DNA of 53,879 nt, taken from assembly GCA_019351895.1 (NCBI GenBank), contig JABBOH010000031.1, positions 1-53,879 of the forward strand. Reading direction: 5' to 3'. Within the stretch, counting starts at the first letter, position 1. Each line of letters opens with the position of its first letter. The notes under the pieces are model-generated. The model had not been told where the DNA came from, ran no database searches, and was given only the letters and a program-made list of their open reading frames with translations. Both the position numbers and the translations under genes were made by a program. This document shows, piece by piece, positions 1-53,879 of the stretch. The stretch is from Pseudomonadota bacterium (GTDB lineage Bacteria > Pseudomonadota > Alphaproteobacteria > Acetobacterales > Acetobacteraceae).

Positions 1-61
1 TTAAGGCCGCTGCATGGAGCCCGGGTTGCTGCGGCGGCCGCCATCCTGCCGCCGAAATCGC

Positions 62-187
62 TCAGAAAAGTTTCAGTTCCGGCGGCAGCTTGCCCAGGCG
101 CACTTCCGGCAGACCTCCGGCGAAGGCTCGTCCGCGTCGATCGCGGGCAGGCAGGGGTAGATACCAACGTACTAGGACACCCCCGAC
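62..187 (-). pseudogene. Possible 3' remnant of a lost gene
   Basis: An open minus-strand frame without a usable start ends in a TGA at 62-64. Its last residues (…GGLPEVRLGKLPPELKLF) look like an ordinary protein C-terminus with alternating charged and aliphatic residues. The frame is closed upstream by a TAA at 188-190, and no ATG or GTG lies near its beginning. It could be a decayed gene end or a chance reading in GC-rich DNA. No family is recognised. Confidence 0.2.
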
Positions 188-204
188 TTAGAGGGGTCTG
201 TGTC
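176..204. repeat. Imperfect hairpin upstream of the first small gene
   Basis: GACAC-CCCC (176-184) can pair with GGGG-tct-GTGTC (193-204) around an 8-nt loop, leaving a 3-nt bulge on one side. It lies about 50 nt before the start of the small gene at 253. It may be a 5' leader structure or a weak terminator. There is no T-run on either side. Confidence 0.3.
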
Positions 205-252
205 GGGTCCCGTGCCGGAGTAGGTTCCCGCCAGGGAACGAGGAGAACTTAC

Positions 253-432
253 ATGACCGATGCGATGGCACAACGACTGTGGGACACCATCGAGTGGCGG
301 GGCGGGCGGATCACGGTGAATGACGCCATCTTCCATGACCTCGAATGTGGCATCATCAAAGGGTGGCTTGCCCCCGTGGGGATCGGCCGCTTCGAGGCCA
401 CGGAGGAACTACGGAAGGCATTGACGGCTTAA
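253..432 (+). CDS. Small hypothetical protein, 59 aa
   Basis: The ATG at 253 is preceded by a good Shine-Dalgarno (GAGGAG at about 239-245). The frame runs 59 codons to TAA, and 12 nt later there is a perfect hairpin terminator, so it looks like a self-contained single-gene unit. The product begins MTDAMAQRLWDTIEW and has a mixed alpha/beta composition with acidic and aromatic residues, no signal peptide and no membrane segment. The tail (FEATEELRKAL) is probably a helix. I do not recognise a family and assign no function. The coding call rests on the SD, the terminator and the protein-like composition. Confidence 0.65.
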   Translation: MTDAMAQRLWDTIEWRGGRITVNDAIFHDLECGIIKGWLAPVGIGRFEATEELRKALTA

Positions 433-444
433 GCATTGCCGAAG

Positions 445-474
445 CGAAGCCCCTCCGAGGGGCTTCGTCATTTT
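445..474 (+). terminator. Rho-independent-type terminator
   Basis: A perfect 10-bp stem (CGAAGCCCCT at 445-454, AGGGGCTTCG at 458-467) with a 3-nt loop is followed by tcatttt. It lies 12 nt after the stop of the 59-aa gene and is the clearest terminator in the window. Confidence 0.75.
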
Positions 475-967
475 CACCAGACCCTTGCACATCTGCGCTC
501 GCCGGTTCGCGCTGGCGAAGCACGCCGCTCATAATCTTGGGCGGCCTCGGAGGGGCGGGCGCCGATATCACTTAAGTAATCAGTATGCATGAGCCAAGAC
601 GTCACGCATGTGCATCGGCGGTGACGAGATGCTCTGTGCGGTCTGGCGATAATCGGCCACCGATATTGTTTGCCGGCTTGTAACAACATTCCAGATCGCA
701 TCCAGGCAACCGCCTGCGGAGCCTCCTGGCTTAGGCCTAGGACAATATTGGCTAATCCAACTCGAGGGTCTAAGCTCATCGGGCTCAGCCACCGGATCAA
801 ACCGCAGCCGATCACGCTCTAGTGAGGAGGTTTGCCGTCCCTTAGCCTCATTTGGGGCTAATCAGAAAGACGATGACACCCAATTATGCTCCCCAGGAGA
901 CGCAATCAGCTAAGCGTCTAGTCAATCATCTTTCTTTTTTTGCACATCGCATGCAAGGGTCGCCTCA
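475..967. other. Non-coding stretch before the first luxR-type gene
   Basis: No convincing gene on either strand; composition is lower in GC than the neighbouring genes. A small dyad, TTAGCC (842-847) and GGCTAA (856-861), sits about 110 nt before the luxR start and could be an operator. I could not assign a convincing -35/-10 pair. Confidence 0.4.
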
Positions 968-1681
968 ATGACTCCGTCTCGTTTACCTGCCGCCGCTTCC
1001 ACTTCACTTGATGCCGCAGATGACACGAATACCGTCTGCATCGCGTGGATCGACGTGTCTTTCCTGACACGCGAATGCATGACCCGAGCCGTTGCCAGCG
1101 CGCAAAGGCTTTTCATGATCGTGCCGTTCGAATCGGTGTACGACTGCATCAAGGACACTGAGCGGAAGATCGACCTCATCGTGTACCACGCCCACGAAAG
1201 CGACTCCGTCAACGTGGCCGACATCGCGGCATTGCGGGCGGCTTTCGCATCGACGCAATTGGTGATCCTGTCGGATGCCACCGCTCTGGACCCCTCGGTC
1301 GTGAAAGATGTGCTGATGCAGGGCGCATCCGGCTTCATCCTGACCAGCCAGACCGGGTTGCAGATGATGCTGTCTGCGCTGGCGCTGGTGGCGTCCGGCG
1401 GAACCTTTGTGCCGAAGGAGTTCCTGTTCTCTCAGAGCAATCCGGAGCAGGCAACGACCAAGGATCAGCCGCGCAAGGCGGGTCAGCTTACGCTCCGAGA
1501 AATCGATGTTCTGCGCTTGCTTAAGCAGGGTAAGCCGAACAAGCTCATCGCTTTCGAGCTTGATCTCAGCGAATCCACGGTCAAGGTTCACATCCGCAAC
1601 ACCATGAGGAAGATGGGCGCCACGAATCGTACCTATGCGGCGATGAATGCGGACAAATTTCTCGGCAACCGCGCCGCATAA
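968..1681 (+). CDS. LuxR/NarL-type regulator with degenerate receiver
   Basis: This 237-aa protein has an N-terminal receiver-like domain (about 20-150) and a C-terminal LuxR-type helix-turn-helix (about 174-232; LTLREIDVLRLLKQGKPNK and STVKVHIRNTMRKMGA are typical). It should bind DNA as a dimer. Where a receiver normally carries the phospho-acceptor Asp, after the hydrophobic strand DLIVY, it has His74 (VYHAH). Phosphorylation by a histidine kinase is therefore unlikely, and no kinase gene is nearby. It is clearly paralogous to the gene at 10789-11511, sharing AWI.VS.L.RECMT, VYHA and SGGTF.PKE. The two copies bracket the 9-kb catabolic island. Function is inferred from the domains; target genes are unknown. 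Confidence 0.88.
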   Translation: MTPSRLPAAASTSLDAADDTNTVCIAWIDVSFLTRECMTRAVASAQRLFMIVPFESVYDCIKDTERKIDLIVYHAHESDSVNVADIAALRAAFASTQLVILSDATALDPSVVKDVLMQGASGFILTSQTGLQMMLSALALVASGGTFVPKEFLFSQSNPEQATTKDQPRKAGQLTLREIDVLRLLKQGKPNKLIAFELDLSESTVKVHIRNTMRKMGATNRTYAAMNADKFLGNRAA

Positions 1682-1691
1682 AATCGAAGCT

Positions 1692-2636
1692 TCAAGCCTC
1701 CACGACGAAGACCTCGTCGTGTGTGGCGACATGCATGCGGCCCTCAGCTGTGATCCAACCGCGAAACATGCCGGCCGTATTGTAAGGGGTGACAACGCAG
1801 CCGGCGCCGTCAATGGCGACGAGGCCGGCGCCGATTCGGTATGGCGCCAAGTCCTCGAAAACGATCCGGGACGCGGCCGTTGCCACGTCCTCGCCGAGGT
1901 ACCGCATACGGCTTGCGATCTCATGCCCTACGACATGGCGGATGAAGAACTCACCCGCGCCCGTGCCTGAGGCGGCGCAGGCGCCATCGCGCGCATAGGT
2001 GCCCGCCCCGATGATGGGCGAGTCGCCGACGCGCCCAGCCGGCTTGTTGGTGAAGCCGCCGGTCGAGGTCGCCGCCGCCAGATGGCCGTCCGCGTCGAGT
2101 GCGACGGCGCCGACTGTGCCATGCTTCTCCGCCTCTGTCGCCGTAGCGCCCGCCGCGCGCCGCGCCTTCATCCGTGCGAGCGCCGCCCGCTGGCGATCGG
2201 TGATGAACCAGTCAGGATCGACCACCGGCAGGCCATGTGTTTCGGCGAAACGATCCGCTGCCGGCCCTGTCAGCATCACGCTCTCGCCTGCATCCATGAG
2301 GGCCCGCGCGAGGCGCACAGGATTGCGCGTGCGCCCGACGGCGCTCACTGCGCCGGCGGCGAGGGTGGCGCCATCCATGATCGCGGCATCAAGCATTGGC
2401 TCTCCGTCGATATTCAGCGCGGCGCCACGACCTGCGTTGAAGTGTGGCGAGTCCTCCATCACCATCACGGCCGCCTCGACCGCCGAGACGGCGCTGCCGC
2501 CACCCCTGAGCACGCCCCAGCCGGCGCGGAGTGCGCGGGCGAGATCGACACGGGCGGCTGCCCAGCCTGCTTCGTCCATCTCCTCGCGCGGCATGACGCC
2601 GCAGCCGCCGTGAATCCCGAGCGCGATCGCCGACAT
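1692..2636 (-). CDS. iaaA: Isoaspartyl peptidase / plant-type L-asparaginase
   Basis: A 314-aa N-terminal-nucleophile hydrolase of the Ntn asparaginase-2 family. Such proenzymes cleave themselves to expose a Thr that hydrolyses beta-aspartyl dipeptides or asparagine. The autocleavage site is visible as HGTVGAVALD with nucleophile Thr174, followed by STGGFTNKPAGRVGDSPIIG, the substrate-pocket signature. The N-terminus (ALGIHGGCGVM) and the NAGRGA/LDAAIMDG segments are also typical, and length matches the family. The start has a good SD (GGGAGAG). It lies tail-to-tail with the LuxR gene and divergent from the MFS transporter. It may release Asp from isoaspartyl or asparaginyl substrates, perhaps brought in by neighbouring transporters. 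Confidence 0.93.
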   Translation of the reverse strand: MSAIALGIHGGCGVMPREEMDEAGWAAARVDLARALRAGWGVLRGGGSAVSAVEAAVMVMEDSPHFNAGRGAALNIDGEPMLDAAIMDGATLAAGAVSAVGRTRNPVRLARALMDAGESVMLTGPAADRFAETHGLPVVDPDWFITDRQRAALARMKARRAAGATATEAEKHGTVGAVALDADGHLAAATSTGGFTNKPAGRVGDSPIIGAGTYARDGACAASGTGAGEFFIRHVVGHEIASRMRYLGEDVATAASRIVFEDLAPYRIGAGLVAIDGAGCVVTPYNTAGMFRGWITAEGRMHVATHDEVFVVEA

Positions 2637-2751
2637 GCTTCTCTCCCGCTATTTCAGCGGCAGCCTAGCAGGGCTGGCGGCGTGTTGCGAGGCGGGCCAC
2701 CTTGGGCGTGAACCGTCGGCTCGCGAGGCGGCCGCCTTGCGGCTCGCTCGA

Positions 2752-2780
2752 TTGACAGGTCGATGACGGTCCCATAGCGT
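2752..2780 (+). promoter_or_regulatory. Putative sigma70-like promoter of the MFS gene
   Basis: A perfect -35 TTGACA (2752-2757) is followed after 17 nt by TAGCGT (2775-2780), a weak -10. It lies about 100 nt before the transporter start, in the 243-nt divergent gap with iaaA. Only the -35 is strong. Confidence 0.35.
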
Positions 2781-2879
2781 TTCGGCGACAACGTTCCGTC
2801 CAAAGAAGACGACCGCAGATATCGCGCTAGACCTGCCACGGTTTCGCGGAGGATTGTCGCGCGGCGCAGGAGGAAGCTC

Positions 2880-4202
2880 ATGAAGCCCGCTGTTCCGCCG
2901 CGCGTCCTGCGCATCCAGCGCGTGGCGCTGACGCTCGTTGTCATCGCAGGGACCCTGAACTATGTTGATCGCGCGACACTGGCGGTGGGAAATCCGCTGA
3001 TTCGCCGCGACATGCATCTATCTCTTGGTGAGATGGGTCTGCTGCTCTCGGCTTTTCTTTGGGCCTATGCTTTCGCCCAGCTGCCGGGTGGCGCGCTCAT
3101 CGACCGCTATGGCCCGCGCAAGCTGCTCTCGGCCGCGCTCTTCCTGTGGTCGCTTGCGCAGGTCGCTGGCGGACTCGTCGGCAGTTTCAGCCAGTTCGTG
3201 GTTGCCCGCGTCGTGCTTGGGCTCGGTGAGGGGCCCATGTTCGCGTCCGATGCGCGCGTCGTGAAGGATTGGTGGAACGTACGGGCGCGCGGGCTGCCCA
3301 CGGGCATATTCAACTCTGCCTCGACCCTTGGCCCGATGATCGCGCCGCCGCTGCTGACCGCGCTTATGCTCGGTTTCAGCTGGCGCTGGATGTTCGTCAT
3401 CATGGGGGCACTCGGCCTTCTGCTCGCGGTGATTTGGGCCGCCGTCTATCGCGAGCCCTATCAGGAGCGGCTCACGGTAGAGGAGGAGCGCTACATCACC
3501 GACGGTCAGGAGACGCTGTCGGCCAAGCCGATTACCTTCGCGGAGTGGCGGCGCCTATTCACTTTCCGCGTTACCTGGGGGCTGATGCTGGGTTTCTTCG
3601 GCATCGTCTATCTGCTGTGGCTGTTCCAGGCATGGTTGCCAGGCTATCTGGAAATGCAGCGCCATATGAGCCTGCACCGAACCGGATGGGTTGCGGCTAT
3701 TCCTTATGCTTTCGGTGTCATCGGCAGCATCGGCACCGGCTTCATCGCCGACCGACTTATGGCGCGCGGCCTATCCCCCATCAACAGCCGCCGGTATCCT
3801 GTGATAATCGCCCTGATCGGCATGGCGGTCTTCACCTTTCTTGCCGCCGTTGTACCGAGCGCGGGAACGGCGGTCGCCTGCATCTGCGTCGTCATGCTCT
3901 GTGCGGGGGGATCGAGTGCAATGGGCTGGGCATTGGTCAGCGTGGTGGCGCCGGAGAATAATACAGGCTCGCTCGGCAGCATCATGAACTTCGGCGGGTA
4001 TTTAGGCGGCGCGCTCGCGCCGATGATCAGCGGCTTCATTGTGCAGGCGACGCACAGCTTCGTCCCGGCGCTGATCCTCGGGGCCGCAATCGGCCTCGCC
4101 TCCGCGCTTGTCTACTTCTTCGTCCTGCCGGACCGCCCGATCACGGAGGCGGACATGGCCGGCACCTCGCCCGGCTCCGGGATCCTGGGCACCGGCCGGT
4201 AG
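2880..4202 (+). CDS. MFS transporter, anion:cation symporter-like
   Basis: A 440-aa major facilitator with about 12 hydrophobic segments. TLNYVDRATLAVGNPLI in TM1 and the loop 2-3 motif GALIDRYGPRKLL are characteristic of the ACS subfamily (hexuronate, galactonate and phthalate-type carriers), which moves organic anions across the inner membrane with protons. ATG 2880 follows an SD (GGAGGAAGCTC). Its end is 3 nt from the convergent cupin gene. The substrate cannot be read from sequence; a sugar acid or other small organic acid fits the LacI/ABC/cupin context. Confidence 0.9.
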   Translation: MKPAVPPRVLRIQRVALTLVVIAGTLNYVDRATLAVGNPLIRRDMHLSLGEMGLLLSAFLWAYAFAQLPGGALIDRYGPRKLLSAALFLWSLAQVAGGLVGSFSQFVVARVVLGLGEGPMFASDARVVKDWWNVRARGLPTGIFNSASTLGPMIAPPLLTALMLGFSWRWMFVIMGALGLLLAVIWAAVYREPYQERLTVEEERYITDGQETLSAKPITFAEWRRLFTFRVTWGLMLGFFGIVYLLWLFQAWLPGYLEMQRHMSLHRTGWVAAIPYAFGVIGSIGTGFIADRLMARGLSPINSRRYPVIIALIGMAVFTFLAAVVPSAGTAVACICVVMLCAGGSSAMGWALVSVVAPENNTGSLGSIMNFGGYLGGALAPMISGFIVQATHSFVPALILGAAIGLASALVYFFVLPDRPITEADMAGTSPGSGILGTGR

Positions 4203-4205
4203 CCG

Positions 4206-4631
4206 TCAGTCAGCGTTGCGCGCCATGAAGGTCTCGGGGCTGCCGTCTTTCGGATCGATGAAGATGATGTCGCGGGGGTCGCGCCGCGGTGTGTCGACAG
4301 ACAGAAAAACGACGGGTTCTTCCGCGAGCGTAGGCAGCGCATGCACCGTGCCTCGCTGGAAGAACAGCAACTCGCCGGGGCCGAAGGCGGCTTCGGTCGA
4401 CGCGTCCTCCATCCAGAAAGTACCGCGACCCGAGAGGACGAACAGGTATTCGTCGCAACTCGCGTGGTAGTGCGGCGGCGTTGGCCGGTAGACGCGGAAG
4501 ACGCGCGCGCTCGCCGCTTCCCTGTCCGTCAGATAGTGGTCGACGAGCAGCGTTGTCGCGGTCTCCGGCAGTGCCGCCGCGATAGCCTTCACGTCGAAGC
4601 GCGCCGAAGCCTGCGGGTGCTTTTCTGTCAT
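4206..4631 (-). CDS. Cupin-domain protein
   Basis: A 141-aa single-domain cupin. Cupin motif 1 is seen as PPHYHASCDEYLFVLSGRG (His, His and Glu metal ligands), and motif 2 around FGPGELLFFQRGTVHAL supplies a further His. Such proteins are small beta-barrel metalloproteins acting as isomerases, dioxygenases or ligand sensors. It follows the lacI-type gene by 42 nt in the same direction, so the two are probably co-transcribed. No signal peptide. Specific reaction unknown; a role in handling the compound imported by the adjacent ABC system is inferred. Confidence 0.85.
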   Translation of the reverse strand: MTEKHPQASARFDVKAIAAALPETATTLLVDHYLTDREAASARVFRVYRPTPPHYHASCDEYLFVLSGRGTFWMEDASTEAAFGPGELLFFQRGTVHALPTLAEEPVVFLSVDTPRRDPRDIIFIDPKDGSPETFMARNAD

Positions 4632-4673
4632 GGTATCTCCTTTTACTGTAAGCTTCCTGAACGGATGGTGGCC

Positions 4674-5696
4674 TCATGCTACCAGTGTCGCCGAAAGCGG
4701 CTTGCAGCTGTCACCTAGAACCATCGCGGGCTGAAATACCACATGACGGGGCGGCATCGGGCCGCCACGGTCGATGCGGTCGATCAGGAGCCGAAGGGCC
4801 TCGTTCGTCATCTCGACAGTCGGGTGTTCCGTCCGCGTGAGGCGGGGACGAAGGCCACCCTCGCCCGGGATCGTATCGGTGGACGCGACCGAGATGTCCT
4901 CGGGACATCGCAGCCCGAGGTCGTCGAGCGCGCGCATCACGCCGAGCGCCATGACTCCATTGGCCACGTAAAGGGCGGTCGGGCGATCCGGGCGCGCGAT
5001 CATCTCCCTCGCCAGGGAATACGCGACCTCCTCCCGGAACTCACCCGAACGGATAAGTGACGCATCGGGCGACACACCGCGAGCCGCCATGGCTTGATGC
5101 ATGCCGTCGAGCCGTCCCCGCCCCGTCGAGAGATGGAGTGGTCCGGTGATGCTGCCGATTCGCCGATGCCCGAGGTCGAGAAGATAGTCGGTGACTTGCC
5201 GTGCGGCTGAGATGTTGTCGAGCGACACTGAATCGCACGCGCTGCCCGGCAGAACCCTGCCAAACAGGACAATGGGCATTGCACGTCCGCCGAAGTCACG
5301 CTGCTCGACCTTAAGGCGGCTGCCGACCGGCACCAGCACGACGCCATCACATGCCAGAGTTTGGATCCGGCTGAAAATTCGTCGCTCGTTCTCGGGCTTC
5401 TCGTCGCTGTTGAAGACGACAAGCGAGTAGCCCCAGGCTGCGACCGCGGCTTCTGCCGCCCATACGATCCGGCCAAAAAATGGATTGGCGAGATCGGACA
5501 CCACGAGGCCGATAAGCTGGCTGCGCCCACGCTTGAGATTTCGCGCGGCGGAGGAGGGGGCGTAGTGCAGCGCCTCGACAGCCTTCAAAACCCGCACCCG
5601 CAGTTCCGGGCTGACATAGGCGCTGTTGTTCACGACCGCCGACACGGTTGCGGTCGATACCCGCGCTGATCTCGCAACATCCCGAATGGTCGCCAA
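4674..5696 (-). CDS. LacI-family transcriptional repressor
   Basis: A 340-aa LacI/GalR protein. The N-terminal helix-turn-helix with hinge (TIRDVARSARVSTATVSAVV) is followed by a periplasmic-binding-protein-like effector domain (IGLVVSDLANPFFGRIV and SVASTDTIPGE are typical). The start is TTG; an in-frame stop two codons upstream excludes a longer form. It is transcribed away from the sugar-type ABC operon and ahead of the cupin gene. It most likely represses the divergent importer until the imported ligand binds. A promoter with an overlapping dyad lies in the 195-nt gap. Confidence 0.93.
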   Translation of the reverse strand: MATIRDVARSARVSTATVSAVVNNSAYVSPELRVRVLKAVEALHYAPSSAARNLKRGRSQLIGLVVSDLANPFFGRIVWAAEAAVAAWGYSLVVFNSDEKPENERRIFSRIQTLACDGVVLVPVGSRLKVEQRDFGGRAMPIVLFGRVLPGSACDSVSLDNISAARQVTDYLLDLGHRRIGSITGPLHLSTGRGRLDGMHQAMAARGVSPDASLIRSGEFREEVAYSLAREMIARPDRPTALYVANGVMALGVMRALDDLGLRCPEDISVASTDTIPGEGGLRPRLTRTEHPTVEMTNEALRLLIDRIDRGGPMPPRHVVFQPAMVLGDSCKPLSATLVA

Positions 5697-5728
5697 CGAT
5701 CACCCAGCTAAACGATGTGATATGCTCT

Positions 5729-5757
5729 TTCACAGCTATTAGGAGCCACTGTATACT
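5729..5757 (+). promoter_or_regulatory. Promoter of the sugar-type ABC operon
   Basis: TTCACA (5729-5734) and TATACT (5752-5757) are separated by exactly 17 nt, each differing from the sigma70 consensus at one position. This is the best promoter match I found. It points to the ABC operon, with an expected start near 5764 and a leader of about 130 nt. Confidence 0.55.
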
Positions 5758-5758
5758 C

Positions 5759-5783
5759 TGATCAACGGCTTTTATGCCGATCA
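5759..5783. promoter_or_regulatory. Putative LacI-family operator
   Basis: TGATC (5759-5763) and GATCA (5779-5783) form a dyad; within it CGGC and GCCG form a second, slightly offset dyad. The element begins one base after the promoter -10 hexamer, covering the expected transcription start, which is a usual place for a LacI-type operator. The match to a particular operator consensus is not exact. Confidence 0.35.
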
Positions 5784-5891
5784 AGATGAAAATCCTTGCG
5801 TGTTACCCTCCAATCGGAGAATGTCAGCAAAACGGTTAGGCGTTGTTCGCGGATTAACGCGGCTGATACGCAAGAGCCCGGGGGAGGATAG

Positions 5892-6836
5892 ATGCGCAAA
5901 TTGAAGATGGGGTTGCTCGGGGCGACCCTCCTGTTGGCCGCAACTGCGACTCAGGCGATGGCGAAGCCGCTGTTGGGCATCGTCTCGATTTCAGCGACTG
6001 AGGCGAACAACGCCCGCTACATCAAGGGCGCTGAAGCCGCTGGAAAAGAGGACGGCTGGGCCGTCTCCGTTGTCGACGCAGCAGGCAGTGCCGATCAGGC
6101 CAATTCGGCAATCCAGAACTTTGTCGAGCGTGGTGCGGGCGCCATCATCGACATGGTCTTCCCATACTCCTCTATCGGCGCCGGCCTGTTTGCCGCGCGG
6201 CAGGCGCATATTCCTGTCGTGACCTGGGGCGGTGGACTCGGTAGCTCCGTCGCCGCCACGAACGGATCGGGCGCACCGATCGCCAAGCCGGTCATCGACA
6301 AGATGGTGTCAGACTTGGGCGGGAAGGGCGATCTACTTGCCTTGACCTACCGAACCGGAGAGGTGTGCCGCGAACGTGAGGTCCTGCTCGATCAGGTTCT
6401 GGCAAAATATCGCGGCATTCACGTCACGAAGAACGAGGTGCGCATCCCGGGCTATTTTGAGGATGGTGCTCAATATGCGAACGCCTGGCTCGCGTCGCAT
6501 CCAGCGGGGAGGGGCAACTTGGCGATCTGGGGATGCTGGGACGATCCGGCCATCGGCGCTATTAGCGCGCTTCGCCAGCAAGGGCGGACCGATGTGAGAG
6601 TCTATGGTGTCAACGGCAACGCGCAGGCAATCGAGAACATCAAGGAAGGCTACATGACGGCGACGGCCTGGGAGGACAGTTACAAGGAGGGCTTCGCAAT
6701 GGTGAAGCTCCTCGGCAAGATCAAAGCGGCGGGTGCGAACTGGAAGCCGGAAGCGGTCGAGGTGCCCGCGGTGCTCATCACCCAGAGCAACGTGGCTGCT
6801 TTCATCAAGGCACATCCCGACGCCCTGGGAAAATGA
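5892..6836 (+). CDS. Sugar ABC transporter substrate-binding protein
   Basis: A 314-aa periplasmic binding protein of the RbsB-like type. A Sec signal peptide (MRKLKMGLLGATLLLAATA, cleavage probably after TQAMA) precedes a type-1 binding fold beginning KPLLGIVSISATEANNARYI, with the interlobe elements ADQANSAIQNFVERGAGAI and IWGCWDDPAIGAISALRQQG. It has a strong SD (GGGGGAGGATAG). Its stop overlaps the ATPase start by 4 nt. It delivers a ligand to the membrane complex encoded downstream. The family covers pentoses, hexoses, polyols and autoinducer-like compounds; the exact ligand is not evident. Confidence 0.93.
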   Translation: MRKLKMGLLGATLLLAATATQAMAKPLLGIVSISATEANNARYIKGAEAAGKEDGWAVSVVDAAGSADQANSAIQNFVERGAGAIIDMVFPYSSIGAGLFAARQAHIPVVTWGGGLGSSVAATNGSGAPIAKPVIDKMVSDLGGKGDLLALTYRTGEVCREREVLLDQVLAKYRGIHVTKNEVRIPGYFEDGAQYANAWLASHPAGRGNLAIWGCWDDPAIGAISALRQQGRTDVRVYGVNGNAQAIENIKEGYMTATAWEDSYKEGFAMVKLLGKIKAAGANWKPEAVEVPAVLITQSNVAAFIKAHPDALGK

Positions 6837-8416
6837 ACACTGACGTGCCTGTCGTGCCGGCGGGTGAGGCTGGGAGCAGGCAGGGCCGTCTGCCGCCGCT
6901 GCTCGAGGTCGCCGACATCACGAAGTCCTACGGCGGAGTGCAGGCGCTGAAAGGCGTTTCCTTGTCTATCGCGGCGGGAGAAATACACGGCCTCGTCGGC
7001 GCAAACGGCGCCGGCAAGTCAACGCTCATCCGTATCCTCGCGGGGCTGACGCAACCGGATAGCGGCCGCATCAGGATCAAGGGCGAGCCAGTCAGCATCC
7101 CCACGCCGCAGCGCGCTACCGACTTCGGCATGAGCTTCATCCATCAGGAGCTTGCCTTTGTTCCCAGCATGACGGTGCTGCAGAACATCATGCTTGGTCT
7201 GCCGAAGAAGACGCGCTTCGGCATGGTCGACTGGCGTTCGATCGCGCGGGATGTTGCGCCCGTGACGGCTCGGGTCGGCGTCACAGCGCCGCTGGACGCA
7301 AATGTCAAAGGCCTGTCGACCGCGGAGAATTGGCTCATCAACATCTGCCGTGCGCTGATGCGCAACGCGCGCCTGATCGTGATGGATGAGCCGACGGCAT
7401 CGCTCGCCGCCGGTGAAAGCGAGAAGCTGTTCGGCATCATCCAGGATTTGGCCCGAAGCGGGGTGTCGATCCTCTACGTGTCGCACCGGCTCGACGAGAT
7501 CCTGCGGATCTGCCATCGCGTCACCGCGTTCAGAGATGGGCGGTCGGTCGCCGCGCTGAGCGCAGATAGCTTGACACGGCACGACCTCGTCGACGCCATC
7601 GTGGGCCATGCCGTGCAGCCGGTGATGAAGTCCTCGGTGGCGGTGGGCCGCGGAGACATCGTGCTCTCCGTGGAAGGGCTTTCTCGATTTCCGCGCGTGA
7701 AGGGCGTGAGCTTCGATCTTCGTCGGGGCGAGGTGCTTGGCATCGGTGGACTGGTGGGAGCCGGACGCAGCGAACTCGCGCGCCTTCTGTTTGGCGCCGA
7801 CAGGACGGACGGCGGTCAGATGACGCTGGCGGGTCAGCCATTCGCACCCAAGGATCCCGCTGCCGCTGTCAAAGCCGGGCTTGGTCTGGTGCCGGAGGAA
7901 AGGCGCTCGGACGGCCTCGTGCTGACCAAGAGCGTTGCTTTCAACCTTCAGCTTTCGAACCTGAAAGCGATCCAAAGAAATCCGGTTCTCCCCTTCATCG
8001 ACTACCGACGGCGCGCAAGCCTTAGCCAGACGATGGTGCGGGATCTCGCGATCAAAACCGCGGATATCGATACCCCCGTTGGCCGTCTCAGCGGCGGAAA
8101 CCAGCAGAAGGTGGTCATCGGGCGGTGGCTTCTGCGTTTGCCGAAGGTTCTCATCCTCGATGAGCCGACGCGCGGCGTGGACATCGAGGCGAGGGGGGAG
8201 ATCCACCGTCTTATGCGCGTGCTGGCAGAAAGGGGCATGGCTGTCATTGTGATTTCATCGGAGCCTGACGAACTGCCTGATCTATGCGACAGGGTGCTGG
8301 TTATGGTGGAGGGGCGGCTGGTGCGGGAACTGGAAGGCCCGTCTTTGTCGCGTGCCGCCATCATAGAGGCGAGCTACGCCGAGAAGCTCTCGTCGGAGGA
8401 CCGCGCTCTTGTCTGA
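6833..8416 (+). CDS. Sugar ABC transporter ATP-binding protein (two NBDs)
   Basis: A 527-aa RbsA/XylG-type protein with two fused nucleotide-binding domains energising carbohydrate uptake. NBD1 has Walker A GANGAGKST (about 57-65), Walker B LIVMDEPTAS and the H-loop YVSHR, but its signature is altered (LSTAE instead of LSGGQ). NBD2 has the usual degenerate Walker A of the family (GLVGAGRSE, Lys to Arg), an intact signature LSGGNQQK and LILDEPTRGVD. It overlaps the binding protein by 4 nt and the permease by 8 nt, so the genes are translationally coupled. It pairs with a single permease gene, as in ribose-type systems. Confidence 0.95.
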   Translation: MNTDVPVVPAGEAGSRQGRLPPLLEVADITKSYGGVQALKGVSLSIAAGEIHGLVGANGAGKSTLIRILAGLTQPDSGRIRIKGEPVSIPTPQRATDFGMSFIHQELAFVPSMTVLQNIMLGLPKKTRFGMVDWRSIARDVAPVTARVGVTAPLDANVKGLSTAENWLINICRALMRNARLIVMDEPTASLAAGESEKLFGIIQDLARSGVSILYVSHRLDEILRICHRVTAFRDGRSVAALSADSLTRHDLVDAIVGHAVQPVMKSSVAVGRGDIVLSVEGLSRFPRVKGVSFDLRRGEVLGIGGLVGAGRSELARLLFGADRTDGGQMTLAGQPFAPKDPAAAVKAGLGLVPEERRSDGLVLTKSVAFNLQLSNLKAIQRNPVLPFIDYRRRASLSQTMVRDLAIKTADIDTPVGRLSGGNQQKVVIGRWLLRLPKVLILDEPTRGVDIEARGEIHRLMRVLAERGMAVIVISSEPDELPDLCDRVLVMVEGRLVRELEGPSLSRAAIIEASYAEKLSSEDRALV

Positions 8417-9404
8417 AACCAGCGCTCCGCACCGCCGGCTTTCTGCACGTTTCAAAACCGGTTTAGGGATCGTCGCCAATTACGGAACCATCATCGGCCT
8501 TCTTGGGATGATGCTTGCCTTCTCCATCGTTTCTCCGAAGGCCTTCCCGACCATCAACAACTTCGTCAATGTGCTCAATCAGGCATCTCTCGCCATGATC
8601 ATCGCGGCCGGGCTCACAGTGGCCGTGGCGGTGGGCGAACTCGATCTTTCAATCGGCTTTGCGGCAAGCCTGCACGGCATTCTCGTCACCGGCCTCATCG
8701 TCAGCAATCAACTGCCGATCTCGATCGCAATTCTGATCGTCATGGTGGTCGGAGCCGGCATCGGCTTCATCAACGGCCTGATCGTGACGAAGGTGCATGT
8801 CAATTCCGTTATCGCAACTCTCGGCACCGGAACCATCCTCACAGGTCTCGCCTTCGCCTATTCCGCGGGCGTGCCTATTGTGGCTGGCGTGCCGGACGCC
8901 TTCCTGTCCATCTCCCTGGGCCGCTGGCTCCTCGGTATCCCGAACAACATCGTGATCATGGTCGTGGTTGTCGGGGGCCTCTGGCTTCTCGTCGAGCGAA
9001 CCTCGATCGGGCAGGAGATCCAGGCGGTCGGCGGCAACCCGTCTGCCGCGCGGCTCGCCGGCATCAGCGTCGACCGCATCAAGATTCTTGGCTTCGTCGT
9101 GTCCGGGGTCTGTGCTGCCATTACCGGCATCCTGCTGGCGTCCCGCCTCGGCAGCGGCACCGCGAGCGCGGGCGACAGCTACCTGCTGACCGCGTTCGCG
9201 GCGGTGTTTCTTGGTTCTGCGACGCTTCGCGACGGCGAGTTCCACATCCTCGGCACGCTGATCGGCGCCCTGATCATCGCTTTTGGCTTCAATGGCCTCA
9301 GCATATTCGGAGCGCCGACCTTCTCCCAATACGTGCTTCAGGGCACCATCCTGATCGTGGCTGTCGGTCTCTCAAGTCTCGGTCGCACGATCGCCGAAAG
9401 CTAG
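8409..9404 (+). CDS. Sugar ABC transporter permease
   Basis: A 331-aa RbsC-like inner-membrane permease with about 8-10 hydrophobic segments. Typical elements are AGLTVAVAVGELDLSIG, the segment GFINGLIVTKVHVNSVIATL and the cytoplasmic EAA-like loop VGGNPSAARLAGISVDRIK, which contacts the ATPase. It begins within the ATPase gene (8-nt overlap) at TTG (8409). Homodimers usually form the channel in this family, consistent with only one permease gene. The next gene follows after 13 nt behind a strong SD. Confidence 0.94.
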   Translation: MSETSAPHRRLSARFKTGLGIVANYGTIIGLLGMMLAFSIVSPKAFPTINNFVNVLNQASLAMIIAAGLTVAVAVGELDLSIGFAASLHGILVTGLIVSNQLPISIAILIVMVVGAGIGFINGLIVTKVHVNSVIATLGTGTILTGLAFAYSAGVPIVAGVPDAFLSISLGRWLLGIPNNIVIMVVVVGGLWLLVERTSIGQEIQAVGGNPSAARLAGISVDRIKILGFVVSGVCAAITGILLASRLGSGTASAGDSYLLTAFAAVFLGSATLRDGEFHILGTLIGALIIAFGFNGLSIFGAPTFSQYVLQGTILIVAVGLSSLGRTIAES

Positions 9405-9417
9405 GAAAGGAGGCGAC

Positions 9418-10245
9418 ATGTCATCTACCACATGGGATGTCTTTGTCATCGAGTATGCGCGTTCAAAAGATCAGCCTCTTGGAGGACTCGTAATCGGGGA
9501 GAGCGGAGTGTTCGACCTGCCGTTCTCCTTTGTCCTCGCAAAGCGGGATGCGAGCGTCGTGCTCGTCGATACAGGCTTCATGAGAGAAGGCAGCGGCGAG
9601 CAGATGAGCATCAAGTTCGGCATCCCGAGCTGGATATCGCCGGTGCGGATGCTGGAGGAGATGGATGTTCGTCCGGAGGATGTCACCGACATCGTCCTGA
9701 GCCATGCGCACTTCGACCATATGGGATCGATCGGAAAGTTTCCCCACGCGAAGATCCATATCCAGAAACGGGAAATGCTGAGCTGGATCGAAGCGATGGC
9801 GCTGCCGCCGCAGTTCGGCTATCTCACCTTGATCATCAACCCGGATGATCTACGGAGCGCGTTCGACGCGTCCGTCGAGCATCGACTGAATCTAGTCGAT
9901 GGGGATGTGGACGACCTGCTTCCCGGGCTGCATGTGCGGCTGGGGCCGGGCCACACCATGGGTCAGCAATTCGTCGTCATCGAGACCGCGCGCGGACGGA
10001 TCGTCATCTCTGGCGACTGCGTCTACACGAGGAGCAATATCTGTGGCCACAATTACAGCGGCGTCTATGCTCCGTTGGTCAATGCGATCGGCAGCGCCTG
10101 GGATCAGCTCAAAACGATCGATCGTATTAACACCGAAATCAAAGGTGACTTCGACAGGCTGGTCATTCTGCACGACATGGAGCGCTGGTCACGCCTTCCA
10201 GTGGAAAAGGAGGTTGATGGGTTCCGCATATCTCGCGCGTCATGA
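9418..10245 (+). CDS. Metallo-beta-lactamase-fold hydrolase, AHL-lactonase-like
   Basis: A 275-aa protein of the metallo-beta-lactamase fold. The zinc motif HxHxDH is present (LSHAHFDHMGSIGKF), with further ligands in GPGHTMGQQ and ISGDC and a final His in VILHDMERW. Length and motif order match the N-acyl-homoserine lactonase-like family, which opens lactone rings in the cytoplasm. A strong SD (GGAAAGGAGGCGAC) and the 13-nt gap make it the fourth gene of the ABC operon. In this context it more plausibly hydrolyses a sugar lactone or imported lactone than acting mainly as a quorum quencher; that is inference. Confidence 0.88.
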   Translation: MSSTTWDVFVIEYARSKDQPLGGLVIGESGVFDLPFSFVLAKRDASVVLVDTGFMREGSGEQMSIKFGIPSWISPVRMLEEMDVRPEDVTDIVLSHAHFDHMGSIGKFPHAKIHIQKREMLSWIEAMALPPQFGYLTLIINPDDLRSAFDASVEHRLNLVDGDVDDLLPGLHVRLGPGHTMGQQFVVIETARGRIVISGDCVYTRSNICGHNYSGVYAPLVNAIGSAWDQLKTIDRINTEIKGDFDRLVILHDMERWSRLPVEKEVDGFRISRAS

Positions 10246-10326
10246 CCCTGCAGCGAGTTGGCGCGCCGGCCGGCTTGCGCCTATGCCTAGAACTCGGTGA
10301 GCGTCGTGTCTCACCATGCGGACACG

Positions 10327-10776
10327 TCACGTTCGCGCGTCGAAGCTGCTGCCCTCGAGGCATGTGCCCGCGACCAGAAGTCTCCAAAGATCGGGATGCC
10401 CCGCCCGCAGCGGCTCGTTGCCGTCCCTCTTGAAGAGTTTCGCGGCCTGCTGATCGTTCTCGCTTCCCGTTTCTTGGGCGACGGACGGCGGCCGTTCGGC
10501 ATCGTGACCGTCCGCGGCAGACGGCACGAGCCGCTCGACCACGTCGGGAGCCACCGCGGGAATCACGGCGAGCGGTTCGCCGAGTTTCGATCTCGCCGCG
10601 ACTGCCGCATCACCCTGGGCGGGCTGCATCGGTGGCCGCCTGTGTGGGATCGAGAAGGAAGCGCTTCCTGAGCCGCCCATGCGCGGCGGAATGCGATAAA
10701 TTACGCCATTCAGGATGCCTACGTATTCGGCGGCGCGCTCGATCGATTGGGAGCTCACGGCGATCTTGTCCTTCAC
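10327..10776 (-). CDS. Hypothetical protein (doubtful)
   Basis: An open frame of 149 codons from GTG, starting 12 nt after the luxR-type gene at 10789 in the same direction. The product is polar and proline/alanine-rich, with no signal peptide, membrane segment or known motif. No SD precedes the GTG. The opposite strand is also open here (10297-10671), as often happens in GC-rich DNA. Operon-like position and the lack of another gene in this 540-nt gap are the only support. The region may be non-coding. Confidence 0.35.
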   Translation of the reverse strand: MKDKIAVSSQSIERAAEYVGILNGVIYRIPPRMGGSGSASFSIPHRRPPMQPAQGDAAVAARSKLGEPLAVIPAVAPDVVERLVPSAADGHDAERPPSVAQETGSENDQQAAKLFKRDGNEPLRAGHPDLWRLLVAGTCLEGSSFDART

Positions 10777-10788
10777 GTCAGGGAGGGA

Positions 10789-11511
10789 TCATGGGAGCTT
10801 GTTGGCGATCATTGCGGCCTGGGTCCGGTTAGCCGCCCCCATCTTCCGCATCAGGTTGCGTGCGTGAACCTTGACGGTGCACACGCTTGTCCCGAGTTGA
10901 GTTGCGATGACCTTGTTGGGCTTGCCCTCCCTGATCAACGCGAGGACCGATTGCTCGCGGGGTGTGAGCCGGCGATGCGTGTCCACGCCGAGTCCCCGGC
11001 CCCTTGTGAGGGTGTGCCAGCCATCAACGACGTATTCCTTCGGTATGAAGGTTCCACCGGAAATGACGAGGCTGATCGCCGAGGCGAGCATCTGAATGCT
11101 ATTGCTGTTTGCGAGGACCAGGCCCGCGGCGCCTTCCGCCAGGATCTCGCGGACCACCTCCGACGACATCGTGGACTGATCGGAGATGACGAGAAGCTTG
11201 CTTGAGGCCAGTGCTCTTCTGAGCCGTGTGATCTCCTGAAGATCTGCCATGTCGGTGCCGTTCGCATGATAGACGACCAAGTCCAGCGGCTCTTTTGACA
11301 GCTTGATGCAAGAGATTGCGGTGTCGAACGACTCAATTCTGAAGAACCGGCTCTCTCGTGCAATGGCATCCGTCATGCATTCCCGCGCCAGCCTTGAGAC
11401 GCTGATCCAGGCGATCGACACGTGACCCCCCCTGACCGCCTCTATGCAGGCGCGGCCCGGCATCGAGGGCGGTGTCTCGTGAAGAAGTTCGGCCTTGACG
11501 GTCATAAGCAT
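10789..11511 (-). CDS. LuxR/NarL-type regulator with degenerate receiver (paralogue)
   Basis: A 240-aa paralogue of the protein at 968-1681. It has a pseudo-receiver (about 30-160) in which the phospho-acceptor position is His82 (VVYHANGTD), then a LuxR helix-turn-helix (LTPREQSVLALIREGKPNK and CTVKVHARNLMRKMGA). Two ATGs two codons apart are possible starts. Lack of the Asp suggests regulation by protein level, partner or ligand rather than phosphorylation. It is transcribed away from the TPP-enzyme operon, whose start is about 450 nt away, and may control that operon, the ABC operon or itself. Confidence 0.87.
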   Translation of the reverse strand: MLMTVKAELLHETPPSMPGRACIEAVRGGHVSIAWISVSRLARECMTDAIARESRFFRIESFDTAISCIKLSKEPLDLVVYHANGTDMADLQEITRLRRALASSKLLVISDQSTMSSEVVREILAEGAAGLVLANSNSIQMLASAISLVISGGTFIPKEYVVDGWHTLTRGRGLGVDTHRRLTPREQSVLALIREGKPNKVIATQLGTSVCTVKVHARNLMRKMGAANRTQAAMIANKLP

Positions 11512-11964
11512 GGCTTTTTAACCTCGCTGAAGACGCCGCTCCGCAGATTCCGAAATCCCGTCGCTCACCCATCATGGCATGGCAGGCGGGATCGTTGCCG
11601 GTAGGGTGGTTCCCGCGCAGCAGGCCGTTGTAGTACTAAAACATAATGATTGAAGACCCGGCTTTGTCGCACGTACGTCATCGGCTAAGGCCGTCTGTCC
11701 CTAAGCATGGACCATCCAGCTATCGCCAGCTCCGTGCCGCGATCACGCCACAATTGGCGGTAACCTAATATGAAGTATTTCATAGGGCGTGAACGCCGTT
11801 TTGGCGATGTCGCCGGGCAGGTTGGCCTACGAAACGTTTCCTTGCCAGACTTGCCCGTAAATTTCATCATGCAACGAACTCCCCGACGCACTGAATGACG
11901 TTTCGTGTTCGACAGAACCGAGCGTCCCGTCTATCATCTCTCTCTCTCAACTTGGGAGCCAAAG
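11512..11964. promoter_or_regulatory. Divergent control region with perfect dyad
   Basis: This 453-nt non-coding region separates the luxR-type gene (-) from the TPP-enzyme operon (+). It holds a perfect dyad TATGAA-N4-TTCATA at 11769-11784, about 180 nt before the TPP start. The geometry (two 6-bp arms, 4-nt gap) resembles a CRP/FNR-type site, although the half-sites are not the E. coli ones. A GTG at 11905 would extend the TPP gene but lacks an SD. Confidence 0.4.
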
Positions 11965-13776
11965 ATGGGGATTCGGCCGGCCACCTCGCTCGGAGCCCGC
12001 GGCGGCGTTGCATCGCATAACGTTGCCGACCAGATCCTGGATTACCTCGCGGTAGAAAGCGCCACTCTGATCTTCGGCATACCCGGGGCCGGCCTCGCGA
12101 ACATGCTGGAGCGTCTTCATAAGCGCCGTGAGGAATTCAGATTTGTGGTGTGCCGGCATGAATCGGCTGCCGCCTATATGGCGGACGGCTATTACCGCGC
12201 GACGGGCAAGCCCGGCGTAGTGATGGTGACAAGCGGACCTGGTGCGACCAATGCGCTTACAGGCACCATGAACGCACAGTTCGGTGGCTCTGCGGTGCTG
12301 GCACTGACGGGAGAGGTCGGGCAACCCTACCTCGGGCGGGGCTATCTGCAGGAGGGCACCGATTGCGGGCTCGACGTGCGCGCAATCTTCGCCGCTGCAA
12401 CAGCCTACAGTGCCGACCTTGCCGATGCCGCGAGTGCGCCCATCCTGATCGAGCAGGCGCTGCGCGACATGCTATCTGTCCCGCGCCGCGCCGTAAGGAT
12501 CGGAGTGCCCGACAATGTGGCGGCGAGCCCCTCCTGCGGCGGCGTCGCGCCACGGCCGCCCTGGAGTTCGGCGGCCTATCGCTGCGCCCCCGGTGGCGCG
12601 CCAGCCAAGGGCGTGCAGCGGGCGCTCGAGATCCTCGGGGGCGCCAAACGGCCGTTGATCCTGCTCGGCCACGGCTGCCGCGAGGCGGTTCGCGATCCGG
12701 ATACGGCCCGGGCGCTGCGATGCTTGGCCGAGTGGTGGCAGATCCCGATCATGACGACCTCGGACGGCAAGGGCGTCTTCCCCGAGACCCACAGCCTGTC
12801 GTTCCGCACCTACGGCCTCGCGGGCTGCCAGTGGCCGCAGTTCTGGATGATCGGGCAGGACGGCAAGCCCGCGCACGACGCTCTGATCGTCATCGGCTCA
12901 TCGCTTGGTGAACTCGCGACCTATCGCTGGAACCCCATGCTGGTGCCGAGCGGCTCGTTCCTTCAGGTCGACATCAACCCGGCGGTCATTGGCCGCGGCT
13001 TCCCTGTGACGGATGGCTGTGTCGCGGAAGCCGGCGCATTTCTGCGCGGGCTGTGGGAGAGGTCGCCGGCATGGCCGCGCGACGTCGCCGCCGTCGAGGA
13101 GCGCGGCCGTACGATCGCCGCGCTGAAGCAGACGCATGCCCCCGTCGTTTCACCCGCGGCGTACGCCTCCGAGGCTAGGCCTCTGCACCCGGCCGCACTC
13201 TGCCGGCTGTTGAATAAGCTCCTGCCGGAGAACGCCCTCGTCTTTATCGATTGCGGCAACTGCGTCGGCTGGGGGCTGCACTACCTCATCATCGACCGCG
13301 CGCAGGAGTGTCACAGCTCGCTCGCAATGGGCCCGATGGGGTTCGCCGTTTGCGGCGTCATTGGAGCCCGCGTCGGCGCGCCGGACCGGCTCGCGGTCGC
13401 CCTGGTCGGTGACGGAGCGCTGCTCATGCATGCGGGCGAAATTTCGACTGCCGCCAAGCATCGCATCGGCGCCGTCTGGGTGGTGCTGGCGGATGACGAC
13501 CTTCGGATGGTGACCCAGGGCATGGAGATGCTGTTTCCGGCAAACGGCGGCTTCGCGGGGATGAACGAACTCGGCAAGCCCGACCTCGTGCGGCTTGCCC
13601 GGTCGCTCGGAGCGGATGCCTGGCCGATCGCCAAGACTGCGGATTTGGACGAAGCCTGGCCGATGGTTCTGAGCGGTGCGGACAGGGGTAGGCCGCAGAT
13701 GATCGTGGTGCAGATCGACACGACGGCAGCGCCTCCGTACTACGACAAGCCTTACTGGCAGCAAAAGCTTGAATGA
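11965..13776 (+). CDS. Thiamine-diphosphate enzyme (acetolactate synthase/2-oxoacid decarboxylase type)
   Basis: A 603-aa protein with the three-domain ThDP layout: PYR domain with catalytic Glu66 (CRHESAAAYMADGYYRATG), central domain (about 200-330) and PP domain with GDG (LVGDGALLM). The family makes or breaks carbon bonds next to a 2-oxo acid carboxylate. The metal motif GDG-x25-NN is changed: the Asn pair aligns with AD in VVLADDDLRM, so the second Asn ligand is probably Asp. ATG 11965 is chosen over GTG 11905 because it has an SD (GGGAG) and starts just before the conserved fold. It leads an operon with the amino acid oxidase and the FabH-like gene. It may decarboxylate or condense the keto acid made by the next enzyme; substrate unknown. 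Confidence 0.88.
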   Translation: MGIRPATSLGARGGVASHNVADQILDYLAVESATLIFGIPGAGLANMLERLHKRREEFRFVVCRHESAAAYMADGYYRATGKPGVVMVTSGPGATNALTGTMNAQFGGSAVLALTGEVGQPYLGRGYLQEGTDCGLDVRAIFAAATAYSADLADAASAPILIEQALRDMLSVPRRAVRIGVPDNVAASPSCGGVAPRPPWSSAAYRCAPGGAPAKGVQRALEILGGAKRPLILLGHGCREAVRDPDTARALRCLAEWWQIPIMTTSDGKGVFPETHSLSFRTYGLAGCQWPQFWMIGQDGKPAHDALIVIGSSLGELATYRWNPMLVPSGSFLQVDINPAVIGRGFPVTDGCVAEAGAFLRGLWERSPAWPRDVAAVEERGRTIAALKQTHAPVVSPAAYASEARPLHPAALCRLLNKLLPENALVFIDCGNCVGWGLHYLIIDRAQECHSSLAMGPMGFAVCGVIGARVGAPDRLAVALVGDGALLMHAGEISTAAKHRIGAVWVVLADDDLRMVTQGMEMLFPANGGFAGMNELGKPDLVRLARSLGADAWPIAKTADLDEAWPMVLSGADRGRPQMIVVQIDTTAAPPYYDKPYWQQKLE

Positions 13777-13892
13777 TCCGGAGCGTCAATCGGGCTGCCG
13801 AAGGGCCCGGTCGAGACCGAAGTTCGGTGAGAATGAGGCGCGCTCCACATCGACACCGTAAGCAAAACGGCCAATCGGCAGGAGGCTAATGG

Positions 13893-15575
13893 ATGGAGTG
13901 CGATGAACCGGATGTCGATGTGGCAATCGTCGGAGGCGGGATCAGTGGCGTCTATTCGGGTTGGCGGCTTCTGGGCGGTCCGCTGCCCGCCGCGTCGCTC
14001 CCCGCGTCATGGGCGGAAGGGCGTTGCGACCGGAAGCTGAAGGTCGCTTTGTTCGAGGGCAGCGACCGTATCGGCGGCCGCCTGCTTTCCGCGCGCTCGC
14101 CTCATCTGCCGGAGACGACGGCCGAGATCGGGGGCATGCGGTATGTCGCCCCGGCGCAGCGTCTGGTCACGGGGTTGATCGAGAAGGCACTGAACCTGTC
14201 CTGGCATGACCAGGCGGTGGATGTTCCGGGCAACATCGCCTTCCTGAGAGGACGGCTGCTCCGCACGAGCGATCTCGGTCGTCCGGCGGCGTTGCCATAT
14301 GCGCTTGATGCCTCCGAACAGGCTTGGCTGGCGGCGCGAGGAGGCCAGAGTCCCGCCGCACTCATCGGGCGCGCGCTTCAGCAACTCATGCCGGGTATCG
14401 CCGAGCACCTCGCGGGCAGCACTCTGCGCGAGTATCTCGCCACCGTCGCGATCGATCGCGCGACGGGCGTACCCGATCTGTGGCATCATGGCCTGTGGAA
14501 TTTGCTCGCCAAGATGATGAGCCCGGATGGATATGCCGGGGCAAGAGCGACCATCGGCTACGACTGCCTGGGCGGCAACTACAACGCCCTCGACCTCACC
14601 GCCGAATACTTCAACTTCACGCCCGAGGTCAGCTACCGGATGGTGGATGCTGGCTACGAATCCGTGCCGTGGTCGCTGCGGACGGCCTTCGAGGCGGCGG
14701 GCGGCGAAACCGTGCTCGACCACTGGCTGACGGGCTTCGAGCGCGCCGCCTTCGCGGACGGATCGACAGGGGTGCGGCTCGTCTTCCGCAATGGCCGCAC
14801 GCGCCTTGCCCGCGCGCTGCTGCTCGCGATGCCGCGCCGCTCGCTGGAGTTGCTGCGGCCGGAGGGACCCGTGCTGGCGGATCCCGCCTTCCGCCGTGAC
14901 CTGCTGTCGGTCTCAGCCGTGCCTCTGTTCAAGCTTTTTCTGCTCTATCGGGAGTGTTGGTGGCAAGAGGCCGGGGTTTCGAAAGGCCGCTCGCTCACGG
15001 ACATGCCGCTACGGCAATGCTATTACTGGCTCAATGGCTCCGATGGCCGCACGGTGCCACATCCCAACGACCCGGCGTTGGTCATGGCCTATGATGATTT
15101 GCTTAACGTCACGTTCTGGAGCGGCCTCGACACGCGCCGCCACACCGCCGAAACCGGCGCCGTGCGACCGCTCTTCGTAGGTGTCCCCGCGACAGCTGAG
15201 GTCCCCGATGATCCCTTTGGGAAACGCTTGCGCCAGAACTGGGAGGCGCACAGCGCCACTCGAACGATGGTGGCCGAGATGCATCGGCAACTGAAGATGA
15301 TGCATGGTGTGGATCAGGCGCCGGAGCCCGTCGATGCCGCCTATATGGACTGGTCGCGCGATCCTTACGGCGGCGGTGTCCATTTCTGGAACCCCAACTA
15401 CGAATCGGCCCGGTTGGTGCGGCGCATGACCCAACCCGTCGACGACTTCCCGTGCTACCTCTGCGGCGAGGCGTATTCCACCAACCAGACCTGGGTCGAG
15501 GGCGCGTTGCAGACCGCCGAGATCGTGTTGCAGGACCGGCTGGGTCTGCATCGGGCCGAGTGGCAAGATGGTTGA
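13893..15575 (+). CDS. FAD-dependent amine / L-amino acid oxidase
   Basis: A 560-aa flavoenzyme of the amine oxidase superfamily. The N-terminal dinucleotide site is VAIVGGGISGVYSGWRLL (about 10-27). FEGSDRIGGRLLS is the typical second FAD contact, EIGGMRYV resembles the L-amino acid oxidase substrate-site motif, and the C-terminal GEAYSTNQTWVEGAL is the usual closing FAD motif. Such enzymes convert an amino acid to the 2-oxo acid, ammonia and H2O2. ATG 13893 has a GGAGG 7 nt upstream; the ATG at 13889 is out of frame and stops at once. Its end overlaps the next gene by 8 nt. Substrate unknown; an aromatic amino acid is an attractive guess. Confidence 0.88.
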   Translation: MECDEPDVDVAIVGGGISGVYSGWRLLGGPLPAASLPASWAEGRCDRKLKVALFEGSDRIGGRLLSARSPHLPETTAEIGGMRYVAPAQRLVTGLIEKALNLSWHDQAVDVPGNIAFLRGRLLRTSDLGRPAALPYALDASEQAWLAARGGQSPAALIGRALQQLMPGIAEHLAGSTLREYLATVAIDRATGVPDLWHHGLWNLLAKMMSPDGYAGARATIGYDCLGGNYNALDLTAEYFNFTPEVSYRMVDAGYESVPWSLRTAFEAAGGETVLDHWLTGFERAAFADGSTGVRLVFRNGRTRLARALLLAMPRRSLELLRPEGPVLADPAFRRDLLSVSAVPLFKLFLLYRECWWQEAGVSKGRSLTDMPLRQCYYWLNGSDGRTVPHPNDPALVMAYDDLLNVTFWSGLDTRRHTAETGAVRPLFVGVPATAEVPDDPFGKRLRQNWEAHSATRTMVAEMHRQLKMMHGVDQAPEPVDAAYMDWSRDPYGGGVHFWNPNYESARLVRRMTQPVDDFPCYLCGEAYSTNQTWVEGALQTAEIVLQDRLGLHRAEWQDG

Positions 15576-16599
15576 GCGGCGGGTTGGCATTCTTGGGATG
15601 GGCCATACGCTGCCGTCGCAGATAAGGTACAATAACGACCCGATCTTCGAGTGGCTGCGGAAGCATGACGTGTCGGGAAAGGATTTGTTCCTGGGCTTCG
15701 ACAGGCGGCATGTGCTGGCAGACGGCGAGACCGTAATCGATATCCTGAGCGCCGCCGCGCTGATGGCGATCCACGATGCCGGGCTGGTGCCGGAGCAGAT
15801 CGACCATGTGATCGGCTGCATCTCGCCCAATAGCTACATCGTGCCGCACGATCTGTTTCGGCTGGCTGCGGTCGTCGGCCTGCCGAAGAACACGCTGACC
15901 GTTCCTCTGGCCAATGACTTCGCCAATTTCAATATCGCGGCGCTGCTGTCGGACTCTCTGGTGCGCACCGGCCGGGCGCACAACGTGCTGATCGCGATCG
16001 GCGGCGGCTGGTCACGCGCAGTCAGCTACACCACATCCCAGGCCATCAGTGCCGCCGACGGCGCGGCGGCGGCGGTGGTCGGCCGCGAGCGGCTGGGCCG
16101 CACGGCGCTCTGGACCTTGATCGATAGCGAGGTCATCGCCCAGGAGCAGAACTTCGGTCAGATGGCTCTCTACGCGCAGCGCCGCGAAGTTTCGGACGGC
16201 GCCTCCACCGGTGTTCCCGCCTGGCGGGACCCTACGGAGGAGCTCTTCAGCGGTCCCTTCTTCCAGATCACGCAGGAGGGTTTGCGCGAGTTTACGACGT
16301 TCGGCGGCGGCACGGCGCCGCTTGCGGCACTTCGCCTGATCCAGCGCCAGGGCCTCACCGCCAGCGATGTCACCATCACCGGGCATCAGGCATCGCGGAC
16401 GCTGCTCGATGTCTGGAAGACGTCTCTGGCGCCGGCAAAACTGTTCGATACGCTTGCCTGCCTCGGCAATATGACCGTCGCCACCATCCCCATTAACCTT
16501 TGCCGCCTTCGGGATGTCCTGACGACACCGTATGTGGTCGCCCTGGCGCTCGCGCCCGACATGCACGCCCACGCGCTGCTTCTACGCCGCACGCCATAG
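15568..16599 (+). CDS. FabH-like ketosynthase III lacking the catalytic Cys
   Basis: A 343-aa thiolase-fold protein of the 3-oxoacyl-ACP synthase III type. The His of the triad is visible in GHQAS (His273) and the Asn in GNMTVATIP (Asn301), both at their usual spacing. The segment that normally reads ACAGF is DFANF here, so the nucleophilic Cys is replaced by Phe118. Classical Cys-dependent Claisen condensation is therefore unlikely. It could be a decarboxylase, an acyl-binding or ester-forming variant, or a structural partner. It is translationally coupled to the oxidase (8-nt overlap) and ends the three-gene operon. Confidence 0.82.
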   Translation: MVERRVGILGMGHTLPSQIRYNNDPIFEWLRKHDVSGKDLFLGFDRRHVLADGETVIDILSAAALMAIHDAGLVPEQIDHVIGCISPNSYIVPHDLFRLAAVVGLPKNTLTVPLANDFANFNIAALLSDSLVRTGRAHNVLIAIGGGWSRAVSYTTSQAISAADGAAAAVVGRERLGRTALWTLIDSEVIAQEQNFGQMALYAQRREVSDGASTGVPAWRDPTEELFSGPFFQITQEGLREFTTFGGGTAPLAALRLIQRQGLTASDVTITGHQASRTLLDVWKTSLAPAKLFDTLACLGNMTVATIPINLCRLRDVLTTPYVVALALAPDMHAHALLLRRTP

Positions 16600-16602
16600 T
16601 GA

Positions 16603-16656
16603 GAGACAGGCACTTCGTGATAGACGGGCGCTTCCTGAGAGATGGGCGCTTCGCCG
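16603..16656. repeat. Three tandem imperfect 18-bp repeats
   Basis: GAGACAGGCACTTCGTGA (16603-16620), TAGACGGGCGCTTCCTGA (16621-16638) and GAGATGGGCGCTTCGCCG (16639-16656) share the core AGA-(C/T)-(A/G)GGC-(A/G)CTTC with exact 18-bp spacing. They fill the 67-nt gap between the convergent FabH-like and cyclase genes, so they lie in both 3' ends. Function unknown. Confidence 0.6.
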
Positions 16657-16666
16657 GGAGGCTCGG

Positions 16667-19600
16667 TCAGGTCGCCGGGAACTCGCGGTCGATGAGCGCG
16701 AGCTTCGACACCGCCCCCCAGTCAGCGAACAGCCGCCGGGCCTGTTCCGCCGCCTCTGCCGCTCCGGCTTCGTCGCCAGCCCGCCGCAGCACGCGAGCGA
16801 GATATTCCTGGGCGAGCCCCGCATCCTGGAGGAAGCGACCGCGAAGGGCGCCATCTGCGGCGCGCCGCAGCCGCTCGACCGCTTCGGCCGCGGAACCCCG
16901 CGCGGCGTGCAGCAGCCCGTCCAACAGCTCTGCCTTATGCCCGAACAGGTTCGGGTTGGGTCCGCTCCAGAGCCGCAACTGCTCCATGCAGTCCCATCCG
17001 TCCTGGATGAGCCCCTCCCGGTCCAGGGTGACAGGACCACGAACCGCACGTTCCGCGCCGGTGTCGAACGCCGCCAACGACAAGGCCGCCAAGCCGCGGT
17101 ACTGGGCAAGCTCGAACTCGGCGGTCTGGCCGAGGAAGAACGGCAGCGCCGCGCGCGCCCGCTCGGCAAATCGAAGGGCTCCGGGCCAATCCTGGTCGTG
17201 CAGATGAAGGCGCGTCATCGTGACCAGGTAATAGCCGATCTGATTGCCGAGGTTGCTCTCCATGATTGAGGCAATGTCGGCCGTCTCGTCATACTCCGCG
17301 TCGCCAAGACAGAGCGGACCGGCTGTCAGTCCGGCCATCGCCTTGGCAAACTGCAGCTCGAGAATAAGGTGATAGGCCGAGTTCAGCACTTGGCCGGATG
17401 TTGTCGACAAGTGGCGGCGGCAGGCGTCCATCACCTCCGGCAAAGGCCGGCCGGCGGCTGCTTGCAGCACGACAAAGCCTGCGAGATTGAAGCAGCCGTA
17501 GATGATCTCCCGATCGCCGAGACCCGCTTCGCCGCCGGCCAGAGCGAGGTCCATGCCGGCATCGAGCGACGACACCCAGTGGCTGTGAAACCAGATATGA
17601 ATGAAGGCACAACGGGAGAAGCTTGCGCCGCGCGCCGTCCCCTGCATGGTCAGGCTGAGGCGGCTCCAACCGACCGCCATGACGCGATCGCCCGACATGG
17701 CGCCGAAGATGATCGAATACATGCCATAGACATCCGCGGCGAAAGGTCCGTTCCCGTACTCCAGCGTCAGACGCAGGGAGCTGCAGACCATCAGGGCGAA
17801 AAGCTCCTGCTCGAACTGAAAGGCGAAGGGCGCCAGAGCCAGCAGCAGCCGGATGAGATGGCCTGCCGTCGTATTGACCAGCGGCGGCAGAGATACGAGT
17901 TCCTGCGGGGCGCGATCGCCGAGAAGCTCGTTGATGCGTTCCAGCTCCACGCCGACGGCTGCGCGCAGCTCCGTGCCGCCGACCGGCAGATCGGCGCCCA
18001 GAAGCCGCGCGCCGGTCAGACCGACTTCCACCGACTGCCGTACGAGCCCCGCGCGGAACAGCCGCTCTGCCTCCAGCAGCAGATAGGAGGCGGCCTGTTC
18101 GGCCTCTCCCGCCGCTTCCAGATGATGCGCGAGGAGCACATAGAGGCGTGAGCGGTCGTCCACGAACACTCGTTCATACCAGTCAGCTATGGCTCGGTGC
18201 AGCTGTCGCCGCTGGGCGTAGAGCATCAGGACGTAGGTGACATCGCGCAAAATGCCATGCCGGAAGGCGTAGCCGTCGCGTTCCTCGATCAGGTCAGGCT
18301 CGAGGAAACCGATGCGATGGTGCTGGGAGAGGTGGCCGGAGACGACCTCTGGCGCAGTCTTGAGGAGTGGGTGGATTTCCGCGACCAGCTGGCTCGGAAA
18401 CCGCAAGCCGGCCGCGCTTGCAACCTTCAGCGTCACCTGGCTGTCCGGCTCAAGCTGGTCGAGGCGTCGGATGGTCATGGCTTGTACCGTGTCGGGCAGC
18501 AGCAGACGAGCGGCATCGACGTGACGGGCGATGCGGCAGGTTCCGTCCACGACCTCGATCAGACCCTCCTCCAGCAGGGCGCGCGCCAGTTCGAGACAAA
18601 AAAACGGATGCCCGCGTGTTCGCGCCCGCATCAGGGCGGCAAGGTCGGGCGCAAGCCGTTCGGTCCCCAGCCGCGCCATAACCAGTGCGTCCTGCTCTGC
18701 TTCCGACAGCTCCTTAAGCCGCAGCCTGCGGGCACCGGCCGCCGTGAGGGCATCCGGCCAAGCGTCATCCTCCAGCGGCTGCATGCCCACGACCAGCACG
18801 AGCCCCGCCACCTCGCGGGCGGCGATCTCCGCGAAGGCCCAGCTCTGCTCATCCGCCCAATGCGCGTCATCGAGTGTCACCAGCAGCCGATTTGCCCCGG
18901 CGGCCCGGCGCAGCAATGCGAGGAGCATCTCCTGGAGCAGGGGAATGCGCCGCTGCGGGGTGAGCGACTGGGTTTCCGCCGTCTCGGGCAGGTCCAGCGG
19001 CAGAATGGCGTTCAGCAGCGCCGCGCGCGGGGCGAGCGCTGGGCCCAGATTGTCGAGCAGGGCAGCGCGCTCGTCGACGCCGGAAGCGGCGGTGTCGAGG
19101 CCGAGCACTCTTTCCAGAACGCCACGCCAGACGCGAAAAGGCACCTGACGTTCGATGCGGTCCGCGTAGCCCGAGAAGACGACTACACCGTCGGCCGCCG
19201 CTTGCGCCTGCAGTTCGGCGATCAAGCGGGATTTGCCCATGCCGGCCTCGGCCTCGATCAGAAGCAGCGGCAGCCGGCCCCCCGGCGCGGGTTCGGTCTC
19301 CGCGCGGCGCAAGGCTGCCAGTAGCGTGTCGAGTTCGTCTGTGCGCCCGTACATCGGCAGTGGCGCATCGGCGTGCTCCTGCCGCCGGGGCGTCCAAACC
19401 GCGACCGGGGGCGCGACGCCGCGCAGCTGCTTCCGTCCGACCGGCAGGAAGGCGACCCCGTCCCCAGCGCCACGCATCGTGGCGTCGTCGCACTGGATCA
19501 TTCCGGGCCCAGCCGCCTGGAGGCGCGCGGCCAGGTAGACCGGGTTGCCGAATATGGCAAAGGCGCGGAAGAGGTCATTGCCCACGATGCCGCAGACGAC

Positions 19601-20662
19601 GCGTCCCGTGGCGACACCGAAGCAGGCGCGTAGCCCGCCACGTCGCAAGGCGTCTCTGATGTCCATGGTGCAACGGACGGCTCGCGATGGGTCATCCGGA
19701 TGTGCCACCGGCGGGATGCCGAAATAGATCACCATATTGGCGCCGCTCTCATCGACCCGGAGCTGGTGCACGTAGCCGTCGTGCCGGCGTACGAGCGGGC
19801 CGACCGTCTCCGCCACCGTCTCCAGCGTCCGCAGGACGCCCGGGGAGGAGTGGTCGAGATCCGGGATCCCGACGAACACGACTGTCACCCGACGCAGCTC
19901 GGCCCCCCAGTCCAGCAGGCCGCGGTCGAGCCGGCTCGCGAGCGGCAGCGGAACATGCGTCGTCACACGTTGCAGCGCGTCCGCGGGCACCGGCGGAATG
20001 GAGAGCGGCACGGGCGGAGGGGCGCGGAGCAGTGCGACGAGGCGGAAGGCGTTGGGCCCGGCCCGGACGGCCTCGGCGTCCTCGCCGAGAGCCGCGCGGG
20101 CCGCGTCGGAGAGTAGGATTTCCTCAGGCAGTTTGGTCCGCGTGGTGGCCTGAAGGTCAGCCAGCCCGCCCCCGACCGTCACGGTGAGAACGTTGCGTCC
20201 CGGACCGATGGCGGTCGTCCGGCGGGCACCGACGGCAATCGCGACGTGCAGCTGCAGACGATCGCCCGAAACCGAGGTGGCGTCCGGAGTGCCGGCGGGG
20301 GCAACTAGAATGGTCTGGCCACAGGCGACCGCGCGTGCCACGGCAGAACCCGGTCCCTCGTCCGCACAATGCCACCCAGCCAGCAGTGCATCCCCCGCGA
20401 ACATGAGCGGCTCACCGCCGTGCCGGCTCAGCAGGTCGAGCAACCGGTCGAAATGCCGCGTCAGCAGGCCGGCGAGGGCCTCCGCGCCCGCAGGCCCGCT
20501 TTCCACAAGCCGTCCGGCAATCCCCGTCGAACCCACAATGTCCACCCAGATGAGCGCCATGTCGCCTTCCGGCGGCCGCGATGCGGCGCCCATGGCAAGC
20601 CGTAACGACGGTGGCATGAAGCTCTCGACCAGCCTCGTCTCATGCGTCGTCACATCTGCCAT
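16667..20662 (-). CDS. Double cyclase-domain / AAA ATPase signalling protein (ADCY10-like layout)
   Basis: A 1331-aa soluble protein with two class III cyclase-like domains (about 35-215 and 255-420), a P-loop ATPase module (Walker A EAGMGKS, Lys477; Walker B LLVTLDDAHWAD) and a long alpha-helical, TPR-like C-terminal half. The order matches bicarbonate-regulated soluble adenylyl cyclases and related bacterial proteins. Domain 1 keeps both metal Asps (VDIVGST, Asp41; FAGDALL, Asp91), but the base-selecting Lys is Met. Domain 2 has lost the first Asp (VFVGIPD) and the transition-state Asn (GNPVYLAAR, Tyr376 where Asn is expected) while keeping Arg380. Activity is therefore uncertain. It diverges from a CRP-type gene whose product could read its signal. 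Confidence 0.9.
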   Translation of the reverse strand: MADVTTHETRLVESFMPPSLRLAMGAASRPPEGDMALIWVDIVGSTGIAGRLVESGPAGAEALAGLLTRHFDRLLDLLSRHGGEPLMFAGDALLAGWHCADEGPGSAVARAVACGQTILVAPAGTPDATSVSGDRLQLHVAIAVGARRTTAIGPGRNVLTVTVGGGLADLQATTRTKLPEEILLSDAARAALGEDAEAVRAGPNAFRLVALLRAPPPVPLSIPPVPADALQRVTTHVPLPLASRLDRGLLDWGAELRRVTVVFVGIPDLDHSSPGVLRTLETVAETVGPLVRRHDGYVHQLRVDESGANMVIYFGIPPVAHPDDPSRAVRCTMDIRDALRRGGLRACFGVATGRVVCGIVGNDLFRAFAIFGNPVYLAARLQAAGPGMIQCDDATMRGAGDGVAFLPVGRKQLRGVAPPVAVWTPRRQEHADAPLPMYGRTDELDTLLAALRRAETEPAPGGRLPLLLIEAEAGMGKSRLIAELQAQAAADGVVVFSGYADRIERQVPFRVWRGVLERVLGLDTAASGVDERAALLDNLGPALAPRAALLNAILPLDLPETAETQSLTPQRRIPLLQEMLLALLRRAAGANRLLVTLDDAHWADEQSWAFAEIAAREVAGLVLVVGMQPLEDDAWPDALTAAGARRLRLKELSEAEQDALVMARLGTERLAPDLAALMRARTRGHPFFCLELARALLEEGLIEVVDGTCRIARHVDAARLLLPDTVQAMTIRRLDQLEPDSQVTLKVASAAGLRFPSQLVAEIHPLLKTAPEVVSGHLSQHHRIGFLEPDLIEERDGYAFRHGILRDVTYVLMLYAQRRQLHRAIADWYERVFVDDRSRLYVLLAHHLEAAGEAEQAASYLLLEAERLFRAGLVRQSVEVGLTGARLLGADLPVGGTELRAAVGVELERINELLGDRAPQELVSLPPLVNTTAGHLIRLLLALAPFAFQFEQELFALMVCSSLRLTLEYGNGPFAADVYGMYSIIFGAMSGDRVMAVGWSRLSLTMQGTARGASFSRCAFIHIWFHSHWVSSLDAGMDLALAGGEAGLGDREIIYGCFNLAGFVVLQAAAGRPLPEVMDACRRHLSTTSGQVLNSAYHLILELQFAKAMAGLTAGPLCLGDAEYDETADIASIMESNLGNQIGYYLVTMTRLHLHDQDWPGALRFAERARAALPFFLGQTAEFELAQYRGLAALSLAAFDTGAERAVRGPVTLDREGLIQDGWDCMEQLRLWSGPNPNLFGHKAELLDGLLHAARGSAAEAVERLRRAADGALRGRFLQDAGLAQEYLARVLRRAGDEAGAAEAAEQARRLFADWGAVSKLALIDREFPAT

Positions 20663-20874
20663 GGTGGTCGTTGTCCATCCAGAACATGCCGGGGCCTGTT
20701 GCCAGCTCGGCGCTAGAAGCTAGTCTGCGATCCAGCCAAGCCGAAGAATTTTCGCTCCGACCTGGTATCTACGGTTTGTCCGGGAGACAGATCTTCTCCC
20801 TTTTTCTGCAGGTCGATCCCGCGACCGGTTGGTGCGACACTGGCTTGGAGGATCGGGAAGGCTTGCTAGCTGAG

Positions 20875-21567
20875 ATGACAGTCAAAACGGTGGCTATCTT
20901 CAGAAATCTCCCGGCCGGCGCGCTCGCTGAGTTGGCACGCGGCAGTATGATCCTCGACTGTGCCGACCGAACAATGATTTTTCAGAAGGGCGACGCTGCG
21001 GACCATGTTTATGCCGTAGTGGGCGGACCAGGGCGAGTACGGATCGGGTCCGGGGATGACTCCGGAAAAAACCTCATGGTCGAAGTCGTCGGCGTCGGCG
21101 AGCTGTTCGGCGAACTCGGCATCCTCAACCATGGTGTGCGGACCGCGGATGCCCTGACAGAAGGGCCGCTCCGCCTGCTGCGCGTCAGCGCCCCAGTGTT
21201 TATGCAGGTACTTCACACGGCGCCCGGGCTCGGTGCGGCGCTTGCCCAAGCGCTCGCGGCACGGCTGCGGCGGACCTACTCGCTGCTGGAAGACGCCACG
21301 TTCGAAAGCGTCGAACAAAGGCTTGCCCGCCAGATCCTCTATCTGGGGGATAAGCATGGCCGCCTTGTGCCGGGTGGGGTACGGCTGAACGGACGATATC
21401 GACAGGGTGATCTCGCCGACCTTTTGGGTGTCACGACGCGCAGCGTCATCACGGTGCTGAACGGCTGGCGCCAGATTGGCATCGTCGAGTACGACACGTC
21501 GTCCGGCCATATCACGGTCCTCGACCGCGCCAAGCTTCTGGTAGCCGCGCGGCGCAGGTTTGCATGA
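20875..21567 (+). CDS. CRP/FNR-family transcriptional regulator
   Basis: A 230-aa regulator with an N-terminal cyclic-nucleotide-binding fold and a C-terminal winged helix (RQGDLADLLGVTTRSVITVL). The phosphate-binding cassette is well preserved (GELFGELGILNHGVRTA: Glu80, Arg89, Thr90), so it may bind cAMP or cGMP; no FNR-type Cys cluster is seen. The frame is open to TTG 20671, but ATG 20875 gives the usual length and follows GGGAAGG (13-nt spacing); the extra 68 residues do not resemble the family. It is divergent from the cyclase-like gene (212-nt gap) and upstream of the halogenase/polyene genes, so it is a candidate controller of either flank. Confidence 0.85.
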   Translation: MTVKTVAIFRNLPAGALAELARGSMILDCADRTMIFQKGDAADHVYAVVGGPGRVRIGSGDDSGKNLMVEVVGVGELFGELGILNHGVRTADALTEGPLRLLRVSAPVFMQVLHTAPGLGAALAQALAARLRRTYSLLEDATFESVEQRLARQILYLGDKHGRLVPGGVRLNGRYRQGDLADLLGVTTRSVITVLNGWRQIGIVEYDTSSGHITVLDRAKLLVAARRRFA

Positions 21568-21963
21568 TAGGCGACGGGTCGTCCGGCTTCGTCGGCTGCA
21601 AGCCGTTCGGGACATTTTCTTCGAGCGGCGCGGGGTCAGAGAAAGCAGCTTGGGTGCAGCCTGACCTGTCGGGATTTGGCCATTGGCCACATAACCCGGC
21701 GCGCAACGGCTCGGCGGGCGGATAGGGGCCGTAGTCGCCCCTCAAACGACAGGTAATTCGCGATTATTTCCCACCAGCAGCGACTGGGCGCGGCGGGCGG
21801 CATCGGCAAGACCCGCTCATCACTCCGGTCAGGGCGGTTCTCCGTCCGATGCCGCGTATTGGACAAGCGGGACAACTATGGCCTAACTCCACGTCACGCG
21901 AGTTTCGGCGAATGAGATGGCAGGGTCAGCGTCTGCGTCGCTCGCCGGGAGGGAAAGGCGGCT
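21568..21963. other. Non-coding stretch before the halogenase-like gene
   Basis: No credible gene in about 400 nt. A short dyad TAAT-TCGCG-ATTA lies near 21751-21765, and a direct repeat TTGGCCA occurs near 21676-21690. A good SD (GGGAGGGAAAGG) closes the region. No strong -35/-10 pair was found. Confidence 0.35.
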
Positions 21964-23289
21964 GTGACTGAGCTTCAACAGAGTAGATCTCCCGCCGCCA
22001 CCTGCGACGTGTTCGTGGTGGGCGGTGGCCCGGCGGGATCGACTGTCGCCGCGCTACTCGCGGAGCGCGGGCATCGCGTTGTGCTCGCCGACAAGGATCG
22101 CCATCCGCGCTTCCACATTGGCGAATCACTGCTGCCGCAGAACCTGCCGCTCTTCGACCGGCTCGGGGTGCGCGACAAGCTCGAGACGAGCGCCATGCAC
22201 AAATACGGCATCGAATTCGTGTCGCCCTATCACGGCAAACGGGTGAAATACGAGTTCGGCAGAGCACTGGACAAACGCTTTCCATATGCTTTCCAGGTCA
22301 GACGCTCAACTTTCGACCACATGCTGCTACGAAATGCGGCAGAGAAGGGGGCCGAGGTTGTCGAGGAGTGCCGGGTCGAGACGGTCACCTTCCCAAAGGG
22401 TGGACGCCCCGTCATAACCGCCAAAGGCGCGGATGGCACCGAGCGGCGTTGGGAGGCTGCCTTCGTGGTCGATGCCTCCGGCCGGGACACGCTCCTCGCC
22501 GGACAGATGCAAATCAAGGAAAGAAACGTCCGGAACAACAGCGCGGCGATCTTCGGTCATTTCTCGGGCGCGCGCCGGCTGTCCGGCAAGGACGAAGGCC
22601 ACATCTCCATCGTCTGGTTCGATAATGGCTGGTTCTGGTTCATCCCGCTTTCCGACGGCACGACGAGCGTGGGCGCCGTCTGCCCATCGGAATTCTTCAA
22701 AACTCGCGGCAGCACGGATCTGCATGCCTTCTTTCGCCGGCTGATCGCTTCATGTCCCGATATCGCCGACCGCTTGCAGGACGCTGCACTCGTGGGGGAT
22801 GTCGCGGCCACGGGCAACTACTCGTATCAGACTCGGCAGACCAGTGGCGATCGCTTTCTCATGGTCGGCGATGCCTGTGCTTTCATAGATCCGGTTTTTT
22901 CGACCGGCGTATATCTCGCGATGGTCAGCGCCTTCGCGGCGGCCGAAGCCGTTGATGGCTGCCTCCACGCGCCCCACAGGGCAGCACGGCTGCTACGCCG
23001 CTATGACGCCCGCACGCGGAAAGCGCTCGGCGCTTTCACGTGGTTCATCTATCGCATTCGAGAGCCGGCCATGCGCAACCTCTTCATGTCGCCGCGCAAT
23101 ATGTTCCGTGTGGAGGAGGCGGTGCTATCGCTTCTGGCGGGCAGCGTGGCCGATGGCTGGCCTGTGCGCGGACGGCTTTATCTCTTCCGCATCATCTACT
23201 ACGTCACGAAATTCTCGCACTTGCGCTTCCGCCTGAGTGGCGACAGGCGGCGCTTCTACGGCGGCGCGAAAGAGGCCTTGAACGGCTGA
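21964..23289 (+). CDS. Flavin-dependent halogenase-like oxidoreductase
   Basis: A 441-aa FAD protein starting at GTG behind a strong SD. The FAD site is VVGGGPAGSTVAALL (about 18-32). PRFHIGESLLP is typical of the phenol/pyrrole-type halogenase branch. The WxWxIP motif is complete (W223, W225, I227, P228), and AFIDPVFSTGV (F307, P310, S313, G315) matches the second halogenase signature. Known relatives use FADH2, O2 and halide to form HOCl or HOBr that is passed to an electron-rich aromatic ring; some relatives are plain monooxygenases or reductases. The catalytic Lys could not be placed. Next to aryl-polyene genes, it may halogenate the aryl head group, as in brominated xanthomonadins. Confidence 0.82.
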   Translation: MTELQQSRSPAATCDVFVVGGGPAGSTVAALLAERGHRVVLADKDRHPRFHIGESLLPQNLPLFDRLGVRDKLETSAMHKYGIEFVSPYHGKRVKYEFGRALDKRFPYAFQVRRSTFDHMLLRNAAEKGAEVVEECRVETVTFPKGGRPVITAKGADGTERRWEAAFVVDASGRDTLLAGQMQIKERNVRNNSAAIFGHFSGARRLSGKDEGHISIVWFDNGWFWFIPLSDGTTSVGAVCPSEFFKTRGSTDLHAFFRRLIASCPDIADRLQDAALVGDVAATGNYSYQTRQTSGDRFLMVGDACAFIDPVFSTGVYLAMVSAFAAAEAVDGCLHAPHRAARLLRRYDARTRKALGAFTWFIYRIREPAMRNLFMSPRNMFRVEEAVLSLLAGSVADGWPVRGRLYLFRIIYYVTKFSHLRFRLSGDRRRFYGGAKEALNG

Positions 23290-23297
23290 GGCGCGTC

Positions 23298-24020
23298 GTG
23301 GACGGTGCCCGCTTGGTGCTGATCCCGAGCTACAACACGGGGCCAAGACTTGCGGCGACAGTGCGCGAGGCCGCGCGCCACTGGCAGCCGGTTTGGCTCG
23401 TGGTCGACGGCAGCACCGACGGTTCCGCCGACGGCATCACGGCGACCCCAGCGCTTCGCGTTTTGCGGCTGGCCCGCAACTGCGGCAAGGGCGGCGCCGT
23501 GTTGGAGGGCCTCCGCGCCGCCGCTGATCTCGGATTTTCCCATGCACTCGTCATGGACGCCGATGGTCAACATCCCGCCGAAGCCATCGGGGAGTTCATG
23601 ACGCTCGCCACGCGGCACCCGTCGGCCATGATTCTCGGTGTTCCGGTGTTCGATGCCTCGGCGCCGCGTGTGCGGGTGCTCGGGCGGCGGATTTCCAATT
23701 TGATCGTGCGTTGGCTGACAGCGGCAGACATCAGCGATGCTCTATTCGGCTTCCGCATCTACCCGATCGCGCCGTTGCTCTCGGTCATGGAAGCGAGCCC
23801 GCACATGCGGCGTTACGATTTTGACGCCGAGGCCGTCATCCGCCTGTCGTGGCGAGGCGTCGCCGCCATCAACCGCCCCGTGCCGGTGCGATATTTTCGC
23901 ACAGATGAAGGGGGCATCTCGCATTTCCGCTATGGGCGCGACAATCTCCTGCTCGCCCGCATGTATTGCCGACTCACCTTGGAGGCGATCGGCCGACGTC
24001 TCAGGCCATCCCGCCGTTGA
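23298..24020 (+). CDS. Family 2 glycosyltransferase (dolichol-phosphate-mannose-synthase-like)
   Basis: A 240-aa GT-A fold enzyme. LVLIPSYNTGPRLAATV starts the nucleotide-sugar site, WLVVDGSTDGSADG follows, and DADGQHP (87-93) is the metal-binding DxD region. The frame is open to 23040, but the added N-terminus reads through the previous gene out of its frame. GTG 23298, 8 nt after the halogenase stop and starting right at the fold, is the likely start. It overlaps the convergent ketoreductase gene by 20 nt. GT2 genes are common in aryl polyene clusters, where they are thought to help attach the polyene to a lipid-linked carrier. Confidence 0.88.
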   Translation: MDGARLVLIPSYNTGPRLAATVREAARHWQPVWLVVDGSTDGSADGITATPALRVLRLARNCGKGGAVLEGLRAAADLGFSHALVMDADGQHPAEAIGEFMTLATRHPSAMILGVPVFDASAPRVRVLGRRISNLIVRWLTAADISDALFGFRIYPIAPLLSVMEASPHMRRYDFDAEAVIRLSWRGVAAINRPVPVRYFRTDEGGISHFRYGRDNLLLARMYCRLTLEAIGRRLRPSRR

Positions 24021-24720
24021 TGGAGATGATCTGCCCGCTGATGTAGGCGGCTCGGTCCGAGGCCAGGAAGGCCACGAGATCCGCCACTTCCCGTGGCTCT
24101 CCGGCGCGCTGCATCGGCACCATCCGCGTGATCGCCTCCTTCGGGAACAGTGCCTCCGTCCCTGGAGAGGTGATGATGCCGGGTGCGACGGCATTCACGG
24201 TAACCCCGCGGCTGGCGAGTTCCAGCGCGAGCGAGCGCGTGGCTCCGTGCAGCCCGGCCTTCGCTGCGGCATAGTTCGTCTGTCCGCGATTGCCCATTAC
24301 CGCCGTGACGGACGAGATGTTGATGATGCGCCCCCAGCGGGTTCTGATCATGGGCAGAAGCAGCGGCTGCGTGACGTTGAAGAAGCCGTTGAGGGAGACG
24401 TCGATGACGCGGGCCCATTGGTCGCGCCGCATCCCCGGCATCACCGCATCGTCGTGGATGCCGGCATTGTTCACCAGGATCTGGATGGGTCCATCTTCCA
24501 GCAGCCGGGCCAGCCCCGCGGCGGTTGCATCGGCATCCGTGATGTCGAAGCGGCTCGCCTCCGCGCTCCCGCCCAATGCGCGAATTTCCGCCGCCAGCAC
24601 CTCGGCCCGCGCAAGCTGCCCGTGGGCGTGGAGAATCACATGGTGCCCGGCGGCGGCGAGCGTCGCGGCGATGGCGCCACCAATGCTGCCGCTCGCACCG
24701 GTGACCAGAGCACGCTTCAT
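24001..24720 (-). CDS. 3-oxoacyl-ACP reductase (FabG/ApeQ-like)
   Basis: A 239-aa short-chain dehydrogenase: cofactor loop TGASGSIGGAI near the N-terminus, NNAG, active-site Ser in INISSVTAV and the YxxxK pair in NYAAAKAG. It should reduce the 3-oxoacyl-ACP formed at each extension. The start is placed at ATG 24720, overlapping the upstream dehydratase stop by 4 nt; a longer form to 24762 adds only unrelated residues. It is the last gene of the 13-gene operon and overlaps the 3' end of the convergent glycosyltransferase. Confidence 0.93.
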   Translation of the reverse strand: MKRALVTGASGSIGGAIAATLAAAGHHVILHAHGQLARAEVLAAEIRALGGSAEASRFDITDADATAAGLARLLEDGPIQILVNNAGIHDDAVMPGMRRDQWARVIDVSLNGFFNVTQPLLLPMIRTRWGRIINISSVTAVMGNRGQTNYAAAKAGLHGATRSLALELASRGVTVNAVAPGIITSPGTEALFPKEAITRMVPMQRAGEPREVADLVAFLASDRAAYISGQIISINGGMA

Positions 24721-25157
24721 GGCGGCGCCTCGAACAGGACTGTTGCCCGTCCGCTCAGCCACTCATTGCTTGCCGCTGCAACGGTGAAGGCATAAGCCGC
24801 GCCCCGTGCATCGCCCATGGTTCGCCGGGCCATCACCGTCAGCGGTCCGATGCCGGGCGGTAAGGTCGTCGCGAGCAGGCGGACATCGCGCAGGCTTACC
24901 AGGAAGCCCGGGCGCGGCGGCCCTTCCGCGGGCGCGGTGAGCCGGCCGTGGACCGCCATCGCCTGGGCCGCGAGTTCGATGCCGCAGGCCGCGCCAAGGC
25001 TCCCATCCGATCGACGCAGCGGATTATCCGGCGCCGCGTGGCGGGCGGAGAAGCACGCGATGGCGGTGTCGTTCCAGCTTTCGACGCCGTCCAACAGACA
25101 CATGGCACCGGCATGCGGAATCAACGCCAGGATCTCATTGCGTGCGATGAGGGTCAT
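24717..25157 (-). CDS. Hotdog-fold 3-hydroxyacyl-ACP dehydratase (ApeP-like)
   Basis: A 146-aa single hotdog domain. The catalytic His sits in LIPHAGAMCLLDGVESW (His15) and the acidic partner in CGIELAAQAMAVHG, the FabA/FabZ arrangement. It should remove water from the 3-hydroxyacyl-ACP; without an enoyl reductase in the cluster the double bonds accumulate as a polyene. ATG 25157 overlaps the previous stop by 4 nt, deciding the start over an upstream ATG at 25265. One of two dehydratase genes in the operon. Confidence 0.85.
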   Translation of the reverse strand: MTLIARNEILALIPHAGAMCLLDGVESWNDTAIACFSARHAAPDNPLRRSDGSLGAACGIELAAQAMAVHGRLTAPAEGPPRPGFLVSLRDVRLLATTLPPGIGPLTVMARRTMGDARGAAYAFTVAAASNEWLSGRATVLFEAPP

Positions 25158-25960
25158 GCGGCGTCTGCCGGTCCAACCCGGATGTGAAGCGCGAGGTCGT
25201 CCAGGTAATCGAGGGTGATCTCGGCTGGCGCGCGGCAAGCCAGGGCTGCCAATAAGGGCAGGCATCGCGCGGCCGGCACGGTTCGGCGCATCGGTTCGAG
25301 ATCTGGCGGAGACGCCGCCGTGACGGCGCCGCGATGGCTGCTCAGGTTCAGGTCGATCCGCATGCGACCGACGCCGCGCGGCGCGGGCGACAGCACCAGG
25401 GCCACGGCGAGCGCCTCTGGGATCAAGCGGGCCAGGGCCAGCGGACCGGGATACGGCAGGTCGTAGGCAATGAGCACCACGGCGTCGCGTTCGGCCATCG
25501 CCTGCGCGCCAGCCTCGATCAGCCCGGCCGCGAAGCTGCCATCATGCGCGCAGAGGCTGGTCGCGGGGGTCCTGGCGCCGGTCGCGATGCTCCAATATCC
25601 TGCCGCGACGTTATGAACCGAATTGTGGAACCTCGTGGGTGAAAGGGCAGGATCCGGTCCGGCCAGCGTCTCCAGAATACTATGAATGGTCTCGCCATCC
25701 CCGCCGGAGGAAGCAAACACTGCGGGCGTCGTCGCTGGAGACATGCCGGCGGCTTCGAAGGCTTCCGCGCCGGCGGCCAAAGCAAGCCTCACACTCTGTG
25801 GGGCGCGGCGGCGTTCGTTGGCCGGCAGAAGGCTGGCTGGTGGAACCGCAAGAGGGGCTGGCACATAGGGTGTTTTCCCGGTCAGGATGGGCAGGCTGAG
25901 CGCCCAGCCGGCCAGGCCAGGCCCGCACAGGCCGATACCTTCGACAAAAAGCGGAATCAC
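25154..25960 (-). CDS. Short ketosynthase / chain-length-factor-like (ApeC-like)
   Basis: A 268-aa protein of the short ketosynthase type seen in aryl polyene clusters (Pfam Ketoacyl-synt_2-like). FHNSVHNVAAGYWSIATG and SLCAHDGSFAAGLIEA are its typical blocks. It is far shorter than a full ketosynthase and lacks the Cys-His-His triad, so it probably partners the full ketosynthase encoded just upstream as a chain-length factor. GTG 25960 makes a GTGA overlap with that gene, in line with the start pattern of this operon. Confidence 0.85.
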   Translation of the reverse strand: MIPLFVEGIGLCGPGLAGWALSLPILTGKTPYVPAPLAVPPASLLPANERRRAPQSVRLALAAGAEAFEAAGMSPATTPAVFASSGGDGETIHSILETLAGPDPALSPTRFHNSVHNVAAGYWSIATGARTPATSLCAHDGSFAAGLIEAGAQAMAERDAVVLIAYDLPYPGPLALARLIPEALAVALVLSPAPRGVGRMRIDLNLSSHRGAVTAASPPDLEPMRRTVPAARCLPLLAALACRAPAEITLDYLDDLALHIRVGPADAA

Positions 25961-27153
25961 GCGGCCCGGCCCAGGATGACGGCGCAATTCACCCCGCCGA
26001 AACCGAATGCGTTGCACATCACCCGATCGACCCTGGCTTCGCGCCCCTCCAGCAGATGGCCGGAGGCGAAGGCCGGATCCAGCCTGCTGGTATGCGGGCT
26101 GCCGGGCAGGAAGCCATGCTGGATGCTCAGCGCGCCGATAGCCGCGCTCACGATGCCGGCGGCGCCCAGCGTGTGGCCAGTGAAGCCCTTGGTGGAACTG
26201 CGCGGCGTGTGCGCCCCAAAGAGCGTGGTCACGGCCTTGTCCTCGGCGGCGTCGCCCGCCAGCGTCGCGGTCCCGTGCATGTGGATATAGTCGATCGCCT
26301 CCGGCCGTAGCCCCGCGTGGCTCAGTGCCCGCCGCATGGCTTCCTCGGCGCCCCTCCCTTCGGGATCGGGAGAGGACATATGATAGGCATCGGAACTCTC
26401 CCCCGTTCCCAGCAGCATGAGAGCCTCGCCTGCCGCAGCGGCGTCCGCACGCTCCAGAAGCGCAAAGCCCGCTCCCTCGCCGATGGAAATGCCGCTCCGC
26501 TCGGCATCGAAGGGACGGCAGGGACCCTCTGCCATGACGCCGAGCGACTGGAAGCCGAACAGGGTGGTCGCACAGAAACTGTCCGCGCCGCCCACGACCG
26601 CAGCGTCGCAGAGACCGGCCGCCACCATGCGCGATGCGGCGGCAAACACCTTGGCCGTCGCGGCGCAGGCCGTGGAAATGGTGAAGCTTGGTCCGGCGAG
26701 CCCCAGCCGCGTTCGCACGAAGCGGCCGAGGGCGTAGGTGTTGTGGGTCCGGTCGTAATCGAAGCCCGGCGGCAGAGTGCCATTCATGGGACAGAGCTGA
26801 CGGTACGCCTCTTCAGTCTGCAGGATGCCGGACGTGCTGGTGCCGGTGAAAAGGCCGATGCGCGAAGGCCCATACAGGGCTTTGGCTCTCTCCACCGCCG
26901 CCTCGAAACCATCCGCGCGCAACGCCTGTTCGGCAAGACGGTTGTTTCTGCAATCAAATGGCGCCCAGTCGCCGATCAGTGGTGCGTCATTCAGCCCGCC
27001 CGCTTCCCCGGCATAGGCTGCGATGGGCAGTCTATCGAAACGGCAGGGCGCCAACGCACTTCGGCCACGCACCAGGGCGTCCCAGGTTTTGTCCTGCCCG
27101 GCACCCAAAGCGGTGGCGAGGCAGAGGCTGGAGATCATCAGCGGCGGGGTCAC
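25957..27153 (-). CDS. Beta-ketoacyl-ACP synthase II-type (ApeO/ApeR-like)
   Basis: A 398-aa elongating ketosynthase with the complete triad: Cys163 in STACAATAKVF, His293 in HMHGTATLAGD and His327 in KGFTGHTLGAAG. It condenses malonyl-ACP with the growing acyl chain in the cytoplasm. GTG 27153 overlaps the upstream stop (GTGA) and begins right at the fold (TPPLMISSLCLATALG); ATG 27138 is the alternative. Only one full ketosynthase is present in the window, while many described aryl polyene clusters carry two or more. Confidence 0.93.
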   Translation of the reverse strand: MTPPLMISSLCLATALGAGQDKTWDALVRGRSALAPCRFDRLPIAAYAGEAGGLNDAPLIGDWAPFDCRNNRLAEQALRADGFEAAVERAKALYGPSRIGLFTGTSTSGILQTEEAYRQLCPMNGTLPPGFDYDRTHNTYALGRFVRTRLGLAGPSFTISTACAATAKVFAAASRMVAAGLCDAAVVGGADSFCATTLFGFQSLGVMAEGPCRPFDAERSGISIGEGAGFALLERADAAAAGEALMLLGTGESSDAYHMSSPDPEGRGAEEAMRRALSHAGLRPEAIDYIHMHGTATLAGDAAEDKAVTTLFGAHTPRSSTKGFTGHTLGAAGIVSAAIGALSIQHGFLPGSPHTSRLDPAFASGHLLEGREARVDRVMCNAFGFGGVNCAVILGRAA

Positions 27154-28406
27154 GGCCGCGCCCCGACTTGCGGAACCGGTGCATCCAGGCGGTTCAGCCA
27201 ATCTCCGACCTTGGCGGTTTCGGTGGCGAGATAGCGCTCATAGCTATCGTGAAAGCGGACACGATCGGGCGGCCAGGCTGCGCGACGCTGCGACCGGCCG
27301 GCGGCGCTCCGATAGCGCTCGGAGAAATGACGCAGATTGGCAAGAAGGTCCGTGTAGCGCGGCTCGCTCAGAATACGTCGGAACCACCCGCGGTAGGGAC
27401 CCCAAAAAGGATTGTCGTAGAAGATCAGACGAAGCTTTCCCACGTCGTAGATTTCGTTGTCCGGGATGGCTGGGCCCATCGAGGTGAGAGCCGCGGGTCC
27501 GGTTGGCAAGGTTCCGGTCTCCAGCAGCGCGCGCCGGGCGGCGTCGTCCGCGAACAGCGCCTCGGCGTCTTCCAGGGGAAGATCATTGGCGCGAAGGGCA
27601 AGATCAACGAGCATGTTCTTGGGAACCGGAAAGCGGAAGACGGCGAGGGGCGCGAACTGCCCGGTAGGCCAGGGCGCCCAGAACCCGGCGGCGGCCAGCG
27701 CGTTATGCGCCACATGCACGCAGTTGTCGTTGATAAGCCGCCAGCGATAGAACGCGGCGCCGGTGCGATAAGGGAGGTTCAGCGCATTGAGGAAATCGAC
27801 GATCAGCTGCATCCGGCGTTCGTCCAGCGGCAGCCGCGCCCGGTAGCAGTGACGGCCCAACTGCACCCCATAGTCGGTTGCAATGGAGATTTCGTACTTG
27901 AAATCCTCCGTCGACATGCCGGGCGGTTTTTCTCGGAAGAAACGCTCGTGGAATTCGATGCCGTCCAGCAGGCCCCTAGCGCGCGCAAGCGCCTGCGTCC
28001 GCTCATAGGTCTCGCGCGTGACGGGCTCCCCTGGCGCCAGCGCACCACGAAAGACGAAGTCGCGATCTTCCACCGCGACCCAGTTCGCGTTGCGGTAGTG
28101 GGAGTTGACGCTGATTGCGGCCCCCATCCGGCCGGGCCGCGCGTGCGGCGGGCAAAGCTCCAGTATCGGATAGCCGGTGCTGCGATCGACGCGCACGCCG
28201 TTGAGGTAGAGCAGCGAATGCCCGCCGCGCCCACTCCGCACGGCCACGCCAAGGCCGGGTTTTTTTCGCAACTCGGACAGAGCGCAAATCTCGGCGTAAT
28301 AGGGTACGAGGTCTTCATAGATCGGCGCAGCCGGGACGATACGCTCGGTGCTCGGACCCTGGACGTTCATGCCGGCATCTATAATCCTGTCGCTTGCGGC
28401 GTCCAA
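27150..28406 (-). CDS. Unknown protein in the polyene operon, possible thiol-hydrolase fold
   Basis: A 418-aa protein I cannot place in a named family. It lies between the hydrolase and ketosynthase genes, so it is very likely part of the pathway. The centre carries INDNCVHVAHNALAAAGF; a Cys followed by helix residues with His nearby recalls NlpC/P60- or LRAT-like thiol enzymes. An earlier block, GRGGHSLLYLNGV, has a conserved-looking His that could complete a permuted site. No signal peptide or membrane helix is seen. ATG 28406 is used; ATG 28370 is possible. A role in transferring or releasing the polyene acyl chain is a guess only. Confidence 0.75.
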   Translation of the reverse strand: MDAASDRIIDAGMNVQGPSTERIVPAAPIYEDLVPYYAEICALSELRKKPGLGVAVRSGRGGHSLLYLNGVRVDRSTGYPILELCPPHARPGRMGAAISVNSHYRNANWVAVEDRDFVFRGALAPGEPVTRETYERTQALARARGLLDGIEFHERFFREKPPGMSTEDFKYEISIATDYGVQLGRHCYRARLPLDERRMQLIVDFLNALNLPYRTGAAFYRWRLINDNCVHVAHNALAAAGFWAPWPTGQFAPLAVFRFPVPKNMLVDLALRANDLPLEDAEALFADDAARRALLETGTLPTGPAALTSMGPAIPDNEIYDVGKLRLIFYDNPFWGPYRGWFRRILSEPRYTDLLANLRHFSERYRSAAGRSQRRAAWPPDRVRFHDSYERYLATETAKVGDWLNRLDAPVPQVGARP

Positions 28407-28417
28407 TGAAGGGGGCC

Positions 28418-29095
28418 TCAGCCGAACGGGCTGCGGGCCAGGATCGCCTCCCAGGCCTCGGTCCAGGCTGGCCAGTCATGCCCGCCTCCGACCAGCGCCA
28501 CCTGATCGCGCGGAAGCTCGGCCGCGAGCAGGCGATGCCCGCCGGCGAAGCGGTCCCGCTCGCCATGGCCGAGGAAGAGACGGGGCGATGTCGCGCCCGC
28601 CCGCAGGTATTGCTGCAGCCAGCCGAGCATGTTCCGCTCCGGCGCTGTCGCGGCCGATGTCGCGGCGGACCAGGAGGTGAAACCGCCAGCCTGCGCCACC
28701 TCCGCCATCGTGCCGTGAGTGCCGAGAAACGGGGCGAGCAGCACGACCCCCTCGACCAACTCCGCATGATCGCTGGCATAGAGCAGCGCTCCCATGCCGC
28801 CGAGGGAAATGCCGAGAAGCCAGATCCGCCGGTTGCCCGCAGCGCGGGCGGGCAGGATGACGGCCTCGTGCAGCGCCGCGCCAATACGGCCTTCGAGGTA
28901 GAGATCGACCTCCGGCCTCACCGCGATCACATCGATAGCGGAGCCGCTGGCCTGCGCCTTGGCCACCAGCCCATGGGCCGCGAAGTCCTCGGCCTTGATG
29001 CCAGCCCCCGGCAGCATCACGAGCAGGATCCTGTCCGCTGATGAACGGGGTGAGGGATAGCGCAGACAGGCGCCGACACCGGCGGCGGCGCTCAT
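28418..29095 (-). CDS. Alpha/beta hydrolase
   Basis: A 225-aa protein with the alpha/beta-hydrolase layout. ILLVMLPGAGIKAEDF gives the oxyanion region, LLGISLGGMGALLY the nucleophile elbow (GxSxG, Ser97), GHGERDRFAGG a probable acid and GGGHDWPAW the His. It should act as an esterase or thioesterase in the cytoplasm. Its ATG overlaps the exporter stop by 4 nt. In the pathway it may hydrolyse stalled acyl-ACPs or cut an ester during transfer to the lipid carrier. Confidence 0.85.
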   Translation of the reverse strand: MSAAAGVGACLRYPSPRSSADRILLVMLPGAGIKAEDFAAHGLVAKAQASGSAIDVIAVRPEVDLYLEGRIGAALHEAVILPARAAGNRRIWLLGISLGGMGALLYASDHAELVEGVVLLAPFLGTHGTMAEVAQAGGFTSWSAATSAATAPERNMLGWLQQYLRAGATSPRLFLGHGERDRFAGGHRLLAAELPRDQVALVGGGHDWPAWTEAWEAILARSPFG

Positions 29096-31434
29096 GGCGC
29101 CGGCCTGCCGTCAGGCGGGGCGCTGAAGGCGGCACCGCAGACGAGGCAGAGGAATGTACCGATGGCGACCGTCATTCCGATATCGTGGAGCACGGGAAGG
29201 CGGGAAAGCGACAACAGCCCATAGGCCGCGACCGTGCACAGGTTGGCCAGCATGATGGAGGCAAGCGCGCGCCGCCAGGCCTCGGGCTCGTCGCCCCGCC
29301 GGGCAGCAAAGAAAAGGCAGTAGTTTGAGCCGAGGGCGACGATCAGCAGGAAGCCCGCGACCATGAAGATGGAGAGCTTCCCGTCGAGCGTCAGCGCCGC
29401 GGCCGTCAGCGTCACAGCGGCCGCCACCGGCCCCGCCACCGCCATCACCCGCCGCAGGGAACGCAGCCCCGCGCAGAGCAGCAGGAGCACGGCGATGCTT
29501 CCCACCACCGCGAGCATCACGGCCTCATGCTGGAAGGTATGCAGCAGGGCGGCTGATTGTTGGTTGAGGTCGATGAAGACAACGCCCCTCGGCGCCTCGG
29601 CGGCCAGCCGGGTGCGCAGCAGGGCAGGGTCGGCCACGCCATGCAGGGGCGCCAGCACCAGCCACCCCCGGCCCTCCGGCATCACCATGGACTGCAGACG
29701 CAGGCTGAGCGGCGGCGGCAGGCTTGCGGGCGTCATCAGGGGGGCGGCGCGTGCCTTCGCCACATCCTCGAGGAACGGGCCGAAGATTCCCATGCGAAAC
29801 GGCGTGTCTGCGGTCGCCGCCGCGAGGTTCGCGCGTAGCGTGGCGGCATCCGGCAGTGCCGCGCGCCGCGCCGCCTGCGTCCGCTCGCTCGGCAGTACCA
29901 GGCTCGGCAGATCGTAACCCGCCAGAGCCTTCTGCTGGACCAACGGCTCCAGCACCGACTGGAGTTGCTCGCTTATCGTCAGCGCATTCTGCAGCCCCTC
30001 GGCGTGGTAGGCGACGAAGTAGCGCGTGCCGGGAATGCCAAGCTCGCGGCTCAGGCGCTGATCCAGTGCCTGAGCCGCGGCGGGAAGCGGGCTGAGGTTG
30101 AGCAGGTTGTCGTCCCACATCGAGCCACGATGCGTGAGCAGCGCTACAAGCGACGCCGCCACCAGCACCGCGAGCAGAACGCGGACCTGTTGTTGCCCGC
30201 GCAACAGAAGCCGCAGGGGTGCGCCGATGCCGTCTGCGCCTCGGGCGAAGAAGCCGGCCGGCACCAGCGCCGGCAGCACGAAGCGCGTGACGCCGGCGGC
30301 GGCGATGAGGCCGGCCACGGAAAACAGCCCGAGTTGGGCGAAGCCCGTGAAATCCGACAGCAACATGGTGCAGAAACCGGCAATCGAGGTGAGCGCGCCA
30401 AGCCGCAGCGTCGGCCAGATCCGGGCCAGCGTTCGTCCGGCGTCGTCGCCGCGCAGGGTCTGGGTCAGCAGGTAGATGGAATAGTCCATCGCCTCGCCGA
30501 TGAGGGTCACGCCGAAGCCGAGCGTGATCGCATGCACAAAGCCGAAGGCAAGGGACACGGCGGCTGTGGCGGCGAGCGCTCCGCAGGCGACCGGCAGCAA
30601 CCCGAGGAGCAGCACGCGCGGCGAGCGGTAGGCGATGAGCAGGAACAGGATGGCGCCCGCACTGGCAAGGATCGAAAGCCGCGTCACGTCGCGCCGGGTG
30701 ATGTCGCGCGTATCGACGGCGAACACACCGGGGCCCGTCGCCTGGAGGCGCGCCCCGCCGGCACCGGACATAGACCCGCGCGCGGCGGCGAAATCCCGGT
30801 CGATGACGTGCAGGGCGTGGGCCTGCGCATCGATATCGAAGCCCGGCGCGCGCGTGCGCAGCAGCAGGAGCGCCGCTTTGCCATCCGGAGAAAGCCAGGC
30901 GCCGTCTTCGGTCAGTGGCCCGTGGCCGCCTCCGCCCGCCAGCCGCTGCGCGAGCGAAAGCGCGAGGCCGGTCGGGTCCGCCGGCAGGCTTTGCGCCGCG
31001 GCAGCGCCGAAGGGTGAGCTCAAGAGTGCCAGATCATGGTCGAGTGCGATGTGCAGCCCGGCTGCGGTGAAACTTTGAGGCCTGACATTGGCGCTGAGCA
31101 GGAACCGGTTGCGCCAGACAAAGGACCGCATGCCCGCCATGGCCTCGCCGTCGCCGTTCAGCACGTCGACGATCGCAGGATCGCGGCGAACGCGATCCGA
31201 GAGGCTGCGACTGAGCGCCGCCAATGTCGGCGCAGGGGCGCCGGTGATCTGCAGAAGCAGGATGCGCGAGGCGCCGCCGCTGCTCACCTGAGCGTCCAGC
31301 GCCTTTTGCGCCAGGCTGTGCGCATGGGGCAGAAAATCCGCCATATCGGTTCGGTACGGGCTGCGCGCGGCGATCACCGCGCACAACAGGGCGAGAGCGA
31401 GGCAGAGCCCGGCCGGCAGCCAGCTACGGCGCAT
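29092..31434 (-). CDS. MMPL/RND-superfamily lipid exporter (ApeM-like)
   Basis: A 780-aa inner-membrane protein with the twice-repeated RND plan: one helix, a large periplasmic loop, then five helices (first bundle near LSILASAGAILFLLIAYRS, second near AVVGSIAVLLLLCAGLRSL). Motifs such as GEAMDYSIYLLTQTLRG correspond to the proton-relay helix. ATG 31434 (11-nt overlap with the LolA-like gene) starts right before TM1 and is preferred to 31506. MMPL proteins in aryl polyene clusters are thought to move the polyene lipid from the inner membrane towards the outer membrane together with a LolA-like carrier. Confidence 0.92.
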   Translation of the reverse strand: MRRSWLPAGLCLALALLCAVIAARSPYRTDMADFLPHAHSLAQKALDAQVSSGGASRILLLQITGAPAPTLAALSRSLSDRVRRDPAIVDVLNGDGEAMAGMRSFVWRNRFLLSANVRPQSFTAAGLHIALDHDLALLSSPFGAAAAQSLPADPTGLALSLAQRLAGGGGHGPLTEDGAWLSPDGKAALLLLRTRAPGFDIDAQAHALHVIDRDFAAARGSMSGAGGARLQATGPGVFAVDTRDITRRDVTRLSILASAGAILFLLIAYRSPRVLLLGLLPVACGALAATAAVSLAFGFVHAITLGFGVTLIGEAMDYSIYLLTQTLRGDDAGRTLARIWPTLRLGALTSIAGFCTMLLSDFTGFAQLGLFSVAGLIAAAGVTRFVLPALVPAGFFARGADGIGAPLRLLLRGQQQVRVLLAVLVAASLVALLTHRGSMWDDNLLNLSPLPAAAQALDQRLSRELGIPGTRYFVAYHAEGLQNALTISEQLQSVLEPLVQQKALAGYDLPSLVLPSERTQAARRAALPDAATLRANLAAATADTPFRMGIFGPFLEDVAKARAAPLMTPASLPPPLSLRLQSMVMPEGRGWLVLAPLHGVADPALLRTRLAAEAPRGVVFIDLNQQSAALLHTFQHEAVMLAVVGSIAVLLLLCAGLRSLRRVMAVAGPVAAAVTLTAAALTLDGKLSIFMVAGFLLIVALGSNYCLFFAARRGDEPEAWRRALASIMLANLCTVAAYGLLSLSRLPVLHDIGMTVAIGTFLCLVCGAAFSAPPDGRPAP

Positions 31435-32020
31435 CGGCCAGGGTTTCGTGAACCGTCGTTTGGGTGAGGTCGCCGTGGGCGCCCCCGCTTTCGATCTCGG
31501 TGACATGCGCGCCGCTGCCGCGAATGCTGAGCCAGTTCAGGATAGTCCGCACGCCCGGATCCTTCGGTCGCAGCACCAACTGCCAGTCCTGCGGCCCGCC
31601 GCTCAGCGCGATCGTGTAGGCACTCCGCAGCGCGGGCGCGTCGCCCGCCAGCGTGTCGCGAATGCCGCCGACCAAGCCCGCGACCTGCGGCGCCTGACCG
31701 AGACTGAACTCGTGGGTCTGCCCGTTCGCGGTCAGCGTGGCAACGCCGTTCTGCAGAACGAAATCCGCACGGGCCGGGGTCAGCACCGTCTCGTTCAGAT
31801 AGTCCGGCGCGACATAGCGCAGCGTGCCGGAGGAATGGAGCGGCGTCTTCAGCAGCGCCAGGGTCTTCGTCTCGGTGAAGGTGCCCGAGGCGGCGCGCAC
31901 CCCCGCCAGTGTGTGCATGAGCGCGCCAAGACCCCAAACCGCTGGTGTCTCGGCCCTGGCCGTGGGCGCGGAGACGGCCAGGATCAGGCCGAGCAGCGCC
32001 AGATGCCGGAGCCCGCGCAT
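31424..32020 (-). CDS. LolA-like periplasmic lipid carrier
   Basis: A 198-aa protein with a Sec signal peptide (MRGLRHLALLGLILAVSAPT, cleavage near ARA-ETP) and a LolA/LolB-like half-barrel with SGTFTETKTLALLKTPLHS and GTLRYVAPDYLNETVL. It should carry a hydrophobic lipid-linked product across the periplasm. The frame is open to 32182, but ATG 32020, one nt after the acyltransferase stop and at the signal peptide, is clearly the start. It pairs with the overlapping MMPL exporter gene. Confidence 0.88.
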   Translation of the reverse strand: MRGLRHLALLGLILAVSAPTARAETPAVWGLGALMHTLAGVRAASGTFTETKTLALLKTPLHSSGTLRYVAPDYLNETVLTPARADFVLQNGVATLTANGQTHEFSLGQAPQVAGLVGGIRDTLAGDAPALRSAYTIALSGGPQDWQLVLRPKDPGVRTILNWLSIRGSGAHVTEIESGGAHGDLTQTTVHETLADAP

Positions 32021-32021
32021 C

Positions 32022-32924
32022 TCAGGCCCAGAAGTCGTAGAAGTTGAACCAGTTGTAAGGCTCCTCGCGGCAAAGCGCCTCCAGCCGTGAGACGTAGCGG
32101 CGCATGATCTCGTCAAGCCATGCCTGTGGGTCCGCCGGGCGTCCGTCGCGCGCGGGCGCGAGCAGTTCGAACCGCACCTCATAGCGGCCGCGTCCCTTGT
32201 AGACGCCCGCCATCATGACGACGGGGCGCTGCAGCATCATCGCAACCCGGAACGGCCCTTGCGGAAAGGCAGCCGGCGCGCCCAGGAAGGGGAGGCGCCG
32301 CATGTCTCGCCCGTCGATGTTGCGGTCCGCGAGAACGCCGACAAAATTGCCTGAACGCAGCCGTTCCGCCACGAGGATGAGGGAATCGAGCCTGCCGAGG
32401 CCGATCACCTCGGCTTCGAGTTTCGGATTGATCGCCGCGAGCGCCGCCCGGATCTTGCGGGCGTTCGCCTCGTACATCAGCAGGCTCACAGGCACGTCCC
32501 GGTAACGCCGCCCGACGATCCGAGCGGCTTCGAAATTCCCGAAATGCCCCCCGAAAAGAAGGCAGCCGCCGCCATCCGCATCGATCTGCCGAACCAGTTC
32601 CTCACCCTCGACGCTGATGTCGAACCACGTCTCCTGCTCGTTGAGCAGATAGACGCGATCCAAGACGCAAGAACCGAAGGTCAGGAAGTGCCGATAGATC
32701 TCCAGCAGACGCGGGCGGTGGCCGAGGGCGCGGGTGAGATAGCCGCGAGAAGCTCTGATCGCCGTCGGGGATGACAGCAGAAAATACAGGCACACGGGAT
32801 AGAGGAAAACATGCGCCACGCGGCGTCCGAGGCGGAGCGCGATCCAGGTGGCGAGCTTGATGGCCGATGTGGAGCCGCGTTCCGGGCGGCTCGCCCATTC
32901 CTGCGTGCGCGACTGGCCGCTCAT
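32022..32924 (-). CDS. LpxL/HtrB-like lysophospholipid acyltransferase
   Basis: A 300-aa membrane-associated acyltransferase of the lipid A-acyltransferase family. The HX4(D/E) catalytic motif is visible as GGHFGNFEAARIVGRRY, and the acceptor-side block GVLADRNIDG follows at the expected distance. An N-terminal hydrophobic stretch (HVFLYPVCLYFLLSS) anchors it to the inner face of the membrane. In aryl polyene clusters such enzymes probably attach the finished chain or a fatty acid to the lipid anchor. ATG 32924 overlaps the previous stop by 4 nt. Confidence 0.9.
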   Translation of the reverse strand: MSGQSRTQEWASRPERGSTSAIKLATWIALRLGRRVAHVFLYPVCLYFLLSSPTAIRASRGYLTRALGHRPRLLEIYRHFLTFGSCVLDRVYLLNEQETWFDISVEGEELVRQIDADGGGCLLFGGHFGNFEAARIVGRRYRDVPVSLLMYEANARKIRAALAAINPKLEAEVIGLGRLDSLILVAERLRSGNFVGVLADRNIDGRDMRRLPFLGAPAAFPQGPFRVAMMLQRPVVMMAGVYKGRGRYEVRFELLAPARDGRPADPQAWLDEIMRRYVSRLEALCREEPYNWFNFYDFWA

Positions 32925-33223
32925 CCCGTCGTCTCCAGCGTACCGGCGACAATACTCTTTTCCTGTCCGGGACGCCGGAACTCGAAGGTCACTACTCCAT
33001 TATCGTGAGCGCGCCAGCGAAGCTCCAACGGTTCGCCATGGCGGGCAGGGGCGATAAATTTCACCGCCCGGAAGCAGACCGGCCCGGCAGCGGCACCGGC
33101 GATGGCCTGTGCCGCTTCGTCCAGCAGCAGAGCGCCTGGAATAACGGGGCGGCCGGGAAAATGCCCGCTGGCCGTCGGGTGCGCGTCCGGCACGAACAGC
33201 TCGCGTCTCTGCCACTCAGTCAT
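32921..33223 (-). CDS. Hotdog-fold dehydratase (ApeI-like)
   Basis: A 100-aa hotdog domain. GHFPGRPVIPGALLLDEAAQ is the hallmark FabA/FabZ segment, with the catalytic His at about 21 and an acidic residue on the central helix. It is the second dehydratase of the operon and shorter than FabZ. ATG 33223 overlaps the ligase stop by 4 nt; the longer frame to 33673 lies antisense-like within the ligase and has no family resemblance. It probably works with the 24717-25157 protein as a hetero-dimer, as shown for other aryl polyene systems. Confidence 0.87.
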   Translation of the reverse strand: MTEWQRRELFVPDAHPTASGHFPGRPVIPGALLLDEAAQAIAGAAAGPVCFRAVKFIAPARHGEPLELRWRAHDNGVVTFEFRRPGQEKSIVAGTLETTG

Positions 33224-34557
33224 TCCGCGGCCTGTTCCGCGAGCTTCAGCATGTCGTCGCGGACCAGCTTGCCGAGGCGGTTGCGGGGCAGACTGGCGAC
33301 AAGGATCAGAGGCCTCGGCAGGAAGGCCGGGTCGATCCGGCATCTCAGCGCCTGCATGATCTGCTCGGCGGACACGCCCGGTGCGACGGCGAGCGCTCTC
33401 AGCCGCGGCACCGCCTGACCCGAGACCTCGTCCATGACGAAGGTGCCGTCCACCACGCCCGGCACCGCGAGCAGTTGATGGTTGAGGTAGCTGATGGATG
33501 AGCGCTTTCCCGCGACGTTCACGAGATCCGCGGAGCGGCTGCCCAAGCGGAACGTCTCGGGCGCTGTGGGTTCGATGACATCCTGCACCGGGGCGATGCC
33601 TTCTACGGCGGCGCCCTTGGCCCACCAGCTTCCGCCCTCCTGATAAAGCGCCACGCCCTTGAAGCAGTGCCATTCGCTTGTCCGCGTGCTGCGGCGGGTG
33701 GCGATCTGCCCCGCCTCCGTGCAGCCATAGATTTCGATGAGCGGAGCCTGGAATCGCGCTTCGGCCGCCTCGGCCAGTTCCGAAGGGAGCGGGGCGGTCG
33801 CGGAGAGGATAAGGCCTGCTGCCGGCATCGCGACAGTATCGGCTACCAGGGCGCGCAAATGCACGGGCGTGGTCACGAGCAGGCGCGGCGCTGGCGCAGC
33901 CTGCAACGCGGCGCTCACATCGGCCGGAAATAGCGGAGAGAGGGTCGAGACTGTCAGCCCGAACTGCCAGGCGAGCAAGATGATGGATTCCAGCCCGTAG
34001 CTATGCTGATGGGGCACGGTGCCGACGACGCAGCCGCCCTCGAACTCGGCCGCGCCCAGCCGGTCTCCAGCCGCGCGCGCGCTGGAAACGAGCGTCGACC
34101 AGCGCTTCGGCACGGGCTTGGGCCGGCCCGTGGAGCCCGAGGTAAAGAGCACAACAGCCGGCTGGTCCCCCCGGATGAGTAGCGAGGCTTCCTCCGCCGA
34201 AGGTAGAACCGGCGGGAACGGCAGATGCGGCAGATCGGGCGGGGCGCCATCCGTCACCGCATAGAGCCCGGGATAGTCTGAGGCGAGGTCCTGGAGCATT
34301 CCCGGCGTATTGGCCGAGGGCATGAGCGTGACCTGCCCGCGCTCGAGGGCTGCGGCGAAACCGACCATGAAGCGGTAGCGGTCCTGGCAGAGATTCACGA
34401 GGTGGGGCTTGTCGGGCAGCAAAGCCGCAAGTCCCGCCACGTCGCGGCGGAAGGTCGCGACATCGATGCCGGCGCTGCCGCGCATTGCCATGAGGGCACC
34501 CGGCGCGTAGCGCAACACCGCGAGATAGTCGTCGGACTCGGCGGCGCGCACGCTCAT
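33220..34557 (-). CDS. AMP-dependent acyl/aryl ligase (ApeH-like)
   Basis: A 445-aa adenylate-forming enzyme. The P-loop is VVLFTSGSTGRPKPVPKRW (about 136-154), the aromatic/acid pocket motif is EIYGCTEAGQIATR, and the C-terminal hinge and Lys lie in LPRNRLGKLVRDDM. It should activate the starter acid (4-hydroxybenzoate-type in known systems) and load it on the ACP. Its length is shorter than acyl-CoA synthetases, as usual for ApeH-type ligases. It overlaps the COG4648-like gene and the dehydratase gene by 4 nt each. Confidence 0.9.
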   Translation of the reverse strand: MSVRAAESDDYLAVLRYAPGALMAMRGSAGIDVATFRRDVAGLAALLPDKPHLVNLCQDRYRFMVGFAAALERGQVTLMPSANTPGMLQDLASDYPGLYAVTDGAPPDLPHLPFPPVLPSAEEASLLIRGDQPAVVLFTSGSTGRPKPVPKRWSTLVSSARAAGDRLGAAEFEGGCVVGTVPHQHSYGLESIILLAWQFGLTVSTLSPLFPADVSAALQAAPAPRLLVTTPVHLRALVADTVAMPAAGLILSATAPLPSELAEAAEARFQAPLIEIYGCTEAGQIATRRSTRTSEWHCFKGVALYQEGGSWWAKGAAVEGIAPVQDVIEPTAPETFRLGSRSADLVNVAGKRSSISYLNHQLLAVPGVVDGTFVMDEVSGQAVPRLRALAVAPGVSAEQIMQALRCRIDPAFLPRPLILVASLPRNRLGKLVRDDMLKLAEQAAE

Positions 34558-35126
34558 GAGCGTGGTGCTTCGCGCGGAGGTGCGGCAGTGGCCGATCCCT
34601 CATGCATGCATTGGCTCACCATTCGAACGATCATCGACAGGGAATGGCGCGGCGGATTCCGCAGAACGCAACGCCGAACGGCATATTCTCCTGCGAACAT
34701 CGACGCCACCAACGGGATGTCCAGCACGTTCACAAAGAATGACCAAGCGGTCAGAGGGGCGAAGCAGAAGAGCGAGACCGAGGTGACGAGCTGCGCCATG
34801 AAGAACACCGACCACGCGATGGTGACCCGCCGCGTATATCGGATCATCTCCTCCGTCAGAGGGCCGTGCAGGCGGCTGGCCATGGTCGTGATCAGCGGCA
34901 TGCGGCCGCGGCGCAACGTCAGCGCGAAGGTCGCAAGGAGGCTGCTATAGAGGCTCCAATGCGCAACGGCCGATACGGTGACGAAGCTGAGCTTGAAGAC
35001 GCCGAGGAGAGACAAGCCGATCGGCGTTTGGCGCGTCGTGAGGATGACAAGGTGAAAGAGCAGCGGAACTGCCGCTATCATCAGCACGGCCATGAGCGGC
35101 GAGCGAGCCTTGGTTGCTCCGATCAT
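34554..35126 (-). CDS. COG4648-like integral membrane protein
   Basis: A 190-aa protein with about four hydrophobic segments (for example LMAVLMIAAVPLLFHLVIL and IAWSVFFMAQLVTSVSLF). Small membrane proteins of this kind are found next to the ACP and ligase genes in aryl polyene clusters; their biochemical role is not established. They may dock the soluble synthase to the membrane. It is placed directly after the ACP gene with no gap and overlaps the ligase start by 4 nt. Confidence 0.8.
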   Translation of the reverse strand: MIGATKARSPLMAVLMIAAVPLLFHLVILTTRQTPIGLSLLGVFKLSFVTVSAVAHWSLYSSLLATFALTLRRGRMPLITTMASRLHGPLTEEMIRYTRRVTIAWSVFFMAQLVTSVSLFCFAPLTAWSFFVNVLDIPLVASMFAGEYAVRRCVLRNPPRHSLSMIVRMVSQCMHEGSATAAPPREAPRS

Positions 35127-35402
35127 TCAGCTAGCTACATGGGTCTGGATATAGTCCGTCAGGCTGCGCAGGGATTTAAAGATGCTGGCATTGTCGGCAT
35201 CGTCGGAACGCAGCTTCACCCCATAGCGCTGCGCCACCACGAGGGAGATTTCGAGCATGTCGATCGAATCTAGCCCAAGCCCCTCCTTGTACAGAGGCAG
35301 CTCCGGATCAATTGATGCGGCTGGGGCTTCCAGATTGAGAGTTGACACAATGAGGCTGGCAAGTTCGGCTTCGGCGCTGGTCTGAGAGGCGGAGCTGGGC
35401 AT
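35127..35402 (-). CDS. Acyl carrier protein
   Basis: A 91-aa carrier protein with the phosphopantetheine site GLGLDSIDML (Ser46) and a four-helix composition, ending LRSLTDYIQTHV. It carries the growing polyene as a thioester. ATG 35402 is preferred over the longer frame to 35519, which adds 39 atypical residues. It is the first gene of the 13-gene operon; the promoter should lie in 35403-35658. Known aryl polyene clusters usually encode two ACPs, and here only this one is present. No phosphopantetheinyl transferase gene occurs in the window. Confidence 0.9.
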   Translation of the reverse strand: MPSSASQTSAEAELASLIVSTLNLEAPAASIDPELPLYKEGLGLDSIDMLEISLVVAQRYGVKLRSDDADNASIFKSLRSLTDYIQTHVAS

Positions 35403-35658
35403 GACACCATCAATAAGACAAGCTGCCGAGATGGCAAGATAGCGGAACCAGGTATCCGCGGGGTTAGGCCGATGCGCAAGCTTGGCCGCGGTTCGGTTGC
35501 GAGATAGTCCTGGCCTCAAGCCGTGGGCAAGCGCTCATCGCGCGGAAACGTGTAGTTGCGCAATCTCGCCTTCGGCAAGTCGCCCCATACAGTTTGCTTA
35601 CCGCGCTCGCGGCCGGCAAAGCGGGCGCTTCAGCGCGGCAGTTTCAGGGACAGCATCG

Positions 35659-36309
35659 ATGGAAACGGAAGACAGAGCGATGCCGGTCGGGCGACGTGCC
35701 GTGCTGGGCACCGGTACGGCAGCCGTGTTCATCGCCGGCGTAGCTCCTGGGCCGGATGCTGCCGCCGGAGAAACCCGGGGCGAAGCCACCGTGGCGACAG
35801 TTACCGTGGAGCTTCACGTGAACGGGGCGTCCCACAGGCTCACCCTCGATCCGCGGACAACCTTGCTCGACGCCCTGCGGGAGCATCTCGCCCTGACCGG
35901 CAGCAAGAAGGGCTGCGACCATGGCCAATGCGGCGCCTGCACTGTCCTGCTGGACGGGCGACGCATAAACGCCTGCCTGACGCTCGCGGTGTTGCATGAC
36001 GGCCAGCCTGTCACGACCATCGAAGGCTTGGCGGATGGCGAGACGCTCCACCCGCTCCAGGCGGCCTTCATCGAACATGACGGATTTCAATGTGGATACT
36101 GCACGTCGGGGCAGATCTGCTCGGCAGCCGGCATGCTTGAGGAGAGCCGGGCCGGCATGCCGAGCTTCGTTACCGCGGACTTGGCCGAGCCGCAGCCGCC
36201 TCTGACGGATGATGAGATCCGCGAGCGCATGAGCGGAAATATCTGCCGCTGCGCCGCCTATCCGAACATCGTCGCCGCCATCAGGAAGGCGGCGGAGATC
36301 AGGGCATGA
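35659..36309 (+). CDS. paoA: Periplasmic aldehyde oxidoreductase, 2Fe-2S subunit
   Basis: A 216-aa PaoA-type subunit. The N-terminus is a likely Tat signal ([18 protein letters not shown]). Two Fe-S clusters follow: the plant-type motif [18 protein letters not shown] with a later Cys in RINACL, and the helical motif [13 protein letters not shown] with [10 protein letters not shown]. It passes electrons from the molybdenum site to the FAD subunit. ATG 35659 has an SD (AGGGA) and gives a full signal peptide. It overlaps the next gene by 4 nt. The operon points away from the polyene ACP gene. Confidence 0.92.
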
Positions 36310-37286
36310 AGCCGTTTGCCTTCGAGCGCCCGGCGTCGGTCATGGATGCCGCAATCGCCGCCGCGGTGCCCGGCGCGAGCATCATCGCCGGCGGCACGAA
36401 CCTGCTCGACCTCATGAAGCTTCAGGTCGAGACGCCGTCGAGGCTCATCGACATCAACCGCCTCGCACTCGACAGGATCGAGCCGACCCCGGAGGGGGGC
36501 CTGCGCATTGGCACGCTGGTGCGCAACAGCGATATCGCCGCCGACATCCGCGTCCGGCAGCATTACGGGGTGTTGAGCCGCGCCCTGCTCGCGGGCGCCA
36601 GCGCGCAGGTACGGAACAAGGCGACGACCGGCGGCAACTTGCTGCAGCGGACGCGCTGCTACTACTTCTATGACATTTCAAAGCCTTGCAACAAGCGCCG
36701 TCCCGGCTCGGGCTGCGCCGCCATCGGCGGCTTCAACCGTATCCACGCCATCCTTGGCACCAGCCAATCCTGCATCGCCACGCATCCCTCGGACATGGCA
36801 GTGGCCATGCGCGTGCTTGATGCGGTGGTCGAGACCATAAAGCCGGACGGCTCCAAACGGGCGATCGCCATCGCGGGGTTTCACCGCCTGCCCGGCAGCA
36901 CGCCCCAGGTCGAGACCGTGCTGGAGCGCGGGGAGACGATCATCGCGGTCCGGCTACCGCCGCCGTTGCCGGGCGTCCACATCTATCGCAAGGTACGGGA
37001 TCGCGCGTCCTTCGCCTTTGCCCTCGTCTCGGTCGCGGCTGTGATCCAGATGGCGGGCGGTAGGATCCAGTCGGCGCGGCTTGCCTTCGGTGGGCTCGCC
37101 CATAAGCCGTGGCGGGTGCCAGCAGCCGAGCAGACGCTGGAAGGGGAAGCGCCATCGCCCGCTGTCTTCCAGGCGGCGGCGGATGCCGTCCTGGCGGGCG
37201 CCAAGGGCTTCGGCAGCAACGACTTCAAGATCCCGCTGACGCGCCGCACCCTGCACGCCGTGATGGCGCAAGCCACGCACAGCTGA
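36306..37286 (+). CDS. paoB: Periplasmic aldehyde oxidoreductase, FAD subunit
   Basis: A 326-aa FAD-binding subunit of the xanthine oxidase family ([18 protein letters not shown] is the FAD-binding start). It contains the insertion diagnostic of PaoB with Cys residues for an extra 4Fe-4S cluster: [19 protein letters not shown], then SGCAAIGGF and [13 protein letters not shown]. This distinguishes it from ordinary CoxM-like subunits. It has no signal of its own, as expected for export with PaoA by the Tat route. ATGA overlap with paoA. Confidence 0.92.
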
Positions 37287-37298
37287 GGAGCGCGCCAG

Positions 37299-39506
37299 AT
37301 GGAGATGAACTCACCCATCGGCACGACGCCCCTCGATCGCGCGAGGGACGGGATCGTGGGCAAGCCGCTCGATCGGGTCGACGGCCGCTTGAAAGTCACT
37401 GGAGGCGCCAAATACGCGTACGAGGTCGCCCAGGCGCCCGAGGCACTGTACGGCTACGTCGTCCAGGCGACGATCGGCAAGGGCCGTATCACGGCGATCG
37501 ACAAGACAGCAGCGGAGGCAGCGCCCGGCGTGGTCCTGGTGCTGACGCATGAGAACGCACCGGAGCAGGCTCGGAACCGGAGAGCGCATCCGGTGCTGAA
37601 CAGCCCCGACATCGCCTATTACGGCCAGCCCGTGGCGCTGGTGGTGGCACGGAGCTTCGAAGAGGCGAGAGCCGGCGCCTATCTCGTGCGCGTCTCCTAC
37701 GAAGAGGCATCAGGCAGCTATACCCTGAAAGGCGGGCTGGGTCAGGCGCGCGTCCCAAGCGCGGGCTACTCCTCGCCGGAGAGTGCCGTCGGCGACTTTG
37801 CCGGCGTTTTTCCGAAAGCTCCGGTAAAGCTGGACGTGACCTACACGACGCCGCTCGAAACCCACGCGATGATGGAGCCGCATGCGACCCTCGCCGTCTG
37901 GGATGGCGACAGCCTCACGCTGCACACTTCGAACCAGATGCTTGACCAGGGCCGCGCCGCGGTGGCCCGGACTCTGCGGATGCCGGTCGGAAAGGTGAGA
38001 CTGATCAGCCGCTTCATCGGCGGGGGGTTTGGGGCCAAGCTCAGCGTGCAAGCCGACGCCATTCTGGCCGCGATCGCGGCCCGGCACCTCCACCATCCGG
38101 TCAAGGTGGCGCTCACGCGCGAGCAGATATTCAACGTCACGACCCACCGCTCCGACACTATCCAGCGCCTGAGGCTGGGGACTGACGAGACTGGCCGCAT
38201 CCTCGCCATCGGCCATGACGCCTATTCTGGCAACCTCCGGACCGAGAGCCAGTTCGAGGCGGCGGCGGATCAGACCCGCACACTCTACGCGGGCGCCAAC
38301 CGGCTGACGCGCAACCGGCTTGTGCCGCTGGATGCCCCCATTGCCTCCGCCATGCGCGCGCCCGGGGAGGCGGTCGGCCTGCTCGCGCTGGAATGCGCGA
38401 TGGATGAGTTGGCATACCGGCTGGACATCGACCCCATCGAGCTGCGGATCCGCAACGAACCCGCGGAGGACCCGGAGAAGCATATTCCCTTCTCCAGCCG
38501 CCATCTGGTGGAGTGTTACCGGGCGGGCGCGGAGCGCTTCGGCTGGAACAAACGCCAACCGAGGCCCGGGCAGGTTCGGCAGGACCAGTGGCTCATCGGC
38601 ATAGGCATGGCGGCGGCGACACGCGGCAACGTGCTCGTGCCGTCGAGCGCCAGCGTCCGCATGGGGCCGGACGGGATCGCGATCGTGAAGATGGCGATGA
38701 CCGATATCGGCACCGGCAGCTATACGATCCTCACCCAGATTGCGTCCGAGCTGCTCGGAGTACCTCCCGACCGGGTGCGGATGGAATTGGGCGACACCGC
38801 CTATCCCGAGGCGGCGGGTTCCGGCGGCTCCTTCGGCGCCGCGAGTTCTGGCTCCGCGCTCTATGTCGCCTGCGAGCGTCTGCGCGCCGTCTTCGCGGAT
38901 CGGGCAGGGTTGGACACCGACAAGGCGGAGTTCCGCGACGGAATGATCGTTCTGGGCGGCAAGGCGGTTGTGCTTGCGAGCCTCGTGGGTGCCTCCGGCA
39001 TCGAAGTCCGAGGCGAGATCAGGCCGGGCGACATGAGCAGGAAGTATTCGCAACAGTCGTATGGCGCACAATTCGCCGAGGTCGCGGTCGATGGCGATAC
39101 CGGGGAGGTCCGGCTAAGGCGGATGCTCGGCGTGTTTACCGCCGGACGCATTCTAAACGAAAAGACGGCCCGGTCGCAGGCGATCGGCGGCATGGTCTTC
39201 GGCGTCGGTGCCGCGCTTGAGGAGGCGGTGGTGCTCGATCCACGGTTCGGCGCCTACTATGTGAACCATAACCTCGCTGATTATCTTGTCCCGGTTCATG
39301 CCGACCTGCCCCACGTGGATGCGGTTTTTCTGCCTGAACTTGACGACCGCACCAATCCGCTGAAGGCGAAGGGTGTCGGTGAACTCGGCATCTGCGGCGC
39401 CGGCGCGGCCGTCGCGAACGCGATCTACAATGCCTGCGGCGCGCGCATCCGCGACTTTCCCATCACGCTGGACAAGGTGATGTCGGCGCTCCCGGCGCAG
39501 GCCTGA
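37299..39506 (+). CDS. paoC: Periplasmic aldehyde oxidoreductase, molybdenum subunit
   Basis: A 735-aa molybdopterin-cytosine-dinucleotide-binding subunit, the same length class as E. coli PaoC. Motifs include FIGGGFGAKLSV, AMRAPGEAVGLLALE and the catalytic Glu695 in KGVGELGICGAG. The family oxidises aromatic and other aldehydes to carboxylic acids. SD GGAGCGCGCCAG precedes the ATG, 12 nt after paoB. No paoD/xdhC-like maturation gene follows, so insertion of the cofactor must rely on a gene outside the window. It ends 58 nt from the convergent aldo/keto reductase gene. Confidence 0.94.
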   Translation: MEMNSPIGTTPLDRARDGIVGKPLDRVDGRLKVTGGAKYAYEVAQAPEALYGYVVQATIGKGRITAIDKTAAEAAPGVVLVLTHENAPEQARNRRAHPVLNSPDIAYYGQPVALVVARSFEEARAGAYLVRVSYEEASGSYTLKGGLGQARVPSAGYSSPESAVGDFAGVFPKAPVKLDVTYTTPLETHAMMEPHATLAVWDGDSLTLHTSNQMLDQGRAAVARTLRMPVGKVRLISRFIGGGFGAKLSVQADAILAAIAARHLHHPVKVALTREQIFNVTTHRSDTIQRLRLGTDETGRILAIGHDAYSGNLRTESQFEAAADQTRTLYAGANRLTRNRLVPLDAPIASAMRAPGEAVGLLALECAMDELAYRLDIDPIELRIRNEPAEDPEKHIPFSSRHLVECYRAGAERFGWNKRQPRPGQVRQDQWLIGIGMAAATRGNVLVPSSASVRMGPDGIAIVKMAMTDIGTGSYTILTQIASELLGVPPDRVRMELGDTAYPEAAGSGGSFGAASSGSALYVACERLRAVFADRAGLDTDKAEFRDGMIVLGGKAVVLASLVGASGIEVRGEIRPGDMSRKYSQQSYGAQFAEVAVDGDTGEVRLRRMLGVFTAGRILNEKTARSQAIGGMVFGVGAALEEAVVLDPRFGAYYVNHNLADYLVPVHADLPHVDAVFLPELDDRTNPLKAKGVGELGICGAGAAVANAIYNACGARIRDFPITLDKVMSALPAQA

Positions 39507-39564
39507 TCTCGCTCTCCACGGCACGTTTCGGGTTGGTCCGGCGGCGGTCCGGCTAACGTTGCGC

Positions 39565-41025
39565 TTACAACTGGGCCTCGGCCTCTATTTCCACGTCGTA
39601 GCCACCGATCAGGTTGCCGGCCTGAATGAGCGTGTTGGCCGGCAGCACGGCGCCGAACACACGGCCATGCGCGCGGGATACAGGCTCCCATGAGGCGGCA
39701 TCGCGGAGGTAGATACGCGTGCGGACCACATCCTCCATCCGGCCACCTAGGGCCGCGATCGCGGCCGCGATCTTGTCCAGGATGTAGGTCGTCTGCGCGC
39801 CCGCATCGCCCGGCGCGACACAGCGGTCGGCGCCGTGGGTTGCGGTCGTGCCCGACACGCAGATCCGGTTGCCGACGCGGATCGCCCGGCTGTAGCCCGC
39901 GAGCGGCTCCCACATACTGCCCGAGGAGACGCGCGACCGGTCAGGGCGGCCCGGGACCGGCTCCGCCTGATAGACATGCGGAATGGTCGCGAGATGGTGG
40001 CTGAGATCGCCGGAAGCGGTGAGAAACGGCGGCCGCCGATACTCGTCGCCGCAATCGCCGGGGATAGGCGTCGTCGCCGCGAAGGCCTCGCCGAGCAGCG
40101 CCCGGTCAGACGCATCGAGGCTGAAGGCAAAGACCCGGCCGTTGTCGGCCCGGTGCTCGCGTTCGGTGATGCGGGCGCCGATGATCGCCGCCGCCACCGC
40201 CGGGTGATCCAGCACCCAGCGTGTCGCCACATTGGCGACGGAGACGCCGTGCTTGCGGGCGATCTCGGCGGCAGCGCCGAGGATGCCCTGGAAGGCCGCC
40301 CATCCGCCGGCCGCGTCGATGAAGCGCTTGTATTTCGAACGGCTCCAATCCGGCACCGCCGCCGGTTCGGGCCGCCCGAGCCAACGCTCCGACAGGAACC
40401 CGCCGCACAGCGTGCCGTAGGCAAGAAGCCGCACGCCAGTGCGCGCGCAGAGTTTGGACAGCGGCCCGGCGGCGCGGCGGTCGAGCAGCGAGAACGACAC
40501 CTGATTAGTCGCCAAGGGTATGCCGTCGGCGAGAGCCAGCGCCAGATGCGCCGCATCGAAATTGGTGACGCCGATGGCGCCGATCAGGCCTTCCCGCCGG
40601 AGCTTCTCCATCTCGTGCAGCGCGTCGAGCCAGGCTGGATGCTCGAAGCTCCACCAATGGAACTGGAGAAGATCGACGCGCGATACACCGAGCCGGTCCA
40701 GCCGCGCCTGCACACCCGCGCGGACGACGGCCGCGGTCATCGGTCCCGGCGCGGGGCACCACTTGGTGAAGGCGAGGGGGCGCGGGCCCGGGCCGGTATG
40801 GCGCGCCAGCAGCCGGCCCATGATGAGTTCGGCACTGCCGTAGTGGTCGGCCATGTCGAAGGTTTCGAAGCCCGTCGCCGCATAGGCGCCGAGGGCGTCG
40901 GCGGCCGTCTCGGGGTCCAGAACGCGCCCGTCCTTCTCGATATCCGCGACCTGCCAGAGGCCGCATATCAGACGGTTCAACGCGAGCCCGGTCGGAAGCT
41001 GAGTGCGCTCAACGGCGATCGGCAT
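39565..41025 (-). CDS. Aldo/keto reductase-RidA fusion protein
   Basis: A 486-aa two-domain protein. Residues 1 to about 335 form an aldo/keto reductase (MADHYGSAE with Asp/Tyr, LAFTKWCP with Lys, LLQFHWW with His, and AAIIGAR near the NADPH site). Residues about 360-486 form a RidA/YjgF domain (YSRAIRVGNRICVSGTTA to GGYDVEIEAEAQL). At the RidA position of the deaminase Arg (PARS in classical RidA) it has PANT, so imine hydrolysis is unlikely and the domain may bind a ligand. It follows livM with a 17-nt overlap and is thus part of the ABC operon. The AKR half resembles the separate reductase at 45052-46101. Confidence 0.9.
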   Translation of the reverse strand: MPIAVERTQLPTGLALNRLICGLWQVADIEKDGRVLDPETAADALGAYAATGFETFDMADHYGSAELIMGRLLARHTGPGPRPLAFTKWCPAPGPMTAAVVRAGVQARLDRLGVSRVDLLQFHWWSFEHPAWLDALHEMEKLRREGLIGAIGVTNFDAAHLALALADGIPLATNQVSFSLLDRRAAGPLSKLCARTGVRLLAYGTLCGGFLSERWLGRPEPAAVPDWSRSKYKRFIDAAGGWAAFQGILGAAAEIARKHGVSVANVATRWVLDHPAVAAAIIGARITEREHRADNGRVFAFSLDASDRALLGEAFAATTPIPGDCGDEYRRPPFLTASGDLSHHLATIPHVYQAEPVPGRPDRSRVSSGSMWEPLAGYSRAIRVGNRICVSGTTATHGADRCVAPGDAGAQTTYILDKIAAAIAALGGRMEDVVRTRIYLRDAASWEPVSRAHGRVFGAVLPANTLIQAGNLIGGYDVEIEAEAQL

Positions 41026-42001
41026 GGGGCAGCCTCTGTCGAAGACGGGAACCTGGAAGGAGATGGCGCGAGACGATGCGGACCTCGCCGAGGATCCCGC
41101 GCGGCCGCAGCAGCAGGATCGCGCAGAGTGCCACGCCGATCAGGACGATCTGGAGAGACGCCGTGCGCGCCTGTTGATCCGCCGGGACGACCGCCGCGAT
41201 GGCACTGGCGGACAGCGCCCAGATGCCCCAGACGACGATGGCGCCGAGGATGGCGCCGCGATTGTTCCCCGAGCCGCCGACGATCAGCATCACCCAGACC
41301 TGGAAGGTCAGCATCGGCAGATAGTTGTCGGGGGCGATGAAGCCAATGAAGTGGCCCTGCGCCGCGCCGCCCAGCCCCATGATCGCGCCGCCGATGGCGA
41401 AGGCCTGCAACCTGAACCGGGTGGCGTTCTTGCCGAGGGCAAGCGCCGCCGTCTCGTCCTCGCGAATGGCGCGGAGGACACGGCCCCAGGGGCTGCGCCC
41501 CAACCGCTCCAGCGCGAGGTAAAGGGCGAGTACTACCGCCGCCATGACCGCGAGGTTGAGCGCGCCGAAGCGGGCCGGATCATGCGCTGAGGCGGCAAAG
41601 GGCCTCGGGATGAAGGCGATGCCGAGTGCTCCGCCGGTGATCGGCTGCAGGTTGAGCAGGCAGAGTTGCACCACGACGGCAAAGCCGAAGGTCGCGATGG
41701 CGAGGTAATCTGCCCGCAGGCGGAGCGTCAGCCAGCCGACGCAGAGGGTCGCAAGGCCGGCCGCGAGCGCCGCGCCGAGCCAGCCGGCCAAGATCGGCAG
41801 GCCGAAGCCGCCGATGTGCTCGGCCGAATGGGGGGTCGTGAGGAGGGCCGAAACATAGGCGCCGAGGCCCACGAAACCGGCGACGCCGACGTTGAACAGT
41901 CCGGTCTGGCCCCATTGGACGTTCAGGCCGAGGCAGATGATCGCGTAGGTCAGGGCGACCGTCGTGAAGAAGGCGCCGTAGCTGAACAGATGGAGGATCA
42001 T
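41009..42001 (-). CDS. livM: Branched-chain-type ABC permease LivM
   Basis: A 330-aa permease with about 8-9 hydrophobic segments. CLGLNVQWGQTGLFNVGVAGF and GRVLRAIREDETAALALGKN (the EAA-like loop) are typical of LivM. It forms the channel with LivH. ATG 42001 overlaps the livH stop by 4 nt; the open frame upstream to 42286 is unrelated. Its 3' end overlaps the fusion reductase start by 17 nt. Confidence 0.93.
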   Translation of the reverse strand: MILHLFSYGAFFTTVALTYAIICLGLNVQWGQTGLFNVGVAGFVGLGAYVSALLTTPHSAEHIGGFGLPILAGWLGAALAAGLATLCVGWLTLRLRADYLAIATFGFAVVVQLCLLNLQPITGGALGIAFIPRPFAASAHDPARFGALNLAVMAAVVLALYLALERLGRSPWGRVLRAIREDETAALALGKNATRFRLQAFAIGGAIMGLGGAAQGHFIGFIAPDNYLPMLTFQVWVMLIVGGSGNNRGAILGAIVVWGIWALSASAIAAVVPADQQARTASLQIVLIGVALCAILLLRPRGILGEVRIVSRHLLPGSRLRQRLPHADRR

Positions 42002-42909
42002 TCCGGCCGTCCGAACAGGCCTTGCGGGCGCAGGAGAAGGATCGCGACGAGGATCACGAAGGCGACCGCCGCACGCCATTCGGCGCCGAAGACCTGCACC
42101 GTCAGCGCCTCGGCCAGACCGACGATGAGGCCCGCGATCATCGCGCCCGGCACGCTGCCGATACCGCCCAGGATGGCGGCGGCGAACAGCGGGAGCAGCA
42201 GGTCGAGCCCCATCTCCGGGCGGATCTGCACGATGAGCCCGGTCATGATGCCCGCGACGGCGGCGAGGCCCGCGCCCAGGATCCACACCATGCGGACCAC
42301 GCTCCGGATATCGATGCCGACGATGCCGGACAGCTGCGGGTTCTCACTGACGGCGCGCATGGAGCGGCCGATGGCCGTGCGCGTCAGCAGAAGATGCACG
42401 GCCAGGGCCAGCACCGCCGCCACGCCGAGGCAGAGCAGCTGATCGGGTGTGGCGCGCATGCCGCCGCCGAGCCGCATCGCGATCTGGAGGTTGGTCGTGT
42501 AATAGTCCGGCCGCGAGGTGAAGATGAACTCGAGCAGGTTGCGCAGGGCGAGCGCCGCGCCGAAGCTCGCCATGACAAGGATGATGACCGCACCTCGCCG
42601 GCTGCGCAGCGGGCGGAACAGGACGGCATCGACCAGCAAGGCGAGCCCGGCCGTTAGCGCCACAGAGGCGACGGCCGCGATCGGCAGCGACCAGCCGAAG
42701 GAGAAGGGACCGATAGGGGCCGCAAGGCCGCCCGAGAGGTAGCCGAGCAGGCCGCTGACGGCGAAGGCGAAGTAGGCGCCCCAGGAGATGAACTCCCCAT
42801 GCGCGAAATTCGCGAAGCGCAGGATGGAGTAGGTCAGCGTCACGCCGATGGCGCCGAGCCCGATCATGGCTCCCGAGATCAGACCGTCCACCAGGATCTG
42901 CGGGCTCAC
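41998..42909 (-). CDS. livH: Branched-chain-type ABC permease LivH
   Basis: A 303-aa permease with about 8 hydrophobic segments. DGLISGAMIGLGAIGVTLTY, RFANFAHGEFISWGAY and GRSMRAVSENPQLSGIVGID are standard LivH features. It pairs with LivM in an importer for amino acids, amides or small carboxylates. It overlaps the livF stop by 4 nt. Confidence 0.94.
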   Translation of the reverse strand: MSPQILVDGLISGAMIGLGAIGVTLTYSILRFANFAHGEFISWGAYFAFAVSGLLGYLSGGLAAPIGPFSFGWSLPIAAVASVALTAGLALLVDAVLFRPLRSRRGAVIILVMASFGAALALRNLLEFIFTSRPDYYTTNLQIAMRLGGGMRATPDQLLCLGVAAVLALAVHLLLTRTAIGRSMRAVSENPQLSGIVGIDIRSVVRMVWILGAGLAAVAGIMTGLIVQIRPEMGLDLLLPLFAAAILGGIGSVPGAMIAGLIVGLAEALTVQVFGAEWRAAVAFVILVAILLLRPQGLFGRPE

Positions 42910-43664
42910 GTCGCCATCGCCTCGCGGCTGTGGCGCGCGCCAAGGTAGAGTTCGGCCACGACCGGATCATCGCCGAGTGTCGCGGCGGGGCCCTCATGGG
43001 CGACCCGGCCCTCGACCAGGACAAGCGCGCGCCCAGCGACGCCGAGCGCTGCCTTCACGTTCTGCTCGACCAGAACGGTGGTGACGCCGCTTCGGTTGAT
43101 TGCCCGCAGTCGCGCAAACACGTCGCCGACGACCTTGGGCGAAAGTCCGGCGGAAGGCTCGTCGAGGATGAGGATCGAGGGCTTGACGACGAGCGCCCGC
43201 GCGACCGCCAGCATCTGCCGCTGTCCGCCCGAGAGCTGTCCCGCGCGGCGGCGCGGGCGGGCCGAGAGGTCGGGGAACATGTCGTAAAGCGCCGCGATGC
43301 GTGCTTGCCGCTTGTCCTTCGGCAAGATGGCCGCCGCAAGCTGGAGATTCTCCTGGATCGAGAGCGTGGTGAAGATGTTCTCGGTTTGCGGGACGAAAGC
43401 AAGGCCCTGGCGGACCCTTGTATGCGCCGGGGACGCCGTTATGTCCTGGCCGTCGAGCCGAATGGCCCCGCCATGCACGGGCACGAGGCCTGCGATGGCC
43501 TTGACGAGCGTCGACTTGCCCGCGCCGTTGGGGCCAAGCACGGTTAGGAACTCGCCCCGCATCACCGAGAGGTCGATGCCCCGGATGATCGGCAGATCAC
43601 GTTCATATCCGGCTACGAGTGCTTGGGTTGTCAGGACAATCGGCGGAGCCTGCGGAGCAGTCAC
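42906..43664 (-). CDS. livF: Branched-chain-type ABC ATPase LivF
   Basis: A 252-aa ATPase: Walker A GPNGAGKST, signature LSGGQRQ, Walker B SILILDEPSAGLSP. GTG 43664 makes a GTGA overlap with livG and begins the canonical protein; the frame stays open to 44090 only by chance through livG. It forms a heterodimer with LivG to power the importer. Confidence 0.94.
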   Translation of the reverse strand: MTAPQAPPIVLTTQALVAGYERDLPIIRGIDLSVMRGEFLTVLGPNGAGKSTLVKAIAGLVPVHGGAIRLDGQDITASPAHTRVRQGLAFVPQTENIFTTLSIQENLQLAAAILPKDKRQARIAALYDMFPDLSARPRRRAGQLSGGQRQMLAVARALVVKPSILILDEPSAGLSPKVVGDVFARLRAINRSGVTTVLVEQNVKAALGVAGRALVLVEGRVAHEGPAATLGDDPVVAELYLGARHSREAMAT

Positions 43665-44452
43665 GCCGTGCTGCCGAGATAGGCGCGGAGCACGGCGGGA
43701 TCGCGGGCGACTTCGCCGGGCGTTCCCTGTGCCAGAAGCCTGCCCGTCGCCATGACGGCGACGCGGCTGCACAGCCGGGCGACCATCTCCATGTTGTGCT
43801 CGATCAGCAGGATCGTGCGGCCCTGCGCATGGAGGGCTTGAACCCTGTCGATGATCAGCTCCAAAAGTGCGGGGTTGACGCCGGCCGCCGGTTCGTCGAG
43901 CAGGATCGCCTGCGGGTCCGCCATCAGGATGCGCGCGAGTTCCAGAAGCTTGCGCTGTCCGCCTGACAGCACCCGGGCGGGTTCGAGCGCGAGCGGCGTC
44001 AGGCGCAGGAAGTCGAGCAGCCCGCGTGCCTTTTCGACCGCAGCCTTCTCCTCGGTCGCCACCCGACGGGGGCGAAGGAAGTTCACCCAAAGTCTCTCGC
44101 CCGATTGACCTTGGCCGCCGGTCAGAACATTCTCCAGCACTGTCATCTCGCCGAACGGCCGCGGGATCTGGAAGGTCCGGCCAAGGCCGTGTGCGATCCG
44201 CGTCTCCGGGCCTTCACTGGAGATATCCGCCCCGTCCATGATGATTTCGCCTGAGGTTGGCCTCAGGCTGCCCGCGAGCAGGTTGAACATTGTGCTCTTG
44301 CCAGCCCCGTTGGGTCCGATGAGACCCACCATCTCGCCCCGCGCGAGCGCGATCGACATCCCGTCAACCACACGCATGCCGCCGAACTGCTTCACGAGAT
44401 CCCGGGCCTCGATAAATGGAGCCTCGCCGGCTACAGCGTCCATCGGTGGCAT
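43661..44452 (-). CDS. livG: Branched-chain-type ABC ATPase LivG
   Basis: A 263-aa ATPase: Walker A GPNGAGKST, signature LSGGQRKLLELAR, Walker B QAILLDEPAAGVNP and the LivG-type C-terminus. It is the first gene of the five-gene operon livG-livF-livH-livM-reductase fusion. Its start region faces the divergent TIGR04076/reductase/binding-protein operon across 238 nt, so both should respond to the same regulator. Confidence 0.95.
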   Translation of the reverse strand: MPPMDAVAGEAPFIEARDLVKQFGGMRVVDGMSIALARGEMVGLIGPNGAGKSTMFNLLAGSLRPTSGEIIMDGADISSEGPETRIAHGLGRTFQIPRPFGEMTVLENVLTGGQGQSGERLWVNFLRPRRVATEEKAAVEKARGLLDFLRLTPLALEPARVLSGGQRKLLELARILMADPQAILLDEPAAGVNPALLELIIDRVQALHAQGRTILLIEHNMEMVARLCSRVAVMATGRLLAQGTPGEVARDPAVLRAYLGSTA

Positions 44453-44503
44453 GAGGCTCTCATCGGTCGCACGTCCAAGATAATCGGTGTTTGATCACAA
44501 ATA

Positions 44504-44551
44504 TTGACTTCTACCGGCAGGTCAAGCATGAAAATTCAGAGGTCCTATAAT
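44504..44551. promoter_or_regulatory. Divergent promoter region with dyad and -10-like box
   Basis: TTGAC (44504-44508) and GTCAA (44521-44525) form a dyad that also supplies -35-like hexamers on each strand: TTGACT on + and TTGACC on -. A perfect TATAAT lies at 44546-44551 (+), but no good -35 precedes it at 16-18 nt. The gap separates the two halves of the liv-type importer and no regulator gene is adjacent. Confidence 0.3.
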
Positions 44552-44690
44552 GATGGTATCGGAATGAAGCGTCATGGCTCCCCCCGGGTTGACGGCGTGA
44601 TTCACCTCCCGGGAGGCCGCATGAACGACACCGGCCGGATTGATGATCTCGACCATCCCATCCGCTCATGCGGCGATGCGAGCCTTGGTC

Positions 44691-45041
44691 ATGACTGAGG
44701 CACCCGACGACAGCTTCGAACTTTTCGATCTCCGGGTCGAGGTCGTCGTGCCGCCGGGCGCCCGGGTCTTTTGCGGCGCGAAGCCCGGAGACTATTTCGA
44801 TCTGCATGGCGAGATGCTGTTTCTGCCGCCAGAACAAGGCATATCCATCTACTCCCTCGCGGCGGTCCTGCCACTTCTGGCCGCCAAGCAGCGGCCGACG
44901 CAGCCAGCCGACTGGATGACGACTGACACCGAGGTCGCATGCCCCGATCCCAACTGTCCTACCCGCTTACGCATCACCCGCACGGCGAAGCGGCGCTTCA
45001 GCCACGCCGCGACCACTGCAGTTCGCCTGTCCGATAGTTGA
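44691..45041 (+). CDS. TIGR04076-family-like protein
   Basis: A 116-aa protein. The opening FELFDLRVEVVVPPGARVFCG, then KPGDYFDLHGEMLFLPP, and the closing ACPDPNCPTRLRITR with paired Cys, resemble the small TIGR04076 family, whose function is unknown. ATG 44691 fits the family start; longer forms from 44640 or 44676 are possible, and no strong SD decides. It leads a three-gene operon with an aldo/keto reductase (10-nt gap) and the binding protein. A metal- or substrate-binding role beside the reductase is only a guess. Confidence 0.72.
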   Translation: MTEAPDDSFELFDLRVEVVVPPGARVFCGAKPGDYFDLHGEMLFLPPEQGISIYSLAAVLPLLAAKQRPTQPADWMTTDTEVACPDPNCPTRLRITRTAKRRFSHAATTAVRLSDS

Positions 45042-45051
45042 CGGGGCACCG

Positions 45052-46101
45052 ATGCAGTATGTTCAACTGACCCCCGACCACACGATCTCGCGGGTAATTC
45101 GCGGCGGGTGGCAGATGGCCGGCGGCCATGGCGACATCGATCGGTCCGAGGCGGTGCAAGACATGCTCGCTTTCGCGGAGGCCGGCATTACCTGCTTCGA
45201 TTGCGCGGACATCTACACCGGAGTTGAGGATCTGATCGGCGCCTTCCGGCTGCGCTATCGTCAGAAGCACGGTGCCTCGGCACTCGAGCGCATAAAGGTC
45301 CACACGAAATTCGTGCCGGACCTCGCCGGCCTCCGGCACATCACCAAAGCCGATGTCGCGCGCATCATCGACCGCTCGCTGCAGCGGCTCGGCTGCGAGC
45401 GGCTTGATCTCGTCCAGTTTCATTGGTGGGATTACGACACCCCGCTCTGGCGGGAGACAGCAGGCTGGCTGGACGATCTGCGGCGGGCCGGCAAGATAGG
45501 CCATCTCGGCGGCACGAACTTCGACACCGGGCATATGACGGCAATTGTGCGGAGCGGCGTCCCGCTTGTGTCGATGCAGGTGCAATACTCGTTGCTAGAC
45601 CGTCGGCCGGCGCGCGCAATGGCCAGCGCAGCTGCGGAAAGCGGCGTATCGTTATTGTGCTACGGGACCGCCGCAGGCGGCTTCCTGAGCGACCGGTGGC
45701 TCGGCAAAGCCGAACCCCAAGGCGCCTTGGAGAACCGGTCGCTCGTCAAATACAAACTCATCATCGACGATTTCGGCGGCTGGGATCTGTTTCAGGATCT
45801 GCTTGAGACGCTGCGCCGCCTGGCCGACCGGCACGGCGCGGACATCGCAACCGTTGCCAGTGGGGCGATGCTGGCCCGGCCCGGCGTCGCCGCGGTCATC
45901 GTCGGCGCTCGCAACAGGACGCATTTGGCGTCCAATCTCCGGATTTCGGACATCGCTCTTTCCGATGGCGATGTGGCTGCGATCGATGCGGTGCTCGCGG
46001 AGGCTCATGCGATCGAGGGCGACGTATATGCGCTGGAGCGAGATCGCTACGGGCGCCACGGCGCGATCATGAAGTACAACCTGAACGAAGACCACGCCTG
46101 A
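45052..46101 (+). CDS. Aldo/keto reductase
   Basis: A 349-aa NADPH-type aldo/keto reductase with the Asp/Tyr pair in FDCADIYTGVE, Lys in KVHTKFVP and His in LVQFHWWDY. It shares FHWW, YGT..GGFLS.RWLG and SKYK-like blocks with the reductase half of the fusion at 39565-41025, so the two are paralogues flanking the liv-type transporter. A short SD (GGGG) precedes ATG 45052. It may reduce a carbonyl derived from the imported compound. Confidence 0.9.
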   Translation: MQYVQLTPDHTISRVIRGGWQMAGGHGDIDRSEAVQDMLAFAEAGITCFDCADIYTGVEDLIGAFRLRYRQKHGASALERIKVHTKFVPDLAGLRHITKADVARIIDRSLQRLGCERLDLVQFHWWDYDTPLWRETAGWLDDLRRAGKIGHLGGTNFDTGHMTAIVRSGVPLVSMQVQYSLLDRRPARAMASAAAESGVSLLCYGTAAGGFLSDRWLGKAEPQGALENRSLVKYKLIIDDFGGWDLFQDLLETLRRLADRHGADIATVASGAMLARPGVAAVIVGARNRTHLASNLRISDIALSDGDVAAIDAVLAEAHAIEGDVYALERDRYGRHGAIMKYNLNEDHA

Positions 46102-46179
46102 CCGAAGCGGCCGATGACATGCAACGCTGACCGCGGGAACGGCCCTCGGCAGGGCCTTTACCTTTCGAGGAGAACGACG

Positions 46180-47442
46180 ATGAAACGCCTCATGTTCAGC
46201 GCGGCCGCGGTCTGCGTTGTGGCCGCCCTGGCCAAGCCAGCCGCAGCTGCCGCTTGCCATATCACCGTCGGCGTCGTCATGCCGCTGACGGGGCCGGCGG
46301 GCGCCTATGGACAGGCGGGCGCCAAGGCGGTCGACATGGCGTTTCGAGACATGAACGCTGCCGGCGGCGCGCATGGCTGTCAGCTGGTCACCGACACCCG
46401 CGACAGCCAAAGTCAGGGCAATGTCGCGGTCGATCAGGCGACCCAGCTGGTCGACATCAAGAAGGTTCCGGTCATCATCGGCGGCATCATCTCGTCGGAG
46501 TCGATCCCGATCCTGACCTCGGTCACGGCGCCCGCCGGTGTCGTTCAGGTATCGCCCGCGTCCTCCTCGCCGACGCTCACCGCGCTCTGCCGCGCGGGCA
46601 AGACCAACGGCGTGTTCTTCCGTACGATCACGTCGGATGCCTTGCAGGGCACCGCGGCCGCGAAGTTCGCGATCGACGAAGGGTTCAAGAGGATCGCGAT
46701 CATCGACGTGAACAACGACTTCGGCGTCAACATGGTGAAGGAGTTCTCGGCCGCGTACACCAAGCTCGGGGGCACCATTACCTCGACGACACCGTACAAC
46801 CCAAATCAGTCGAGCTACTCGGCCGAGGCGAGTGCTGCGATGAGCGGGAATCCCGAGGCCCTTTATCTGGTGAGCTATCCGGTCGATGGCGCGACGATCG
46901 CGCGCGCCTGGATCTCGGAGGGCGGACCACAGAAGTTTCTCCTCAATGACGGGATGAACTCCTCGGACTTCATCAACGCCGTCGGCGCCCGTTACCTCGA
47001 CAACGCCTACGGCACCTCATCGGGCACCGACGAGACCGCGTCGACGCAGTACTTCTACACGAACTTCAAGTCCTTCTCTGGCGGCATCGCACCGGACGCT
47101 CCGGCGGCGGACCGTTCCTATGATGCGGGCGCGATCGTGGCGCTCGCTGTCGCCAAGGCAGCCAAGGTCGATCCGGCTGCGATCAAGGCCGCGATCCCCG
47201 AGGTCGTGGCACGGGATGGAACGCCGATCCACGCGGGGAGGGATGAGTTCGCCGAGGCGTTAGCCTTGATCGCCGACGGTAAGCCGATCCGCTACGAAGG
47301 CGTCATCGGTCCGATGGAGTTTGATCAATGCGGAGACATCACGGGGCCGTTTCGGCTGTGGCGCATCCAGAGCGGTAAAGTAACAACGATCGGGCAGATG
47401 AGCGCCGAAGATGTCAGCAAAATCCAGTCCTCGATCAAATGA
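46180..47442 (+). CDS. Branched-chain-type ABC substrate-binding protein
   Basis: A 420-aa LivJ/LivK-like periplasmic binding protein. Signal peptide MKRLMFSAAAVCVVAALAKP ends near AAA-ACH. HITVGVVMPLTGPAGAYGQAG and VIIGGIISSESIPILTSV are typical of the family. ATG 46180 follows a strong SD (CGAGGAGAACGACG) and begins the signal peptide; 46114 is not used. It completes the importer encoded on the other strand (livG, F, H, M). The ligand may be an amino acid, amide or aromatic/small carboxylate. Confidence 0.93.
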   Translation: MKRLMFSAAAVCVVAALAKPAAAAACHITVGVVMPLTGPAGAYGQAGAKAVDMAFRDMNAAGGAHGCQLVTDTRDSQSQGNVAVDQATQLVDIKKVPVIIGGIISSESIPILTSVTAPAGVVQVSPASSSPTLTALCRAGKTNGVFFRTITSDALQGTAAAKFAIDEGFKRIAIIDVNNDFGVNMVKEFSAAYTKLGGTITSTTPYNPNQSSYSAEASAAMSGNPEALYLVSYPVDGATIARAWISEGGPQKFLLNDGMNSSDFINAVGARYLDNAYGTSSGTDETASTQYFYTNFKSFSGGIAPDAPAADRSYDAGAIVALAVAKAAKVDPAAIKAAIPEVVARDGTPIHAGRDEFAEALALIADGKPIRYEGVIGPMEFDQCGDITGPFRLWRIQSGKVTTIGQMSAEDVSKIQSSIK

Positions 47443-47570
47443 CGTGTTCGTTCGATCCTACTGGATGAGCGGCTAGTTCTACGGCTCCCGCGGTGCCGGG
47501 ACGGCCGCGCGATCTGTAGCGGGTGCTGCCGGGAAGCCGACACGCCGAAGCCCGCAGCCGCCCTCGTGTC

Positions 47571-47600
47571 GCACGACCTCGCGGCTCTGTGAGGTTGTGC
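47571..47600. repeat. 10-bp inverted repeat in the 340-nt gap before the MFS gene
   Basis: GCACGACCTC (47571-47580) and GAGGTTGTGC (47591-47600) pair over 10 bp with one G.T, around a 10-nt loop. There is no T-run, so a simple intrinsic terminator is unlikely. The rest of 47443-47782 shows no gene. It could terminate the binding-protein transcript by another mechanism or act as an operator for the tricarballylate-type genes. Confidence 0.4.
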
Positions 47601-47625
47601 GCAGGGCTGCTCGGCACAGGCCCGG

Positions 47626-47652
47626 TTGACCCCGGAGCGCAGTTGGTAAACT
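47626..47652 (+). promoter_or_regulatory. Weak promoter candidate for the MHS transporter operon
   Basis: TTGACC (47626-47631) and TAAACT (47647-47652) resemble -35 and -10 boxes but are only 15 nt apart, short of the usual 17. They lie about 130 nt before the transporter start and just after the inverted repeat at 47571-47600. Confidence 0.25.
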
Positions 47653-47782
47653 CTCTGACCTAGGGAAGGGGATACCACCGGAGCCCGATGTTGATGAACC
47701 ATCGGCAAGCGTATCGATCGAACATAGAACTGTTCAAATTGCGCCGGCATGGCGCTGCAGAAGCCAGGGAGAGCGCGGCACC

Positions 47783-49105
47783 ATGTCTGCCAGTAACCAG
47801 AGGCACGCCACCATGGCCGTGCCGACGAACGCCCAGATTTTCAAGGTGGCCCTGGCCAGCATTATCGGCTCGGTGATCGAACAATACGACTTCCTCGTCA
47901 CCGGCGTCATCGCCGCGACAGTGTGGGGCGGTGTCTTCTTCAAGCTTCCCGGCCTCGCGTCAGTCGCGGCGGCGATCGGGGTCTATGGCATCGGCATCCT
48001 GATCCGTCCCCTAGGGGCCTACATCTTCGGCAATCTGGCCGACCGCAGCGGACGCAGGAACGCCATGGTTTTCGCCCTTATGCTCATGGGCGTCAGCACG
48101 CTCCTGATCGGACTGACGCCGACCTATGACAGCATCGGAGTGCTGGCGCCGATCCTTCTGATCGTTTTTCGTCTTCTGCAGGGCATCAGCTTCGGCGCCG
48201 AATTCGGCACCGCGTCGACCTGGGTGGTGGAGCAGGCCGCCCATTCCAAGCACCGCGCCTTCTGGGGCGCCTGGGTCGGCTTCGCGATCCCGATAGGCCT
48301 GCTCCTCGGCTTCGGCTCCGTCATCCTTGTAAAGTCGCTCATGACGCCAGCCGCCTTCATCAGCTGGGGCTGGAGAATTTTCTTCTTTGTCGGGTTCCTG
48401 GTGGCTGTCGTCGGCGTCATCATCCGAAACCGCACAGAGGAAAGCTACGTCTTCGAGAACTACAAGGCCAGCGACGCGCCGCTGCAGTTCCCCGCGAACG
48501 CGGTCTGGCGCGAGATGCCGTGGCGCATCCTCCGGACCTCGCTGGTGAACGCCATGTTTGGCGGCGCCTTCTTTCTGTCTTTCGTCTTCGGCACCAGCTA
48601 CATGAAGGCGGTCGGCTACAAGCCGAACGAGGCGCTGGAGATCGGTCTGATCGCCGCCGCCTTCATGCTCGTCTTCATGTTCATCGGATCGCTGTTGTCG
48701 GATATCATCAACCGGCGGACGATACTGCTTATCTCCGCGATCACGTTTCTGATTTTCGCCATTCCGTATTTCTATCTGATCAACACCGGCAACTTCTATC
48801 TCGCCATGCTCGCGGACATCATCGGCTTCGGCTTCGTCTTCGGCTTTGGCTACGGCGCCATTCCGACGTTTTACACCGAGAATTTCCCCACCCGCTATCG
48901 CGCCTCGGGCGCCAGCGCCGGCTACCAAATCTCACAGGTCTATGGCGGCGGCCTTATCCCCATCGTCGCCGGTTTGATCCTGCGGTCCGTCGGCATCAAG
49001 AATGCCTACATCTACATCGGCCTTCTGGTCATGGTTTACGCGCTCGCCGCGATCTACGCGATCATCGCAACCCCGGAAACCAAGGGCACCGATCTCGAAA
49101 TCTGA
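47783..49105 (+). CDS. MHS-family MFS transporter (probable tricarballylate/citrate-type carrier)
   Basis: A 440-aa transporter of the metabolite:H+ symporter group with about 12 hydrophobic segments. IIGSVIEQYDFLVTGVIAA in TM1 and GNLADRSGRRNAMVFAL in loop 2-3 are characteristic. It lies 24 nt upstream of tcuA and so corresponds to TcuC by position, importing a tricarboxylate with protons. An SD-like AGGGAGAG precedes the ATG. An ATG ten codons further in is also possible. Confidence 0.88.
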   Translation: MSASNQRHATMAVPTNAQIFKVALASIIGSVIEQYDFLVTGVIAATVWGGVFFKLPGLASVAAAIGVYGIGILIRPLGAYIFGNLADRSGRRNAMVFALMLMGVSTLLIGLTPTYDSIGVLAPILLIVFRLLQGISFGAEFGTASTWVVEQAAHSKHRAFWGAWVGFAIPIGLLLGFGSVILVKSLMTPAAFISWGWRIFFFVGFLVAVVGVIIRNRTEESYVFENYKASDAPLQFPANAVWREMPWRILRTSLVNAMFGGAFFLSFVFGTSYMKAVGYKPNEALEIGLIAAAFMLVFMFIGSLLSDIINRRTILLISAITFLIFAIPYFYLINTGNFYLAMLADIIGFGFVFGFGYGAIPTFYTENFPTRYRASGASAGYQISQVYGGGLIPIVAGLILRSVGIKNAYIYIGLLVMVYALAAIYAIIATPETKGTDLEI

Positions 49106-49129
49106 TTACACAGCCTTATCTATCCGTGT

Positions 49130-50551
49130 ATGAGCGAGATCGGCTTGCAGTTGACCGCCACTCACCCACCGAACGTCGACGTGCTCGTCGTGGGCGGTGG
49201 GAACGCCGCGCTTTGCGCCGCCATAACCGCCCGGGAAGCCGGTGCAAGCGTCATGCTGCTCGAGCACGCTCCGCGCGAGTTTCGGGGCGGAAATTCCCGC
49301 CACACGCGAAATCTCCGCGCGATGCACGACAGGCCGGAAGGCGTGTTGGTCGACAGTTACGGGGAGGACGAGTACTGGGACGACCTGCTCCGTGTCACGG
49401 GTGGGGAGACCAATGAGGAGCTGGCGCGCATGACGATCCGCGCCTCTGCCGGGCTGCCCTCCTGGATGTCGGCGCATGGCGTTCATTTCCAGCCCTCGCT
49501 GACGGGCACGCTCAGCCTCGGCCGCACCAATGCCTTCTTCCTCGGCGGCGGCAAGGCACTGGTGAACGCCTATTACCGGACGGCGGAGCGGCTCGGCGTG
49601 CGGATCCTCTACGACAGCGAAGTCACGGAGCTGCGGATGGAGGAAGACGCCGTGCGGGCGGTGACCGTCGTCAGCCGCGGTTTCCCTCTCACCATCCTCC
49701 CGCGCTCGGTGGTTGTGGCTAGCGGCGGATTCCAGGCGAACATAGGCTGGCTCGAAGAGTATTGGGGAGAGGCCGCGAAGAACTTCATCATTCGCGGCAC
49801 GCCCTTCGCGCAAGGCACGGTGTTGCGAAATCTACTTGGGCAGGGCGTCCAGCGGGTGGGCGACCCGGTGCAGTGTCATGCTGTGGCCATCGACGCGCGC
49901 GCGCCAAAGTTCGACGGCGGAATCGTGACGCGACTCGACTGCGTGCCGTTCAGCATCGTTGTGGATCGAGATGGGAACCGCTTCTACGACGAAGGCGAAG
50001 ATTTTTGGCCGAAACGCTACGCGATCTGGGGTCGCCTCGTCGCTTTGCGGCCGGACCAGATCGCCTATGCCGTGGTCGACGCAAAGGCGGCTAAGCTCTT
50101 CATGCCATCGGTCTTCCCCGCGATCGCGGCGGAGACCATTCCCGAATTGGCCAGGAAGCTCGGGCTGGACCCGGCGCGCCTGGACGCGACGGTCATGCGC
50201 TATAATGCGGCGGTGCATCCCGGACATTTCGACAGCACGAAGCTGGACGATTGTCGGACGGAAGGTCTCGATCCGCCGAAAACCCACTGGGCGCAGAGGA
50301 TCGACACGCCGCCTTTCATAGGTTACCCGCTGCGGCCCGGCATCACCTTCACCTATCTAGGCGTCCGGGTGAACGCGCGCGCCGAGGTGCTGATGGAAGA
50401 CGGCAGGCCCGCAGCCAACTTATGGGCGAGCGGCGAAATCATGGCCGGCAATATTCTCGGCCGCGGCTATCTCGCGGGCTTCGGCATGACCATCGGCACG
50501 GTCTTCGGGCGCGTCGCGGGCGCGGAGGCCGCGCGGCGCGCCCGCAACTAG
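49130..50551 (+). CDS. tcuA: FAD-dependent tricarballylate dehydrogenase
   Basis: A 473-aa flavoprotein of the fumarate reductase/succinate dehydrogenase flavoprotein family. VDVLVVGGGNAALCAAITA is the FAD site, FRGGNSRHTRNLRA is typical of TcuA, and GEIMAGNILGRGYLAGFG closes the FAD domain. TcuA oxidises tricarballylate to cis-aconitate. ATG 49130 has no clear SD and may depend on translation of the transporter. TcuB, its electron acceptor, follows. Confidence 0.9.
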   Translation: MSEIGLQLTATHPPNVDVLVVGGGNAALCAAITAREAGASVMLLEHAPREFRGGNSRHTRNLRAMHDRPEGVLVDSYGEDEYWDDLLRVTGGETNEELARMTIRASAGLPSWMSAHGVHFQPSLTGTLSLGRTNAFFLGGGKALVNAYYRTAERLGVRILYDSEVTELRMEEDAVRAVTVVSRGFPLTILPRSVVVASGGFQANIGWLEEYWGEAAKNFIIRGTPFAQGTVLRNLLGQGVQRVGDPVQCHAVAIDARAPKFDGGIVTRLDCVPFSIVVDRDGNRFYDEGEDFWPKRYAIWGRLVALRPDQIAYAVVDAKAAKLFMPSVFPAIAAETIPELARKLGLDPARLDATVMRYNAAVHPGHFDSTKLDDCRTEGLDPPKTHWAQRIDTPPFIGYPLRPGITFTYLGVRVNARAEVLMEDGRPAANLWASGEIMAGNILGRGYLAGFGMTIGTVFGRVAGAEAARRARN

Positions 50552-50625
50552 GTCATAGTTTTGCATTGGCGACCGCCGTGATCGGGACACAAATGTCGGA
50601 AGCGCGCCTATCGTCAGGAGCTCAC

Positions 50626-51729
50626 ATGCCGGAAAGCGACGTTCTCATCGAGGCCCGTCGCGAGATGGAGATTTGCAACGCTTGCCGATACTGCGAGGGC
50701 TTCTGCGCCGTCTTTCCCGCCATGGCTCGCGAGCGCGCCTTCTCCGGTGCAGATCTCACCTACCTCGCCAATCTCTGCCACAACTGCCAAGGCTGCTACT
50801 ACGCTTGCCAATACGCGCCGCCACACCCCTTTGGCGTCAATGTACCGCGGACATTCGCCCTGCTGCGGGAGGAGAGCTACCGGCGATACTCATGGCCTCA
50901 GCCGCTGGCGCGTGCCTTCGAGAGCAACGGCTTCGTCGTTGCGTCGACGACGGCCGTGTCCCTCGCCGGGGTGCTGCTCGCGGTCGTGGCGCTGACGGAG
51001 CGTGGCACGCTCGCCCGTGGCCACGCCGGCCCCGGCGCCTTCTACGAGATCGTTCCCTGGGCCGCGATGACGGGTGTGGCCCTGGTGACGATGCTCTTCT
51101 CGATCCTTGCCCTCGCCATGGGTGCGGCGATGTTCTGGCGAGAGGCGGGAAGCGCGGTCGCGCCCCGCAGCCGGGCGATCGTCCGGGGGCTGCGCGATGC
51201 GTTGACGCTGAGGAACCTGGGCGGCGGCGGTCATGGCTGCAACGACAGCGACGAAGCCTTTTCGCAGCGGCGCCGGTATTTGCATCACGCCATGGCCTAC
51301 GGCTTTCTGGCGTGCTTCGCCTCCACCACGACGGCCGCCTTCTATGCCTATTTCCTGGGGCGGCCTGCGCCGTACGCTCTGTTCAGCTTGCCGGTGGTCC
51401 TCGGTGCGATTGGCGGCGCCGGCCTTCTTGCCGGCACCTCAGGGCTCATTTGGCTCAAGATCGTGAGCAACCGCGCCTCAGCGGCCGAGCGGCTGTTCGG
51501 CGGCGACTTTGCCCTGCTGGGCTTGCTGTGGCTGGCGGCAGCCTCCGGGCTCCTGCTTCTCGGCTTGCGGACGACCGACGCGATGGGGACGCTCCTCGCC
51601 ATCCATCTCGGCCTAATCCTGTCGCTGTTCCTGCTTCTGCCTTACAGTAAGTTCGTGCACGGCGTTTACCGCAGTCTCGCGCTGATCCGCGACGCGGCGG
51701 ATCGACATGCGGCTGATCCGACGGTGTGA
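50626..51729 (+). CDS. tcuB: Tricarballylate utilisation Fe-S membrane protein
   Basis: A 367-aa protein with two 4Fe-4S motifs (EICNACRYCEGFCAVFPA and NLCHNCQGCYYACQYAPP) followed by a membrane part of about six helices (for example LAGVLLAVVAL, AMTGVALVTMLFSILALAM, LGLILSLFLLLPYSKFVHG). It should reoxidise TcuA and pass electrons to the membrane quinone pool. ATG 50626 follows an SD (CAGGAG) and is preferred to ATG 50593 and to the long out-of-context frame from 50251. No tcuR regulator is seen next to the operon. Confidence 0.9.
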   Translation: MPESDVLIEARREMEICNACRYCEGFCAVFPAMARERAFSGADLTYLANLCHNCQGCYYACQYAPPHPFGVNVPRTFALLREESYRRYSWPQPLARAFESNGFVVASTTAVSLAGVLLAVVALTERGTLARGHAGPGAFYEIVPWAAMTGVALVTMLFSILALAMGAAMFWREAGSAVAPRSRAIVRGLRDALTLRNLGGGGHGCNDSDEAFSQRRRYLHHAMAYGFLACFASTTTAAFYAYFLGRPAPYALFSLPVVLGAIGGAGLLAGTSGLIWLKIVSNRASAAERLFGGDFALLGLLWLAAASGLLLLGLRTTDAMGTLLAIHLGLILSLFLLLPYSKFVHGVYRSLALIRDAADRHAADPTV

Positions 51730-51755
51730 GCGCGGACTCGCCCGCTGACGCTGCC

Positions 51756-51962
51756 TCAGCGCAGGAACGTCCAGACGATCAAAGCCCAGACAGGGATCGC
51801 GACGATCAGCCCGATCGCGACACCCCGAAAGAAGGGCATTTCTGCGTCGGATCTATCGTGTCGTTCTGTCAATCCCGGTGCGTGTTCCTGTTCGGGGAAA
51901 TACGCGCCGGGACGGAAGGCGGATGTGAGGCTATCGTTGCTGATCATACGCCCCGGCTCCAC
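51756..51962 (-). CDS. Small membrane protein, hypothetical
   Basis: A 68-aa protein with a polar N-terminal part and one C-terminal membrane helix (FFRGVAIGLIVAIPVWALIV) ending WTFLR. The hydrophobic end is real-looking and unusual for chance antisense DNA. No family recognised. ATG 51962 is used; Met6 is an alternative. It lies 26 nt beyond tcuB on the opposite strand. Confidence 0.55.
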   Translation of the reverse strand: MEPGRMISNDSLTSAFRPGAYFPEQEHAPGLTERHDRSDAEMPFFRGVAIGLIVAIPVWALIVWTFLR

Positions 51963-52040
51963 TGCATTTGTCGGGCGCGTCTCGATGGGAGACGCCCAAC
52001 CTGACAGGCCGGATGATCTTGTCAGATGCAGTCATCAACA

Positions 52041-52056
52041 AGCCCCATTTGGGGCT
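52041..52056 (-). terminator. Hairpin downstream of the small gene at 52197
   Basis: AGCCCC (52041-52046) and GGGGCT (52051-52056) form a 6-bp stem with a 4-nt loop. Read on the minus strand it is followed by tgttgatga, only slightly T-rich. It lies about 140 nt after the stop of the minus-strand small gene. The call as terminator is weak. Confidence 0.35.
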
Positions 52057-52196
52057 CCTTCGGAGGGATGGCCCCCGCCGTCCGAGGCCCACATTCCGAT
52101 CGGCACGCTTACGCTGCCATGCGGTGCTGAGAGATGTGCGGTCTCGGCCCAGCCGGGCAAACGAATTGCTTGCTGCGTCCATCCGGCTCGCTGAGG

Positions 52197-52376
52197 TTAA
52201 GGCTCGCGGCCAAACATCGCCCGGTAGACTTCCTTATAGGTGAGCACGACATCGGGTATCGTGTCAGCCGACTTGATGGTCCCGAGGACGAGCGCGGTCA
52301 GCGTCGCCGCCGCCTGAGCTTCGCCAGCGCGCGTAAGATGCGACAACTCGGCAGAATATTGGTTGGGATTGGTCAC
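52197..52376 (-). CDS. Small hypothetical protein, 59 aa
   Basis: GTG 52376 is preceded by GAGGGAGACCGTC, a good SD. The 59-aa product (start TNPNQYSAELSHLTRAGEAQ, end YKEVYRAMFGREP) is a mainly helical soluble protein with no signal or membrane segment. The frame stays open to 52475, but the extra residues are very basic and lack an SD. Small alphaproteobacterial proteins of this make-up are common and uncharacterised; no function assigned. Confidence 0.6.
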   Translation of the reverse strand: MTNPNQYSAELSHLTRAGEAQAAATLTALVLGTIKSADTIPDVVLTYKEVYRAMFGREP

Positions 52377-52800
52377 GACGGTCTCCCTCTTTTTTTCTTT
52401 TGGGATTTCAACCTTATGCCTGCCTCGTCGCAGTGTCACGCCGGGGCGCTGCCTCGATCGGTCCGCTCTGATCACCCTCGGCTATGCTTGAGGATTTCGC
52501 GATGAGCGCGGCAAGCGGACCATGCGCGCCCGGCTTGCATCCGCGAACAGGTCACAGATCATTCGACCACTGAGCCTGAGGCCGCCGGTTCGACCTGTAA
52601 CGCTGTTGGGCCGCCATGGCGGATTGACAGTCGCAGATGATGGCCATGCGCCTAAAGATGCGCATTGGAGGCATCTTCCCCCAAACGGCCGATGAAGCCC
52701 TATCCGTCAGAACCTCGCGATTTCGAATTCCTGCCGTGACGCCTGGTGGCCCCGGGGTGCAATATGACCTGCGTCTACACAGCGATGGGGTTCGAACTGA
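52377..52800. other. Non-coding stretch
   Basis: No gene supported on either strand. It begins with an A/T run (near 52388-52402) ahead of the minus-strand small gene. GGTTCGAAC at 52789-52797 looks like a T-loop but has no tRNA stems around it. Confidence 0.4.
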
Positions 52801-53745
52801 ATGATGGATGGATCACCGCCCACAGAACGCTCGCATGTGGATCTTCGTAGGTCCAGAGGAGCGCAAAGCGGGCGGGTGCGTGCCGATCAGCCGCCTCAGC
52901 CATCCAGCACGGAGTGGTTGAGCGAGTTCCTGCAGCGGGAGGGCATTGCCGAAACTCTCGAGGCACCGCCTGGCAAAATGCCAGTCCGTGAGCCTGTGTC
53001 GCAGCCTCAGAGGCGGAAACCCTATCCGGTTCGCGTAATCGCCGGGGGCGTGCTGCTCGCGGCGGGGCTCGCTGGCGCAGTGGTCTATGACCGCACCACC
53101 TTAAACCGGCACGCTCACCATGCGGCTCCTCCGGCGATCGCGCCGTCTGCGGTGGTGCCCCCGCAGCCTCCCGTGCCGCCTTTGGCGCAGCCGCCTGCTC
53201 AGGCTTCGGGAGAGCGCCTCCCGCAGGTCAAGGAGAGCGGCAGTGTGGCCGGTTTGCCCGATGTCCCACGCCAGCCTGTCCCGCTGACGCGACCCGCCCG
53301 GCCTGTCCAGTCGTCTCCTCCGACGCCGACCTCCCGGTCGAGCGAGCCTATCGCCGTGAACCCGCCGCTCCCCAAGCCCCCGGTTGTCCCTCCCGCAGAA
53401 GCGCGACCGCTGGCGGCATCGGCCGCCGCTGCCGCGCCGAAGGCCGACGGACTGCATTTGCAGATCATCCATCCGGCATCAGGGCCGGCCGAGACATCGC
53501 GTATGGATGCTCTGATCAGCGGGCTGCGCGCGGAGGTGGGGGATATCGCGAGCGCCACCGTAACGACGGGACCGGCGTCGTCACAAATCCTCGTCGTCTA
53601 CTTCTCGGCCGAGGACCATGCGAGCGCCCGCCGTATCGCAGCAAGCCTAGCCCGCATCGAGCGAGCGCCATATCAGCTGATGCTCGGCCATGAACGCCCC
53701 CTTCCGAGTCCAGGAACGATCGAGATCCGGCTGCCACGCTCGTGA
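52801..53745 (+). CDS. Proline-rich, single-pass membrane protein, hypothetical
   Basis: A 314-aa protein with a short cytoplasmic region, one membrane helix (about 79-94; VIAGGVLLAAGLAGAVVY), a 110-residue Pro/Ala-rich stretch (about 110-215) and a compact C-terminal domain (about 217-314) starting LHLQIIHPASGPAE. The topology, an N-in anchor with a periplasmic spacer and globular tip, recalls TonB- or SPOR-like envelope proteins, but no known motif is seen. ATG 52801 lacks a strong SD; GTG 52876 is an alternative. No operon partner. Confidence 0.7.
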   Translation: MMDGSPPTERSHVDLRRSRGAQSGRVRADQPPQPSSTEWLSEFLQREGIAETLEAPPGKMPVREPVSQPQRRKPYPVRVIAGGVLLAAGLAGAVVYDRTTLNRHAHHAAPPAIAPSAVVPPQPPVPPLAQPPAQASGERLPQVKESGSVAGLPDVPRQPVPLTRPARPVQSSPPTPTSRSSEPIAVNPPLPKPPVVPPAEARPLAASAAAAAPKADGLHLQIIHPASGPAETSRMDALISGLRAEVGDIASATVTTGPASSQILVVYFSAEDHASARRIAASLARIERAPYQLMLGHERPLPSPGTIEIRLPRS

Positions 53746-53829
53746 TCGCCCCGGCGCGAGACTAGGGGCTTGGCGCAGCTACAGCGTATGCTGCAGGTCT
53801 CGAAACACATCATTTTTGGATGGAGAAAA

Positions 53830-53879
53830 TGGTGCCGACACTCGGAATTGAACCGAGGACCTACTGATTACGAATCAGT
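53830..53879 (-). tRNA. tRNA-Thr(CGT), 3' part, cut by the window edge
   Basis: Read on the minus strand: anticodon arm ACTGA-TTCGTAA-TCAGT (anticodon CGT, decoding ACG), T-arm CTCGG-TTCAATT-CCGAG, then acceptor strand TGTCGGC-A and an encoded CCA at 53830-53832. The D-arm and 5' acceptor strand lie beyond 53879. Confidence 0.93.

What the first reader, a model, noticed from the sequence alone, without database searches (positions are those of the whole stretch)
21964..35402. Aryl-polyene-type cluster with a compact 13-gene overlapping operon
The sequence shows ACP, aryl-type AMP ligase, two hotdog dehydratases, ketoreductase, one full ketosynthase plus a short chain-length-factor-like ketosynthase, LPLAT, LolA-like carrier, MMPL exporter and COG4648-like membrane protein, with mostly 4-nt overlaps. 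This is the known aryl polyene (APE)/xanthomonadin gene set. Its make-up is unusual: only one ACP and one complete ketosynthase, an added alpha/beta hydrolase and an unknown 418-aa protein, and no ammonia lyase or chorismate lyase for the starter. The product may be a distinct polyene.
Basis: partly seen in the sequence, partly recalled or inferred. Interest (0 to 1): 0.8.

Follow-up and report, generated by a model that had tools for sequence, protein, structure and literature searches.

The report
Halogenated aryl-polyene pigment gene cluster
This is a conserved pigment-making gene cluster of acid-loving acetic-acid-type bacteria, of a known kind (aryl polyene, closest in make-up to xanthomonadin), whose one truly unexplained gene looks like a lipid- or protein-acylating enzyme that travels with the pathway.

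Summary
In detail: 13 same-strand genes (35402-24001, minus strand), 8 of 12 junctions with 4-nt overlaps. It is an aryl polyene (APE) pathway: ten operon genes and the neighbouring GT2 match E. coli Ape proteins, and the ketosynthase falls with ApeO. The "unusual" make-up is mostly not unusual: one ketosynthase, a half-length CLF and one ACP are what xanthomonadin-type clusters have (PMC3691225, PMC3949708). The description missed two convergent genes inside its own coordinates: a flavin halogenase and a glycosyltransferase (ApeJ is split here). All 13 genes recur together in 13 of 80 related loci. APE clusters with a probable halogenase are already in print for Acetobacteraceae (PMC8776678). 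The real finding is the "unknown 418-aa" gene: 23 of 24 family genomes that carry it also carry the APE ketosynthase, and the 24th has one cut at a contig edge. It keeps a His...Asn-Cys motif and has a weak but controlled link to Lnb_N/DUF4105, permuted NlpC/P60 acyltransferases. A predicted export signal is present in 60 of 79 readable copies; in the window's lineage that signal and a cysteine pair are both lost. Its reaction, the starter and the product are untested.

The parts
35127..35402 (-). acyl carrier protein (ApeE-type)
   Evidence: PF00550, NCBIfam PRK09184 118 bits vs cut-off 70; 41% to E. coli ApeE; Ser46 in 31 of 31
34554..35126 (-). ApeG/COG4648-type membrane protein (G190)
   Evidence: 34% to E. 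coli ApeG, E 3e-11; no Pfam/NCBIfam hit
33220..34557 (-). aryl-ACP ligase (ApeH-type AMP-binding)
   Evidence: PF00501; 27% to ApeH, E 4e-23; best PDB 4-chlorobenzoyl-CoA ligase
32921..33223 (-). hotdog dehydratase 1 (ApeI-type)
   Evidence: 32% to ApeI, E 2e-5; FabA Pfam match just under cut-off; His21 28 of 28
32022..32924 (-). LPLAT acyltransferase (matches ApeJ; taken as its C-terminal half)
   Evidence: PF03279; 28% to ApeJ, E 2e-34
31424..32020 (-). LolA-like periplasmic carrier (ApeL-like by family)
   Evidence: PF19574 LolA_3, E 2e-23; flexirubin LolA2 model below cut-off; blastp to ApeL E 0.008 is noise level, an unrelated pair gave 0.004, and phmmer gave no hit
29092..31434 (-). MMPL/RND exporter (ApeM-type); start 31434 or 31506
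   Evidence: PF03176; 26% to ApeM, E 7e-26
28418..29095 (-). alpha/beta hydrolase (ABH), no signal peptide seen by eye, possible chain-releasing thioesterase
   Evidence: PF00561; Ser97/Asp181/His206 in 27 of 27; followed by U418 in 28 of 28 loci where present
27150..28370 (-). U418: Lnb_N/DUF4105-like cysteine enzyme (the 'unknown 418-aa'); TTG start at 28406 also possible
   Evidence: His51, Asn216-Cys217 conserved; PF13387 in 15 of 55 aligned copies, not the window's; hhalign; AF2 pLDDT 92; co-occurs with KS
25957..27153 (-). elongating ketosynthase (ApeO-type), GTG start
   Evidence: PRK09185 480 bits vs 407; tree; Cys163 45 of 45, both His 44 of 45 with one gap
25154..25960 (-). half-length chain-length factor (ApeC-type), GTG start
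   Evidence: PF13723; 7f28_A, 6qsp_B; 30% to ApeC, E 3e-8
24717..25157 (-). hotdog dehydratase 2 (ApeP-type)
   Evidence: 26% to ApeP, E 5e-6; no Pfam/NCBIfam hit; His15 44 of 44
24001..24720 (-). ketoreductase (ApeQ-type)
   Evidence: 46% to ApeQ; best PDB 7caw_A; NCBIfam FabG family
23280..24020 (+). GT2 glycosyltransferase (matches ApeJ; taken as its N-terminal half), convergent with the operon; exact start not fixed
   Evidence: PF00535; 39% over 239 aa to ApeJ; same position in relatives
21964..23289 (+). flavin-dependent halogenase-like protein
   Evidence: 12 of 14 PDB matches at E 1e-10 are named halogenase or alkylhalidase, another is ChlB4, one is a flavoprotein/dehydrogenase; WxWxIP in 30 of 30, Lys80 29 of 30 with one gap

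Best explanation
The locus is a xanthomonadin-type aryl polyene pathway of an Acidocella-like member of the Acetobacteraceae. Proposed order: the ligase loads an aromatic acid (probably a hydroxybenzoate made elsewhere) onto the single ACP; KS-CLF extends it with malonyl units; KR and the two hotdog proteins make the conjugated double bonds; the halogenase halogenates the ring (as bromine is put on in xanthomonadins); the alpha/beta hydrolase releases the chain in place of the ApeK thioesterase; GT2 and LPLAT, one protein (ApeJ) in E. coli, build a glycolipid carrying the polyene; MMPL and LolA carry it to the outer membrane. U418 is a permuted NlpC/P60-type cysteine enzyme related to Lnb_N and most likely transfers or removes an acyl chain on the polyene lipid through Cys217 with His51. 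In most relatives it looks like an exported lipoprotein; in the window's lineage it has lost its export signal and probably one disulfide, and would act on the cytoplasmic side. Shown: gene identities, conserved active-site residues, conserved arrangement, co-occurrence, joint loss of signal and cysteines. Inferred: every reaction, the starter, halogenation, glycolipid, the disulfide and U418 chemistry.
For: Ape matches for ten operon genes and GT2. KS and CLF nearest to 6qsp/7f28 chains. ApeO group apart from FabF/FabB/ApeR at 100/100. Active-site residues kept across loci. All 13 genes in 13 of 80 loci, 10 of these 13 with both convergent GT2 and halogenase, one more with GT2 only. U418 in 24 and KS in 56 of 150 family genomes, 23 shared (hypergeometric 8e-11, relatedness not corrected), and a cut KS at a contig edge in the 24th. 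U418: Lnb_N in 15 of 55 aligned copies, best E 4.8e-5; two matches looked at cover the Cys217 position; hhalign score 31.9, E 0.0012, against at most 23.0 in 30 column permutations and 16.9 for 8 unrelated families, with the Asn-Cys in register. DUF4105 = Lnb, permuted NlpC/P60 (PMC12994826, passages).
Against: The window U418 itself has no Lnb_N match, hhalign probability is only 19.6%, and Foldseek found no PDB match at E 0.001 for a confident model. 25 of 80 U418 copies show no APE gene within 4 kb (one, L120, only because its frames are broken), and one class-level genome, G351, has U418 but no KS at 1e-60. Genomes of the myxobacterial and other distant copies were not searched for KS. No starter gene is in the cluster: no PF04345 in the genome (the control rang in E. 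coli), two aromatic ammonia lyases elsewhere, neither beside cluster genes (read by eye). The chorismatase search (PF21168) rang in no control, so it says nothing. The genome's five PF00109 hits are a large PKS, a FabF, the window's KS and CLF and a 22-bit partial hit, so no ApeR-type initiating KS is evident in this draft (97.9% complete). LolA matches ApeL only at noise level.
Confidence: 0.72

Rival explanations
1. U418 is not an acyltransferase but a structural or LolB-like outer-membrane acceptor that stands in for ApeN (DUF3261), receiving the polyene lipid from LolA.
For: It lies between the exporter and KS, where E. coli has ApeN; most copies carry a lipobox; ApeN has no counterpart here.
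Against: Conserved His and Asn-Cys (Cys217 in 80 of 80 rows) and the Lnb_N link fit an enzyme; the window lineage has no export signal, which a LolB-like acceptor would need.
Confidence: 0.2
2. The pathway makes a non-halogenated polyene and the FAD protein is a hydroxylase or other monooxygenase.
For: Flavin monooxygenases are related; NCBIfam lists QhpG and reductase families below their cut-offs; one of 14 PDB matches is a flavoprotein/dehydrogenase.
Against: 12 of 14 PDB matches are named halogenase or alkylhalidase; the WxWxIP motif and Lys80 are kept (that these mark halogenases is recalled).
Confidence: 0.25
3. The operon is a degenerate or silent remnant.
For: No initiating KS or starter gene in the cluster.
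Against: All frames open, active-site residues intact, same gene order in relatives, with proteins 50-79% identical in the closest full locus, L045.
Confidence: 0.05

Closest known systems
Xanthomonadin/Lysobacter/arcuflavin-type aryl polyene clusters (PMC3691225, PMC3949708; passages)
   Same: Single KS with half-length CLF, one ACP, two dehydratases, KR, ligase, LolA, exporter, GT, acyltransferase; halogenase in several of them.
   Different: No chorismatase or methyltransferase among the 15 genes here; adds alpha/beta hydrolase and U418; one contiguous 13-gene run.
E. coli CFT073 APE cluster (PMC8253772, two sections read)
   Same: Homologues of ApeC, E, G, H, I, J (two separate genes here), M, O, P, Q; a LolA-family gene in the place of ApeL.
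   Different: No counterpart of ApeA, B, D, F, K, N, R; extra halogenase, alpha/beta hydrolase, U418.
Acetobacteraceae APE clusters (PMC8776678, one section and passages read)
   Same: Same family; adenylating enzyme, dehydrogenase, probable halogenase, transport and hypothetical proteins; reported in 19 of 43 acidophilic and 28 of 96 acetous genomes.
   Different: The part read does not resolve the hypothetical genes.
Lnb / DUF4105 lipoprotein N-acyltransferase (PMC12994826, passages)
   Same: His followed by Asn-Cys in permuted order, weak profile similarity, predicted envelope location in most copies.
   Different: No Pfam match for the window copy, no activity known, linked to polyene genes; wider His-Cys spacing than in the Lnb_N homologue printed (by eye).

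Membership tests
Aryl polyene biosynthetic cluster | ApeO-type KS with ApeC-type half CLF | tested here: met
Aryl polyene biosynthetic cluster | Ligase, ACP, KR and two hotdog dehydratases | tested here: met
Aryl polyene biosynthetic cluster | Envelope export genes (LolA, MMPL) and acyltransferase | tested here: met
   (LolA_3, MMPL, Lip_A_acyltrans above cut-off); one search supports MMPL and LPLAT, LolA only at noise level
E. coli-type APE cluster | ApeR initiating KS, second ACP, ApeK thioesterase, ApeN | tested here: not met
   no counterparts among the operon and neighbouring genes compared; no evident ApeR among the five PF00109 hits of the genome
Xanthomonadin-type cluster | Single KS, one ACP, halogenase and separate GT | tested here: met
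   against PMC3691225 and PMC3949708
Xanthomonadin-type cluster | XanB2-type chorismatase | tested here: inconclusive
   PF21168 found nothing, but rang in no control genome
Xanthomonadin-type cluster | Halogenated aryl polyene product | not testable with these tools
   needs pigment extraction
Lnb / DUF4105 (PF13387) | Family profile match | tested here: inconclusive
   15 of 55 aligned copies, best E 4.8e-5; none for the window copy; hhalign above controls, probability 19.6%
Lnb / DUF4105 (PF13387) | Permuted His...Cys catalytic pair | tested here: met
   His51 79 of 80 with one gap, Cys217 80 of 80; Cys217 at a helix N-terminus in the model; catalysis itself not tested
Lnb / DUF4105 (PF13387) | Lipoprotein N-acyltransferase activity | not testable with these tools
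   needs assay

The most novel reading that the evidence does not exclude
U418 founds a family of Lnb-related cysteine acyltransferases dedicated to aryl polyenes: it moves the polyenyl chain onto an envelope lipid or lipoprotein. In the Acidocella lineage this step moved from the envelope to the cytoplasm, with matched loss of the export signal and of the Cys60-Cys177 pair (60 of 60 readable copies with a predicted export signal keep both, 0 of 19 without one do).
Probability: 0.3. Interest if true: 0.68.

Novelty: new variant of a known kind. Interest (0 to 1): 0.45.

Why it matters
[quoted passage not shown] coli the steps that fix the polyene in the envelope are given as predictions (same paper, section 5). 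A conserved Lnb-like enzyme that travels with the pathway in Acetobacteraceae gives a concrete, testable candidate for an acylation or remodelling step, and a natural experiment in which the enzyme seems to have changed compartment.

Tried and rejected
Rejected: (1) a separate, unusual short KS: it is an ApeC-type CLF. (2) A dedicated ammonia lyase: two exist in the genome; by eye one lies beside a urocanase-like gene and the other among xanthine-dehydrogenase-like and other genes, neither beside cluster genes. (3) A UbiC starter enzyme: none found (control rang in E. coli). (4) A shared non-APE partner for remote U418 copies: in 28 such loci the widely shared clusters were the U418 frame and overlapping frames; other shared genes were found in at most 6 loci, mostly of close kin. 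(5) Fold match in PDB: none at E 0.001. (6) PDB sequence match for U418: none at E 1. (7) The 11.9-16.6 kb gene set as part of the cluster: its TPP enzyme, amine oxidase and FabH were searched in relatives' loci and are not seen beside their clusters (hits under 80 bits dropped).

Dropped rows: A2 used 54 of 80 loci plus the window. One search read 80 rows (window and 79 loci; L119, truncated, is absent); L120 is unreadable, leaving 79. Its automatic cut-off put six lipobox-bearing rows (L074, L078, L079, L095, L103, L108) in 'noSP'; I counted them as exported after reading their lipoboxes, so 60 of 60 and 0 of 19 rest on that reading. L104 has a hydrophobic signal but no lipobox and is counted as exported. 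The 19 are 18 of the Acidocella-type lineage (probably one event) plus L122. The Lnb alignment used 29 of 30 loci (L160, with an internal stop, dropped).

The Lnb paper itself (PMC11573676) is not held, so Lnb rests on passages of PMC12994826.

Full report
Setting. The window is contig 91 of a 4.70 Mb draft genome. Its KS is closest (72%) to a Rhodospirillales MAG and next to Acidocella in a 20-row tree.

Observation. ORF listing and translation give 13 minus-strand genes from 35402 to 24001. Family searches and blastp against the 18 Ape proteins of E. coli CFT073 give: ACP=ApeE (41%), G190=ApeG (34%), LIG=ApeH (27%), DH1=ApeI (32%), LPLAT=part of ApeJ (28%), MMPL=ApeM (26%), KS=ApeO (39%; ApeR 32%), CLF=ApeC (30%), DH2=ApeP (26%), KR=ApeQ (46%). 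LolA is assigned by Pfam LolA_3; its blastp E of 0.008 to ApeL is no better than a chance pair in the same table (0.004), and phmmer gave no hit. ABH and U418 match no Ape protein. Two plus-strand genes converge on the operon: GT2, matching ApeJ at 39% over 239 residues, and a flavin halogenase-like protein. So the two functions of ApeJ are here two genes on opposite strands.

Membership. PDB sequence searches put 6qsp_A and 7f28_B first for KS and 7f28_A and 6qsp_B first for CLF. A maximum-likelihood tree separates an ApeO group (window, relatives, E. coli ApeO, one Acidisphaera KS) from FabF, FabB, ApeR and the own genome's FabF with 100/100 support. Active-site residues of ACP, KS, KR, DH1, DH2, ABH and halogenase are conserved in the loci aligned, apart from a few gaps and one Ser-to-Thr in KR; the last Gly of the DH1 GHFPG motif varies (17 of 28). 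The pathway is an aryl polyene pathway by the sequence tests available.

How unusual is it? PMC3691225 (abstract and passages) describes one KS with a half CLF of 275 residues; the pair recurs in Xanthomonas, Xylella and Variovorax, with a dolichyl-phosphate-mannose-synthase-like gene (absent in Variovorax) and a halogenase (absent in L. enzymogenes and Xylella) nearby. PMC3949708 (passages) lists the same kind of set for arcuflavin. The E. coli cluster has two ACPs and three KS-type proteins and no starter-making gene (PMC8253772, two sections). The window thus has the xanthomonadin-type make-up without a recognised chorismatase, plus ABH and U418. PMC8776678 (one section and passages) already reports APE clusters in 19 of 43 acidophilic and 28 of 96 acetous Acetobacteraceae genomes, with a probable halogenase and hypothetical genes.

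Conservation. A genome-contig scan with the U418 alignment gave 87 relatives, of which the best 80 were kept. In 31 of 80, KS is the next cluster gene downstream of U418 on the same strand; in 24 U418 lies near other cluster genes (a few by weak ligase-like matches only); in 25 no APE gene was found within 4 kb, limited by contig ends and, for L120, by broken frames. ABH was found in 28 loci and is followed by U418 in all 28. Thirteen loci hold all 13 genes; 10 of these also hold the convergent GT2 and halogenase and one (L062, cut by the contig end) GT2 only. L054 is cut right after KR; in L071 neither gene was found in the downstream stretch held.

Coupling of U418 to the pathway. In 150 family genomes (own included) U418 was found in 24 and the KS (E 1e-60) in 56; 23 are shared, and the 24th, G017, has a KS cut at a contig edge (L030). 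The hypergeometric value is 8e-11 by genome and 2e-9 by genus; relatedness is not corrected for. In 289 class-level genomes (own included) U418 was found in 7 and KS in 21, with 6 shared. The exception, G351, has U418 with no other cluster gene in the 20 kb around it. The genomes behind the distant copies were not searched for KS. The link is strong but not absolute.

What U418 is. No Pfam or NCBIfam family at E 0.01 and no PDB sequence match. Of 55 aligned copies 15 match PF13387 Lnb_N (best 4.8e-5), but not the window copy; the two individual matches I looked at (L122 E 0.001, L055 E 0.23, both under the cut-off) cover the position of Cys217, while eight other copies in that call had none. 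Profile-profile alignment to 29 Lnb_N homologues scored 31.9 (E 0.0012, probability 19.6%) against at most 23.0 for 30 column permutations and 16.9 for eight unrelated families. The model is confident (pLDDT 92.3, pTM 0.91), with His51 opening a strand and Cys217 opening a helix, an arrangement I recall as typical of permuted papain-like enzymes; Foldseek found no PDB match at E 0.001. PMC12994826 (passages) places DUF4105 in the permuted NlpC/P60 group and reports that Lnb is the lipoprotein N-acyltransferase of Bacteroides. I read U418 as a distant member of this enzyme group, not as an Lnb.

Change of compartment. By eye the window copy has no signal peptide in the three forward frames upstream. 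Of 79 readable copies (window included), 60 have a predicted export signal and all 60 have Cys at columns 60 and 177; 19 have none and none of the 19 keeps both (with the hand correction told in Tried and rejected). Eighteen of the 19 are the window's own Acidocella-type lineage and one is L122 (Chloroflexi MAG), so probably two events are seen. Cys29 is kept in all 79 and Cys73 in all but L058 and L122.

Novelty of the claim. Searches for 'aryl polyene' with Acidocella (only PMC8776678) and for two or more of 'aryl polyene', DUF4105, Lnb, NlpC (three papers, none with 'aryl polyene') found no paper that connects Lnb-like enzymes to aryl polyenes in the library held; subscription papers are mostly missing.

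Verdict. A real, intact, conserved gene cluster of a known kind. The remaining novelty is the U418-ABH pair and the apparent compartment change, which are worth a bench test.

Noticed in passing
window 16667-20662 (-): 1331-aa protein with guanylate-cyclase and AAA domains, resembling TOMM-system kinase/cyclase fusions well below cut-off (142 vs 706 bits).
   Followed up: no
window 20671-21567 (+): Crp/Fnr-type regulator just upstream of the halogenase gene; possible regulator of the pair.
   Followed up: no
window 11905-16599 (+): Acetolactate-synthase/ScyA-like TPP enzyme, amine oxidase (VioA model below cut-off) and FabH-like KASIII in a row, after a LuxR-type regulator and an ABC transporter set at 5892-11511; could be another small biosynthetic set.
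   Followed up: partly
window 35674-39506 (+): Xanthine-dehydrogenase-like three-gene set (read by eye from the translation) divergent from the operon start.
   Followed up: no
L070 2-7251: Acidisphaera sp. S103 carries a different APE-like cluster with both an ApeO-type and an ApeR-type KS, so the family holds at least two APE cluster types.
   Followed up: partly
L120: Acetobacter persici copy of U418 and several neighbours with broken frames; described only.
   Followed up: no
L115-L118, L121, L123: U418 relatives in Myxococcota/deltaproteobacterial and Omnitrophica MAGs with no KS or CLF match nearby; function there unknown.
   Followed up: partly
L066 / G351 C25: U418 copy in a Rhodospirillales MAG without an APE KS at 1e-60 and with Glu in place of His219.
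   Followed up: partly
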